Positions 1 through 64,000 of a stretch of DNA of 64,000 nucleotides are shown here, one piece after another (positions within the stretch are counted from its first letter, which is position 1; every line of letters begins with the position of its first letter). The notes beneath the pieces are model-generated. The model was not told where the DNA came from and did no database searches. It saw only the letters and a list, made by a program, of their open reading frames with translations. The translations under genes and the position numbers were made by a program. The DNA is taken from positions 67,688,354-67,752,353 of the forward strand of contig OY979717.1 of assembly GCA_963855995.1 (NCBI GenBank), read 5' to 3'. The DNA comes from Muricea muricata (taxonomy: Eukaryota; Cnidaria; Anthozoa; Malacalcyonacea; Plexauridae).

Positions 1-354
1 TAGCGTCTTTTTAGTGTCAGCATAACGCTTCTCCACACTACCAAACCAGCCTTCCGTTCAGTTCTTTTAACTCTTTAAGCCACGTGTTAAAATAGCACCT
101 ACACTACTGTAATCTTTAAAGCATGCTAAATAAAACAGTCTATACTATTTTAAAAGGTACAATACACATGTACATATCATGTAGCCTAGGTTTAAAAACA
201 TTTATCGAACATAAAAAATTTCTACACGATCACCGAATCTTTTACCCGTCTATACGTATTGCCTTGCAATGATATTAATCTCTATTTATTTTGCGAGTTT
301 CCGAGCAAGCACTCTTATCTTTGCCTGCATGTTGTTCTATTTAGAAGTTCTGTT
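1..354. other. Gene-free AT-rich stretch at left edge
   Basis: No open frame or splice-bounded coding exon is convincing here. The minus strand near 40-65 has a short coding-like run after a possible acceptor, but it stops quickly. I see no further repeat structure. Confidence 0.4.
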
Positions 355-355
355 T

Positions 356-770
356 ATTCACAAGCTTGATGCAAATTGCACCAAATCGGCAAGTAACAAG
401 TTGCATCAAGTCTGATATTAGAGAGCTTAAGCAAGCGACATTTTTGTCAACACGGACGGCAGCCGGAAGTAAGTTGCATCGTTATAGATGGCTAATGATG
501 GCGTCAGCCGTCCTCGTTTGAAATCAACAACGGCAGTCAGTCAACTTTAACGTTCGTGATTTCAAACAAGAACGGCTGACGCCATCATTCGCCATCTATA
601 ACGACTCAACATACTTCCGACTGCCGTCCGTGTTGACAAAAACGTCGCTTGCCTAAACTCACTATTGACAGACTTGATGCAACTTGATGAAGCTAACAGG
701 CTTGATGCAACTTAATGAGAAACTTGCCTCAAGCCTGTAAAATCAAGAACTGGCATCAAGTCGGTGGAGT
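356..770. repeat. Degenerate CTTGATGCAACTTG-type repeat cluster
   Basis: Short variants of CTTGATGCAACTTG and its reverse complement recur many times on both sides of the palindrome at 426-658 (for example at 362, 400, 672 and 700). The units are not identical and change orientation, so this is a foldback-like array rather than a simple tandem repeat. Related CAAGTTG-rich arrays occur near 3.4-3.8 kb and 8.9 kb. The unit size and family are my inference. Confidence 0.5.
426..658. mobile_element. Foldback (palindromic) MITE
   Basis: Two arms of roughly 100 bp are reverse complements with few mismatches: the left arm carries GCAAGCGACATTTTTGTCAA and the right arm ends in the complementary GTCGCTTGCC. 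They meet around a short centre near 545. There is no coding capacity. A clear target-site duplication was not found. The element sits inside the degenerate CTTGATGCAACTTG cluster, which may have been its target. Confidence 0.65.
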
Positions 771-1023
771 TTCTGTGTGTACAGTAAGATATGTATATTA
801 TGTTAGTGGCTATTTTCTATGCAGTGAGATTTATTAAGAACGAGACACGAGATTTCCACATTATTTTTAATTAGCACCAACTATATTTCTCACATTTAAA
901 TTTTGCCAATAATTAGCCGAAAATATTGTTAGCTACATATAGTCCTTAATAATGGCGGCCTATCGTGGTAAATCTTGTGTACTTTTAGACAGGACCGTGT
1001 TTACAGTAAAGGATTGAACTTAC

Positions 1024-1479
1024 GTGCAAAAGAGACGTTGCTTTAATAGTGCTTCAAAAATCTATATTAAGAGTAAATAGAGTAATATTTAATAGTAAAG
1101 AGTTTGTATAAAGAGGTGATATTACTTGACATGTGACATAACAAAGGGAATACATTACCTGTTTAAAGTAATTGCCATAAGCATGAGTTGAAAATTTCCT
1201 CACATTTTGGAACAAAGAACTAAAATCAACACAATAATTTATTCTTTTCAATAGTAGCAAGTTTAATAATGACATAATGAATTTGAAGCCAATTACGTGA
1301 ACGTTGATTAACTTGACGGTTTGCAAAATTACACTTTTAATTTAGTACACCTTTTAACTTTGACATTCAAGTCCTGGTGATTACCTGAACTGTTCCAAAC
1401 ATTTTCCTTCAGCAGTTTGTTTAGCAACAGCTGCGGTACTTGATGGTTCTTTGCTTTTACTACCTGGCAAAACAGGCAG
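1024..1479 (-). CDS. Partial host gene: three consecutive phase-matched exons, protein unidentified
   Basis: Three minus-strand exons have good splice sites: 1479-1385 (acceptor after ATGTTTTAG, donor GTAATC), 1219-1159 (acceptor after GTTGATTTTAG, donor GTAATG) and 1061-1024 (acceptor after TTAATATAG, donor GTAAGT). Their phases chain exactly (0 to 2, 2 to 0, 0 to 2). Joined, they encode about 63 residues, first a polar Ser/Lys-rich part (LPVLPGSKSKEPSS) and then a helical-looking part (exons SLFQNVRKFSTHAYGNYFKQ and IFEALLKQRLFC). A possible preceding exon ends with donor GTAAGT at 2940 and reads KFEDVV in a matching phase. The gene should continue beyond the left edge. I do not recognise the family. 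The frame of 1385-1479 is the least certain, since a second frame is also open, although only the chosen one joins the next exon. Confidence 0.45.
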
Positions 1480-2199
1480 CTAAAACATAGAAGAGTAAAT
1501 TATCAAAATTTTTTAAACATTGATGAATCTATGCAGGTTTGCATTTCGCGGGTCACAATAAACCAATTTTAAAACCTATTTATTTGTACATTTAGAAGAA
1601 ATGACTTCATAAACATTAAAAAAATCTGCTGCCATCTTCAAACACAACGAAGCTTACTTTAGTTCACCATTAGAAGCAAAAACGTCAGTTGATTTGCCTT
1701 TACGCGCTTTATTCAGTTGTAACTGTTTATTATGCCTATTGCATTATTGACAGTCTTAAAAGTTAAAAATCTTTATCATTTTCCATTTCTTTGAAAATTG
1801 TTTTTTTTAAAGTCTATAAACATGCGGTAGTATTCACATAACATTAAGAAATTGTCGAGCTGCTTTTCGCCACTGGTTAAATTCAGCAACGATGAAAAAA
1901 AAACATTTGTGCACGAGCATGTTTTTAAAATCAAGCAAGATATTATACTATATTACTATACGGACATGGTTACATGGTATATTTATATACAGTCTGACGG
2001 CTATTGGCCGATGGATGCGTTTACTGGTGTTGACTAACAATGATGTTATTTTCTTATTTACGTAAAGAAGGTATCCTACCCAAATAACCTTGTGTGTTTT
2101 ACGTTTCGAAAGTCGAAAAATGTCATTGCAAAACGCTTTTTACAAACTATTTAGCGGAAACACGAATTGTATATCGAAGGAACTAGACTCAGTTTTGAA
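1480..2199. other. Intronic or intergenic DNA, nothing recognised
   Basis: This stretch is AT-rich with poly-T and poly-A runs. The 61-codon frame at 1852-2037 has no recognisable composition or motif and I treat it as chance. Confidence 0.4.
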
Positions 2200-2345
2200 G
2201 TGTCACATAATCAAACCGAAGCATTGAGCTACCATTCCAAAAGTCGTGGGTTCAATTCCTGCCGTGGTCAGACATATTTTTCTGCTTGCCTGTTGTCGAT
2301 ATAAACTCAGAGTAACACTAAAAACTTCATTTTCACCGGCTAATA
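2200..2345 (+). mobile_element. SINE-like tRNA-derived head and body
   Basis: At about 2246-2262 the sequence GTGGGTTCAATTCCTGCC matches a Pol III B box and T-arm, and is followed by a body beginning TCAGACATATTTTTCTGCTTG. No convincing A box or full cloverleaf is visible, so this is not a functional tRNA gene. A tRNA-derived SINE fragment is the simplest reading. The ORF running through it (2246-2533) looks spurious. Confidence 0.45.
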
Positions 2346-2750
2346 AATCACGAATCGTAAATTCTCAGTATGAACCTATAGTAAGCAGCCACCTGTATCG
2401 ACTGGTTCATCACAGTACCTGTGGTTTCTTTGCCGGATTAAGAAGAATGGCAAGCAATTTCTTCAATAATTTTTCTTCACTGCAAAAGGTACACAAACAA
2501 AAAGCTTCAAGTGCTACTGAGTATGTAAAATAAATCAAAGCAACATAGGAAGCAAAGGAGGTACATGTATAGAATCAAGTGGAGAGGAAGAATAGCTATA
2601 TATTTTAATTAAACACAGAGAGCATTGCACAAAAGAAAAATAGTATCTGATGATCAGTGACTTTTATCGGCTGCTCAGATTTTCTCTCACTGCAGAGAAA
2701 ATTGACAGGACGGGATAGTATGGTTGGAAAAACTCATTAAAGAGATCTGG
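2346..2750. other. No feature recognised
   Basis: Probably the non-conserved tail of the SINE-like piece followed by unique AT-rich DNA. I see no gene. Confidence 0.35.
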
Positions 2751-2828
2751 CAAAAGTACGTATTGATATTAAAGGTAACGACAATATATTTATATTGCAT
2801 ATTGCTTTAATATCAATACGTACTTTTG
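2751..2828. repeat. Perfect 24-nt inverted repeat (hairpin)
   Basis: CAAAAGTACGTATTGATATT plus four more bases at 2751-2774 is the exact reverse complement of 2805-2828, with a loop of 30 nt. It could be a tiny foldback element or a small-RNA hairpin. The sequence alone cannot decide. Confidence 0.6.
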
Positions 2829-3379
2829 AAGTACCCGTAATAACCGTTGTTAAATTCGCGATAACATGCTTGGTTACTGAAATATTGAAGGACAAATAAG
2901 GATAAATACACTAGCCATCCAATGCATACAGTATACTTACAACGACGTCTTCAAATTTTAATTTGTTTTTGAAATAAAAGTAATTAACGTCTAGCGCGAG
3001 TTGTTGCGTGGTCGTTAATATGTGTTATTTATGCATTACGTTAATTATGAAGTTTGCTAGCCAATCAGGTGCTTCGGGTAGGGTTGCTGGGAGGTGTTGC
3101 TTGGTCCTGGGCTCACTTGCTTGCTGCCAGCCTGACTGTACGCTTGATTTCCCTCCACACGTGCCAGTGGTTGACTGTTGCTGAGTTCTGCAGCTGCTTG
3201 TCTTCCCCATCCAACTGGTCGCCGGATCCTGCAATCGCTAAATGCTCGCTCATCGCCCCCCCCCCCTTCATGGGTTATCCACGGTGACCTGCTATCCGGT
3301 TGTCGTATTTTGTCTGTGCGTGTGTGTTTTACTAGTTGTTCAGTTACTGCCGCACCTGCACGTCGGGCTTGCTCTCCAG
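2829..3379. other. Mostly unique DNA with a poly-C run; one possible exon end
   Basis: A strong minus-strand donor (GTAAGTATAC) at 2940-2931 follows a coding-like stretch reading KFEDVV, which could precede the exon at 1385-1479. Its acceptor is weak. The overlapping ORFs on both strands at 3025-3500 are not supported by any motif. A run of C lies at about 3257-3267. Confidence 0.3.
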
Positions 3380-3824
3380 CTACACACGTAAAAATCTCAC
3401 AACTTGTAACAAGTCTGCAGACAAGCCGTCAACAAGATGTGTTCGCACTGCTTGTACCAAGTTTGTCAACAAGTTGTTCCAAACTTGTTGACAACTTGTA
3501 ACAAGCTTGACGAAAATATCATACTTGTTACAAGGTTGTTCTAACAACTCTGATACAATCCTGTTGTAGCAAGTTTGTTACAAGATTGACAACACAAGGC
3601 TGTAACAACATTGTTATATCATGCTGTATCAGTCTTGTTGGAACAATCTTGTAACAGGTCTGATAGTCCCATCAAGCTTGTTACAATTTGTCAACAGCTT
3701 GTTCCAAACTTGTTCCAACAAATTCGGAACAAGCAGTGCGAATACATCTTGTCAACAACTTGTGAACAGACTTGTTACAACTTTTTGCAGGTCTGTAGCA
3801 ACTTGTGCGTTTTTACGTGTGTAG
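3380..3824. mobile_element. Inverted-repeat element made of TTGTTACAAG-type units
   Basis: The ends are inverted repeats: CTACACACGTAAAAA at 3380 and its complement TTTTTACGTGTGTAG ending at 3824. The interior consists almost entirely of degenerate units such as ACTTGTAACAAG, CTTGTTGACAAC and their complements. Both halves also share a CAGTGCG-type block (about 3448 and 3733). There is no coding capacity. Superfamily and target duplication are unresolved. Confidence 0.6.
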
Positions 3825-4573
3825 TCCGCATGAATTTCTTTCTAGATCCTCATCTCACGTGGTTCGCTCGTGAGCTATGAGCAGTATATATTGTCCAGTC
3901 AGCCGGTATGTGCGTATAAATATTGTGCTTATTCACCAGGTAAGGTATATCGTAGTTTCTTTCTTATCATGTACTTTCTGTTTCAACCGTATTGGTGTGA
4001 CGTTAGCTCTGTCCTTGGAGACGTAATTCGGGATATTGGCATTGACGGAGGTCTCTTCTACCTAGAAGATAGCTGCGGAGAATGGAGTTCATCGTACGCC
4101 GGCTAGCCGAGTAAACTAGGCAGACTGGACCTTCCCCAACAGAGCTACACCCTCCAGAACACGGCTTGCATTTAGTACGAGGGCTTAAGATGTTAATATA
4201 GCCCTATTTCTGCTCGTGATATCATTAAAATATTAATACCTAATCATTTGTCTTCCTAGTATCATTTGTCCTTCAATAATATTTCAGAAATGAATGCTAC
4301 CAAAAATTTAACAACGTATATTACAATTGCTCAAAAGGTTCTTATCGATAAGCAAAAAAACATCTTGCTATTAATATCATTTTTACTCTCAGAGTCGGAA
4401 CGTTTTGTCAATTGAATTGCAAAATCTGTCATTTATCCACAAAAAAGTAAAAATCATTAATTTGAACTCTACTGAATTGAACTAAAGCAAAAGAACTAGG
4501 TACAGATTCTGCATGGAATTTTCAAAATTATCAAAATTTTATGAAGCATTAATTTCATTTTTATCTGCTTTAC
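3825..4573. other. No feature recognised
   Basis: AT-rich DNA. The ORF at 3870-4106 carries no motif and overlaps no repeat that I recognise. Confidence 0.35.
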
Positions 4574-4627
4574 CTATTAGGAACTTCTGTAGGCTTCTTT
4601 GGCATCCTGCCAATGACATGGTCACCT
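4574..4627 (-). CDS. Possible host exon, family unknown
   Basis: A 54-nt minus-strand interval is bounded by acceptor TTTTTCCAG and donor GTAAAG. Two frames are open: one reads GDHVIGRMPKKPTEVPN and the other VTMSLAGCQRSLQKFLI. Only the second has a phase compatible with the neighbouring candidate exons. It may belong to the same unidentified minus-strand gene as 1024-1479. This is inference from splice signals only. Confidence 0.25.
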
Positions 4628-4969
4628 CTGGAAAAATTCTTTATAATAGATGAGCATAGTCACTGAACCACTACTCCAGCTTCTTCTATAGACAATGAAA
4701 GAATTCACAAGCGAACAATCAAACATAGAATTATAATTGTAATTCTTCGAATTCTGCAACTGATGTGTGGTAATTAATTGCTGTGTTTCTAGGTTTGCCG
4801 TTATTGCTTAATATACAATGTGATGGGAATAACCCATTTCTTTGATTAGAAAATTCTCTGCAGCAATTGGGATGAAAAAATTATGATGAAGTTCTTATTA
4901 GCACATTTAAGACTCTATTTGATTGTGCTGAGAGAAAAAGTCACGATCATGGAGAGGAATCTGTCCATG

Positions 4970-5294
4970 TTAGCCAGCGGCCAACGCTGCAAGGGCAGAT
5001 ACGAGGTTAGCAAGTTTCTTTTTAACAAACGCTTGGTACTGTATGTCATATTCATGATACGAGAAGTTTCTTGTTTCAACGTTCACTTGTGATGACTTGA
5101 GACACCGCAAGTTCTCGTAAGGATTTAAAAATTGTAAGTCTTTCATGGCCTCTGTGCAGGTAACTATCACTGAGCTTTACTAATATATCTGGAGGAGCGG
5201 CTCCTATACTTGCTTCAGTAATCGGAGTGTCGCCAAAAACATGGCGGATTTCGGCCTCTGCTGACGCCAGATCCACGCCATATGGTTCCTCAGC
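4970..5294 (-). CDS. Coding exon(s) of an unidentified minus-strand host gene
   Basis: After an acceptor (ATACCTTTAG) the frame 5294-5168 reads AEEPYGVDLASAEAEIRHVF and continues through PPDILVKLS. A second open stretch, 5151-4970, reads EAMKDLQFLNPYENL and ends LVSALAALAAG before TAA. The two frames differ by one base across the 16 nt between them, too short for an intron, so either a small indel or a different exon boundary is present. A related but damaged copy of the first part lies in opposite orientation at 7928-8031. The composition is clearly protein-like. I cannot name the family. Confidence 0.45.
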
Positions 5295-7062
5295 CTAAAG
5301 GTATTTGCCACTGACTGGGCTCAATTGTAAAGCAGGCTCATCTTTCACACCCCCCTTTTATTTTTTTGCAAAATTTTGTTTTGTCTTTTAGTTTTCGCTG
5401 TAAATTTTGGGGGTTTTAAAAGCTTTTTTCATGTTTGCTGGACGCTTCACGAACTTTTGAAAAACATATTTGCAAGTTTTACAAGTTATCTCGGCCAGGA
5501 AAGGACAAAAAACCTCGAAATATATTGGCAAAAACAACATTTCAAGGGACAATTGGATTGGTATAAAACCGAAGAATTTTGCAGTTTATATTCACGAGGA
5601 AAAAACAAAATATTTCCAGCTAAAATTGTTGAGTAAAACGTATTTTTAACAACGAGCGGGTACTTTACACTTTACCGTACCCGAATAACGTCAGTAGGCG
5701 ATTTTGATGGCGCATGTACTTTGTAATTACTAGGGTACGGTAAAATGTAAAATTTCCCAACGAGCTTTTGAAACGAGTGTTTTTGTCTTTAAAGCCGCTT
5801 TGTTGTACATCAGCATTTGTTATATGGCTATGTTTTTACCCGTTTTTTACAATCATGCTTTAATGTTTTTATTGAATGCCATCTTGTGACCATAAATCAA
5901 GGCTTTTTGTTTCTTAACTGTCTTGAACATTACTATAGATGGTAGAAAATTCGTGCATTTCACAAAATGTTTTGCATTTTACATGCAAGTTTTTGCGTCT
6001 CGTAAAGTATTTTTTGCAAATTATATTGTGTATAATTTTGCTCACGAAGTTCAAGCATAGTTCAAGCATGCTTGCTTGAGACAAGCTTTCTCTCTCATTT
6101 CCCCCTATGTTTAAGCTTAATATTTATGCTTGCTTGAATAGCCAGTATATAATCTGACTACCATTCTTGTTCACCTCAGAACTATTCCGCAACAATACTG
6201 CTGAGATGTATTATTTGTTTAATTACTTAAATAGGTAAGATATAATTTTTCACTACCAATACTCCACAGAGATAAATACTCCTCACAAAAATATAATATG
6301 ATATGGATTAGGGGAATTGACTGCTGTCAATAAAAGTACAGTATTAAGATGCCTAATCCCCAATGAAGCTCTCATCTCTCCATTATCCATCTTGTGCACC
6401 CCCCTCCTTTTCTCCTTATTATTCTACTGCTTTTGGCTTTTTTGAACAACTCTTTAAAAAATGTATTTTTGTTTACTACAAAACCAATCCACAGTGATAC
6501 AATTCTTAGTTATATTATTTAAAGTGAAAAAATTCAAAGTTAAGTAATTTAAACTAACAATGAGTCATTGAAGAAAAACACCAACTCCACATTTAGCAAG
6601 AGTAATCCTAACTCCACTTGAGCAATGTATGCTCCCTGAGTGGGATGAGGATATTATATCATGCTGATACTATGGTAAAAATGCTACATCATCTCAAGGT
6701 TGAGGATGACATGAATCTCCCATCTCTGCATTGGTGGTGCAGATGTTCTCTGAAATTACAATAATGCCTAAAACTACATTGTATACTATTATGACTATGA
6801 CTATGACATAACTATCATTGTGTTGTCCAAATGGGCTTTTCTGATCTCTTCTCAATTTTGATGTGGTATTGATAACAGATTATTAGTGCAACATTTGAAG
6901 AAAACAGTTGTACTGCACAAAATATTACACATATATGACAGATATCCATGTTGACTGTAGCTACATATTAGAATACATAATAAGTTAGAGTGGGAGTGTT
7001 TTGCTCTAGTTCTTGGTACATCACATTAAAATCTGCAATAAAATGAAAAACAAATTTACTAC
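5295..7062. other. Spacer between inverted exon copies; no gene recognised
   Basis: Weak inverted similarity to 7840-7927 continues for some tens of bases from 5295 (C-rich run, then TTTTTTTGCAAAA). Beyond that the stretch is AT-rich. The frame 5376-5636 has no motif. No transposon ends were found. Confidence 0.35.
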
Positions 7063-7133
7063 CTTGTTTGTGTTCAATTAATGTATAGAAACATGCAAGG
7101 CTATTAATAATTAAAACCACTGAGTGTCCAGCA
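7063..7133 (-). CDS. Possible hydrophobic host exon
   Basis: A 71-nt minus-strand interval reads GHSVVLIINSLACFYTLIEH and ends at donor GTAGTAAA. The upstream acceptor is weak, although a CTAAC branch-point-like sequence lies about 30 nt before it. The translation is regular and partly hydrophobic. It could be part of the same unidentified minus-strand gene as the exons near 5, 4.6 and 1.2 kb. Confidence 0.25.
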
Positions 7134-7927
7134 CTCCCATGATGAATAACCATCAGGTGTTAGACAGCAAAATAAGAAATGAGATCCATAATGCATCTTA
7201 CCCAACACGTTACTCAAAAATAGGAAAAAAACGGCACAATGTAAATTTTATGGTATTTATAGACATGACCTAAAATGTTATGTTATGCACCACTGACACT
7301 ACATTGCATTTCAAAAACAAGCTGAATTAATTGTCTGTTTCTCTACACTTCAATTTATTTTATTACTATGCCAACAGAGGTCACAGAGGCATAGATGTTT
7401 TTATCAGGCACAGAGAGATTGTTCCACACTGTCAAGTGATATAATTAACTTCAGTATCAAACTGCAAATGGGCAAACATTAAATCATGGATACATGATTA
7501 TAAGCATTCATCAAGGAAAACTTGTTGTCCATATAAATAACATCAAAAACAGCTCTATTAAAGTAAAAGTCAGATTCTGATGCTGAAGACAGAACTGTTT
7601 ATACGGAAATACCCAATAAATAAACAGACTTTGCATCAGCGTTTCACAAAAAATTTTTTTACGTATTTCTGTAAACTTTGAGAATGAAAATGCAAACTTA
7701 GCCAGTAAAACGATATAAAATTGAAAGTTTCGAGATTCTTACCTTCTAGAAGAAACATTTCCACATTATTTTTACAAATACTTGCGTCCACGAGCGAAAA
7801 AACCCTATTTTTTCTTTGATTTTTTCCCCGAAAACAACCAAGCCATAAAGTTTTTTGCAAAAACCAGGGGGGCGAAAGTCTTCTTAAAAGCTCGGGATCG
7901 CGGTTGGTCAGTGGTAAATACCTGTAG
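7134..7927. other. No firm feature; possible minus-strand exon ending at 7743
   Basis: A minus-strand donor GTAAGAAT near 7742 follows a stretch reading NNVEMFLLEG, but its acceptor is uncertain. The longer frame 7636-7992 runs through this and the inverted exon copy and is not a gene by itself. Confidence 0.25.
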
Positions 7928-8031
7928 GCTGAGGAACCATATGGCGTCAGCAAAGGCCAAAATCCGCCATGTTTTTGGCGACACTTTTTCATGCCGAGCC
8001 GCTCCTCCAGATATATTAGTAAAGCTCAGTG
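7928..8031 (+). pseudogene. Inverted, damaged copy of the exon at 5168-5294
   Basis: The plus strand here matches the minus-strand exon at 5294-5168: acceptor AATACCTGTAG, then GCTGAGGAACCATATGGCGT, then IRHVFGDT and PPDILVKLS. It lacks about 11 nt after the first six codons and has a diverged centre, so the frame is shifted relative to the other copy. It ends at a donor-like GTAACT. The two copies form an inverted pair about 2.6 kb apart. Confidence 0.5.
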
Positions 8032-8089
8032 GTAACTATACAAAGTTCCACGATTAGATGTAATTGAAGTTATGGACATTCACCATTGC

Positions 8090-8325
8090 GACACAAGACC
8101 TAAGCGAAATTGCAAGGTATAACATGCCTCGCAATCATAAAGTCGTGCAACATTTTTGTTGCAAGAAGCATTGCACGAAGTAGAATCAGGTTCTACTTTT
8201 CGCAATGATTGCCGCAGCGAATTTTTTAGCCATTGCACAGTGTAACATCCCTCTTGCAACTTGTCTCGCAAAATTATCACGAAAAATTTGGTTTCAAGAG
8301 CATGCATAATTTTTTTATTCAAACT
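8090..8325. repeat. Degenerate palindromic TTGCAA-type repeat
   Basis: Imperfect inverted units alternate here, for example GAAGTAGAA with TTCTACTT, and GCAACATTTTTGTTGC. The layout resembles the foldback arrays at 0.4 and 3.4 kb but with a different unit. There is no coding potential. Confidence 0.4.
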
Positions 8326-8849
8326 TTAAAAATTTGAGATTAAATTTAAACTAGCTCAAATCGTTTGCAAGCCACGGTTGCGTTCTTGTTTGACCAGGGC
8401 GCAGTTTTACGAAAGGTAGAAAGCGCTATCGACAGGACAGTGATATTTTCAACTGACACAGAAAGACACGCAGTCATGTAAAAGGTGTACTCCTCTAAGA
8501 TAAACAAGTTTTTAGCTCGTTTAATATAGATTTTAACAGTTACTATCCGGTAGAAATCTAGCGCTATTCGATCACCTTTTTTCTGGTCTAATCCAGCATA
8601 TTAATTTTCACAACAACTTCGCTTGCTTTCTCGCGGTACAGTAAGTACCAAACATAATTATATTAATTCATGGCCCCTTTATCTTCCCCAACAACTCTGT
8701 GTGACATCATTTCGAACTTAGAGAGTTAGATTTACAGCACACTTGGTCGTTCTTAGCCCTTAATTTCCTTTCATTATACGTACCAGATGATGTACACAGC
8801 CCAGTGTATGAGGCCAATCTGATAATTATTGGAAATTATGCACAAGATA
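8326..8849. other. No feature recognised
   Basis: Unique-looking DNA with no supported exon or repeat. Confidence 0.35.
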
Positions 8850-8995
8850 CGTTGTCGGCTTGCAAGTTGACAAGTTGATAAACAAGTTGTACGATTAGTC
8901 TGACAAGTCTGATTTTGAAAGACTTGTCACAACTTGATAAAACTGGCAAGTTTGTTGCAACTAATATCCAGTGAAACTGATAACTTGGAACAAGG
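8850..8995. repeat. Short CAAGTTG-rich array
   Basis: Repeated ACAAGTTGATAA, GACAAGTCTG and CTTGTCACAACTTG variants in both orientations resemble the interior of the element at 3380-3824. It is probably a remnant of the same repeat class. Confidence 0.45.
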
Positions 8996-10041
8996 CTGTG
9001 GCATTTTTGGTCATTTTGGGTGTCTAATGGTCAACACAGATTTTAAATATTAGTTATCTTTGCACTGCTCAAAAAAACTCTGAATATGGGGATTGAGATT
9101 TAATGGGAAGGGTTGCTCTCAGAAGCCCTGTCCTAGGTACCATAGTTTGTGTGTTTGAATACCACTTAATGCTTGCTTTGCCTACAAAATTCAAACCTGG
9201 CTGCATGCAACTGATAACAGAAAATTGGAGTGCATAAAAAAAACTTAATATAGAATAATTATATAAATAAGTAGAATCATACTACCATGACACTAAATAC
9301 ACAACAATAATTTTTCTGGTGCATTTTTTAAATTCAAAAACAATTTGGAAATTGTTTTTAGCAAAATGACAAAATCAATTATTTATCGCCCTCAATTTCT
9401 AGAGCTCGAGGTTGTAATCTAATGGAGAAATCTCAAGATCGTGATCTAATTGTTAATCAGAAATTTCACAATTAGCTACTTGACAGAGCAGGACTAATAA
9501 CAATAAGCTCTGAAACTGCAAACATCAAGACAATAAACATTGCTGTACTCCAGCCAGCCTAAACTTAGCTCTGTGCAGACATGTACAGTGGAAGAAATTT
9601 TTCAAGTTAAAGAAACATGACAGATAATATTCACTGAGAAACAATGATTTGAATGTGTTGAATTGCATGGTCATAATAGTTGGCTTTTTCATGGTTTCGT
9701 TCTGGCCAAAAAATGTAAGTTACTAGTCAAGACATGCCAATTAGTTGTTCTTACATTACATTTGAATTTAACTGTAGTATTCTTCCTCTTGAGATAGATC
9801 ACATATGTACATCATCGAATGCATGCACAGTGGTTTGAAAAACAGGAGGGAAAATAAAAACTAGTTTTTACAGCAATGAATACACTGGGTACCATGGAAA
9901 TCTACAGTTATACTGAAACAATGAGATATTTGATATATATGTCATGTTTCCTGGCAATTGTATCAAGTTCTAAATTTTAGAAACTTACTTTGATAGACCT
10001 AGATAAACACTAGTCTCACTATAAATTATTGGAAGAGTTAC
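8996..10041. other. No firm feature
   Basis: A tRNA-like B box may be present near 9155 (GTGTTTGAATACCACT), which could mark another decayed SINE, but no second box is visible. The rest is AT-rich. Confidence 0.3.
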
Positions 10042-10202
10042 CTTCATCATTTATGGTCAGTTTTGTGTACAAAGCAAAGCTAGCTGCAGATATTATAGTG
10101 CATGTATGTACAGTATAAGTGCGACCACTTAAACATGCAACACTTACATATAGTCCACCACCATTGTTGATAGCCATATTCAGATATGGAAGCAGGTAAA
10201 AG
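10042..10202 (-). CDS. Two possible host exons, family unknown
   Basis: The interval 10202-10148 has acceptor CCTATACTCAG and donor GTAAGTG, and reads FYLLPYLNMAINNGGGLY. The interval 10083-10042 has acceptor ATCTGCAG and donor GTAACT, and reads SFALYTKLTINDE. Both look coding, but their preferred frames do not join directly, so one boundary or frame must be wrong. They may be 5' exons of the unidentified minus-strand gene seen further left. Confidence 0.3.
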
Positions 10203-11748
10203 CTGAGTATAGGCTGTGTATCAGTTGTCGACTTTTAAAATCATAACATTTATTACTATGCTTATTGTTAAATTGACATTGTTTTTAGGCTACAATTAAA
10301 ATGATTGGTTAGTGTTGTCTAAGTGGGTACTATAGATGTACTGTAGAAGCTTGGTAGGGTATGTGGTCAGACAATCTTGAGATACTATAAAGGACAAGAT
10401 TAAGCAAAACACATGACTTGTCAGTGGCAAGCAGATCAATTCTTAGTTGATGCCCAAGGCACTGGCCATTAAAATCAACCCCATTCCCCCCTCTCCAAAA
10501 AAAAATAATTATTAAAGTGCGAGCTTTGCTCTCTGAAAACATACTAGGCACACATAAGGAGTGCCCTGCAATTTGCTGCCAATGCCAAACAAATTTGACA
10601 CTTGTCAATTTATTATAAATTATATTATTGAGTCCAGAAAATCTAATAAATTTACCTGCACCTATAAACTGCACATATTTTACATACTTACAAAATCAAA
10701 ATATAATGGGCATCATGTGTAATATTCTTGTCCATATATTCTGCTATCCCACCACTGTGAAAACATGTTTGTGTGTTTGTTTGTATATTTATTTCTCATT
10801 CGTGTGACAAAATAATTAAATTATTAACAATCTCTACTGCCTACTGATGCAAGTATAAGTTAAATGTCTGCTCCACTGGCCTTAAATTGAGTGAGTGGAA
10901 CAAGTTTAGTTTATGAGCAATGTATTCTAAATCTATTTCCTAATTAAACACACAAGTCATTAAAATAAAAATATAAATAAAATGCCGCGCGCCAAGCTAC
11001 CGACTGTGTTGCCTTGTTTTTTACGAGGAGGAAATATTTAATTACTAATAGACTAATGATATTGATAGCAATGCTTATGTCGATTTGTGCAAAAAATCTA
11101 AACTTGACTTATTAAGAGTATGCGCAGTACGGATAAATCTGGAGAAAAATGGTTCAAAGTTTGATGTGGCGTACTGCTATTAAAAATATTCCATTTATAT
11201 TGCACATCGATCGCTGCTACATGTACTTAATATACTAGCTACGCTTGACAACTTACCGAATCTAATACATGATTTGCACTATTTCTACCTTTTGGAGTTA
11301 TTTTGCTTCTTATTTCAACGCAAAATTATCCATAAAACACATCATGTTAGCATAAGACAACGCTAGTAAAATGTAAACAAAACGGGCCAAATTCTGTCGC
11401 TGTTGACAATAAATCTAGTTATCCTGAACTTGGATCGCTGCCGGCCAATCAGATCTCGAGAATTCTATCGGGCAGTCGAACTGGGGATCATTGGGGACAA
11501 ATAAATCTATGGGGACAATATAAATCTCATCATCCCAAATCGCCATATTCATGAACATATGGGCCAAAAGAGAATGTTCAATATTGTGTTTACTTACAAG
11601 CACTTGTTTTTCTTCCTATTTTACATTTGCCTTGTGATTTTTGGCAAAATCGTGCTATTTGATATGCAGCTAATATGGATAAGGTTGTCAGATGAAGTAG
11701 CCTCCTCAAGGACGTAACAAAAACGTTAATTGGGGAAGGTATTCAGAA
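10203..11748. other. No feature recognised
   Basis: AT-rich DNA. The 114-codon minus frame at 10330-10674 crosses a poly-A/T run and shows no motif, and I do not accept it as a gene. Confidence 0.35.
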
Positions 11749-11828
11749 ATTCATGTTTTGCCCGACAGATTTCTTTTCAAATTGAAAAAATTGAATTTGA
11801 AGAGAAACTCGTCGGGCAGAACATGAAT
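11749..11828. repeat. Imperfect 35-nt hairpin
   Basis: ATTCATGTTTTGCCCGACAG at 11749 pairs with the complementary segment ending CGGGCAGAACATGAAT at 11828. The arms are about 35 nt with a few mismatches around a short AT-rich loop. Its size and mismatch pattern fit either a pre-miRNA-like hairpin or a very small foldback element. Confidence 0.5.
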
Positions 11829-12405
11829 ATATGAATATACCACCGCACACCCCCCCCCCCCCCCCATTATCGTTCTACAATCCTGGACAAAATATATGGC
11901 AAAAATGGCGTTTTATTCCCCTTCCCCCCATATCAATGTTGTTTGCGCCAATACACGTGTTTTTACGCGAGGATTTTCCCGAAAATAGCAACATTGATAT
12001 AGGGGGAGGGACAAGCGTACCTAATAATTAAATATAGTAGACAAATAACTGTATGACGAAAAATAAGAAAGCAAAATAGGTTTTGCCAAACTATTTTGTC
12101 CAAGATTGTAGTTACGTTCCTTAGCCTCCTGTACAGACTACAGGTAATTGTAGAAATTTGACGGCGGAACCCTCATGTCCCTTTAGTACAAGATCTTGTG
12201 TTCTTACGGAACCATTAAGTTCAAAGCAATTAGAGATTTCAAATAATTACTACAATGCGTTACACTTAATTTGAATTTGAAAGGTTCAGTTTTTTTAATG
12301 AAAGTTCAAATGCAAAATTTTATACACCCTGTATATTTAAGTTACAACAACTACAGTTGAAGTTGACAGTCATTTTTCTGTCTGCTCTCCGGTAAAGTTA
12401 CTATA
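11829..12405. other. Poly-C run and no gene
   Basis: Contains a C run of about 18 at 11850-11868 and an inverted CACCCTGTA end near 12325 that may belong to another element of the type at 12406. Confidence 0.35.
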
Positions 12406-14270
12406 CAGGGTGCATGAAAAAAAGTAGACAAATCTGAAATCGCTCTCTATTTCGGAAAGCGCATCAATGTACGAAGTTTTTTTTATTAAAATAGATTGTT
12501 TTGGTACTTTTTAATGTTGAATAAACAGAGAAAATGAGAAATTTTAAACTTCAATAGCCGGGGGTTATGTCTTTTACGACAAGTTGAATCTGGCTTGCGC
12601 ACAAAACGTAAATGCTTAAATGTAGGCGTGCTGGTGTATAAAATTTTAAAAAATTTACTTTAGTCTAAGCCGTTTAAAACATCGCGCGAACTTCTATATT
12701 TTAAACAAAATCAGGTTTGTACATGCTTAATTTATGCATTTACCTAATTGACCTTTCCCCTTTAAGACAAAATTTTGAAAAAATCGAAATAGGCAAAAAT
12801 ATCACCATAGCTTGAAAGAGCATCCCAAGTTTACTAAAGTTGCGAAGTTTGGTTGTGAAATGTTGTAAACTGTAGAAAATATAGCCTTGCAAATTTGGCA
12901 AATTTTGTATACATTTGTATTACGCGTAGGAAAATGATAATCAAAAGTATCAACTGATTATCACTTTTCCGCCCGTAATACAAATATATACAAAATTTGC
13001 CAACTTCGCAAGGCTATATTTTCTACATTTTACAACATTTCACAGCCGAACTTTGCAATCTTACTAAACTTAGGATGCTCTTTCAAGCTGTGGTGATATT
13101 TTTGTCTATTTTGAATTTTCTCAAAATTTCATGTAAAATGGGAAAGGTCCATTTGCATACAACTTCCAAAGGGCACTTATTATTATTATCATTTCTATTA
13201 TTATATATTAGTTTATCGAAATCCATATTATAGTTGTTAACTGAATTGCATGGAGATAATTATTTACAATAGTAAAAATTTAAGGATCTAGAATGCTGTT
13301 CAAATACAATTTAATAATTAAACAAGCTACAATTACTATAAATTAATCTAACCATATTTAATAGTAAAAAGTTTGTATAACGTTCAGAGATATTATCGGT
13401 GAGAGTTCAGGATTGTCGCTACGAACATTGTGGTTATGGAATCGGTGTGGTATAACAGGTTTGGAGAATGTTGGTAAGAGGATATAAGATGGTTCATCAT
13501 TCCGAAGGGACTTATAGTTTTTGACAAGCCATAATATCTCTTCTTTCAGATAAGAGATTTAGACCACATTCCTCTAACGCTTACATCAAACACAACTTTT
13601 TAACGGCTCACATTTGATATACGACCCAATTTTTGACGTTAAGCATTTCAACTCAAAAACTCAGAAAAACCGAATCAAATTGGTTTCAATCCCCCCCCCC
13701 CTTGCATTACCGTTCAAGTTTACTTCTACTTCGATGATTTAACCTGATTTAACCCTACTCTATCTCTTGTCATCAGCTTTTCAAGATTTTTATTCATGAA
13801 GCACGGTTATGGTGGTGTAACCTGCAGGAGTAAACTGTTACTCATGTAGTTACACATGCAAGCAGTCCTCTTCAATTTTAAACAATATTTTTAAACAAGT
13901 GACAGGATCAGTTTATCTCTCACATCAACTTGATTTACAGTGTTCCACAAACTTAGCCTTTGATTAAAATTAGAACTTTTCTTTACACAAACGATTCTTA
14001 TCCAGAAAAGTATAAGTTCGAAGACGTTGTGAATGGTTTTACACTTACCAACTCAAAATTACCTTTAAGCATTCAAATTTCGTGCGCAACCCTCTTTTAA
14101 TGTGCTCGAAAATACGCACACACCCCCTGGGTTTAAAACATTTGAATTTCAGAATGTTTACGTTTATTTCACATCACAAGTACCCAAGAAATGTATACTA
14201 ATAAAAAAACTTCATACTCCAAGGCGCATCGCAAGGTTGAGAGCCGTTTCTACTTTTTTGATGCACTCTG
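12406..14270. mobile_element. Mariner/Tc1-like element, no intact transposase
   Basis: The ends are about 25-bp inverted repeats beginning CAGGGTGCATGAAAAAA at 12406 and the complement of CAGAGTGCATCAAAAAA ending at 14270. Both are flanked by TA, the usual target of Tc1/mariner elements. The 1.87-kb length would fit a full-sized element, but no transposase frame remains, and an unrelated palindrome (12750-13149) has been inserted. The superfamily call rests on the TA target and terminal pattern only. Confidence 0.45.
12750..13149. mobile_element. Large palindromic MITE (family A, copy 1)
   Basis: Two arms of about 190 bp, starting GACCTTTCCC and ending GGGAAAGGTC, are reverse complements with moderate divergence. 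They meet at a short AT-rich centre near 12955. The block AATATAGCCTTGC is shared with the second copy of the family at 53.9-54.7 kb. The frame 12997-13233 runs through one arm and is not a gene. Confidence 0.65.
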
Positions 14271-14274
14271 TATA

Positions 14275-14465
14275 GGATGTGAAAGTATTTCACATGCGAT
14301 GGTAATGGGATTGACATGAAATCACACATGGGATATCTTGGTATATGAATGAGCATGTAGCTTAACATCACATGTGAAATTCCTTCACATAATGAATTTT
14401 ACATCACATTATTTAACACGCGATGACAGGGATCCACATAATTTCACACGCAGTTTAAAAACAAA
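14275..14465. repeat. Degenerate TCACATGTGAAAT array
   Basis: Variants of TTTCACATG and CATGTGAAATT recur about every 20-30 bp in both orientations. It starts directly after the right end of the mariner-like element. It belongs to the class of short-unit foldback arrays found elsewhere in the window. Confidence 0.45.
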
Positions 14466-15782
14466 TTTTATTTCACGTTTTGCTTTCATCGTGGACATGA
14501 TGAAACAATCGTTAAAGCTTTTGTTAAATTTACTGACCAAAATTAAATTTTATGAAAAGTTATAAAAACACATTTAAAAGTTGACAACCAGCCAGTGTGT
14601 ATTTTCAATTATAACAGACCAACAGCACATTTTTAACATGACTTTCTTAATAAATGAATTGTGAATTAAATACTAGTAACTAAACTGCCACAGCTTGCAA
14701 CAAAAACATTATTATTTCTTAAAAGGTATATTCCGATCACTGATTGGCGAAAACAATCATCAATAACAATACGTTGTTGTGACAGTATATTTTTAAAAAC
14801 TTTCGACAACTGACGTCACTCATTGCAACTTGAATTGTATTGAGCACTATTTTTGTTGCAGGTTTTTGCAATTTGTGTAGCTCACGTTTACATCAAAAGT
14901 GAAGAAGTCAGATGTTTTGCAGAGCTATTACTGGTTATAACAGGGTTCCCACTCTTAATTGTACCCAAGAAACTTTTCAGTAATTTCACGGACAAAAGAC
15001 CTAAAAAATCCCTGAAAGTTAGCTACCGAAGTTCATTTTTTAACTTGAGGAAAACAACTAACGCCTCTTAATATCATAAGTGCAAAAGAAAACAGGCACT
15101 CGAAATAGCCAATTGAATTTTGTATGACATCACATGAAATTGAAGAAAAAGAGTAATTTAAACACATCGCCAGACAAAAGAAAGTCCCGGGGAATTTATA
15201 TCATAATTCATTGCTAAAGTCTAAAAACCTTGAGTCAGTTTCCCCATCTGTCGTGCAATATATTAAAGTGATTTTGACCATTTACTTAAAGGAAAAAAGA
15301 TTAAAACGCACTAGTGAAATGAATAAACCTGGATAACAAATCGGGAGAGGCATAGAGAAGCGACACACCAAAATAGCGGCAAATCAGTGTTCAAAAACCT
15401 ACATTAGATAATTAAAACATTATTAATCTTTTTACTTTACGGAGTTTATGCAAAGTACAAATACTGCTTGGAAAATTACTTTTACACACCCTCGTAGAAC
15501 ACTGGCCTACATAGACTACCGAGATAGTGGCGTCCAGCTTTAAAATTTGATTACATGTTGATTCACATAATGCAGTTGCAAAATATCTAGTATATGCTTG
15601 ATTTTCCTATGACGATATAGTGTACTAAGTTTTGTACTTCAGCTGCTAGAAACAAGAATGCATGCATAACGACACAACATGTTAAAACAAACTATAAAGA
15701 TGCTATGATACATTAAATTACAATTTTCGTATATACTAGTGAGGTTATTATTATGGATAGATTAAAAAAAAGAACAGTTGAA
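14466..15782. other. Region downstream of the PTTG1IP-like gene; no gene recognised
   Basis: This includes the likely 3' untranslated region of the minus-strand gene that ends at 15783. The frame 14853-15071 overlaps a repeat-like stretch (CAGGGTTCCCACTCTTAATTG-type) and is not supported as a gene. Confidence 0.35.
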
Positions 15783-18700
15783 TTAAGCGTCAGCACTTTC
15801 ATTTTCAAATTGATGGTATCTGCTTGGACCTCCAGCATCATTTCTGTCCAAGCCTGAATGTGCAAACATAGTAAACATTTAGAAAACATGATGATAGCAA
15901 ACATAATTTAATTATACTACAGTCTTCGCATTATTTTAATGTACAGTTTATAATGTCTCCACCACTCCACTGGACTAGGTAATTCTCCTTTATTGCTGAT
16001 TAAAATCAATTTCGCATTGTACAATTAAATTACAATTAAATCACAATTAAATCACAGTCATTCGAATTTTCTTTCATCCAACTTTTGGATCTAATCACTC
16101 CTGTAATCGCTAGAAGGTATACTTCCAAATAAGATTTCCGCGCGAGAAGCCTGGATGTAACAAATTACTTTTCATGGGCCGCTATAATTGGCGAAATTTG
16201 TAGCGTTTTACCCAATCATTTGTCCTATTATATATGTTTTGTCTTATGTAAATGTTAGTCACATGATTCACTGGTAAAGCTTAATAAAATAAAATAAAAA
16301 AATATGGTTTCGTTCTTTTAAAACTACCAAATGCGGCAAAACGTACATATTGTTTAATTTTGGCGTGAAAAAATCAAATTCAACGTTCTAGTCAGTCTCC
16401 TTGCACGGAATGCTTATTTTAAAGTATATGTTCTAGCGATTTCCCTCCTGAAATGCTTGTGAAAAAATTACCTGGGCTCCACTCAGACCGCAGGGTTGGA
16501 GATTCCTGAATAAATAATGCTTTATTTATTTATCTACCGGGTGACCAAAAAAGTACTCGTCTTTGATTTAATCTAACAGAAGAACTAAGACACTTGTCAC
16601 AGCTAAATATGTCCATTAAATGTTATCCAGGGAGGGCTACGACTTAAATTTTGATGTTATAATGCATAATTTTGGTGACATGATCATAGAAACTTACTTA
16701 TCCATATGTCAAAGATAAAATGTGTAGCAGGAACAACCGTGTCACCAAAAGAAAGATCGACGGGATAATTCCACATTCGGCATCCGTTTAAACGAAAATC
16801 TCGCGAAATTTCAATCCACATATATAATTAAAATCCTAGTGTAATATATCAAAATTTAAGTTGGTTCTTCTTAAGATGAAATTTAGTTAGCTGTAATAAC
16901 TATCCTAGGTTTTCTGCTACCTGTACATGTAATAAGAGAGGAGTACTTTTGGGCCACCCGGTACTAACATTCATTGATAAATTATTCTCACTAATGTGCG
17001 AGCTACTACACCGTTTCTTTGTCACTTTCAGATACATTGAAATGAAATTCAAATGTTTTTAGATAACATTCAGTTTGGACAAATGAATTTCAGATTGTTG
17101 TAATTAATATTAAGATTTCCCAAATGAAATTCGTATATTTGCAAATGATTGCAAATATATCATGTAAATTTCAGATGAGTTTAAAATATACTCAGATTCT
17201 CCATAACAATATCAGATATTTACAATTGAAATTAAAACATTAACAAGTACACTTCAGGGAATCCTATTACAAATTCAGGCAAACTCAATCAGATAATTTC
17301 TTGATAATTACAGGGATAAATTTCTGTGTGTAAACAAGCAAAAGAATGGAAAATCACCGACAACAAATTATGTTAGGTCTAAAAAGTGCTGTAGTTATGT
17401 GTGGCAAGTAGATGAGCGTGTCTACTTATAACCTTGCTTGTTCTTCCGGTTGTTACTCCACAGCACAATGCCTCGTGGCCTTATAATATCACCAATGGAT
17501 AGAAGTACAATTGTGTGAAGTAGAATTCAGAATTTATCGAAGTAAAAATTGTGTAATGTTGTTGAATTTCAAATAAATGCGTCTGACATCCACTATAAAT
17601 TGTCTGAAATTATTTTACATTATCCGAATTTTGCTTGAACATTTCCCAAATTCACTTGCATTACTGTACCTTCGCATCAATAACCTCAAATTCATTTTAA
17701 CAATTTTGAAATGAACATGTCAATGTCTGAAATTGACTTTTACTATCTAAAACCCACTTGAACATTTCTGCAATTGACATGCCATTTCTGAAAATCATTT
17801 AGAAGTCGCTGGAAATGACCAGGAAAAGGTGTAGTCGTATCGTTTCATATCATCGTCTCATCATATCGAGCATTTTCATAGAATATGCATTTGGAAAACT
17901 CGGTAGTGTTTTGTCACGTGTCTTAGAAAGTCGTGCCTTAGATACATGATTTATGCGCCCCCCCCCCCCCTCTCTTTAAGACTAATGCACCATGGTTATT
18001 GCGCATTATTACTTATTGAAAATATTTTAGGAGTTTTGATTGGTTAAGAGCAAAAGGTGAAACCGTCATATCCGCTTGGTAGTTGCCCAAATTTGGTGGA
18101 AAATAAATATACGACATTATGAGTCATTTCGTCGTATATTGAAAACAAATATACAACATTTTGACACATTTCGTCGTATATTGAAACAAGATATGACGTC
18201 ACGCTATAATTTATGCGGCTTTTGACTGACCTTGTAATCTGACAATTGTTCTATTAAAAAAATTTTTTTCGTAGTCTGATTGGCTTATCAAAGTTTAAGA
18301 ACAATTTCATGCTGTTCCATTATTAGCAGCTTGTGTCTTCTTACTTACAAAGCAAGCGTTTAAACTGAGTTTAAAATATTTTCAAAAAATAATAAAACAA
18401 TTATTGAATTCGGATCTCGCAGGATATGAGGAATTTTTAAGGCCTCGGTTTGTGTTATCTGCCTCAGCATTCGGCTTCGGAGGATAACACAAACCTCTGC
18501 CTTAATAATTCCTCATATCCTGCTCGACCTCATTCAATAATTGTTTATTATTCTGTGTAGCTTTGTTGGTGGAAAACATAAATCATAAAATCCTTCCTAT
18601 AAATATTTCACATTTCAAGTTACCGCTTAACAATCTTTCATTTCGGTGCAGATAACATTTACGAAAGGACCAAAACATGTTCAATTCAATTTAATTTTGT

Positions 18701-21700
18701 TTTGGATGCTAAAATTGTAAAGTTTTCAATTCTTTAACTGAAATGTATTTTCCACTTACAGTACGGCTCATGGATTAAAGGTACATTCCAGTATGCATAG
18801 AGAAGGTATTGTACGACCTCGTGCAGCAACTCACACATCGTCAAGCCTTAAAATAGCGCCGGACATCGGACACTTGTCCGGTTGAAAAAGGTCAAAATTC
18901 GGTCAGGCAAAACTTTCGATCTGCCCCACATTTTGTCCGGTGGAAGATTTTTATTGCAACAAAAAATGTCCGCCGATAAAATGTTTATGTCCGGCAGGAA
19001 TACCTGTAAAAAACAACTTTTGAATGTCCACCTGAGAAGCTACATATGTAAAATCCATCGGTCAAAATTTCCGAACAAACCAAATTTATCATGTAGAAGA
19101 ACCCCACAAAATCTCCAGAGTAATAAAGGCATAAATATCGAAACATTTTGGAGATCGCCGGCGCTCGCTTATAACTGGAACTGAATGTCCAAAACATTTG
19201 TACGGCGCACTGAAGAAGTTGCCGGACAAAGTGTCCGTCCGCTGAAAATATTTATTTCAAGGCTTGATCGCATACATGAAGTCAGCAGCATAAAAATTCT
19301 ATCTTACCATATTTTCTGCGAATTTCATCAGTTTTCACTTTTCTTTCCGCTCGTCTGTAAAAACCATTCAGTTAACAATACACTATATTACATAGCAGTA
19401 TTAAAAAATACAATTATTAGATGAGGCCGAGCATGGATGGTATCAAGAATTATTCGGACCGAGTTATTGTATCTGCCGAAGCGAAGCTGAGGTGGGTAAC
19501 AATAACTCGGTCTCAATAATTCTTGATATCATGCTCGGCTTCATCCAATAATTGTATATTAGTTTTCCAAAATAATGATATCATGATGCACGCACGTGGT
19601 AGGTTGCACTTACGCTTCCTGAAAATCAAGCCACATCCTAAAACTATCCTCCGAATGTGCAGTTCTCAAAAGACCATGCAGTTAACAACAAACTTTCTCA
19701 GTCGCTACCCTGTGAAGAGTGTTTTATAACTCCTTCGTTCACTGTTTTCCTTATTTGCCTCTTCTTTATAATGTTTATTTCCCACGTTCAAACGTTTAAT
19801 AATGCAATCCACGTTTTAAAAAAACCACCTAGCAAATTGCACGTTTCATTGAGATTATTATACAACGCAACGTAACTGTACAGTTCCTGAATAAGCATGC
19901 ACAGCTGTAGCTACTTTTATAAACTAGTATCACAGTGGCCACACTTTTCCGACACCAATGCAAATAGCTGCCTCGTCTCCAGGCGCTTGGTAATAGAACG
20001 CGCATTATGTAGACAATTTACATGACGTACTGCGTTGCGGCGTGAGTGCGCAAGGAGCGATGGGATGTGCGTGCGAAGGCTAGCGCCTGGCCGATCTTGT
20101 AGCCGTCATGGCGGACAACGAGATCTTCGAAGAGGAAGCATTGAAGAATCCATTCGAATACGACAAGCGACCGGTTCATGGTTAGTATTCTAATAATGAA
20201 ACATTGTCATATATTCATGCCTTGTAAAGATAATCCCTCAACAGCCTGGTTGACATCCTCAAGTGTTGCCATATTGACTTCATTAAAAAGGTCAAACGGC
20301 ATTAAAAATTAATGCGATTATGATCACATGTTTGAAAAGTATGCAAATAAGATTGAATATAACGGCGTCAAAGAAAACAGAACGAAAAACGGACCGAATT
20401 TGCCGAAAAACCACGATTTGCAAGAAACAGACGTATTTTGCAAGAAACAGAACAAGATCTCCCAGGCGCTCCGCAATCTTGCGCACTCACGCCGCAACGC
20501 AGTACGTCATGTAAACTGTCTACATAATGCGCGTTCTATTACCAAGCGCCTGGGGACGAGGCAGTGCAAATAGTAAGTCATTGATACGCTATATATTCAT
20601 CATGCACACTAATTATAAATACCTTTCTGCGTGTTTGGCCTTGAGCTCCATTCGTTTACGATGAAACCTTGTTTCTTCATTTTGAGCTCTAAAGTGATTA
20701 CGTGATATGTTAATAATAATAATAATAATAACTTTATTTATACTGTTAATTATCCCATCAGCAATACTGCTGGTATTAACGGGAGAACAGTGTTTATGAA
20801 TATTTTAACAGGAATATACAGTCATATATGTTACTGACCTAAAACGAATTACAGACTATACAAATTCTATTTACTGAACAATTTACAATTATATACTACA
20901 TATGTGGGATGCATTGTCAATAGCTGCAAGATAAGTATAAACAGAACGTTTAAAACGGGAGAGTGTTATAGGCAATGCATGCAACTACGGTACAGTAGAT
21001 TGCTTGCTTGGTATAAAAAAGGCGCCACAAGTTGGTGGAAACATGAGAATATTATATGAAATCAACCACTGACATTTGAATTACTTACTATACTGCATGG
21101 GCATTGAAATTCTTAAGGCGTTAATGTTGATGTCATATTTTTTCTCCAATTTGGCGTATATTGTATGCTTAAATTCCACTCATACAAAGTATAGTATAGT
21201 TACGTAGTAGCAAGCCGGCCAGTTGCATATGTACATATTTTATACATATTGTATACATACTGCAATTAACTATTTTTTTGCCAGGTCTCCACTTAAACTA
21301 ACTACGCTGACTTGGATTTCCCTGGTCAAATATTGTTTCCATCATTACAAGCATCATGCCAATACTACAATAGTCATACAGAGAGTGTCGTTTTTGATGA
21401 TCCATGTATGTGTGGTGTTGTGATCGCCATGCTAGCTTTCCAGGCGGGGACACCTACGCTCAAGACTTAAGTGGACCTCGAGTACTCAAGGTAAATTGTT
21501 CGCATCTACTCGGATAAAGCAACTCGAATCTCCCATATCAGTTGGTAAATTTATAATCTGTTGCACAAGTAAATTAGTACATCCATGAGCGAAGCACACA
21601 ATAAATCTAACAAATCCCATTGTAGTTTTGCACTGTAGACAACAATAGAATATGTACCAATTTATTTGGGAAATTTAACCGCGGGTAAATTTATTATGGC

Positions 21701-24700
21701 GAAGTACTGAAAAGCTTCCTTCCGAAAGGGGATGATGCTATGTAATAACTAAACTTAGATCCCATCATACTTGTGCGTTCAACGTTTACGTTCATGGTTT
21801 TTGAAAGACAACCTTTATAATACTTATTTGTGCCAGTTCACCCATCCAATTTATACTTATTACAACGCGCATGCATGGGCCCCATAGGCCTGAATTTCAC
21901 TGTTGTGTTTTTCAACGTGCGTGCACTCATGGAAGATTTATTTTTAATGTATGGATTTCATGTGGATTGGTTCGTAATTAGTATTTGAATGAGATTTGGA
22001 AAGAACTAAACTTTTCGATGCGTGCGTGGAAACAACGACAGAGCGGAAAGCCCTCTTCACACTATTACACCCACGCTATTTGCCAAAGATAGCTTTTGTC
22101 CAGGGTGATTGCATACCTAAGAAAAAACTTAAGAAACCTAAGAAAAATCAATTAAATATAACCACATAGAACACGGTTTTTATCTATATGTATGCGAAGA
22201 AAAGATTGCTTTTTCTATTGAAAATATACAAGATAAAATCTCCAATAAATTAATTTTTACCCCGACTTGCCAAGCTTGCATCTGCAACAGCAGCAATAAA
22301 AGCAACATCCGAGAGCGATCAGGATAACGACACCAAGACCAGGCAACACAATAACCCAAAAATAGCCTGGTACTGTAAAACAAGTAGACATACATAAATG
22401 TGCAGGTTGGTTAATCATGTATCAATGGAAGTATAAAGTTTAAACGGCAAAAACATTGCGGCTTTGTTTATATACTGCAATAGTTCTAGCAGCCAGCAAC
22501 AACATTAATCAAAATATATCATTGACGATTTATGCATTTCCGCGTATCATAGTACCATTTTCAGGTCTAAATAGCTTTATTTAAACTTATAAAATAGGTG
22601 AACACCCTTAAAACCCTTGAAGTACTTACATATTTAAATAAAACCAGAATTTGATATTAAGGATGAGTACACCATTGGTCATTACACTAGCTTGTAATTT
22701 TCCTCAAAGCATTTCATTAAGCTAGCACGCATGCATTAGGTTTTATCAGTGAACTGTAATACAACTGGAACGCTAACTCAATACAAAAGTTCAGTTAATG
22801 GTTGAAGCCAAGTTAGTTTTTCTGAGTTTTGAGAAGAAATACTTAACGACAAAGATCGGACCGTATTTCAAATTGAAGCTATTAAAAAGTTACTTTAGAC
22901 AAAAAAGAAATGCCTAAAAAAATACGAAAATAACTGCAATTTTGAAAAATACGGCAAATGTCCCTTCAAACTTTAAGGTGTTTGTTTTTCACCTAAAGCC
23001 TTAAAAGTTTTACACCAAATACAACTTTCTAATAGCTTTAATTTGATATACGGCCCACTTTGTCACGTTTAGTATTTCAACTCAAAACTCAGAAAAACTG
23101 AATCAACTTCGCTTCAATTTTGCTCCCTGACTTATCGTTCCAGTTTACTTATAGTTCAATAGGTTTTATTTGAATATGTTAATATTCTAGTTTTTAAGGG
23201 TGCTCGCTCATTTTATTGAGTTTTAGGTAGACCTGAAGATGGTGTTATGTTCACGAAAGATATTTAATAGTTTTATACATACATCTTAATCCGAACACAT
23301 GTTTACTGTAGTCCTCTCTTCCGATACTCTCCCCAGTCCCTATTTCCCATAATCATAACTAATGTCAACATTACATCCCTCCCTTACTTAAATAAGAACT
23401 TCAAACGATTGAAACTACAACATAACAAATAATAAATAAAATGTATCTTATCTGTCCTAGTCCATGTCAATCGTAGATATTATTTCCAAATCTCTGCACT
23501 CTTTGCCTTCGTCTAACCGGATATCTCACAGGATCTCTCACAGGATCTCTCACAGGACCTCTCACAGGATCATTCTGTCCAACCATGTCGCCAAGATCCG
23601 AATCAGATAAATAATCATCTTCATGGATCTGATTCCACAGATGTGATGATTCATCATGTTTAGCACCAGATAGTTTTTTAAAAAATGAAACATTTCGCGT
23701 GATATACTTTCCATTTCTCACAGCAGTAACTCTGTTTACTTGCCGACGTGTTACTTGAAACGTTGCTGGATTGTATTTTGTGGACAATTTGTTCGATTTT
23801 GGTTGACGAACTAACACCACGTCTCCTTCTTTAATGTCTGAGCTTTTTGCTCTATTTTTAGAATCAGAATAATTCTTCGTTTTCTTTTTCAATCTTGTGT
23901 CCCTCTCCTTTACCTCTTGATGAACTGAAGTTGTATTTTATGCGGTGAACTGAGGTAATTTAGTTTTAATTGTTCGATTGTACAACAAGTCAGCAGGACT
24001 CTTGCCCGTGAGGGGTGGCTCTGTAATTAAGTAAAAAATCGAATATTTCCATTTTCCAATCTTTGTTGTCATGATGTGCAGACTTAACAGCTTTAACAAG
24101 TGGTTTCATAAAGTTTTCAGCTTCCCCATTTCCTTGTGGCCATAATGGTGAGCTGGGTTTGTGTTTAATACCATGGTCTTTCAGAAACTGGTGAAATGCA
24201 TGGCTCTGGAATGGGGGACCATTGTCACTCTTTAACACTTCGGGTATGCCATGTGTTGCAAAGATCCTTTTAAGCTTCAGTATTGTGGATTGAGCGGACG
24301 TTGAGCTCACAATTTCCACTTCTGGAAAGCGTGAGTATGCGTCAATGACTACTAAAAGGTAAGCACCACCAGAAAATGGGCCGCAAAAATCGATGTTGAC
24401 TGTGTGCCAGGGCCGTGGGGGTAATGTGGTCATACGTAATGGTTCAGGGGGGCACTTTGGGCCATTTGCTTGGCATAGAATGCACGTATCGACTACATTC
24501 TTGGCAAGTTTGTCGATGCCTGGATACCAGACCTTTTCACGTAACAACTGTTTAGTTTTTACCAGACCTTGGTGGCCTTCATGAGCAATATGGATAACTT
24601 TCAAACGAAGGCTTTCTGGCAGAATAATCCTAGAGCCACGTAGTATAATTCGATCGTGCTCATTCAACGCGAGTTCAGATTTAATTTTTCGATATGCTTT

Positions 24701-27700
24701 CAGTTCGGGAATGCTCACGTTGGGATGAGACTGTGTGGTTAAATTATCTATCAAGTTCCATTTATCTGTTGTGATGAGTTCCATCAGCAGCTGCAAAGTG
24801 GGATCAGCTGTTGTTGCTTGTTGTATCTCTGGTAAGGTCATTGCCTTAGGAATAGCATGTTGAGTCAGAAAGCAAACATACTTCTCAGCAATGTTTTGGA
24901 ATTGTTTGTCACCACTAGTGTCATTTATAGGCAGATGGCGAGATAGAAAATCCGATGGATTATCATGACCTTTCGTATAACTGACGTCAAAATCATAGTC
25001 TTGCAATCGAAGATTCCATCTCTCAATTCGTGCCGGGGGTCGAGATTGTGGGTTGTTTAAGATCAATTCAACTGGTTTGCAGTCAGTTATCAAGGTAAAA
25101 TGTCCTCCATACAAGTATACATGCAAACGTTCGACAGCCCACACTATAGCAAGAGCTTCACGCTCTGTTTGAATGTATCGTCTTTCCACATCAGACAACG
25201 ATCGGCTGATGTAAGCAACTACTTTCCTGTCAACTGATCCAGAACCTTTTTGAGTTAGAATTGCTGAAAGGCCAAATGGTGAAGCATCTGTGATGAGTTC
25301 TGTTTGTTTGGTTTTATCAAAATAAGCCATTACTGTTTCGCTCATCAAGGCAGCCTTTACTGCATTGAATGACTGTGCATGTCGAGATGACCATTTGAAA
25401 GGCACATTCTTCTTGGTAAGTTCTCGTAAGGGCGCTGTCAAGTCGCTAAAATTTGCGATAAACTTTGCACAGTAGGTTGCCATGCCAAGAAAACTTCGGA
25501 CTTCTTTGACCGACTGTGGAGATGAGCAATTGTGAATTGCTTCCACCTTAGCTGGATCAGGTGAGACCCCTTCCCCAGAGAAGACAAGACCAAAAAATGT
25601 GAGCTGTGATTGACTGAACTCACATTTACTTTGGTTCAGTGTTAGTCCAATGTGGGAAAACCGTTCAAAAACCGCACGAAGAGCTTCGTCATGGTCAGCT
25701 TGTGTCTGACCAAAAATGATTATATCATCACTAATGTTTATTGCATTAGGAATGTCACGAATTTGCTCACCAATTACATGTTGAAAGATTTCACTGGCTG
25801 AGTTGGTGCCAAAATTTAGTTTCTTGTATCTGTGAAGTCCCTTGTGTGTGGCAAATGTGGTTATATGTCTACTTTCTTCTGCCAGAGACAGTTGGTGGTA
25901 CCCAGCACGAAGATCAAGCTTTGTGAACACTGTAGCACCATTTAATTTGTGGATCAAGTCATCTACAGTGGGCATGGGATGTCGTTCACGTTGAATTGCT
26001 TTGTTCGGCATACGCATGTCAACACATAACCTAACATCACCATCTTTCTTTGGGATAACTACTAATGGACTGACCCATGGAGTAGCATCTACAACTTTTT
26101 CAATAATTCCATCACGCTCAAGCTGGTCTAAAGCTTCGGAAACCTTTTGACGCATGTGAAAGGGAATCCGACGAGGGGACTGGGCAACTGGGGAACATTT
26201 TCATCAATGTGCAGTTTGACTTCAAAATTCTTGAGGGTACCAATTCCATCAAAGAGGTGAGCATATTCCTTCAATAACTGTTCATGACCAGTATATTCAG
26301 GTTGTAAGTGTAACTTGTTAATGTTTATCATTATAAGACCCAAAGCAGATGCAGTTTGATAACTGAGTAGACAACCAAAGTTGCCTTTGATGACATGAAT
26401 TTGAGAGGTTGTTGAACAAGTTGAACAAGCCAAAGTTGCCTCAAATTTGCCCATTACTGGTAGCTGTGTTTTTGCACCATAGGCAAATATGCGTGTAGAA
26501 GAAGGTTGAAGTACTATGGGTGCATTTTGTCTCACAGTGTTGAAAGTATGTTCATCAATAATATCAATAGAAGCACCAGTGTCAATAACCATGTTAATAG
26601 GGACGTTATTCACAGAAATTTGTATCAGTGGAGTATTGTGCTTACTGGTCGATTTTAAGGTAAAAATAAATTCCTCCTCACTGCTACTGTCACTGTTTCC
26701 AGGTTTTACACAGACTTTACGCACTTTATGAGACTTTTTAGTAGACTGTCGAGGATCATGTTGACTGGAACGACGAATTCGAGTAGCACTGCGACAGACT
26801 TTTGCAAAATGATTTGGCTTTCCACAGTTCAAACATGATTTTCCTTTCGCTGGGCAGATATTGTTGTTATGGGGCCAGGGACCTCCACAGTTTCTACACT
26901 GCGGTTGCGTGACAGAATCGTGACGCGCACGTGATGCTTGTTGTTGAGCAGGGACTCTGTTGCTAGGGCCAACAGCTTCAACGACCTCCTCAGAAATGCT
27001 TGTTGATTCAAGCGACTTTTCGATTCCAGTTGCTTGCGATTCACTCAGTTCAAAAGCTCGACCTTTTGCCAAAAGTTTTGCTAGTGTAAGTTCATTGTCG
27101 AGAAGAGCATAACGACGTAAACGTTTTGATGAACAGTTTTGAATTATGGCTGATTTGACTTCTTTATCAATGCTTGTGAAGTCACACGTTGCTGCTAACT
27201 TTCTGAGACGAGTTGTGAATTGATCTATTGTCTCATCTGCTTGCTGCTTTGCCGCACGAAACTTGAAAATTTCGTAGTCCACATGTTTTTTTGGCGAAAA
27301 ATACGTGTCGAGAGATGCGACAGCAGAATCGTAGTCGTCGTCATCACCCGTTTCTGCCAAGGTGTCAAAAATATCTTGCGTGGCTTGGCCAGCTTGATAC
27401 AACAAGAGAGCTCGCTTTTGTTTGTTGTCGGTCACATTTAGAGCAATAAGATAGGTTTCAAACCGACGTTTCCATGTTTTCCAGCGTTGACTGAGGGAAC
27501 TTGGGTCAGACAACGGATCAAATGGCGCCATTGGGGTCAAATCGATTCGGCCAGTTGCCATCTTTAGCTTGTGTATAGCGTTTCCAACTGACTTTCGAGG
27601 TTATAAATCGTTTGTGTATATAAACGATGACTTTGTAAAACAATCAAGTGAATTTTCCTCGTCGCCAATGTAATGTTCACGAAAGATATTTAACAGTTTT

Positions 27701-30700
27701 ATACATACATCTTAATCCGAACACATGTTTACTGTAGTCCTCTCTTCCGATACTCTCCCCAGTCCCTATTTCCCATAATCATAACTACTGTCAACATTAC
27801 AGATGGTACCATGATATCGAAATACAGGTATATCGTCAATACTATATTTGGATTAATGTTGTTTCTGGTTCCTAGAACTATAATAGTAAAGAGTAATGTT
27901 TTTATAAGTTTGTATAGTGAATTCAGTATCATTATAGTTTTGTGGAAACATCACGTAAATTTATGACCATAAATAATTTATTTACGTTTATTTATTTACA
28001 TAATACATTTACCTGGTGTTTCAACGTAGTGGTAAGGTAGAGGAGGTCAAATCTGAACCTCTCACTTAAAGTAATGCCGGCGACAAGAATAAGACACATT
28101 AACACTTTAGATATAATACAAAACATAATCCGAAGGTTACCATCTTGAAACCCAAAATATGAGTTAAGCAAGAAATTGCCGGGTGGTATTGGGGGGTTTT
28201 TTTAAACACTTTAGAATTCAGTGATTGCATCAATTTGAAATTTTGCGGTGGGGCAAAACGTTTGCGATGAAAGTATATTCATGAATACAACTGAATGAAC
28301 AGAAGAGCATGGAAATGACCACTGGCATGATTTGCACCCTTTAAATGCAATAACAAAACGTATTTGCAAATAAATTGCGTGCAATCCATGGAGGTGTTTA
28401 AAGCGCATAAGACACGAAATGCCTTTCTTTACAATTACGTAATTCTTTGTGCGGCGACTAACGAAGCGCAACTTATCTTTCAAAAACAAGATTATAAAGG
28501 GAATATTTTATCGTTTAAAAATGCAGTCGTAAGGCACAAAACTGCGCTACCTCTGGAGACGAAATTGCACCAAAATGACGTCACTGATGATATGCATTTG
28601 CTGTTCATTACCTGAATTTTACTCAAAGTAAATCCATTATGACGTGATTTTAGTTTAAATTCGTTCCCGTCAATGGGACAGTTTTTCGCCCCACGGACAA
28701 GTATTAAGACGTCCTCTTAACATATTTTTTTAAAAAATAAATTAATAATCACCGCACAAAGAATCCTACGATTCTGAAATAATATATTTCATGTGATACG
28801 CAGTTTAAAAGAGAAACCTTTAATCCAAAACGCACCGTCACAATTGCCGTAATATTTCCACATCACTCCGCATCCTTTGGGAAGAAGGCCATCCATCTTT
28901 ATACATTCTCCGGAAGATTTACACCAGAAGCACTACAAGTGAAAGAATGATAAGTGATCTTCACAATAAAAACAAACAAAAATATATACACACATTCATT
29001 AGATGAAATAAAAGCTTCGCACTCAGGTCTGGTTCGTGGAAAGTATGCCACCCCCCCCCCCATCATATGTCAAAAAACTGTTCATATTTACTAGACTAGA
29101 GTTAGGCACCAGGTTAGGGTAAACATTCTGAGAGAACACCCTTCGTTAATACATTGGTTGTGTTAATCAAAACAAACTAGATTTCATTGTTAAATAGCTG
29201 GTGCAACTACATGACAGTAAAAAATGGATGGTTGGCATTATTTGCTACGAGCCAGCAGAATATACACCTGTTGTAAGAAAAGGCATGCTTGCCATACCTC
29301 CTGGATGACATGCATGTGAAATGGTGCTTGATGTGGTTAAAAATTCAGATGCTGACATAGTGGTGAAGGAATCTATAGATTCTCATTCCCTTACAAGTTC
29401 TACATTGGCATTCACATAAAAAAGTGCAGTAGACAAAAATTCCTGGGGTAAGCTATCAAAAAGGGATTAGGGAATTATTGGAGAAAATGGAAGACATTTT
29501 AGGTCATGACAGGGTCACATGTAAGTTGAAGAACCAAGTAGTTGAAGACTCAAGTGTGCTATGAGCTTTGTGGATGATATTATTACAATAGCAGCATTAA
29601 GCCCGTAAGCAAAGATAGTTAGGGTGAAATTGCACACTGGGGCAACACACAATATCATATACAGAAATGCTGTAACAGTTCTACTGCAATGACCAACATG
29701 ACCTTTGGAACACAAAATTAATTGGCTATAAAGCAATTAAGGTTGTCAAGCAGGGGATTCAATAATATTTATCATAGCAGGCTGCATCTCAAAACCAGGC
29801 ATTCAGGTAAAAAATGTCCAGGGTAAAAATGGTTTAATGTGGTTAAAATAATTATCATTTTGGAAAAAACAGCTGCTAGAGGCCAAATAACCACCACTTA
29901 TTGAAACCCCTGGTCAAAACAGTGATAAACCTAAAAGGTTATTAATGTTACTGGAAAAAATTATTAATAATATGTATATAATTATATTAATAGTAAGTAT
30001 ATATGATTCTATTTCTTTCTTTACTTACTTCTGTTTCATTATAACTTAGACATGGTTCACATTTTTTCAAAGCTGTACAGTTTGCTTAAAAATGAAAAAA
30101 TACCACAAATAAACACAAAATAATTGACACAAAATAATTGTTAAATTCGTTGGGCATACTGGAAACAATACAACATTGTATTTTGTATTTAGTTTGTAAT
30201 ATTTTGATAATTTGATTCTATTTCATAATCATGATTTTAAAAGTAATTTTTGCATCCTGGGTTTAAAGATGCTAATCTCTATTCTTTATTTCTTGAAACT
30301 GTTGGCTGGTAAGTGTTCTTGTGGTTGGGAAAAATGCATCAGCTTCAAAGAAGTGGTGGAACACTGTTAATAAAATCACTAATCACAGGTAGAAAATACA
30401 AGTGTTGTTCAACTATTGACTCAAGTATTATGAAAAGTTATTTTCAGAAAATAAACACAAACGACAATTATATGCCTCCTAAACCTTTATACCTATGCCT
30501 AACGGGACCAAGAGGGACCTTCATGCTGATGATTTGTTATCTCGAGCTAGTAGTCGTATGTACATTAAGAGAACATGTACATCCTATGGCTACTTTAAGG
30601 AACAATCAACACTTCCCTTTGACACACTTTTTATGTCCCTATTTAAATGTGGAATTGAAGCATGTGGTTCAGCACTTGAAAAAAGTATCCATAGGCATAG

Positions 30701-32588
30701 GACCATATTCATTTGATAAATTCTCAAGGCGAGCACACTGATACAAATATACAATTAAAAAAGTATTCACAGATAATCGATGCTGTTAACAAGAGAAAGA
30801 GAGTTTATTCAAGAAGGTATAAAGTAATCCAGACCATCCATTATACAAACAGCTTTCTCCCAAAAGACAAAAATCAATAAGATGTGAACATGAATTCATT
30901 TTGCCAAAAGTAAGGGCAGAGCGATTCAGATGGTTGCTTTTGAACAACTTTACAGCTAAAATTAAGTAATTTAATAAAAATAGCTAATTAGCTATGGCCT
31001 TTTGTCGAAAAGACTAATTTCCAATGATTTGGTCCTATTTATTCCCGACGAAGACCCTACGCTCAAAACAGCAAATTCTGCTATATTGTTTTAGGTTTTG
31101 CTAAATCACCAAAACTTCATGCACAAAGCTAAAAGAAAATATAACATGCATTTTTACAAAATATAATATGAAATTGTTATCTTTCCCAAGATTGGTGCAG
31201 CTGTATTTCTTGGTATATTTTCACATTAATACAGTTGCAAGCTTTATTGTTTGACCTTCCAGTCAGAGCTGGAAAATTTTCATTTCAACTCCCGCTCTTG
31301 GGGGAGCAAAAACTGTCAGAGTTTTGGGAGGTCTCTGCAGACCCACCCTAAATTCAAGTAGACTTGTTGCAAGTATTTAGCATCTAGACTGTTTGTCCAT
31401 ATAGTTACATACTTGATGATGACTGCCAGTTAGTCATTAACATTGTATTAAAAAAATATTTCTATCTTTCGAGTGTCCATTGTTTTGCTATCTTTAGAAA
31501 CGCTCATATGATTTTTAACTTTTTACCATGACTTTTTACATTTGACTTTTTTCTTACAAATCTGAGAAAAATCTTAGCCAGTAATACTGGATGAGAATAC
31601 AAGAAAAAATTGCTGATTTACAAAGGCAAACCAGTGATTAATTTATGTCTGCCTGTAGTGCATGCATTTGATCTCCCTTGATTGATATTTTTGCCCCACA
31701 GCTTCCAGGGAGAGCAAAAGATTAGAGTTTGTGTGTTGGTGTGATTATAGTACTTTCACCTTGTTTGTGATTAGTTCATAGTTAGTAAAAGGCTTTTAAG
31801 GTCTGAGCTGTGTAAGTCAGTTATGTGTTCTAAAATACCACTGACATTATTAAATTTAGCATGCTCGGCTAGCCTCTTATGTAAATTCCAACATAATTAA
31901 CTAATTAATAAATAAATAACTAATAAATAAATAAACCCAAAATAACTTAAATCTGAAGCTTCCAAGATATTTGGGGTTTGTTTCGTTTTACATCTGATCA
32001 CACTGTCCGCAGGAAAAGGATTAAAAAATATTTGTTTGGCCTATAATCTTTTTCACAGAATACATAGTAACCTACATTTCTGTTAATATGGTGTGTTGAC
32101 TGTGTTCCCTGTTTTTGATGAGCATCAAATCAACTCTAGCATCAAAGGAACTCTTTTTTACTCTGTACAACTACTTGCACATGTCTAAACTAGCCAGTGC
32201 AAGGCTAATAATATCTACTTCAAGATCAAAACAACATAACATTTAGCGATATTGGTCGTGATTTTGTTATGCAATATATTTTGATATTATAGTGTACACA
32301 CAAAGCTTCTCAAAATAAAGTATAACGTTTTAATATATAAACATACACCAAATTTAAGTACCTCCGTCATGAATAAGCAAACGCCTGACCAATCATTTGA
32401 TTTTTCAGAATGACGTTTAAGTAAATTCACAGTGCATTCGATGATTTTATCAGATCCTGTCCTAAAATGTCACGAAAATTCAGTAATGCGTTCTCATAGT
32501 TCATACCTTTTCCAGCTTCTGCGATGTTTAGGAAGAACAATACGAACACTATTGATCCAACAATTTTGAAATAGTCCATGTTTTTCAT
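15783..32588 (-). CDS. PTTG1IP: PTTG1IP (PBF)-like single-pass membrane protein, seven exons
   Basis: Coding exons on the minus strand: 32588-32507, 30072-30029, 28932-28836, 22372-22261, 20688-20623, 19354-19308 and 15853-15783. All seven have AG/GT borders, and their phases chain without error to 172 residues. Residues 1-25 form a signal peptide (VGSIVFVLFFLNIAEA). Residues 32-73 form a PSI-like cluster with CFWCKSSGEC, the hallmark C-x-W-C. Residues 78-98 are a transmembrane helix followed by CCFYCCCCRC. The tail 113-149 is charged and helical with TDEIRRKYG, and the C-terminus carries RYHQFEN. Order, length (human about 180) and the tail motif match PTTG1IP, which in vertebrates binds securin and shuttles between membranes and nucleus. 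That role here is inferred. If intron 4 is retained, a TAA at 22257 would give a short 112-residue form. Confidence 0.85.
16537..16961. mobile_element. Tc1/mariner-type MITE in intron 6 of the PTTG1IP-like gene
   Basis: Inverted ends CCGGGTGACCAAAAAAGTAC (16537) and the complement of CCGGGTGGCCCAAAAGTAC (to 16961) are flanked by TA on both sides. The element is 425 bp without a transposase frame. The TA duplication supports Tc1/mariner. Confidence 0.6.
17030..17830. repeat. Mirrored array of AAATGAAATTC-type units
   Basis: From 17030 to about 17320 short units of the type CAAATGAAATTC and TTTCAGAT recur. From about 17590 to 17830 the complementary types (CTGAAATTGAC, CTTGAACATTTC) recur. The two halves face each other around unique DNA near 17430. 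This looks like an old foldback element built of degenerate short units. Confidence 0.45.
18390..18550. mobile_element. Small foldback MITE (family C, copy 1)
   Basis: Arms beginning TAATAAAACAATTATTGAAT and ending with the complement TTCAATAATTGTTTATTA enclose GAGGAATTTTTAAGGC and its complement. The whole 160 bp folds on itself. Layout and ends resemble the foldback at 19407-19556. Confidence 0.6.
18841..19266. mobile_element. TIR element with TCAAGCCTT ends and TGTCCGG interior
   Basis: The left end TCAAGCCTTAAAATA with GGACACTTGTCCGG and the right end, its complement with GGCTTGA, are inverted repeats of about 60 bp with gaps. The interior repeats TGTCCG/CGGACA motifs. The frame 18882-19184 lies wholly inside and is not accepted. 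It lies in intron 6 of the PTTG1IP-like gene, about 40 bp from exon 6. Confidence 0.5.
19407..19556. mobile_element. Small foldback MITE (family C, copy 2)
   Basis: AATACAATTATTAGATGAGG at the left pairs with the complementary right end. The inner blocks TCAAGAATTATTCGGACCGA and the complement also pair. It has the same size class and the same AATTATTG-type ends as 18390-18550, but a different middle. Confidence 0.6.
19968..20564. mobile_element. MULE-like element with long TIRs and 9-bp target duplication
   Basis: TIRs of at least 87 bp (19968-20054 and 20478-20564) start CTGCCTCGTCTCCAGGCGCT and are nearly identical. The element is flanked by the exact 9-bp duplication TGCAAATAG (19959-19967 and 20565-20573), the size typical of Mutator-like elements. 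At 597 bp it cannot encode a transposase. It lies in intron 5 of the PTTG1IP-like gene, about 60 bp from exon 5. It carries a start-codon exon (20108). The superfamily assignment rests on TIR length and duplication size. Confidence 0.65.
20108..20185 (+). pseudogene. Captured start-codon exon inside the MULE-like element
   Basis: An ATG in good context (GTCATGG) opens MADNEIFEEEALKNPFEYDK and five more residues, ending at TAG. A donor-like GTTAGT at 20181 lies just before the stop. The composition is strikingly protein-like for a non-coding MITE, suggesting a captured first exon of a host gene. I do not recognise the gene. A phase-compatible interval lies at 21444-21490 but is weak. Confidence 0.35.
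20700..20990 (-). mobile_element. LINE 3' end remnant
   Basis: On the minus strand the stretch reads ...CAGTATTGCTGATGGGATAA, then AATAAAGT and a (TTA)n run ending near 20709. That is the usual 3' tail of CR1/L2-type LINEs. No coding part remains. It starts right next to exon 5 of the PTTG1IP-like gene. Confidence 0.5.
20991..23242. other. Introns 4 and 3 of the PTTG1IP-like gene; nothing else firm
   Basis: Apart from the transmembrane exon 22372-22261, only short candidate splice intervals occur (for example 21444-21490, plus strand) and I do not rely on them. The stretch is AT-rich. Confidence 0.35.
23243..23375 (-). repeat. 3' LTR of the Ty3/gypsy element
   Basis: 133 bp, TG...CA ended, three differences from the other LTR (fourth base, one C/T, one A/C near the end). 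Confidence 0.92.
23467..23892 (-). pseudogene. pol: Gypsy integrase C-terminal part
   Basis: This frame continues the integrase after a stop codon near 23940. It holds the chromatin/DNA-binding C-terminal region with KEGDVVLVRQPKSNKLSTKY, the usual end-of-integrase signature. Towards the C-terminus it has a tandem four-residue repeat of the PVRD type at about 23520-23570. Separation from the upstream frame shows that this copy is broken. Confidence 0.8.
23990..26155 (-). CDS. pol: Gypsy Pol: reverse transcriptase, RNase H, integrase core
   Basis: The frame has 721 residues. RT (about 15-190) has KLDLRAGYHQ and the catalytic ISDDI at 141-145. RNase H follows with TELITDASPFGLSA. The integrase zinc-binding H-H-C-C part (H-x3-H, then CILCQ) and the DDE core (NIDFCGPF, KSDNGPPFQ, NGEAENF) come next. 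The frame is lost at NYRATPH near 24010, where one should run into the integrase C-terminus. The protein would copy the element's RNA and insert the DNA product. It overlaps the gag-protease frame by 28 nt in a different phase. Confidence 0.9.
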   Translation of the reverse strand: MRQKVSEALDQLERDGIIEKVVDATPWVSPLVVIPKKDGDVRLCVDMRMPNKAIQRERHPMPTVDDLIHKLNGATVFTKLDLRAGYHQLSLAEESRHITTFATHKGLHRYKKLNFGTNSASEIFQHVIGEQIRDIPNAINISDDIIIFGQTQADHDEALRAVFERFSHIGLTLNQSKCEFSQSQLTFFGLVFSGEGVSPDPAKVEAIHNCSSPQSVKEVRSFLGMATYCAKFIANFSDLTAPLRELTKKNVPFKWSSRHAQSFNAVKAALMSETVMAYFDKTKQTELITDASPFGLSAILTQKGSGSVDRKVVAYISRSLSDVERRYIQTEREALAIVWAVERLHVYLYGGHFTLITDCKPVELILNNPQSRPPARIERWNLRLQDYDFDVSYTKGHDNPSDFLSRHLPINDTSGDKQFQNIAEKYVCFLTQHAIPKAMTLPEIQQATTADPTLQLLMELITTDKWNLIDNLTTQSHPNVSIPELKAYRKIKSELALNEHDRIILRGSRIILPESLRLKVIHIAHEGHQGLVKTKQLLREKVWYPGIDKLAKNVVDTCILCQANGPKCPPEPLRMTTLPPRPWHTVNIDFCGPFSGGAYLLVVIDAYSRFPEVEIVSSTSAQSTILKLKRIFATHGIPEVLKSDNGPPFQSHAFHQFLKDHGIKHKPSSPLWPQGNGEAENFMKPLVKAVKSAHHDNKDWKMEIFDFLLNYRATPHGQESC
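26128..27561 (-). CDS. gag: Gypsy Gag with zinc knuckles and retropepsin
   Basis: 477 residues from an ATG 107 nt inside the 5' LTR. The Gag capsid-like part is about 20-170. Two zinc knuckles occupy 222-257 (CRNCGGPWPHNNNIC and CLNCGKPNHFAKVC). The aspartic protease active site VIDTGAS is at 325-331. The frame leaves the protease-RT junction at a C-run (26190-26193), after which the RT continues in another phase. In this retroelement group Gag and Pol often share one frame, so a single-base loss is likelier than programmed shifting. Confidence 0.9.
   Translation of the reverse strand: MATGRIDLTPMAPFDPLSDPSSLSQRWKTWKRRFETYLIALNVTDNKQKRALLLYQAGQATQDIFDTLAETGDDDDYDSAVASLDTYFSPKKHVDYEIFKFRAAKQQADETIDQFTTRLRKLAATCDFTSIDKEVKSAIIQNCSSKRLRRYALLDNELTLAKLLAKGRAFELSESQATGIEKSLESTSISEEVVEAVGPSNRVPAQQQASRARHDSVTQPQCRNCGGPWPHNNNICPAKGKSCLNCGKPNHFAKVCRSATRIRRSSQHDPRQSTKKSHKVRKVCVKPGNSDSSSEEEFIFTLKSTSKHNTPLIQISVNNVPINMVIDTGASIDIIDEHTFNTVRQNAPIVLQPSSTRIFAYGAKTQLPVMGKFEATLACSTCSTTSQIHVIKGNFGCLLSYQTASALGLIMININKLHLQPEYTGHEQLLKEYAHLFDGIGTLKNFEVKLHIDENVPQLPSPLVGFPFTCVKRFPKL
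27669..27801 (-). repeat. 5' LTR of the Ty3/gypsy element
   Basis: 133 bp; ends TGTAATG...CATTACA read on the minus strand; followed by the TGG-starting primer-binding site. Confidence 0.92.
27802..28835. other. Intron 3 of the PTTG1IP-like gene, no further feature
   Basis: AT-rich DNA. The overlapping frames 28211-28489 (minus) and 28364-28615 (plus) have no motif and lie in the intron. Confidence 0.35.
28933..30028. other. Intron 2 of the PTTG1IP-like gene
   Basis: Contains a C run at 29051-29061 and nothing else I can support. Confidence 0.35.
30290..30975 (+). pseudogene. Internally deleted LINE ORF2 fragment
   Basis: Across shifting frames the plus strand shows pieces of a non-LTR reverse transcriptase: KKWWNTVNKIT near 30350, the linker-like SYFQKINTNDNYMPPKPL near 30440, then directly the C-terminal region (RMYIKRTCTSYGY, CGIEACGSALEK, HPLYKQ, IRCEHEFILPKVRAERFRWL to about 30955). 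The central RT core is missing, so a large internal deletion occurred. It lies in intron 1 of the PTTG1IP-like gene, on the opposite strand. Confidence 0.6.
30976..32506. other. Intron 1 of the PTTG1IP-like gene
   Basis: AT-rich with an (AATA)n run near 31900. No repeat ends or exons recognised. Confidence 0.35.
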
Positions 32589-32687
32589 CTAGCAGAGTCG
32601 AACTGACGTTATCAGAGTTCCTCCTTCGATTATCTCGTTGCCCTCTCAGTCGCAGGAGTGACTTAAATGTCATTTCATAGGTGGCCC

Positions 32688-33616
32688 CAGTGAACTCAAA
32701 AAAGACTGGAACGATAACTTGGCCGCCATCTTTGAAGCCAAATTCAAGGCCGCCATGAAGGCCAAGCCACCAAAATATGACCTATTTTCAAAAGCTCTTT
32801 TGGACCCTTTAACTTCGTGTTTTAGAGCCAGTTAGGTGCTAAATATTTTCTAGGTAGATTGAAATTTCATGTACCTCAACTTTCTAGGACGTCGAGTAAG
32901 ATTTTAAAATATTTTTTGGCTGCTAAAAATGAAAAACAGTTTCGGCAAAAACTTTGTGATGAAATATCTTTTTTAAACAACTGATACCTTTCGAGTTTTA
33001 ACCGTTAGATGGAAGAGGCTGCCAAGAACTATCCGTCACCGAAGTTTAAAGCTTTAAAACTAATGCTATCTGACGAAAAATATAAGTTTTATACGTATTT
33101 TTAAATCAACCATACAAATACACCACTTTGAAAACCTCGATTTACTCACGTTTTAAAAGGGCTACAGCAAAGACTAAAAGCTCAAAATAAACAACGATAC
33201 CTGGACTTTAGCACAAGATAAGTTTTGGAAGTGTTGAAATGTTTTAAAGCAATATATTCTTGAGTTGAAGAGCGTAGTTTGCTTCGTAGTTTGCTTCGGC
33301 ACGTAGAAACTTTCGTCATTTTCCAGAGTAAAAAACTGATAGCCCTCAATTTTTTCTGTAACTAAGTGTAGAATAGTCAGGAATATCCAGAAAACCAGGA
33401 TCGAATCTTTAAAATTGAAGTCTTGTGATGAAAATTCTCATTTTTCATGTATATTTTCGCTCAAAAACAAACTTTTCACTCCTCGTAACTTTCCCCAGTC
33501 CTTTCGAACAAGCCATTTTCCCCGCGCGGTTCCCGCCTTTTGCTTCAAATTTGGCTTCGTCCGATCATAGGACGAAAACATAAGAGTTATCGTTCCAGTT
33601 GTATTAGAGTTCACTG
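32688..33616. mobile_element. hAT-like element just upstream of the PTTG1IP-like gene
   Basis: Inverted ends CAGTGAACTC, extending to CTGGAACGATAACT inside, enclose 929 bp. An exact 8-bp duplication GGTGGCCC flanks it (32680-32687 and 33617-33624). CAG-type ends with an 8-bp duplication are the hAT signature. No transposase frame is present. Its left end is about 100 bp upstream of the start codon at 32588, so it may lie in the promoter or 5' untranslated region. Confidence 0.75.
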
Positions 33617-34204
33617 GGTGGCCCAGGAATTGTGCGTGTAGTGACGTAATGTGCGTAGCAGTGACGTGTTATAATTATTACCATGGTTGGCAAGTGAATT
33701 TAAACTACAACGATGTATGCTTACAAAACTCATCAAATAACTAAAAAAACACGTCGGAAACCAAAAATCCAGAGAGATATTTGGTTCGGTATGCGTGAAA
33801 TATTTTCTGTGCTTTAAACTTTTACGTGTACCGCCGAAAACAATGAACTAGTAGTCTAACGAAAGTCAAACTCAACAAATTGTAATCATTTTATGTTGTT
33901 GTTATCTGAAACAAACTTGCTTTATGTCAACGGCATTTTATATATATTTTATATATATTTTATATATATTTTATATATATATATATATATTTTAGGTAAT
34001 ATTGTCGGCTTATTTTGAACGATTCGCTAACCCTTTATTGGTCAAAGCTGGGAATACGGTGTCAAACTTCTTTTTAATTTTCTATACTTATAATTTAATT
34101 TATTTAACTTTGCCAACTAAAATGCAACATTTTAAAGTAAATTTACAACAACAAATGATATATCTTACAATGGCAGGGTGTACACTACAGTTTTCATCAA
34201 TTAC
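33617..34204. other. Spacer with a TA-rich microsatellite
   Basis: The interval 33936-33993 is a 12-bp (ATTTTATATAT)-type tandem followed by (TA)n. No gene is supported. The frame 34002-34238 has no motif. Confidence 0.5.
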
Positions 34205-37200
34205 AGCGGCACCGCAGACAATGCTAACAAACATATAGATTTCCATGTTCTTGGATCATCAACGTCAAAAACGTCTTCCACCGCTAATCTGTAATATTGG
34301 AAAAGTCCGTTTTTGAATTGTCCTAAACTAGTATTATTGCTTGTCAAACTCTTTATTAAAATGTTCCATAATCTTTTTGTTCGGTTGAGGAATGACCTGT
34401 AGTAGGTAGTCGTCTTGCATTTTGTAGTTGTAAATGTCATAGGATTGGGATCAGACTGGGTGTAGACTGTAATAAGTCATTATCAATGGTAATGATGTCA
34501 TGAGTAAGTTTGTAGAAGGTTACCATATCTAGAAATTCATGCCAGTAGCACAATGGGAGGAGGTCTGAAAGTGCAAGTCTTTGATTGTAGCTTGTGTCTC
34601 AGCGAAAGGGTAGATTTAGAACGTATGTTGTTGCTTGTCTTTGAAGTCTTTCTACGCACGTGTTTGATTGAGGTCACTGATTGTAACGCCCAGATATGAG
34701 GCCTATAGCAGAGCTTTGAGCGAATAAGACATAAATATAGTCTACGGCGAACTGTATAGTGTCTCTGATGTTTAAGGTTGATTTTCGGACATATCCTAGC
34801 ATTTTGGTGGTTTTGTTGCACATGTGGTCAACTTGTTTAGACCAAGTCAGAGTAGAAAATGTTAATGCTCCAGGATCTCGTTCACAATCCGTGCTTTCTA
34901 CGATGGCTTCGTTGAGCTTGTATGGATAAGTGATCTCATCTCATTGTGGCTTTCTAGTCACTCTTAATATTTTGTTTGCATCTGGTATTATTCAATTCGA
35001 GGTTGACACGGCTTGAGTTATCTTGGAAGTTTGACAGATCATTTTGTGGAGCAGATGCACTGATCAGAGATTGAATTGATGTTCTTGAAGATTTTAGTAT
35101 TGTCCGCGAATGTAGCAATCCGTGAATTGGTCAGAGCGTAAGAGAAATGATTCTCGGACAGAAGGAATAATAAAGGAGCGAGAATTGACCCCTGTGGCAC
35201 TCCTGATGTTACTGGAAGCGGCCCGTCGACGTTGCTCCAAGAACAGTCGTTTGTTGATATCGATTGGTCAAGTATGAACCAAACCATTTGATGTTTCCTT
35301 AAAATCCGAATTCAAGGAGACGATCTAACAGCTTTACGTGGCTTACTTTATCAAATGCCTTTGACATGTATAATTAAAGTACAATTTGGTTACCACCGTC
35401 AAAGTCACGGCCAATGCTGGTGATCAAGTACTTCGATGAGTTGGGTGATACAAGAATTTTTCGGTATAAAACCATTTTGGCAAGGATTTATCTTCTCTGA
35501 TGTTTGATGTTATTGAATACACAACGTTCGAGGGTTTTTGAGACGAGGGCCAGCAGTGAAATTCTGGCGATAACTTTCTACTTCCTCTTTTTCTCCGTGT
35601 TTGAAAAAAGGGACTACGTTCGCGAGTTTTCAATCGTCTGCCCGGAACAACGCCATTACGCAGAACTTGTTAAAATGAGGACAGCGAGATGGTGCAATCT
35701 GCGCTGCTATCTCTTTTAGTAAGCGGGCTGGAATATCATCTGGGCCACATGGCATATCTAAATTCATTAAGACAGCTAGTACTTCTCCCTCTAACAATGT
35801 AATATTCTCAAATTCTATGTTATGTAGACGTTCACGCTGCTCAGAGGTAATGTCCGAGTCAGAGCAGAAGTGGAAACAAAATATTCATTGAGCATTTTGC
35901 TATATCGGTGTTACTATTTGCGTACATTCTTTCACTCGCAATTTACTTTCGTAGAAACTTTACCTGGAATGTTGGAAACTTTAGACTTCGCCTTAAAAAA
36001 GGACCAAAAGCGTTTTGGGTTGTAATCACGGTTGGCACAGATTTTGTTCATGTATTCAAGTCAACGGTCACGCAACATTCGTGTGATGTTAGGCAGTGGC
36101 GAAGCCAGCCCGACATTTGGTCATGCAAATGCCATTTTTTTGGGTTTACAGACCCGTATAAAGAATCAATTTCTAAAGAAATGAATAATGATAATGATTT
36201 AAATTTGCATAGCATGACCAAATTGTCGGGCTGGCTCCGCTACTGATCGTAGAGCGTAGGCTTTTGAATTTATAGTTACTTCGTAAACTAGATCTCTTGA
36301 TTCTCATTCTTAACGAGTTTTTTTTTAATTAAATTAAGAATTGTACTATTCATCCAAGGGAGAGACTGTCGACCTTTTAAATTCACAGTAGGAACAAACT
36401 ACTTCACAGCTTCAAGAAACGAATCTTTCCAATCCGGCCAATCTTTATTAATATCGCATGATCAGTTATTTTCTCTTTGAGGTTAAGTGATCGGAGATGT
36501 GCTCGTAGACCAAAGTCAGCTCGACGATGAGTAATTACGGATCTTAAAAGACTTTTCACTTTTGGTAATGCGATGCATGCTATAATTAGATCAAACATGA
36601 TAAGGCTACGATTTGCAAAGATTCCCACGTCAGTTGGTTTCAAAACTTCACTGAGATCTTTATCTAGTCAGGAATACTGGTAATTAAGAGATCAAGTACA
36701 TTGTATTCTCTAGTAGGAATATTATTGATTTGCTCCAAGAAAAAGTTGTCGAGAATTTCAATAAATTTCGTTTCGTTCACGCCTGCGGAAGTTTCCCACG
36801 AATTCCAGCGAGAATGCATGACGCGAGCAAACATCGTTCAGAAAATTTTCAAAATTTTAATTTCCGTCCAACTTCTGTCCGCGTTTGGTGAACGATAACA
36901 AAAGCAAATAAATATGTTCGAGTCCGATATTGTTGTTAATTCAACCAAAACAATCTCCAGATCGTAATCATGCTTAATTTCGCGCACAGATTTAAATACT
37001 TCCGTTTTAATTCCCAAAAGAACTTCGCCCCCGCGACCATCCCGATAATTTCTGACTATAGTGCATCCAGAATGTAGAATTTCACCATTGTCTATACTCA
37101 CTGAAAACAAGTCTAATTGTTGACCAAAATAATGTCAATGTCTTCTGAGTAAACAAAGTACTGAAATCGTTCAAGAATACTCTCACAGTTTCTCCGTCAT

Positions 37201-37630
37201 TTGTTTTCGTTACGCTCATCATGCTTCGTGCGTTGAGCCTTTACTGCTTGATTATTATACGAGATTTGAATTGCATTGTTGATGGGTCCTGGATGGGTTC
37301 TGGAAAGTAAGTGGGAAAGTAGAGGAGAAGACGACATCCGGGAGCCAACTTAAACAAATTCGCTAACGGTTGTAGTTTAACTTTCTGCTGTCGCTTGAAA
37401 CCGTTGACGAAAATTTTAGCTTTCACAACTTCCGAACACACGTAAAACTCTTGCCAGGTGCAAACACTTGATTTATTCTTGACGTTTGTATAAATTAATC
37501 CACAACACGTTATGTGTATTTGCAGGAAAATTAACATTTTTCGCAAGCCGCAAAACTTGCGGATAACCGCCATCACAGCGCGCACACTTCCGCGCATTAC
37601 TTACGTGATGCTATCACAGCAAACAATCAT
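34205..37630 (-). pseudogene. Degenerate CR1/L2-like LINE (endonuclease plus reverse transcriptase)
   Basis: Read on the minus strand: an N-terminal segment (37597-37241), endonuclease/exonuclease/phosphatase pieces at 37110-36838 (GEILHSGCTIVRNYRDGRGG, FICFCYRSPN), a linker at 36643-36404, RT pieces at 35633-35424 and at 35287-35039 (TSGVPQGSILAPLLFLL, then FADNTKIF), and the C-terminal part at 34821-34537 and 34440-34201 (NRTKRLWNILI). The RT motif is FADN rather than FADD, so a catalytic aspartate is lost, and there are many frame breaks. It is an old dead copy. A small hAT-like MITE sits inside it at 36094-36245. Confidence 0.8.
36094..36245. mobile_element. Small hAT-like MITE inside the LINE
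   Basis: 152 bp with ends CAGTGGCGAAGCCAGCCCGA and the complement of CAGTAGCGGAGCCAGCCCGA. The flanking 8-mers (ATGTTAGG and ATCGTAGA) agree at five positions, compatible with an old 8-bp duplication. There is no coding capacity. Confidence 0.6.
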
Positions 37631-37679
37631 TTTCTGATTTTAAGAGAAAAAAAACTTATTTTAAGAAAATTTTCTTGGT

Positions 37680-39439
37680 TTGCAAGGTGCGAAGACAAAG
37701 ATCGAGGTTAAAGTAAAAGTTGCAAATAACGAGACAGTCAGTTTTATGTCTTCAAACTTTCAGATAGGGCTCGATAGTATGGATGGTCAAGTGGATACAG
37801 TGATAATGGCTCAGACTTCAAAAAAGATTTGTGGAGGGATGAAGCCAGTAAACTGGATCAAACGGAAACACAACTGGGAGCATTTGTCCACGATCCACTT
37901 CCCCAAATTAGCGCCGGGACGATCGATGGACATTCTCTTAGGGGCTGATCACCACGAGTTCATGTATTCCATGAAAGAAGTACCAGGGACACGTGGTCAG
38001 TCTTCGGGTAGACTTTGTCCACTGAGGTGGACAGCAGTTGGTAAAGTGGAAACGACAGCACAAATGGACCAACATTATACCGCCTTTCATCACACCTACC
38101 GCATCGATTAAGAGATGCAACAATTGGAAGCCAACAAGATGAAGATCACAGTTTGAATGATATGTTGAAGCGGTTCTGGGATTTAGAAAGTACTGGTATC
38201 ACTCCTGTTAACTCAAGTACATCTGAGATGTCACCCAACGGAAAACTAGCATGAAAAAAGGTCAATGAATCTGTGACGTTCAATGATGGATATTATGAAG
38301 CGGCAGTTCCTTGGAAGAAACAAAGACCTAGTCCACCGAACAACATGGAATGAGCAAAGAGATGGCTGAAGTCGACCGAGAGAAAATTATGTAAAGATCC
38401 CGAAGTAACGTACTGCCTATCAAAGCGTGATTAACGAGTATTTAGAGAAGAAATACATTCGTAAGGTATCTCCTGACGAACAAAAACCGGAATGTGAGTG
38501 GTTGCTTACGCATTTCCAGTGGTACGCCCAGAAAAGTAAACAACCAAAGTCAGGATCGTGTTTGACGGATCAGCAACATGTGAAGGAAAAAGCCTCAATA
38601 CAGAAGTGCTTCCTGGACCGAAACTGCCAAGCGATATTACCGATATCTTGATCAAATTTAGAAAGGAACCTTTTGCCTTAGCAGGGGACATTAGTCAAAT
38701 GTATCATCAGCTGGTGCTGCGTCCTGAAGACCGACCTTTGCATCGATTCCTATGGCGAAACCTGGATTCAAGAAAAGAGCCCGAAGTGTATGAATTAATA
38801 CGGTTTATATTTGGTGGATGTTACTGCCCCTTTTGCGCCCAGTACACCTGGCAACAACACGCAGAAGACCATCGAGACCAATACCCGTTAGTTGCGACGG
38901 CCGTACAAAACAATTGTTTTATGGAGGATCTAATGCCATCGGTTGAGAACACATCGAAAGCGAGAGACATGCGCCAACAGCTGACAGACCTTGCTGACAG
39001 AGCAAACTTCCACGTTTGAAAGTGGATTTCCAACAGTCGTGAGGTATTGGAAGACAATCCGGAAAGAGATCGAGCATCCGAGATCAATCTAGAGAAGAAT
39101 GAACTACCTGCGACTAATACCTTGGGGGTGGCGTGGGTGGCAACCGATGACCAATTCCTCTTCCATTACACGCCACCATCCGAGGAGTTTCAATACACCA
39201 AACGAAATGTACTTCGGAGCACAGCAACCATTTTTGACCCAATGGGGTTCTTGGCACCATTTGTTGTCCGAGGAAAGCTGCTCATGCAACAAGCCTGGTT
39301 TCAAGCTAGCTTTGGATTGGGCTCAACCGCTTACTAACGAACTTCAGAAAGCTTGGAGACGGTAGTTTGGAGAGTTATTTATGTTGCACGAGACCAAGAT
39401 TTCTCGTTGTTTGAAAAATGCCCCAAGTGTGACGAGCAT
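37680..39439 (+). pseudogene. Decayed Pao-type retroelement, left part (peptidase to RT)
   Basis: It begins abruptly in the peptidase A17-like region (MKPVNWIKRKHNWEHLSTIH, FPKLAPGRSMDILLGADHHE), with no gag and no 5' LTR, so the 5' end has been lost. RT pieces follow at 38430-39340 (RIVFDGSA, GDISQMYHQLVL, HRFLWRNLD). The catalytic YMDD-type box reads FMED and there are several frame breaks and stops. The frame reaches 39434 and continues after the inserted BEL element at 45721 with a single copy of AGCAT, so the two parts were one element. Confidence 0.85.
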
Positions 39440-39887
39440 TGTTCCGTCGGAGTTTTACGACTCTTTCGCAATGTAGTCAAACCCGGGATCGTATAGTTTT
39501 GATGCACTTATTTATTTCTTACTAAATGACTATTCGATCTAAGATTAAGTACAAAAAGGGTTTATGAGTATAAAGTATAAAGTAACAATATTATAAATGT
39601 ACATACCAAATGTTCGTGAGAATCTTCAAAGTTCTATATATACTTACTTCTTTGACGGGTTACTGGACAGACTACATTAATAACAGGTACAGGTTAGCAG
39701 AATAACAATTTAACTTTACTAGGTTAGCTTTTCCAGTAGGTCCTTTCGGCCGAAACTCTAATCTTATAACTAATAATCAGAACATGCATGCAATATATAT
39801 AAGTCAACTTGTAAATTGATACAGACGTCTTATCTAATTAAACATTAACAGGGGTTCGTAACTGTTACTTGAGTCTCTCACGAAACA
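39440..39887 (-). repeat. 3' LTR of the BEL/Pao element
   Basis: 448 bp from TGTTCCG to CGAAACA. It differs from the 5' LTR only near 39791-39803 (two bases). Confidence 0.95.
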
Positions 39888-39919
39888 CTCTCCCCCCCCC
39901 CCCCCCATGAGGGGTATTC

Positions 39920-42562
39920 TCATTCTTCAGGGTTCTCTGCCGGTTGGATGACTGCTATTTTCGTTATCGGTCTGTTATATTCTTTTCCGGATGTGATGAC
40001 CGTTACATTTCTCACTCTTCTGTCTTGTCCTGGATCGACCTTCGTCACTCGTCCGATTGTCCACTTTCCACGTACTGCATTGTCATCCGCTACCATCACT
40101 ACGTCATTCACTTGAACATCACGGGTGGTTGTGTTCCATTTCTTTCGCGGAAACAAGGATGGGAAAACATCACGTATCCAGCGACGCCAAAACGAGTCAA
40201 TGATTCTCTGCACAAACTCTACGCGCTTACGAGGATCGTTGGTTTCTTTAAATGGGCCTTGTGGCACTTGTGGCGAAGCTCTTCCGAGTAGCATATCGTT
40301 CGGGCAAATATATGCACCGTCGTCCGGGTCGTTGGGGATTCTTCCGATTGGGCGCTGGTTAACTAGATTAGCAACTTCTAGTAGGAGAGTGTAAAGTTCA
40401 AACGATGTTAATGTCGTTTCTCCAATTGCTCTCTTCAAAGCAATCTTCACACTCTTGACAAGTGCTTCGGCGCAACCATTCTGGTGTGGGGCCCCTGGGG
40501 TTATGAATTTCCATTCCATCCCCCTTTCTGCTGAGAATTCTCGTAACTTCTTTGCATCCAATCCTTTGACCATCTGTCGAAGTTCAGCTACTGCTCCAAC
40601 TAGTTGTGTCCCGTTATCACTTCTCATACATTTCGGGTAACCTCGTATCGCAAAGAATCTTCTTAAAACTTGTAAGAAATCCATGGTTGAACAATCAACT
40701 GCTAACTCTAGGTGCACAGCTCGCGTGTTGAGGCATGTGAAAATTACACCGTAATGCTTTGTGGTCTTGTTGCGTCCTATCTTTACCTTGTAGGGACCAA
40801 AATAATCACATGACGTGAAATGGAACGGTGGGGTGTGTGGAGCTAGTCGTTCTTGGGGTAGGTCGGCCATAACTTGAGTTTCAGGTTTGGGTTGCATTTC
40901 TTTACAGAACACACACTTGTACTTTACTGACTTTGCAAGATCATGTCCTCGTATAATCCAATAGTTTCGTCGAACTTTTGCGGCTGTAGTTGCGACTCCA
41001 TTGTGACCAATACTGTGTGCTTGGCGAGTAATAAGGAGGGATATCCAACTGTCGTAGAGGAGCAACGTAGGGTGCTTTGACTCGTACGATACTGTAGCTT
41101 TGTCTGCTCTTCCACCGACTCGAATAACTCCTTCAGAATCTGTGAATGGACTTAACGTGGTAAGCTCTCCTTTCTTAATGCGGCTATGAAGATCTTTCTG
41201 TGTGTCCTTTATCCAGTGTATTTCGGCTTCATACAATTCGCGGGGACTAAGACAATCTGGACTATCTTCACCAGTTGCTTCGATTTTCCGTGTCTTATTA
41301 CGGATCTTTCTTACGAACTTTAAGACGTACGCGGTGACTTTAATCAGTTTTCTCCAAGTGGAATATTTCTTGGGGTCTATTGGGCTTTCCTGTGTCTTCA
41401 AAGTGCAAACTAACTTTCGGGCCTCTTTGGAAACTTCTTTATTGTCAGGCTCTGACTTGTCTTGTGGCCAGTCTTTCTGGGGCAATCGTAAGAATTCTGG
41501 ACCCTGCAACCATCTTTTGGTCAACTCGTGAACGGCTATTCCTCGGGATACATCATCTGCCACATTTGCCTCACTTGGTATATGTCTCCATTGCTTGGGA
41601 TCACTGTTGCTCTGAATCTCTCCAACTCTTGAAGAGACAAACTGCTTATAAACTCGAGATGTACTTTGTATCCATGCCAAGACGATTTTGCTGTCGGTAA
41701 AATAGATTATTTCTTCAAATTCAAGTCGTGATTCCTTTCGAATGGTCTTTGACAGACGTGACGCTAGTAGTGCAGCTTGTAGCTCCAATCGCGGTATGGT
41801 TAACTTCTTTAACGGAGCAACACGTGACTTTGCGGCGGCAAAACGGATCTCGAATGTTCCATCCTTCTTTCTCCAACGGAAATATGCACACGTTCCAAAA
41901 GCATATTCAGACGCGTCAGCGAAGATACATAGAAGTGGCAGTCCCATGCTATCGTGTGAAAACAAGCCTCTTGGGAAGGATACTTCATTCAATTCTTTCA
42001 TCTCTTCGAAGAATTTCATCCACTTTGCTCGCAATTCTGATGACAATACGTCGTCCCAGTCAACCCCCATTTGCCATAGCTCTTGCATTCCAATTTTCGC
42101 TCGAATAAGAAAAGCTGTCGCAAAACCGATTGGGTCGTAAACTTTTGCAACCTGACTGAGAATTTTCCGCTTTGTGGTTGGCTGGCTACACTCTACTTTC
42201 GTTACGAAACTCAACACATCTCTAGCAATGTTCCATACGACACCTAACACTTTGCCTTCGGAGCATTGTTGAAGTGGCTTTATATCTTCCTGTTGCTGCT
42301 GGTTTTCAGTGTTCTCCTTCAGCTCTTTGTTGGACAACCATTTCTTTATCTCGAATCCTCCCTTTTCCAACACGTTATCAATTTCTTGCGTTAACTGTCG
42401 AGCATCTTCGGTTGTATGGACTGAGTCGCAGATGTCGTCCATGTAGCTGTTGTCTCGGATTGCGGCTGCTGCACGCGCGCTCTCATTTTCTCCTTCTTGC
42501 GCGGTCTTTCGTAGGGCTATTTGTGCCATTGCTGGAGCAGGCTTATCTCCGAACGTGAGCAC
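39920..42562 (-). CDS. pol: BEL/Pao Pol: RT (YMDD), RNase H, integrase, DUF5641
   Basis: 880 residues. The YMDD box is at 40-43. The RT thumb/connection runs to about 200. RNase H is about 210-340 (FADASEYAFG, YFTDSKIVLAW). The integrase zinc-binding part has H516, H520, C550 and C553. The integrase core triad is D586 (SCDYFGP), D649 (RSDNGTQ) and E699 (NGCAEA). The C-terminal DUF5641 is about 760-870. All catalytic residues are present. The N-terminus of RT lies in the preceding frame, from which it is separated by one base at an A-run. Confidence 0.92.
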   Translation of the reverse strand: MLTFGDKPAPAMAQIALRKTAQEGENESARAAAAIRDNSYMDDICDSVHTTEDARQLTQEIDNVLEKGGFEIKKWLSNKELKENTENQQQQEDIKPLQQCSEGKVLGVVWNIARDVLSFVTKVECSQPTTKRKILSQVAKVYDPIGFATAFLIRAKIGMQELWQMGVDWDDVLSSELRAKWMKFFEEMKELNEVSFPRGLFSHDSMGLPLLCIFADASEYAFGTCAYFRWRKKDGTFEIRFAAAKSRVAPLKKLTIPRLELQAALLASRLSKTIRKESRLEFEEIIYFTDSKIVLAWIQSTSRVYKQFVSSRVGEIQSNSDPKQWRHIPSEANVADDVSRGIAVHELTKRWLQGPEFLRLPQKDWPQDKSEPDNKEVSKEARKLVCTLKTQESPIDPKKYSTWRKLIKVTAYVLKFVRKIRNKTRKIEATGEDSPDCLSPRELYEAEIHWIKDTQKDLHSRIKKGELTTLSPFTDSEGVIRVGGRADKATVSYESKHPTLLLYDSWISLLITRQAHSIGHNGVATTAAKVRRNYWIIRGHDLAKSVKYKCVFCKEMQPKPETQVMADLPQERLAPHTPPFHFTSCDYFGPYKVKIGRNKTTKHYGVIFTCLNTRAVHLELAVDCSTMDFLQVLRRFFAIRGYPKCMRSDNGTQLVGAVAELRQMVKGLDAKKLREFSAERGMEWKFITPGAPHQNGCAEALVKSVKIALKRAIGETTLTSFELYTLLLEVANLVNQRPIGRIPNDPDDGAYICPNDMLLGRASPQVPQGPFKETNDPRKRVEFVQRIIDSFWRRWIRDVFPSLFPRKKWNTTTRDVQVNDVVMVADDNAVRGKWTIGRVTKVDPGQDRRVRNVTVITSGKEYNRPITKIAVIQPAENPEE

Positions 42563-44208
42563 TGTTTTGGTCGGGTGGTGTCCAGGTTTCTCCAGAGAAA
42601 ACGGTGAACATGTTGGTCTTCTTGTGGTATCAGCACTTGATGATACATCTTCGAAATATCACCAGATACTGCGACTGCATTCTCTCGAAACCGGAAAATC
42701 ACGCCAAATAAACTATTCAGTAGATCAGGGCCTTTCAACCAGTAGTCATTCAGACAATGTCCCTGATACACGGCGGATGAATTGAATACAATTCGGAGAG
42801 GGGTGCTTGCTTTCTCAGGACGTAGGACTTCGTGGTGGGAAACGTAATGCACTGGACCTTTGTAATTGTTGAGCTCTTCTTCAGTTAACTTTCGAGAATA
42901 GTTCATGTCGTTCATTTCAGTCATTTGCTTGTCGTAGGCTGTAGCGTGTTCGGGATGCTTAATTAATCTTCGTTCTGTAGATTCTAATCTTTTTACTGCT
43001 TGGAAACGATTATCTGGTAGCTGTTTCGGGTCCTTTTTCCATGGATAAGGTACTAGCCATCTATTTCCAACCTTTGTACATGACTTTTCTATAACGAGTT
43101 TCTCTTCATGTTCGACTTGACTTAATTTGTCCGGTTCGCACCGGCACTGTTGTACTTCTACACCCATCGACTCAGTTGTCCAAAAGTTGGTCAAATCAAC
43201 GGGCACAGCATACTTAACGTGAAATATCTTGTGAATCCTGTCCGTTTCTCCAGGCGCGGATCCAAAGACTACCCATCCAAGTGGCGAATTTCTTGCAACT
43301 AAATATCCTGTTTGTCTCGTCTCCCCGATATGCATAAATGCATGGTCGATGCCTATCAACAAATCGATACTGCCTTTCCCACGGTAAATTTGACTTTTTG
43401 TTAGCCGGAGACTGTCCGCAATCTTGTCGATCTTGATCTCTGTTACGTCATCACTAATGCACGCAATTCCCACTGCCGTTACAGAATACGTTTTACGGGA
43501 GTCTAACGAGGTAACAGGAACTTTGTACACCTTTGTCTTCACGTTTTCTTCTTCACCGCCAACTTTGGTTATTGTTATGGATGCATCTTTACCTTTCAAT
43601 CCAAGACTTTCTGCTGTTTCTTGCTTTATCAAACTTATTTGTGCACCACTATCGAACAAAACATTTCCACGCTTGTACAACTTCTTAGGACCACAGATTT
43701 TGGCGGAGATTATCGGGAGAAGTGCTTCTTGGTTTTCTTTGGTCAATGCAACACCTACATTTGCTTTGGTACTTTGGTGCAACAATGGGTGATGAAAGGA
43801 AGGGCATTGTTTACCATTTTCAATTACTGAACATTGTCTACGTCGACTACAGTTCGACATTCTGTGATCTCGTCCGGCTCGTTTTAGGCAACTAAAACAC
43901 ACGTGATTTTCTTTGGCAACATTGAGGCGATTATCGGGCTTAAGACCCGCAAATTTTTCACATTGATCGGGCCAGTGGAGAGAATTCTTGCAAAACCAAC
44001 ACTTATGTCGCGTATTGTCATTTCTTCTTTCATCCGTTGTCGTCAGGTGATAGATTGAACGATTACTACCACTTGTTCTTATCGGGACTGTTGCACGCAT
44101 TCGAGACTTCATTTCAATCGACATCCAATCAATCAAACCTTTCAACGATGCTGGTTTCTTATCTCTTTGCAGCTCTCGTGACCACACTTTCCGGTCATCG
44201 ACACACAT
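42517..44208 (-). CDS. pol: BEL/Pao zinc fingers, peptidase A17 and N-terminal RT
   Basis: 563 residues. Cysteine/histidine fingers are at 70-83 (CWFCKNSLHWPDQC) and about 104-126. The aspartic protease active site FDSGAQ is at 185-190, followed by the peptidase A17 region. From about 455 the RT fingers/palm begin (STPLRIVFNSSA, SGDISKMYHQVL, HRFLWRNLDT). It overlaps both neighbouring frames, consistent with one ancestral polyprotein. Confidence 0.9.
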   Translation of the reverse strand: MCVDDRKVWSRELQRDKKPASLKGLIDWMSIEMKSRMRATVPIRTSGSNRSIYHLTTTDERRNDNTRHKCWFCKNSLHWPDQCEKFAGLKPDNRLNVAKENHVCFSCLKRAGRDHRMSNCSRRRQCSVIENGKQCPSFHHPLLHQSTKANVGVALTKENQEALLPIISAKICGPKKLYKRGNVLFDSGAQISLIKQETAESLGLKGKDASITITKVGGEEENVKTKVYKVPVTSLDSRKTYSVTAVGIACISDDVTEIKIDKIADSLRLTKSQIYRGKGSIDLLIGIDHAFMHIGETRQTGYLVARNSPLGWVVFGSAPGETDRIHKIFHVKYAVPVDLTNFWTTESMGVEVQQCRCEPDKLSQVEHEEKLVIEKSCTKVGNRWLVPYPWKKDPKQLPDNRFQAVKRLESTERRLIKHPEHATAYDKQMTEMNDMNYSRKLTEEELNNYKGPVHYVSHHEVLRPEKASTPLRIVFNSSAVYQGHCLNDYWLKGPDLLNSLFGVIFRFRENAVAVSGDISKMYHQVLIPQEDQHVHRFLWRNLDTTRPKQCSRSEISLLQQWHK

Positions 44209-45161
44209 TTTTGCTCAATGATGGACAACATATGGCTGTTATCCATGTCGCTAGGTAATCCGACTTCTTTTAACGTGTTATAACAACGTCTGACTAAGTG
44301 AACTAACTCGCAAAATCGGGCATCTTCGCCTGGGCAGAGCGCCTTAAATTTGCCGATATCTTGGGTAATCGTGTCCGAAACATATCGTGGGTCCCCATAA
44401 ACAGAGTCAAGGTACTCCCACGCCGCGTCATAATCTGAGCCTATTCCTTTTATCAGCTCAAGTGGTTTGCCCTCGAGACATGTCCGTAAAAATGTCATTG
44501 CGTCGCGTTTACTATATCTCGCTTCTATTGCGTAACTGAAATCTGCACGGAAAATTGCGTATTCTCGTACATCACCGCTAAATTTTGGCATTTTAGGTTT
44601 TTCCATTTTAAAACTACACGTTTGATTCATGCTTTGTTCAGGTTGTTCATTCGCGTGACTAGCTGGAGTATGTTTAACAGAGGTGATAGGATCAGGAGCC
44701 TCGACCACGGGTGACGTATTTATAGCACTGCTTGGGGCAGTCTCGTACATATTTGGAATTCCATTGGAATTTTGCATGCTAGTTTCACCGTCCATTTTCT
44801 CTTCTAAATTCGAAACACTGTCACTAGTACATGCTTCTACGGTTATACTGGACTGTTGAACATTAATGACTTCTATCGCTTTACTTTCGATATACAATTT
44901 TGCCTTTGTTTCTAAATTCATGAACGTTTCCTGGCATTCTTCAAGCCAGTGTTCTTCTACAGTGAACGCTTCGTCATTCTCAATTAGACTCGCATATTCT
45001 TCATGCTTTACTACGAGATTGTCGTACGTTTGCTTATACAAAAGAAGAGATTGGCTTACCTCTTCTCGTGGCCGTCCTGCGTCGATCAAATGATTCACGG
45101 CTTTCCCAGCTCTGGTCAATGCGGCTTTCGAGGTGCGTCGATTCATTTTTGCGTTTTTCAT
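44142..45161 (-). CDS. gag: BEL/Pao Gag (DUF1759 type)
   Basis: 339 residues from an ATG 112 nt inside the 5' LTR. The N-terminal part (about 1-120) is helical. The DUF1759-type capsid region begins at MPKFSGDVREYAIFRADFSY and runs through EYLDSVYGDPRYV to about 315. The frame leaves this reading at an A5 run (44208-44212), where the next frame takes over. A 60-codon frame at 45158-45340 in the leader and LTR is probably not translated separately. Confidence 0.88.
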   Translation of the reverse strand: MKNAKMNRRTSKAALTRAGKAVNHLIDAGRPREEVSQSLLLYKQTYDNLVVKHEEYASLIENDEAFTVEEHWLEECQETFMNLETKAKLYIESKAIEVINVQQSSITVEACTSDSVSNLEEKMDGETSMQNSNGIPNMYETAPSSAINTSPVVEAPDPITSVKHTPASHANEQPEQSMNQTCSFKMEKPKMPKFSGDVREYAIFRADFSYAIEARYSKRDAMTFLRTCLEGKPLELIKGIGSDYDAAWEYLDSVYGDPRYVSDTITQDIGKFKALCPGEDARFCELVHLVRRCYNTLKEVGLPSDMDNSHMLSIIEQKCVSMTGKCGHESCKEIRNQHR

Positions 45162-45272
45162 CTTGCGTCGACGACTTCTGGCGCTGGCGCCGACGTTCCT
45201 TCGGTTTCGGGCATCACTTCTTTCGTAGAACCCCTCGGGACGACTTTTCTTGGCGATGTAGAAATCGAATGA

Positions 45273-45720
45273 TGTTCCGTCGGAGTTTTACGACTCTTTC
45301 GCAATGTAGTCAAACCCGGGATCGTATAGTTTTGATGCACTTATTTATTTCTTACTAAATGACTATTCGATCTAAGATTAAGTACAAAAAGGGTTTATGA
45401 GTATAAAGTATAAAGTAACAATATTATAAATGTACATACCAAATGTTCGTGAGAATCTTCAAAGTTCTATATATACTTACTTCTTTGACGGGTTACTGGA
45501 CAGACTACATTAATAACAGGTACAGGTTAGCAGAATAACAATTTAACTTTACTAGGTTAGCTTTTCCAGTAGGTCCTTTCGGCCGAAACTCTAATCTTAT
45601 AACTAATAATCAGAACATGCATGCAATACATATATGTCAACTTGTAAATTGATACAGACGTCTTATCTAATTAAACATTAACAGGGGTTCGTAACTGTTA
45701 CTTGAGTCTCTCACGAAACA
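45273..45720 (-). repeat. 5' LTR of the BEL/Pao element
   Basis: 448 bp, near-identical partner of 39440-39887. Confidence 0.95.
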
Positions 45721-47887
45721 AGCATGAAAATTCACTCCTTCTCTGACGCCTCCGAAAAAGCTTATTCTGTCGCTGTTTATGCTCGATACGAGTATCTGGA
45801 TGGATCATTCAGTTCACGCTTGGTAGCAGCCAAGGTTGCGCCACTAAAGACTATCAGCATGCCTCGCCTTGAATTAATGATGCGGTCATCAGTCTACGTC
45901 TAAGCAGACAAGTGTGTAAAGCGTTAGAGGTTCAGCTTCGAAAGGTGAATTTCTGGATCGACAGCATCAATGTGGGATATTCGATTCGAGGACAAAGCAG
46001 GAACTACAAACCATTCGTCGCACATCGCATTGGCGAAATCCACCAAGACTCTAATCCTGAACATTGGCGTCATGTTCCCGGGGCGTCTAATTCTGCTGAC
46101 TGTGGAACCCACGGTTTGACGGTCACTGAGCTGAAGATCAACGACTGTTGGTGGAGTAGACCGAAATTCTTGCAAGGTCCTCGAGAACACTGGCCAGAAA
46201 TGAAATTTGAAACCCCAGCATCAGAAGCGTTTGATAAAGTAAAACTTGCGAGTAGGAATAACGGAGCTTCCTTCATGGCAGAAAGGGAACATGTTGAGGA
46301 GAAGACGGAAGAATGGCGGTTTAACCTGACAAATTTCTCGAAGTGGTACGGAATCCTTAAACCAAAAGATTGGAATTTGGAAGGTCACTTGTCCGCGCGC
46401 GAGGATGGGTTCAACGATTCATTCAGAACTGCCTAAAATCAAAGGATCGATCGTGTATTCGGACAGTTGACACCAGACGATTTAAAACAACTGGAAGAGG
46501 CAATTATTAAAGAGGCTCAGATTGAAGCTTGTCGACAAGAATTCGATGCCCTGACAAACTCAAAACCGTTACCCAAATAGAGTAGTATATTAAATCTTAC
46601 CCCAATCATGAAAAAATGGACTGATGCGGTCAAACACCAACCAGGCTTCGTTACTCTAAAGATTTAACTGACGACGTAAAGAATCCTATCATTTTACCAA
46701 AGCGACACCCAGTAACCCAACTAATTGTGAAGCATCACCATGAAAGTGAAGGACACGTAATGAGCGTTAACTTCACGCTGAATCATCTTTGGGAACGTTA
46801 CATGGTTGTTAATGGCAGAGAGCTGCTAAAGCGTACTATAGTACGTAAGACGTGCGCCGAATGCTAGCGGCGGTTCATAGGGAAACCTTCCAGTCAACAG
46901 ATGGCACCTTTGCCGAAGATACGTTTAGCACTGACCATGAAACTATTAACTAACTGCTCTGTGGATTTCGCAGGACCGTTTCTTACTAAACAAGGACGTG
47001 GAAAGGCACGTATCAAACGGTATCTCTGCCTGTTCCTCTGTTTACAGACTCACCGTTGTCATCTTGAGATTGTTTGGTCCTTGGAATCTGACGGTTTTTT
47101 ACAGGCTCTTACGAGAATGGCTGCACGAAAAGGTTGGCAACGAGACATGGTTAGTGAGAACGGGACCAATTTCGTTGGTGGGAATAACGAACTCCGGGAA
47201 CTGGTTGATCAAATCGATCAAGCCAAAGTGGAATCTCTTACGTCTAATCAAGGAATCAATTGGCATTGGAGCCCGCCAGCATATCCTCATTTTGGTGGAG
47301 TGCTCGAGCGCAAAATTAAAGCAGCGAAACGTGCAATTAAAGCAATCTTAGGGAAGGCTGAAGTCAATGATGAAGAGTTAGAAACTACGATTATTGGCGT
47401 TGGAAGCTTAATCAACTCCAGACCCTTGACTCAAGTAAGTGAAGATCCGAACGATGACCCTGTTTTGACTCCAAATCATTTTCTCATCGGAAAAATGTGG
47501 CACCTGAAAGTGTGGATTATACTCAGTTTAACCCAAAGAAACGACGGAGATGTGTGCAACAATTAATCCGACAGACATGGCAACGCTGGATGCGAGAGTA
47601 CCTGACGACCCATGGTTCTCGCTCAAAATGGTACGAACAACAGGAGAACGTTAAGAAAGGTGATGTTGTGTTAGTGATTCATCCTAACGTGGCGAGACAC
47701 GATTGGAAATTGGGGATGATTGAAGATGTACTGTATATCCTGGCAAAGATGACATGGTTCGTGTGGTCGATGTTAGGGAAGGGGATAAAGTTTATCTTCG
47801 GTCAGTTGGACGCATTTCGCCATTGGAACTTGGGACAACGAACGAGACGGACAGAAAACGGTCCCTAAGGAATCTGGGAGGGGGAAA
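45721..47887 (+). pseudogene. Decayed Pao-type retroelement, right part (RNase H, integrase, DUF5641)
   Basis: It continues the left part: RNase H (KIHSFSDASEKAYS, then IGEIHQDSNPEHWRHVPGAS), integrase zinc region near 46720-46865, integrase core at 46901-47566 (NCSVDFAGPF, VSENGTNF, GGVLERK) and a DUF5641-like end (47497-47868). The second catalytic aspartate is Glu (SENG) and several stops interrupt the frame. A polypurine tract GGGAGGGGGAAA at 47876-47887 marks the 3' LTR boundary. Confidence 0.85.
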
Positions 47888-48117
47888 TGTGCAAACGACT
47901 TTATTTAGACAAAAACTTTGTTGACATTTTTTACTGTGATTACATACCGCCAAAAAGTGCGAACACATGTTGTGAAAAACAATATGGCGGAATAAGCTAA
48001 TTGAGTATCGGTTTGATATACGTTGTATTTTACTTTTATTCAAGTTTTTTCTTTACTTCATTTAATAAATCAATATATGAACCAGCAATCGAATGTAGTT
48101 CGCCTCTACATGATCAA
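47888..48117 (+). repeat. Presumed 3' LTR start of the decayed Pao element
   Basis: It begins TGTGCAAACGAC directly after the polypurine tract and contains AATAAA near 48062. The 3' end cannot be placed because no 5' LTR copy survives in the window. Confidence 0.4.
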
Positions 48118-48315
48118 TTACCTTGCCAAAGAAATCGTTTCTTGGTTTGCCTCAAGAATTTGATCGCAAGTTGCCCGTCCTTCAGCATTTGTTTTGTTGT
48201 GCTTGGCAAAATGATCGACATTCATCTGAACACCACAAGACTTGCATTTAACTTTATATCTATAATGCCTTTTCCGCTGAAATTTCGATTTCTTCGTAGC
48301 GGGCTCTCCAGTCAT
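48118..48315 (-). CDS. Possible first exon with a zinc-binding CxxC-H motif
   Basis: From an ATG at 48315 the minus strand reads MTGEPATKKSKFQRKRHYRY, then KCKSCGVQMNVDHFAKHN. The frame ends in SLAR at a donor-like GTAATT (48121). CxxC followed by HxxxH spacing suggests a single zinc finger behind a basic stretch. The next exon would lie in or beyond the decayed Pao element and I could not find it. A captured or orphan exon is equally possible. Confidence 0.3.
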   Translation of the reverse strand: MTGEPATKKSKFQRKRHYRYKVKCKSCGVQMNVDHFAKHNKTNAEGRATCDQILEANQETISLAR

Positions 48316-49026
48316 ACCTCTTTTACGCTGTTTATCTGTATTAAGCGACAGATCGAAATAGCGTCAAATGCAAATTTTATTCACGCCGTATGAAAATTAC
48401 ACCTAACGAATGAAAATTATAAAGTATATTAGTAAAATAACTTACCCTCCATAGTTACCTTTTGGCTCACATCTTTCCAAATACCAAAGAAATATATTCG
48501 CAAAAAGGAAACCCAAAATATCGATGCGACGCGCAAATATTTACACATTAATGCTGTGAGCATAAATGAGGCAACAAGTGAGCCTGTGTTACCCACTATC
48601 ACAGAGTTATTTAATGCTTGGGTTGTTTTTTCTGTAAAACGTTCTAAAAACAATTGAAATACTACAAAACAGACTCAATTTACGAGGACCGAATCCGAAC
48701 GATCTTCAGTCTATGATCGACATATAGGCTAAAATACTTTCGATTCTTTTTTTCATTTCTGAATAGTTTTTCAGTGAATTCTTCTGTAATTTTGCCCGAT
48801 TTTTCTTTAGCGTTTTACGCCCCTGCATAAAGGCTATAAACACACAAAAGTAAAGAATATCTTTTCCACTCGCTGTAAAAAATAAGCTGACTCAGCATTT
48901 CCAGTATACTGCTATTGCACGTTTACTTCCGGCAGAAACCACAATTTGTGGTGTTCCGGTTCGATTTGTCCTAGGACTTATTGCAACTGTAGTCAATAAG
49001 TTGTAGTCAATAAGGCCTGCGTACGA
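48316..49026. other. No feature recognised
   Basis: No supported frame or repeat. The frame 48429-48653 is hydrophobic but has no motif. Confidence 0.35.
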
Positions 49027-49213
49027 GGGTGGGTGCAATCTCGTTCCCCGAGCCTGCGATCCCTTGGGAAAGAAACGGATGCTCTGGGATAATCCGTGAT
49101 CGACATACAAAAAACTGTATGTCGCCCGTACTGCGCATGCGTTGGAAATAAATAGATTCAATAAGCCGCAATAGCCTTTTTCTAAAGATTTTTGCAACAG
49201 TATTTTTACTATT

Positions 49214-49402
49214 TTGTTTGTAATGTCGGTGGAAAATATTAGTTTATTTCATTCTGTGTTGGACGAAGCGTTAGAGCGACTGGGTAAGAAGAATCTCAAA
49301 TTGAAGGAGTGTCAATACAAAGCGGTAAAGGCTGTTGCTGTCGACCGGAAAGACACGATTTGTATCTTGTCTACTGGTTATGGAAAGTCACTTATATACT
49401 AG
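49214..49402 (+). pseudogene. RecQ-like helicase N-terminal fragment inside the TIR element
   Basis: About 60 residues starting MSVENISLFHSVLDEALERL, then LKECQYKAVKAV (Q-motif-like), then the Walker A-type ILSTGYGKSLIY of helicase motif I. It ends at TAG where RecQ-family proteins continue with Gln-Leu-Leu, and the right arm of the element begins a few bases later. It is therefore a truncated start of a superfamily 2 helicase. Confidence 0.6.
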
Positions 49403-49478
49403 CTTCTAGCTTCTTCCCTTCGAATCTATTTATTTCCAACGCATGCGCAGTACGGGCGACATACATTTTTTTGTATCT

Positions 49479-51767
49479 CGATCAAATCAAATCAAATCAA
49501 ATCAACTTTATTAACGAGGGTAAACGCATGACAGTAAAAACTGATAACCCAGCGGCCCTCCTAATTTAAATACAAAGTTAAGATATCAAAGTCAAAAGCT
49601 ACAAAAGTTATATAAATACAGTGTACATATAAATAACTATGATAGGAATTTTGATATAAAGTTCTAGAGAGAGTTTAAAGGTAGGTGACAGTCGCTAATG
49701 TAAACAAATGCTTTGTTTACATTTTGAGCTGCTATATTTGTAAAATTTGATTAGACTAACTGAATATCTGACACTTTTTGGGTTTGCTATGCTCCTAAAG
49801 GAATATAAACGAGCGTTTCAATTCAAAAAAGTTTTTAAAAACGCAAAATTTGGACAATGTGGTCCACATTTGTTATGAGCAGATTGGATACGCAAAAGCG
49901 ACTGTAACCTATCTTTAAAATACTTTAAGATGGACCATATCCTTTAAAATATTAGCACAGAAAGTTCTCAGAGATGTTTTAAAAATGTTTATGCTAGTGA
50001 TTGTCTTCAGTTCGAATGGAAAGCTATTCCAAAGTCTTGACATTCTGACTGAGAATGTCCGTCCACCTTCAGTTTCTCTAACGAAACGTGGGCAAACTAT
50101 ATTAATTGACCCATAACGACTTCGTTGATTGTCGATATCTGATTTTGTCCTCAAAGTTCCTTTAATGTAAGCCAGGCATTCGCCATAAAGACGTTTGTGA
50201 ACTAGAACACACATCTGAATTTTGATTTCACAAAAAAAAGGTAACCACTTGAACTTTTTAAAAAGCTCGATACTGTTCGCTTGTATATCAGCATCGAATA
50301 TCACCCTAGCAGCTTTTGAAGTCGCAAAACCCTTTCCAGATTCTCACGAGAGCACGCAGACCATACAATTGAGCCATACATCATCGGTTGTTTAATCATT
50401 GCGTTGCAATAGAGGATCCTTTGTTCGATGGGAAGAAAAGCCTTAATCTTTCATAAGACACCAATTCACTCTGACGACAGCTTATTGCAAAGGGTATCGA
50501 CATGTTCATTAAATGTCAATCTTGTATCAATCTTTAGTCCCAGCAAACTGAATACATCGACTTGTTCGATAGGTGTGTTGTTTAATTCAATTTGCAACTC
50601 CAAACTTAATTGCTATCTTTTATGCAGCCGTTTTCCTGTAATAAGCATCGACTTCGTCTTTTTTTCATTTAACGTCATGCGATTTCTGTTTGACCAAAGT
50701 TGTAGTTCATCCATATCCGTTTGGATGCCATTAGTTTTAGCTTGAGGCGATATATTGCAGTGGTCAGAGTAGCTGATTGTGATGTCGTCTGCGTATATAT
50801 CAGCAGTAGAATTTTTCAAAGCAGTTGGCAAGTCATTGTTGAATATTAGGAACAGCACAAGTCCCAATGTACTTCATTGTGGAACGCCAAAATTTCCATT
50901 TTCGAGCTTAGAATGGCATCCATTAACATTCACATACTGTGTCCGATCGCTCAGGTAACGCCAAAAAAAAGGAAGGCAATCCTCACCAACACCGAGTGAT
51001 AACAGTTTACGTAATAACAGTTGATGATCAATTAGATCGAATGCTTTCTTATAATCATTAAACGCAAGTCCAGAGACATTGTTTTGATCGAGATCCAATA
51101 AAAGTAGGTCTACAAGCCTTATTAATGCTGTTTCGGTGGAGAAGTCTTTCCTGAAACCGGACTAAAATTTATATAGAATGTTATTTCCATTGAGAAAGTT
51201 ATTCAGTGAGCGACAGATAAGTTTTTCCAACAATTTCGATAGAGTTGGGAGCCCTGATATTGGGCGAAAACATTCTTTCCCGTTTTTGCTTCCATTTCCT
51301 TTAAAAATCGGTGAAACTTTAGCTATTTTCCATCTTCTCGGGAAGACTTTCCTGGTCAAGCACAAATTTATAACTCTTGTAAGAGAGGGAACTATTGCGG
51401 GTGCAGCGATCTTAAGGATTTTTATACCTATTTCGAGATCATTAGCGGACCTGTCTATAAAGTATAAACTATTGAAAATATTCGCAATGCTAGTACTATC
51501 TGTTATCACAACATCGTTTTCAATAATCTGGGAAATTCGACTTTTATTTACGTCACCATCATTAGACAGACACTTGATCAGATTCCAAAGCTTACTTGAG
51601 TTATTCTTGTGTTCGGAAAATTTATCTTTGAAGTAGTTTTGTTTAGCATCTCTAATTAGATTAGTTACATTGTTTTTCACTTTCTTATAAGTATTCCAAT
51701 CAGTATCAGAATTACTCTTACGAGCTCTCTTTAATAATTTGTCGCGACGGTTTACCCTGTGGGATTA
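49479..51767 (-). pseudogene. 5'-truncated CR1/L2-like LINE
   Basis: On the minus strand: pre-RT and RT fingers (51680-51162, RKVFPRRWKIAKVSPIFKGN, FRPISGLPTLSKLLEKLI), palm (51098-50874, LAFNDYKKAFDLIDHQLLLR), catalytic IYADDITISY (50867-50613) and C-terminal part (50304-49915, RMSRLWNSFPFELK). Stops interrupt at two otherwise conserved places: TAG at 51163 and TGA at 50874-50876 inside the GVPQGS motif. The 3' end is a (TTTGA)n tail at 49480-49503, typical of CR1/L2 LINEs. Part of the region between fingers and palm is deleted. Confidence 0.85.
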
Positions 51768-51823
51768 TCCTTCGTTTCCTTCCCAAGGGATCGCAGGCTC
51801 GGGGAACGAGATTGGGATGGGTG

Positions 51824-53904
51824 CTAATTAAAATTAATAATATCTAGTTCTTAGTTCTCTTCGATACAGCGCGCAAAATAATGTCATCTTCGTGGCTTGC
51901 TATGATGAATTACATTGCTTAATACAAAGCGGTCAAGATGGTTGATGTTCAATATCACTGAACTAAATGCTGTCTAAATGTAAGTACGTGTGCTATTATC
52001 ACCACTTTTATTTGTATGTGATAATGTGAAATCATTATGAATTCATGAAGAAAACACACAAGAAATCATAATCGACAGGGGAAGGCATCGTACACGCAAG
52101 ACTTTGGAGTCTTGGCATACCGCTGTAACGAATAACGCTGACAATAACTCTATGTCACTTCCCAGACAACACACGATGCTTACAAAGAAAGACACACAAT
52201 ATATATATATATCACTAAGGGCAAGGCACGGTTATTATTATAAATATATTAGCACCACATGTAAATATACACTTATATCAGATTTCAAGCTACACCTCCC
52301 ATTTTAGCGTCCTTTGGACTTTATCATGTTATATGTAAACAGCGAGTTTGAGTGTTTCATCAGGGGATCCAAACACGAGAAAACGCTGTGAAACGTACAC
52401 GAGCGCGAAGAGCGAGTGTTTTATTAGGATCTCAATTATTAAATGAAAACCGTTTTTGATCTAACAACAGTGATGGTATATGATTTTTAGCGTGTTTCCT
52501 TGCGGTATCCAACGTCAATCATGTGACGAATTAGGGCGAGTTCATTCGCTAATTTGCTCATGAATTATTAATGAGTTTGAGATTTACCCATCGAAGGCTA
52601 TAGTCTGATAGCTGAAAGCTCGTATTAAAAATGAAAATAGATATTTTGAAGTCAGAGTGTCAAAGGAGTCGCGCCCATGCACGTTGTGTATCAAATATAC
52701 AACTCTAAGCCTTCAACTCGAGTAGTACGTATATCCTACGCGACACAGTCACTCATGAGTCATGTTGTGAATAGTACTTATACGTATATGACCTCTGTAT
52801 ATGACTACTCAGAATCTCAGATGACTACTGATAGCCCCAATAAATATTGCATTCCACGATGTTCCAACAATACCATTTACAAACGGTTATCCAGTTTGAG
52901 AACATTGACGCAATGTCTAAAGACGTCAATTGTTTATTGTGTTTATTGATGCACTTCAACTAAAAGATTGTCATATATGGGTGTCGAAATTTTCATGCGT
53001 CGAAACTGATACTGTATAGTACTAAACATTTGCGCTTGAACAGTGCTCGAACATGTGGCGAATCCAGCGTAACAGTCGGTGATACAGGATTTTAGCAATA
53101 ACACAAACTATATATAACTTACGAGCTCAATCTTACTCTGCGTGTAGCATATACCTATATAATTCAAGTAAAGTTAAGCATTTTTCACACCAGCGCTGAT
53201 GGAAAAATCCAATAATTTAGTTCACAGACACCTTTAAATTAGGCATGAAGTTTCGTTCATTTTGAAAACTTTTTTGTTCGAAATTTATCTTAACTAAATA
53301 ATATGTAACAAAAATCGATTTTACACGTACCAAGCATGCACAAACTAACATTAACATAAGATATGTATTTTTTATCTTATGAATGAATAAAGACATTTAT
53401 CATTATTATTATTATTATTTTAACTTAAAATTTGTCTGCGTGCTTTGGCAAGCGAAACATTGCAATTGTTGTTTTAAATCCCGCCATTCTCGTAACATGC
53501 AGGTAAATATACTGTAGGTTAGTGCAAAATGCCAACTTAATAAGTGATCTGTTTATGTATGAAGTTTGAAATATTTTACGGATCAGTATTCAGCTTTTAG
53601 ACACGACCTATTCTTTATAAATAATCATGTAGCCTCGCACAGTAGAGAAAAATTATGGTGAGCGTATATATTACTATTCAACGTTAACAAACGTCAATTT
53701 TTCCTCAAAAGGATGAGAAGAATGTAAAAATATTTGCGTTTACAAGGCATAAAGTTGAACAATGAAAATACAATACAACATATTGCTCGGTGAATCGCGA
53801 CTGGTTTGAACCATGTGAGACTTCCACAGTTGAAGGAAATTGTCTTCAAAATGACAACCACTGTAGAGGAGAGGTCAATATTAATGCACCGAGCCAATTG
53901 CATA
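51824..53904. other. Spacer, no gene recognised
   Basis: Contains (TA)n near 52200 and, at about 53385-53430, GAATAAAGACATTTATCATT followed by (ATT)n, which looks like the 3' tail of a decayed plus-strand LINE or SINE. The frame 52677-52949 has no motif. Confidence 0.4.
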
Positions 53905-54660
53905 ATAGCTAAATAATTTGAAAAAATCGAAATAGTGAAATTCATTGCCACAGATCATCCTAAAGGTTAGTGTAGCTGCGAAGTTTGGTTGTGAAATGTT
54001 GTAAAATACGTAAAATATAGCCTTGCAAAGTTTGCGAATTTTGTATACTTTTGTATTACGCACGCAAAATTGATACCACTATCCAAATTGTAGCCAGCGT
54101 GGCAAGCTCTTAGGGGAATAACGGAAAGAAGAGCCAGCCCGGAAGCCCGGGTAATTTTCATACATCTCAGCCGTGAGAGGCCGAGAATTGCGATTGGCCA
54201 GTTTCTCTTTGATTGGCATATTTTGGAGTAAGCGACAACATATTACAGTAATATTTACTGCCAATGTGGCCAGCTAACATATTTAGGTTGTTTACTTTGT
54301 TACATGTGTCCTAAAAATAGTTTCTTCCAACAAATTATGACAAAACATGTCATTTATATATTGCATAATTAGGAATGTGGGCGGTATGAAAATTACCCGG
54401 GCTTCCGGGCAGGCTCTTCTCTCCGTTGTTTTCCCAAGAGCCTGCCACGCTGGCTATCCAAATTGATACCACTAATACTATCCAGAAAGGTATCAATTTT
54501 CCGTGCGTATTAAATACAAAACTATACAAAATTCGCAAACTTTATACTGCTATATTTTTCACATTTTACAGCGTTTTGCAACCAAACTTTGCAGTTTTAG
54601 GATGCTCTTCAATGCTGTGTTAATACCATTTCGATTTTTTAAAAAAATGACTGTGTATTA
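53905..54660. mobile_element. Large palindromic MITE (family A, copy 2), interrupted
   Basis: The left arm (53905-54090: GAAAAAATCGAAATAG, GCGAAGTTTGGTTGTGAAAT, AATATAGCCTTGCAAA) and right arm (54457-54660, complementary) match copy 1 at 12750-13149. The centre has been split by a second element, 54091-54456. Confidence 0.6.
54091..54456. mobile_element. TIR element with 9-bp target duplication, nested in the palindromic MITE
   Basis: The ends TAGCCAGCGTGGCAAGCTCT and the complement of TAGCCAGCGTGGCAGGCTCT continue for about 75 bp of inverted repeat. The flanks carry the exact 9-bp duplication TCCAAATTG (54082-54090 and 54457-54465). It is 366 bp, non-coding. The duplication length suggests a MULE-like superfamily. 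Confidence 0.75.
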
Positions 54661-54680
54661 TGCAATCGTTCCATTGCTTA

Positions 54681-55041
54681 TACTGTAAACTTCCGAATAT
54701 AAGCCCAGGGCTTATATTGGTTCGTAAGCCTTTTTTGATGGGCTTATACACGGGCACGGGGGAGCTAATATACGGGGGGGGGCTTATATACGGACGAAAT
54801 TTGGTGTTACCGTGAACGAAAAGAAATATAAACCATAGTGTATAAACAACATTAAAATACAGTCAGTAACACATAATAACAAGCATTAATACATTAATGG
54901 TTATGGGCTTATATACGGGAGAGCTTATATTCGGGGGGGGGGGGCTTATATTCGGAATGGCCTAAGCGTTAGTGAAATGGTGGGCTTACACTTGGGGGAG
55001 CTTGTATTTGGGGGGGGCTTATAATCGGAGGTTTACGGTAT
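54681..55041. repeat. GGCTTATATTCGGGGG repeat element with TIR-like ends
   Basis: The ends TACTGTAAACTTCCGAATAT and the complement of TACCGTAAACCTCCGATTAT enclose repeated GGGCTTATATACGGG and GGCTTATATTCGGGGG units, with G runs of 7-12 at about 54773-54782, 54932-54944 and 55010-55017. There is no coding potential. The G runs could form quadruplexes. Confidence 0.6.
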
Positions 55042-55129
55042 TATACAATCTTTTCTGAAGTGCTTTGTCGTTTTGTCAAATTTCTTCCACCTGCCAGCCA
55101 GGCCCATACACATACGTTGTGGAAGCCCT

Positions 55130-55800
55130 GAAATGGCTTTGGGTAATGTAGGTGGAATTAGATTGAGTTTAAATCCACGTTTACTTGAAAGAGATTGAAA
55201 CTCGACTCGCTACTAGGGGTGTTTACCGGAATTTGGATTAAGTTTCAATCCATATTTACCTGAAAGAAATTGAGTTAGAACTTTCAAAACAATAGCAATA
55301 GATGCTCCGGGCTTAGGACTTAGGGGCTGAAATATCACAGTAAATCAAAATCTCATTCCAGATTGAAACTGGGCTGTCTATTTGGGGTATTTACATGAAT
55401 CCGGATTAAGTTACAACTCATTCCGGTTTGAGTTCATTCCTCTTTTCATTCCAGATTGAACACGCGATGCGGAATGGAATGTTGTCCCTGAAACATGTAA
55501 ATGTGGATCGCGATTTCACTCTACAATGAGACTCGGTATGATACTGACGTCTATTACGGGCAAAATTAGGATATTTTGCAAAATGAAGAGTTTTATTCAC
55601 GTGCTAAATGTATAAGAGGCTAAAATCGCCGTAAAAATAATACAGGGTCAGTGCATGGTATGGAGCGAGTGTCAATATGGAATGAGATTTTTATTTACCA
55701 CAATGTCTCAAGACTTAATTCAATCTCTTATATAAACACGGATTGAATTTGAAGTGTAATTAGGGATTGAAATTCGATCCAGATTCATGTATAGACACTA
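55130..55800. repeat. Degenerate GGATTGAATTTCAATCC-type array
   Basis: Units such as GAGATTGAAACTC, GGATTAAGTTTCAATCC, CATTCCAGATTGAA and TTTACATGAA recur in both orientations, with a TAGGGGTGTTTACC-type block at least twice. This is another short-unit foldback-like array. The exact ends are unclear. Confidence 0.45.
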
Positions 55801-56914
55801 CTATTTCGCCCACTCAGCCGTTCATATAGGACGTGAATGAAGCTTCCTATTTTACAAGAAACAATTTGGACTCTACGGATTATAATGCACTCAGATGTTC
55901 GGTGTTCTGATGTCTTTATTTTGTATAATCATCCATCATATTTCTTTCAATAATCTTTTTGAATTAATTTATGAATTTTTCACTGCGTTGACGGCGGATA
56001 TTCAAGCAGATTCTCAAGTGGGAATCAACACACATGTCGAAATTCAAGCCGGGAACAGAAAAATTAATCATCAACTATATGTTCTATACATTTTTCAAAA
56101 ATGGCGTTTATAGTGAATTTTGTAACATCAAGTGTTATCTATTGTTTAACTTCAATTCATAATCGAAACTTTTACATTCCTAACGTATTGAAACTCGAAA
56201 TTTGTGATCGTTTTCAATAATTGGTTTACAGTTTGCTGAATTTCTCCGTCTATGAATATAAATATATTCAACAATTTTTCAAAATCGATAAATATGAAAA
56301 TTATTTACAAGTGAATCACTCTGACTACACAAACTTCAGGCACTGCGATTTGTATTAAAAAAAATTGCAAAGGAACTAATTACTAATATATCATAATATA
56401 TATTACTGTTAAAAAAAATCAACTGGCCTTAATTATGTCCGTGACTGTAAGGAGTGAGATTTAACTACCTGGCTGAATTTGGGTATTTTCCAAAGCAACA
56501 GAAATATTTGGGCAAAACATCGTCACTTCATAACTTATGAATGTCCAATTCTGCTAATTGAGTAAATGTCTCTTGTGTTCACGTTTAATTAATGCATACT
56601 ATACCAGCAGTTAAATAATTTGATACATACTTTACAAACAATTTTGCTGTTACCATTGATGACGATATAGGGGAAAATAATAAAATGGGGGATGAGCTAA
56701 TTGAAAGCACATGCAATTAACAGTACCCCTACTCAAGTCGGGAACTTTCAAGTGCGCGTCTGTACATGAACATACACCGAATATTTTTTTGTACTATGTA
56801 CAGCGCGTCAACCTTGGATTACCTTTTATTTATACGCACTGTATGTATTTTTTAGCGATATAGAATAACAATAGAATATTAGTCCCGAGGGATATGTCTA
56901 GCAGTATTAAACGA
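55801..56914. other. Spacer, no gene recognised
   Basis: AT-rich. The frame 55895-56113 has no motif. Confidence 0.35.
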
Positions 56915-56924
56915 TCAACAATGA

Positions 56925-58597
56925 GGCCCTGTTAGGGGGTCTTGAATATACCTTATACCTATTATAAAGAGGTCATTTATACCTTATACCTAAAATAGCA
57001 GACACACTTATACCCAAAAGTATCGGGGGGTGAGGCGGAATTTTTGAACTTAAGAATTCCGAATTCCTTTGAGTGAAACTGAAAAAATTCCGTATTCCTG
57101 TTAAGACGGTTCAAGACCCCCTAACAGGGCCTCATTGTTGGTGATAGCTTAATTCGTATTAAGACCGAAGCCCGAGACCTTGGTGCTATTGTGGACGAAA
57201 ATCTCTCTTTAAAGAGTCATGTTAATTCAATCTGTAAAACAGCTTATATTGCTTTGAGGAACATTGGCATGATACGGAAATACCTTGACCAATCGACTGC
57301 GGAGCGTTTGCTTCATGCTTTTTGTCACAACGCGTCTTGATCATTGCAACAGTCTCCTCTATGGGCTTCCACAACGTGAAATTGAGAAACTACAACATGT
57401 ACAAAATACAGCCGCTAGAATTGTGACCAGGTCAAACAAAAGAAAGCATATTACCCCCATTTTGAAAGAACTTCATTGGCTTCCTATACAAAGCCGTATC
57501 AAATTTAAACTCGGGCTAATAACATTTAAAGCTGTAAACAGTCTTGCTCCATCTTATATTCGGGACATTCTGAAAATTCATAAGCCTTCGCGGTGCCTAA
57601 GATCTGCTTCTAAAAATTTACTGGAAGAACCTAGGACGATAACGAAAACGCACGGAGATAGAACATTTAGGATGGCTGGTTCGGTGGTTTGGAATAGTCT
57701 TCCTGATGAATTGAGACTTGAGACATCAATTAATATTTTTAAAAATAAACTTAAGACTTTCCTTTTTAATCAAGTTTATAGTTAGTTTTTAAGTTTTCTA
57801 TATCAGGTTTTTATTACATAATTTTACTGTACATATTATTAATAATTTAGTTATACTATTGTAATGAGCATTGAGAATTTTTATAAATGCGCATTTAAGA
57901 AATAAATTATTATTACTATTTTACTAAAAAATTCCTTATTACTCATTTAAATTACAAAATTCTGTATTCCGATCAAGCACACAAAATTCCCAGTTCCGTT
58001 GCGTAGGAAACAAAAAAATTCCGTATTCCCGGGTGAAAAAAAGAAAAATTCTCCATTCCAAAATTCTGCGTCACCCCCCGAAAAAGTATCCTGGCCAGCA
58101 ACTCTTGTTTTCTTTTTTGTTGCGTTGTACACTATTTCACCCCTTGCAAAAACATTTACCGGGTTGTTTTCATTCTTTGGACATCAGCTGTGACACCTGT
58201 GAATTTAGAGAGTCATTTTGCTCGAAGTTTCCAGTGTAGAAGCGAGAATGTGACAGTTTAAGTGCAACTATAATCTGAAAAGCATGTAGCAGTAACCCTT
58301 ACCTTTAGCAGATTTTATATTCTCACAAATACCGCCGTGGAACTTCAACTCTGCAAATTCAGGTTGAGGCTGTCGAGATATTAGAAGCGATCAGTATTGG
58401 TAACTATTGACAAATAAATGCTCCCAAATGCTTCGAATAGCTGACACAAAATGTCTTGTGATCAGTTTTTGTTATACCTAAAAGTATAACGCCAGTGATC
58501 ATTTATACTTTATACCCAAAAGTCTATCGTTATTTATACTTTATAACTAAAATACTTTGGGTAAATATACCTTATACCTAAAACCCCTAACAGGGCC
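56925..58597. mobile_element. TIR element with 10-bp target duplication, containing a LINE fragment
   Basis: The ends GGCCCTGTTAGGGG (56925) and its complement (to 58597) are flanked by the exact 10-bp duplication TCAACAATGA (56915-56924 and 58598-58607). Subterminal TATACCTTATACCTA, TCGGGGGGTGA and AATTCCGTATTCC blocks recur in inverted order at both ends, so the inverted repeats are long and degenerate. An extra inverted copy of the left end, including part of the target site, lies at 57110-57140. A LINE fragment follows at once. The 9-10-bp duplication is MULE-like. Confidence 0.7.
57141..57925 (+). pseudogene. 5'-truncated LINE, RT C-terminal part
   Basis: It starts within the RT region (GDSLIRIKTEARDLGAIVDE near 57143) and, after one frame break near 57330, continues at 57337-57785 with TTRLDHCNSLLYGLPQREIE, LKELHWLPIQSRIKFKLGLI and RMAGSVVWNSLPDELR. 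These are the typical C-terminal motifs of jockey/CR1-type elements. An AATAAATTATTATTACTATT tail follows at about 57900. The truncation point is immediately next to the inverted TIR copy at 57110-57140. Confidence 0.8.
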
Positions 58598-58607
58598 TCA
58601 ACAATGA

Positions 58608-59065
58608 CGTAGAACACCATTCGAGGCATTCTCTCAAGCCAACAACACTAATTCTCTTGCTTTAACTATGTAGATCAATTACTTGCTGTAATGTGTAATT
58701 GCTATATCTGATGCCACGGCAACAAAGAGATGCCCACTTCCTGCGTACTTCTGCCTTGTGTATGAAGTTTAGCTAGAAAATAATTATCAACGTCACGAAG
58801 TAAGGATATAAAGCACAATTCGTCCAAATACATGTCTATAACTAAGGACGCCCCTCAGCAACAAAGCTTTCGGAAATTATGCTGAAATCCTGCTCATAGC
58901 TTATAAACATTAGGAAATTAATTCTTATTCTGTATTCTGTAACCTTAAAACTGGAGGCAATAAGTATAATATGAACACAACCTCAGTTATAATAAAAATT
59001 CATCATTGAAAGATAATTAATGAATGATAGACGCAATAAGTTCAGCATGTTCTCTGCTTTTCTTT
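58608..59065. other. Presumed 5' intron of the TPR-CHAT gene
   Basis: No repeat recognised. It ends in a pyrimidine-rich tract TTCTCTGCTTTTCTTTAG (59050-59067), a good 3' splice site seven bases before the start codon, so a non-coding first exon should lie further upstream. Confidence 0.5.
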
Positions 59066-59073
59066 AGATCACA

Positions 59074-61764
59074 ATGGATTACGAAAAGAACATAGACTAT
59101 CTCAAAAAATGTTTAGAAGCTAGCACTGCCAATCGTGACCCGCTGGATATAGCAAAATTCAGTGACCTTCTGGGCGACGTTTATTACAGTACAGGGAAGT
59201 ATGAAACGGCTATTAAGTACTATAAAAAAAGTTTAGAAATTTGCAGTGAAATTGGAGATTTGTCAGGAAGAATAAAAAGAAATTTGAATTTAGCCAATAC
59301 TCACTTTAAATTATCTCAATACCATCCTGCCATAAAATATTCTAAAACAAGTTTAGAAATAGGTTCTTATTGTTGCATTGGAAAGTATAAAGAAGCAATT
59401 AACTGCTTCGAAGAAGGTTTAAAAATAAGCACCGCCATTGGGGATCAGTCAGGAAAAGCAAGTAACAATAGCAACTTAGGCAATGCCTATCGAAATTTGG
59501 GAGAATATCAAAAAGCAATTCAGTGTTATGAAAAAAGTTTAGAAATAAGCACTGCCATTGGCGATCGGTCAGGAATAGCAAGTATCAATGGCAATTTGGG
59601 CAATGCTTATTTTAGCTTGAGGGAATATCAAAAAGCAATTCAATATTATGAAATAGGTTTTGAAATAAGCACTGCCATTGGCGATCAGACAGGAATAGCG
59701 AATAACAATGGCAATTTGGGCAATGCCTATCTCAGCTTGGGAGAATATCACAAAGCAATTCAGTATTATGAAAAAGGTATAGAATTAAGCACCGCCATTG
59801 GGGAACGGTCAGCAATAGCAAGCAAGTATGGCAATTTGGGCAATGCCTATCTCACGTTGGGAGAATATCAAAAAGCAATTCAGTATTTTGAAAAAGGATT
59901 GGAATTAAGCACCGCCATTGTGGATCAGTCACGAATAGCGATTAATAATGGCAATTTGGGCAATGCCTATCGAAATTTGGGAGAATATCAAAAAGCAATT
60001 CAGTATTCTGAAAAAGGTTTAGAAATAAGCACCGCTATTGGGGGTCAGTCAAAAATAGCAAGCATCAATGGCAATTTAGGCAATACCTATCTCAGCTTGG
60101 GGGAATATCAAAAGGCAATTCAGTATTATAAAAAAGGTTTAGAAATAAGCACCGCCATAGGGGCTCAGTTAGAAATAGCAAGTAGCAATGGAAGTTTGGG
60201 CAACGCGTATCTTCATTTAGGAGAATATAAAGACGCATCGTCACATCTAGAGGACGCAGCTAGACACTTCGATAAAATCTTTTTAAAGTTTGTTCCGGAT
60301 CGACATAAACTGTCCTTTATTACACAGTATTTTAAAACTCATCGTCTTTTAATGAGTTGTTTTCTTTCTCTGGAACGGGACAAATCGGCGTTGTTGGTCA
60401 TTGACCTTGGTAAAGCTAAGGAGCTGCATTTCTGCATTGAAAGAAGTAAAAATCGTGCGGACGCGGAAATGAAAGATTTTTCAGTTACGACATGGAATAG
60501 AATCAGAGCCTTTGAGGAAGAAATGGAAATCCAGGAAATTCAACAAACTCTGCACACGGAGCAAAATGATACTTCGATATTGATATTTGCATTTGACTAT
60601 AAAGGGTTTCTTAATATCTGGGTATTAAACGAAGGTTTTGTATTCAGAAAGATTGATGCTCCAAGCGAAGCAATCTTTCGATTGATGGTAGAACTTCTTG
60701 GAGTGGTAAATGTTAACGTCGATCGTAACTCGTCGTTTCAAGAAAATACTTTCAATCAGGTTAATGATCCCTTATGTATCTCAAGTCGAAAACCACAACC
60801 TATAGGTGAGGTTGGAAAAAAATCTAATACTTGTGGTCATCAGGAAATATTATTTCAACTCGTGATTGATCCTGTAAAGAATTCCCTAAAAGGTAACAAG
60901 CTTATCATTGTACCTGATCAATTCTTGTTTTTTGCTCCGTTTTCTGCTTTGGTTGATGCAAACGGCTGCTTTCTCTCTTCTAAATACAGCATTCAAATTA
61001 CACCTTCTTTGCATACCTTGAAGGCAAGTATGCAACGAGAACATGACCCAAACATTGGGTTTGCATTGCTTGTTGGTAATCCAACTGCTGAAAGAATTTC
61101 TTTTAACGGAGAAGAGTTTAATCCCCTACCTGGAGCCGCTGAAGAGGTAAAATATCTTTCCAATCTTTTCCAAGATGCTCCTTTATTGGGACGCGCGGCG
61201 AGAAAACATGTAGTTCTGCAACTTCTTAGTAAGGCTAGTATAATCCATATCGCTGCCCATGGAGAATCAAACAGAGGGGAAATAATACTTGCCCCGAACA
61301 CTTCTCATGACCAGCTATGCTCGCCTGTTGCAAACCCAGAATTATTCCTACTTACACAGGAAGATATTACAAATATTTCAGTGCAAGCTCGCTTAGTAGT
61401 TTTATGTTGTTGTTATACCGGACAAGGTAAAGTTTCTTCAGAAGGTGTCATCGGTATAGCTCGATCATTTCTTGCCGCAGGAGCTCGCTCTGTTCTTGCC
61501 GCTATGTGGCCTATTAATGACTGGGGAACAATGGAGTTGATGAAAAAGTTATACGAAGAACTCTTCCTGGAAACACCAGTTTGTGAAGCTTTAAGAAGGG
61601 CCAAGAACTTCCCCGTCGAACACGAGAACAAAAATTTTCAATCAATCAGAATGTGGGCTCCATTTACCATTTATGGAGAAGACGTGAAATTTGAAAAGCA
61701 AGAGATTGAAGAAATAAGGAAGAAATCTCGCGAAATGTTTGATGGTTTCGTTGTACTACCCTAA
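59074..61764 (+). CDS. TPR-CHAT protein (TTC28-like): TPR array plus caspase/separase-like CHAT domain
   Basis: 896 residues in one coding exon. The start is the first ATG after a splice acceptor at 59066-59067. Residues about 28-97 hold two diverged TPRs and 98-109 a shortened unit. Residues 110-389 (59401-60240) are seven near-identical 40-residue units with NLGNAYLSLGEYQKAIQYYE. Residues 390-600 link them through a helical stretch. The CHAT domain, about 600-870, has LIIVPDQFLFFAPFSAL (610), PLPGAAEEV (684), HIAAHGE with H729, and VVLCCCYTGQG with C780, the expected catalytic pair of this clan CD peptidase family. TPRs would bind a partner and CHAT would cleave a target; both roles are inferred from the family. 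No signal peptide or membrane segment is seen, so it should be cytosolic. The gene is intact, unlike everything around it. Confidence 0.92.
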   Translation: MDYEKNIDYLKKCLEASTANRDPLDIAKFSDLLGDVYYSTGKYETAIKYYKKSLEICSEIGDLSGRIKRNLNLANTHFKLSQYHPAIKYSKTSLEIGSYCCIGKYKEAINCFEEGLKISTAIGDQSGKASNNSNLGNAYRNLGEYQKAIQCYEKSLEISTAIGDRSGIASINGNLGNAYFSLREYQKAIQYYEIGFEISTAIGDQTGIANNNGNLGNAYLSLGEYHKAIQYYEKGIELSTAIGERSAIASKYGNLGNAYLTLGEYQKAIQYFEKGLELSTAIVDQSRIAINNGNLGNAYRNLGEYQKAIQYSEKGLEISTAIGGQSKIASINGNLGNTYLSLGEYQKAIQYYKKGLEISTAIGAQLEIASSNGSLGNAYLHLGEYKDASSHLEDAARHFDKIFLKFVPDRHKLSFITQYFKTHRLLMSCFLSLERDKSALLVIDLGKAKELHFCIERSKNRADAEMKDFSVTTWNRIRAFEEEMEIQEIQQTLHTEQNDTSILIFAFDYKGFLNIWVLNEGFVFRKIDAPSEAIFRLMVELLGVVNVNVDRNSSFQENTFNQVNDPLCISSRKPQPIGEVGKKSNTCGHQEILFQLVIDPVKNSLKGNKLIIVPDQFLFFAPFSALVDANGCFLSSKYSIQITPSLHTLKASMQREHDPNIGFALLVGNPTAERISFNGEEFNPLPGAAEEVKYLSNLFQDAPLLGRAARKHVVLQLLSKASIIHIAAHGESNRGEIILAPNTSHDQLCSPVANPELFLLTQEDITNISVQARLVVLCCCYTGQGKVSSEGVIGIARSFLAAGARSVLAAMWPINDWGTMELMKKLYEELFLETPVCEALRRAKNFPVEHENKNFQSIRMWAPFTIYGEDVKFEKQEIEEIRKKSREMFDGFVVLP
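59401..60240 (+). repeat. Seven tandem 120-bp units encoding TPRs
   Basis: The units start at 59401, 59521, 59641, 59761, 59881, 60001 and 60121 with no indels between them. All share AATAAGCAC(C/T)GCCATTG-like and GGGAATATCAAAAGCAATT-like blocks with only scattered substitutions. The near identity at DNA level suggests recent unit duplication or gene conversion. Confidence 0.9.
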
Positions 61765-62231
61765 CGTTAGACGCGAGCATATCCCAGCATCGTCAATGGA
61801 CAGCGTTATAGCCATCGTCATGCCTCTTAAAGACTTTGTATTGTTGGCTTTGTGGATAAATCGCTGAATTAATAGCATCGTTGTTAGAATAGTTAAAATA
61901 GTATAAATCGGTATTAGGAAATATTTCTAACACAGCACTACATCGTCTTTATTGTATTTACGTTGCTTTAAGTGATAAGATAGTTAAACGATTCGTAGTC
62001 GTCGAGTCGTTAATTCATACTGTCTTTTCCAGTTCGCCACTACCATTTCTAATTATAAATACATTGTAATTATAACCATCGCAATGTATCTTAAAGGCTT
62101 TGTAAATATTTTTATCCCTTAATGACTTAGGTCATAGTTGGAATACTTAAAATAGCATCAGGCGGAATAAGGGAAATCTTTAACACAAAATTCGATCGTC
62201 TCTGTCGTATTAAAGTTACTTTAAGTGATAG

Positions 62232-62282
62232 AATAAACGATTCATAATTGTTGAGGTAACGTTTTACGTGACTCTTAATAAA
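62232..62282 (+). promoter_or_regulatory. Candidate polyadenylation signals of the TPR-CHAT gene
   Basis: AATAAA occurs at 62232-62237 and 62277-62282, about 470-515 bases after the stop codon, the first such hexamers downstream. The 3' untranslated region would then be about 0.5 kb. Confidence 0.4.
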
Positions 62283-62289
62283 CTTGTTT

Positions 62290-64000
62290 GCCAGAGGCTC
62301 TTTTCCAGTTGCTAAGGAGAGAAGGTTCGCATTCCAAGCTTGCCAAATAAAATAGTGAAAGATCTATTTGGTTTAAGTTAATTAGCTCGAGTTAGTTGCA
62401 CCAGGCAATGGAAAAATCGGCAATGACAATGACTGATGCTAAAACTGACTATTAACTTTTTAAATCGTTGAATGATGGGAAACTGTAGAATAGTACAGAA
62501 TCATTAGACATATATTTAGATTGTTTGGTTGTTGTTTTCACCAATTGCATAAGCAGGGTAAAATATGAAACAGGGGGAATATGAAAAAAAATAGCTGGAT
62601 ATTCTATAGGATACCTTAAAATGAGCTGCAGAATTCTTGCTTCATGCAATAGTGAGCTTACTCATTATTTGATGAAAAAAAAACGTAGTTGAAAATTATC
62701 GCGATTTTTAGTTGTTAGAAACTGTGTAGGAAGTAGTCTTGCTGTACGTTGCTAAATAAGAGCTGCAGAATGCACGAGAAAGAAATATAGGTACTGAAGT
62801 ATAGCTCAATTTTACTTTGTGAGTTTTTGTCCTAGTGATGTGGAAAATCAGATCCTTATTATAGTCGTACAAATTTACCAAATTTGTTAAAAAAGCAAGA
62901 AGATTACAGGAAGACATAATTCTGGTAAGTAAATCCTAGTCCCTAAAACGGATATTTCCAGATATATTTTCTGCACACTTTCAGTCGCAGAAAATTACTT
63001 AAAATCACGGTTAAATTAAAACGATCTTCAGACAAAAAAAGCGAAAGACCATAGAAATATATATGGCTTGGAAATCTGAACTACATGCGGATCCAGCTGT
63101 GCGCCAGCAACTATTCGATCTGTTCTCGTTTCACTTAACGTTGTAAACTCTATTGTATAACTGAATGCTGCTAATGTACTAATATTAATATTATCTTATC
63201 ATTTCAATGTGGTTGTCAACGAATGATAGAGTATTTGCTGGCTGTCAAAACTTATCTGGTCGAAACAACGTTGCAGAAAACCTGGTAGAAATTTGTGTCA
63301 AGATAAAAAACTTTTTCATGTGAAATTCTTTGAATTTATCTTGTTTTCCTTACAACAAGCTAACCATTGACGTGTCTATTGGTTTAATTAACTCCGGGTA
63401 AAGATAAATTCAATTATTTATGTGGATTTAAATTTCGCTCATAAATTTATGTGGATTGATTTAATGCTGCTATCGTTGTTCCTTTAGATATTTCCGAGAT
63501 TTATAGTAGTTGATATTAGTATTGATATCAGACACTATAGTCTCGAATTAACAACTCAAAGAAAGTCTACGTAAACTGGACTGACAAAAATTGACCAACG
63601 CTTCAATGGTGTCAATATTTTGTGTTGTGAAAGACGATATTGAGAAAAGCTTTCAAATGACATCCTTGGTTGGAAAATGAAACTAGATGCAAAATGCACT
63701 TGTTTTTGTTGGCATTCATTTTTTTGTACAAGTTTTTAAAGACCTTCTTTGAGCGATAGAACGAGGAAGACTTAATTTTTTACTTCTAATACAGAAATCA
63801 CATCAAAGTATGCAACACATACAGTCGAGTAGTTAAGTATTTGAGAAACAAAAACATTGAACAACATTTTGTAACGTGCGTGGTGGAAGATCGACGATGG
63901 AAGAAAACATATGGAGCAAGCAGTAACATCATATGATAGGATCACTATCTTGAAATGGAAACAGAACTCATTTGAAAACGTTCAACACGGACAGCAGACA
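62290..64000. other. Spacer to right edge, no gene recognised
   Basis: AT-rich. The minus frames 62452-62649 and 62708-62917 have no motif, and no repeat ends were seen. Confidence 0.35.

Follow-up and report, generated by a model that had tools for sequence, protein, structure and literature searches.

In this study, which was based on a 64-kb stretch of DNA (referred to below as the window), we found that the frame at 59074-61764 on the forward strand is a real and probably functional gene of a known, expanded animal family. It encodes a protein in which several TPRs are followed by a single CHAT domain. The explanation that we prefer, which we hold with about evenly balanced confidence, is that of a host gene of an anthozoan, in all likelihood a coral, from the lineage-expanded, TTC28-like TPR-CHAT family that would act as a sensor-gated protease switch. 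The observations on which it is built are the frame, the domains, the match of the predicted fold, the alignment of the catalytic dyad, the tandem array and the past constraint on the TPR units.

Results

The first-pass annotation had described an uninterrupted 2.7-kb frame, and this was found to be correct: a single frame of 896 codons runs without an internal stop from the ATG at 59074 to the stop codon at 61762-61764. The frame is not a product of chance, since the longest stop-free run in 200 first-order Markov sequences, which were built from the ORF's own dinucleotides and read in six frames, was 193 codons. As evidence of selection, however, its openness is weak in this window, because the longest stop-free stretch, 912 codons at 39920-42658 (-), is also open and is a BEL/Pao retroelement frame. 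The earlier view that every other long frame in the region is decaying did not hold, given this frame, whose element has identical end repeats, and the 736- and 490-codon frames of a Ty3-type element. Selection, which had been deduced from the openness of the frame and two kept residues, does not follow from them when a retroelement frame is equally open.

The BEL/Pao element lies at 39440-45572 (-) and was assigned by its Pfam matches (Peptidase_A17, DUF1759 and DUF5641). Its direct end repeats, 39440-39739 and 45273-45572, are identical over at least 300 nt, which marks it as a young element; the coding part is spread over three overlapping frames, a layout that may reflect decay or may be natural. 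To our knowledge, BEL/Pao elements are known only from animals, by which the host would be an animal. As judged by eye, the young element is seemingly nested in an older, broken BEL/Pao element at about 37665-47868 (+), three forward-strand pieces of which gave no Pfam match at 1e-3. The Ty3-type element, at approximately 23243-27801 (-), has end repeats that are 98% identical over 133 nt, and its frames carry reverse transcriptase, RNase H and integrase, and a gag-like part. A large MITE-like hairpin, whose 190-nt arms are 84% complementary, was seen at 12754-13144, and 113 nt of it recur 41 kb away, at 53963-54075, with 82% identity; another hairpin was seen at 397-686 (136-nt arms, 88% complementary). 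Reverse-transcriptase-like fragments at 57273-57785, 49915-50343 and 51162-51764 appeared LINE-like by eye, and the first and third of these gave no Pfam match at 1e-3. The stretch at 28801-32400 had a CpG observed/expected ratio of 0.24-0.33 in 2.7-kb windows compared to a median of 0.94 for the window as a whole, and is perhaps a methylated gene body or an old repeat. The window had no Rfam match at the gathering scores and no tRNA.

These surroundings bear on the origin of the ORF. Its CHAT domain is like cyanobacterial ones and tblastn matched it to cyanobacterial plasmids, with 27-36% identity among the matches listed, from which a bacterial contaminant or a recent bacterial gene might be suspected. 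However, all 201 tblastn records were below 60% identity, the ORF is surrounded by BEL/Pao and Ty3 elements in largely non-coding DNA, a splice-acceptor-like site precedes it, and the GC content at its third codon positions (0.326) fits the local base composition; we therefore consider a bacterial origin of this kind extremely improbable. The CpG observed/expected ratio of the ORF, 0.80, was close to that of the window, 0.91, and was uninformative.

The acceptor-like tract, TTTTCTTTAG, occupies 59050-59067 (+), with 13 of 15 pyrimidines ahead of the AG, and its terminal TAG is also an in-frame stop preceding the ATG. Among the 3335 AG sites on the forward strand, only seven, including the one at 59067, reached a score of this height and had a pyrimidine directly preceding the AG. 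The putative exon would start at 59068, with the ATG 6 nt after the acceptor-like site and in a good Kozak context (A at -3, G at +4). Based on this site and the context of the ATG, the ORF looks like a real last exon that holds the whole coding part, with an upstream intron in the 5' untranslated region, rather than a retrocopy; alternatively, a coding exon further upstream may join it in phase 0. A retrocopy was considered and rejected in view of the acceptor-like site, and the marks around the ORF, one shared 10-mer and A-runs of 8 and 9, did not amount to a convincing poly(A) tail or target-site repeat. In the 7 kb upstream (52069-59067, three forward frames), no Pfam domain was found at E <= 0.1, and no adaptor domain that would indicate a TRADD-N or death-domain fusion was found in the same frames, a search that very short exons, or exons at a greater distance, could escape. 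Downstream, three AATAAA hexamers at 62232, 62277 and 62346 (62232-62351, +) are possible polyadenylation signals, and the A(A/T)TAAA motif as such was not enriched there (five occurrences against 4.7 expected at the rate of the window). About 200 nt just 3' of the stop codon, likely 3' untranslated region, were tandemly duplicated with 69% identity (61806-62006 and 62070-62255).

No credible second TPR-CHAT copy or fragment was found in the rest of the window (tblastn E values of 1.4 and 9.5; blastn E values of 0.041 and 0.14). The best match outside of the ORF, at 33873-33935, covered little more than LCCCY, had stops nearby and no CHAT context, and reads as chance. When up to two mismatches were allowed, the junction sequence around the ATG had a single occurrence in the window, which means that there is no second copy of it nearby.

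The N-terminal part is a TPR superhelix (59080-60288, +), which was defined by Pfam TPR_12 and the AlphaFold helices from residue 3 to 405. TPR_12 matched eight stretches with 299.5 bits against a cut-off of 30.1, and the protein has about ten TPR hairpins before the CHAT domain, whereas TTC28 reportedly has 25 TPR units, going by the title of Izumiyama 2012. The DNA at 59410-60228 (+) is a coding tandem array with a 120-nt unit in 6.8 copies at 83% matches (direct repeat family D1). Ahead of it, at 59350-59379 (+), is an irregular TPR in which, according to the unit positions and the model helices (83-93 and 98-101), one helix is cut down to residues 98-101. The units that start at residues 72 and 134 are spaced by 62 residues instead of the regular 80, and thus 18 residues (54 nt) are missing from one TPR near residues 93-102, so that the gene cannot be called intact in the strict sense, as had been proposed. 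Across the six 40-residue units, 20 of the 40 positions were variable, the most variable being position 34 (five residues), followed by 31 and 38 (four each) and 7, 8, 19, 23, 33 and 37 (three each). Positions 7 and 8 presumably point to the concave side in the usual TPR register, and their variability fits partner choice only loosely. The TPR part resembles the LGN/GPSM2 spindle-orientation proteins well, and the best stretches of the three PADLOC models that matched at E <= 0.001, of which a pair bear the name TPR and the third is called "oxidoreductase", all fell in this part.

Evidence of selection was obtained from the repeats themselves. For the six neighbouring TPR units (residues 134-373), pS was 0.312 and pN 0.122, which gives a pN/pS of 0.39 (bootstrap 95% 0.23-0.63). 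In 300 neutral simulations, the median pN/pS was 0.81 and the minimum 0.40, and none was as low as the observed value, which indicates that the TPR units were under constraint while they were diverging. A degenerate seventh unit was excluded from this test; with it, the pooled pS was 0.439 and pN 0.238. The simulation assumed a star tree and exchange can homogenise the units, and for these reasons the pN/pS is historical evidence that concerns only the TPR part.

The C-terminal part matched the Pfam CHAT domain (PF12770) at residues 593-869 (60850-61680, +) over profile positions 7-289 of 289, with E = 8e-53 and 180.2 bits against a cut-off of 24. The protein thus has the TPR-CHAT architecture of several TPRs and then one CHAT above the Pfam cut-off, and the earlier description of it as an animal-type TPR-CHAT protein was confirmed for both domains. 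The catalytic positions that had been named, H729 (codon 61258-61260, +) and C780 (61411-61413, +), were also numbered correctly: the family profile places them on residues H585 and C627 in a TPR-CHAT chain of solved structure, the residues being counted on the alignment. These two residues are named as the catalytic dyad of this bacterial protein (PMC9729208), where their separation falls from about 7 A to about 3 A, and the HGE motif at the histidine is common to both proteins. This placement is an indirect check on the refuting condition set in the first-pass annotation, a fold in which H729 and C780 lie far apart. H725, G730, T782, G783, W812, D816 and W861 are also kept.

The dyad was present in seven of seven plasmid-borne CHAT sequences that were chosen from the 201 tblastn records and in each of 80 genome loci, a count that is partly circular because the loci were found by patterns containing H or C. 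These loci were the best 80 of 549 confirmed bacterial loci that the alignment query matched in genome contigs, and the count includes L009, L025, L029, L030, L047 and L080, which have internal stops or unknown letters. The same query had no match in viral contigs, single-protein scans of viral and genome contigs found no relatives of the ORF protein, and phage records had no CHAT match at E <= 0.01. Alignment A3 comprised 44 of 46 loci chosen by length (L025 and L030 out); A4 comprised 65 of 71 loci (L009, L025, L030, L047, L075 and L080 out), with L075 being omitted by hand and with no stated criterion. Alignment A5 comprised 62 of 72 listed loci plus L005 and L006; L010, L015, L020, L037, L039, L040, L045, L058, L075 and L076 were omitted from it by hand, likewise with no stated criterion.

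The immediate surroundings of the cysteine differ from those of the relatives. C780 is preceded by C778 and C779 and followed by Y781, while residue 778 is S in 63 of 64 relatives (S778C), residue 779 is A in all 64 (A779C) and residue 781 is D or E in 62 of 64; these counts lean on the sample, since the pattern by which the loci were found allowed S/C, A/C and D/Y/E. In the seven plasmid sequences found by tblastn, A occurred in seven, S in six and D or E in five. The aligned CHAT chains of solved structure, which are of two kinds, read GACE and AACE at this site, with A ahead of the cysteine and E behind it. The bacterial-type surroundings of A before and D/E after the cysteine are thus absent from the ORF protein, which has CCCY. 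Of 46 positions at which the other 64 sequences are conserved to 90% or more, the CHAT part retains 38, which is the third lowest value of the 65, the ORF being the sole animal sequence among them; T728A, L795I, L811M and F826L are mild departures. Together, the short TPR and the altered residues near C780 show wear or remodelling of the gene.

AlphaFold modelled the whole protein with a pLDDT of 84.4 and a pTM of 0.83, and residues 337-896, which include CHAT and the linker, with values of 84.0 and 0.87. The helical linker between the TPRs and CHAT (residues 385-494; 60226-60555, +) was delimited on the analogy of the Csx29 activation region. A Foldseek search with residues 337-896 returned 34 matches at E <= 0.001, in which chains of Csx29/Craspase came first in the PDB (E 4.5e-13), human separase followed from rank 12 (1.4e-10), and axonemal central-apparatus chains were also included. 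Csx29 and separase, which had been proposed for comparison in the earlier annotation, were therefore among the best solved matches of this model. The whole protein gave 412 matches; the leading ones were the CHAT protein DdvA, LGN TPR domains and separase, and Csx29 first appeared at rank 16. The query-normalised TM-scores were at most 0.54 among the matches listed and the rmsd was large, which is to be expected when multi-domain chains differ in their pose. On the basis of these models, the caspase/separase-like fold was the right assignment.

Discussion

The predicted protein fits the TTC28-like TPR-CHAT family, which is expanded in corals. This expansion is already in print (PMC12314368, PMC9145168, PMC6208414): there are 276 and 304 TPR-CHAT genes in two Acropora genomes, the counts in the surveyed corals range between 6 and 362, and Nematostella has 15 (PMC12314368), and the family was found to be expanded in Montipora, where it was named TTC28-like (PMC9145168). 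By the published description (PMC12314368, PMC9145168), the coral proteins have an N-terminal TPR array and one C-terminal CHAT, as here, with a variable TPR length (31-3347 aa for the TPR part in Acropora tenuis; PMC12314368) and a transposon-rich setting, also as here. In Acropora, non-syntenic regions are reported to abound in TPR, CHAT and transposons, to which BEL elements are added in A. tenuis (PMC12314368); the surroundings of the ORF would accordingly suit a coral. The main text of that paper uses neither "catalytic" nor "protease", and the dyad kept in the ORF protein is information beyond it.

Such a setting would also suit a young functionless duplicate, i.e., one of many coral copies, tandem or ectopic, that is open merely through its recency. 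The weakness of openness as evidence beside an equally open retroelement frame, the TPR that is 18 residues short and the retention of only 38 of the 46 near-invariant CHAT positions agree with this explanation, as does the resemblance to the Acropora regions as published. On the other hand, the acceptor, the Kozak context, the full-length CHAT and the dyad are all kept, several of the CHAT departures are mild, and the window holds no credible second copy or fragment. We consider this duplicate quite unlikely.

A different function must be weighed as well. TTC28 (TPRBK), which was considered in human and zebrafish, is the human counterpart named for the family; the human protein has the same domain order as the ORF protein (PMC9145168), and TTC28 is described in cytokinesis and microtubule dynamics (PMC12132318) and not in proteolysis. 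The ORF protein could accordingly be a TTC28-like scaffold, whose TPRs would take hold of cytoskeletal or cell-cycle partners and whose CHAT would be a structural part or the remnant of a dead protease; the likeness of the TPR part to LGN/GPSM2 and the altered residues beside C780 point the same way. However, the dyad should be among the first things that a dead domain loses, and here both of its residues are kept together with the further positions named above; moreover, hundreds of coral copies would be unlike a housekeeping scaffold. This alternative is improbable in our judgement, yet it stays a real one, because TTC28 is an animal relative with known biology that acts on microtubules and is not described as cleaving proteins.

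The protease reading draws on better-characterised relatives. Csx29 of the type III-E CRISPR system (Craspase) shares TPR, CHAT and the aligned His-Cys dyad with the ORF protein; it uses H615 and C658, and its double alanine mutant no longer cleaves (PMC10028731). The same source reports that the catalytic residues shift their position when the eighth TPR changes and that the acidic residue after the cysteine helps to hold the cysteine in active Csx29 (PMC10028731), whereas the ORF protein has a Y there. The ORF protein is not itself a Csx29 by the NCBIfam model NF041237, on which it scored 23.7 bits against a cut-off of 300, and neither Cas7-11 nor CRISPR would be expected at a locus of an animal. 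Separase likewise has a caspase-like protease domain behind a helical superhelix and its fold match was significant, but the identity over the fold alignments was 10-14% and no link to securin or cohesin was seen. Four plasmid-borne cyanobacterial TPR-CHAT proteins were 32-38% identical to the ORF in CHAT with the dyad kept; they mostly have SAC(D/E)T around the cysteine, in contrast to CCCYT in the ORF protein. Among the matches listed from the open-licence literature, no paper on the catalytic activity of an animal CHAT-domain protein besides separase was found.

If the ORF is a sensor-gated protease switch, transcription would start from an upstream non-coding exon, which would be spliced to the single 2.7-kb coding exon in an anthozoan host. 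The TPR superhelix would bind a partner or ligand, the bound state would be relayed via the helical linker to CHAT, and the H729/C780 pair might then cleave a specific substrate, as was shown for Csx29. The 120-nt tandem repeats would permit unequal exchange that makes the TPR array longer or shorter and alters its face, and by such reshaping, duplicates may come to bind different partners. A role in stress or immunity may be envisaged, and an immune or cell-death role, which the earlier annotation had put forward, is among those proposed in print for the family: roles in apoptosis or bleaching were suggested for the coral family (PMC6208414), the fusion of TRADD-N to TTC28-like TPRs ties the TPR part to conflict systems (PMC8195603), and a TTC28 gene was tabulated under the establishment and maintenance of symbiosis (PMC10363134). 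Moreover, in a heat experiment with bacterial inoculation of Pocillopora, 56 TTC28-like genes were differentially expressed, mostly downwards with the added bacterium (PMC10668361).

A more far-reaching idea, which we regard as doubtful, is that corals possess, in their hundreds of TPR-CHAT genes, a repertoire of sensor proteases inside the cell, whose TPR arrays would each be tuned to a different cue by repeat exchange and would fire CHAT for cell death, gasdermin cleavage or symbiont expulsion. They would then be an animal counterpart of bacterial CHAT defence beside the NLRs, and the ORF would be a working receptor with an altered cysteine pocket. The question for the family is testable, and 59074-61764 adds one data point to it: with its dyad kept, a good fold model and the CCCY pocket, the ORF offers a concrete protein for asking whether the coral copies are proteases. 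If they are, they would make up an uncharted class of regulated proteases, which might matter for immunity, cell death and bleaching.
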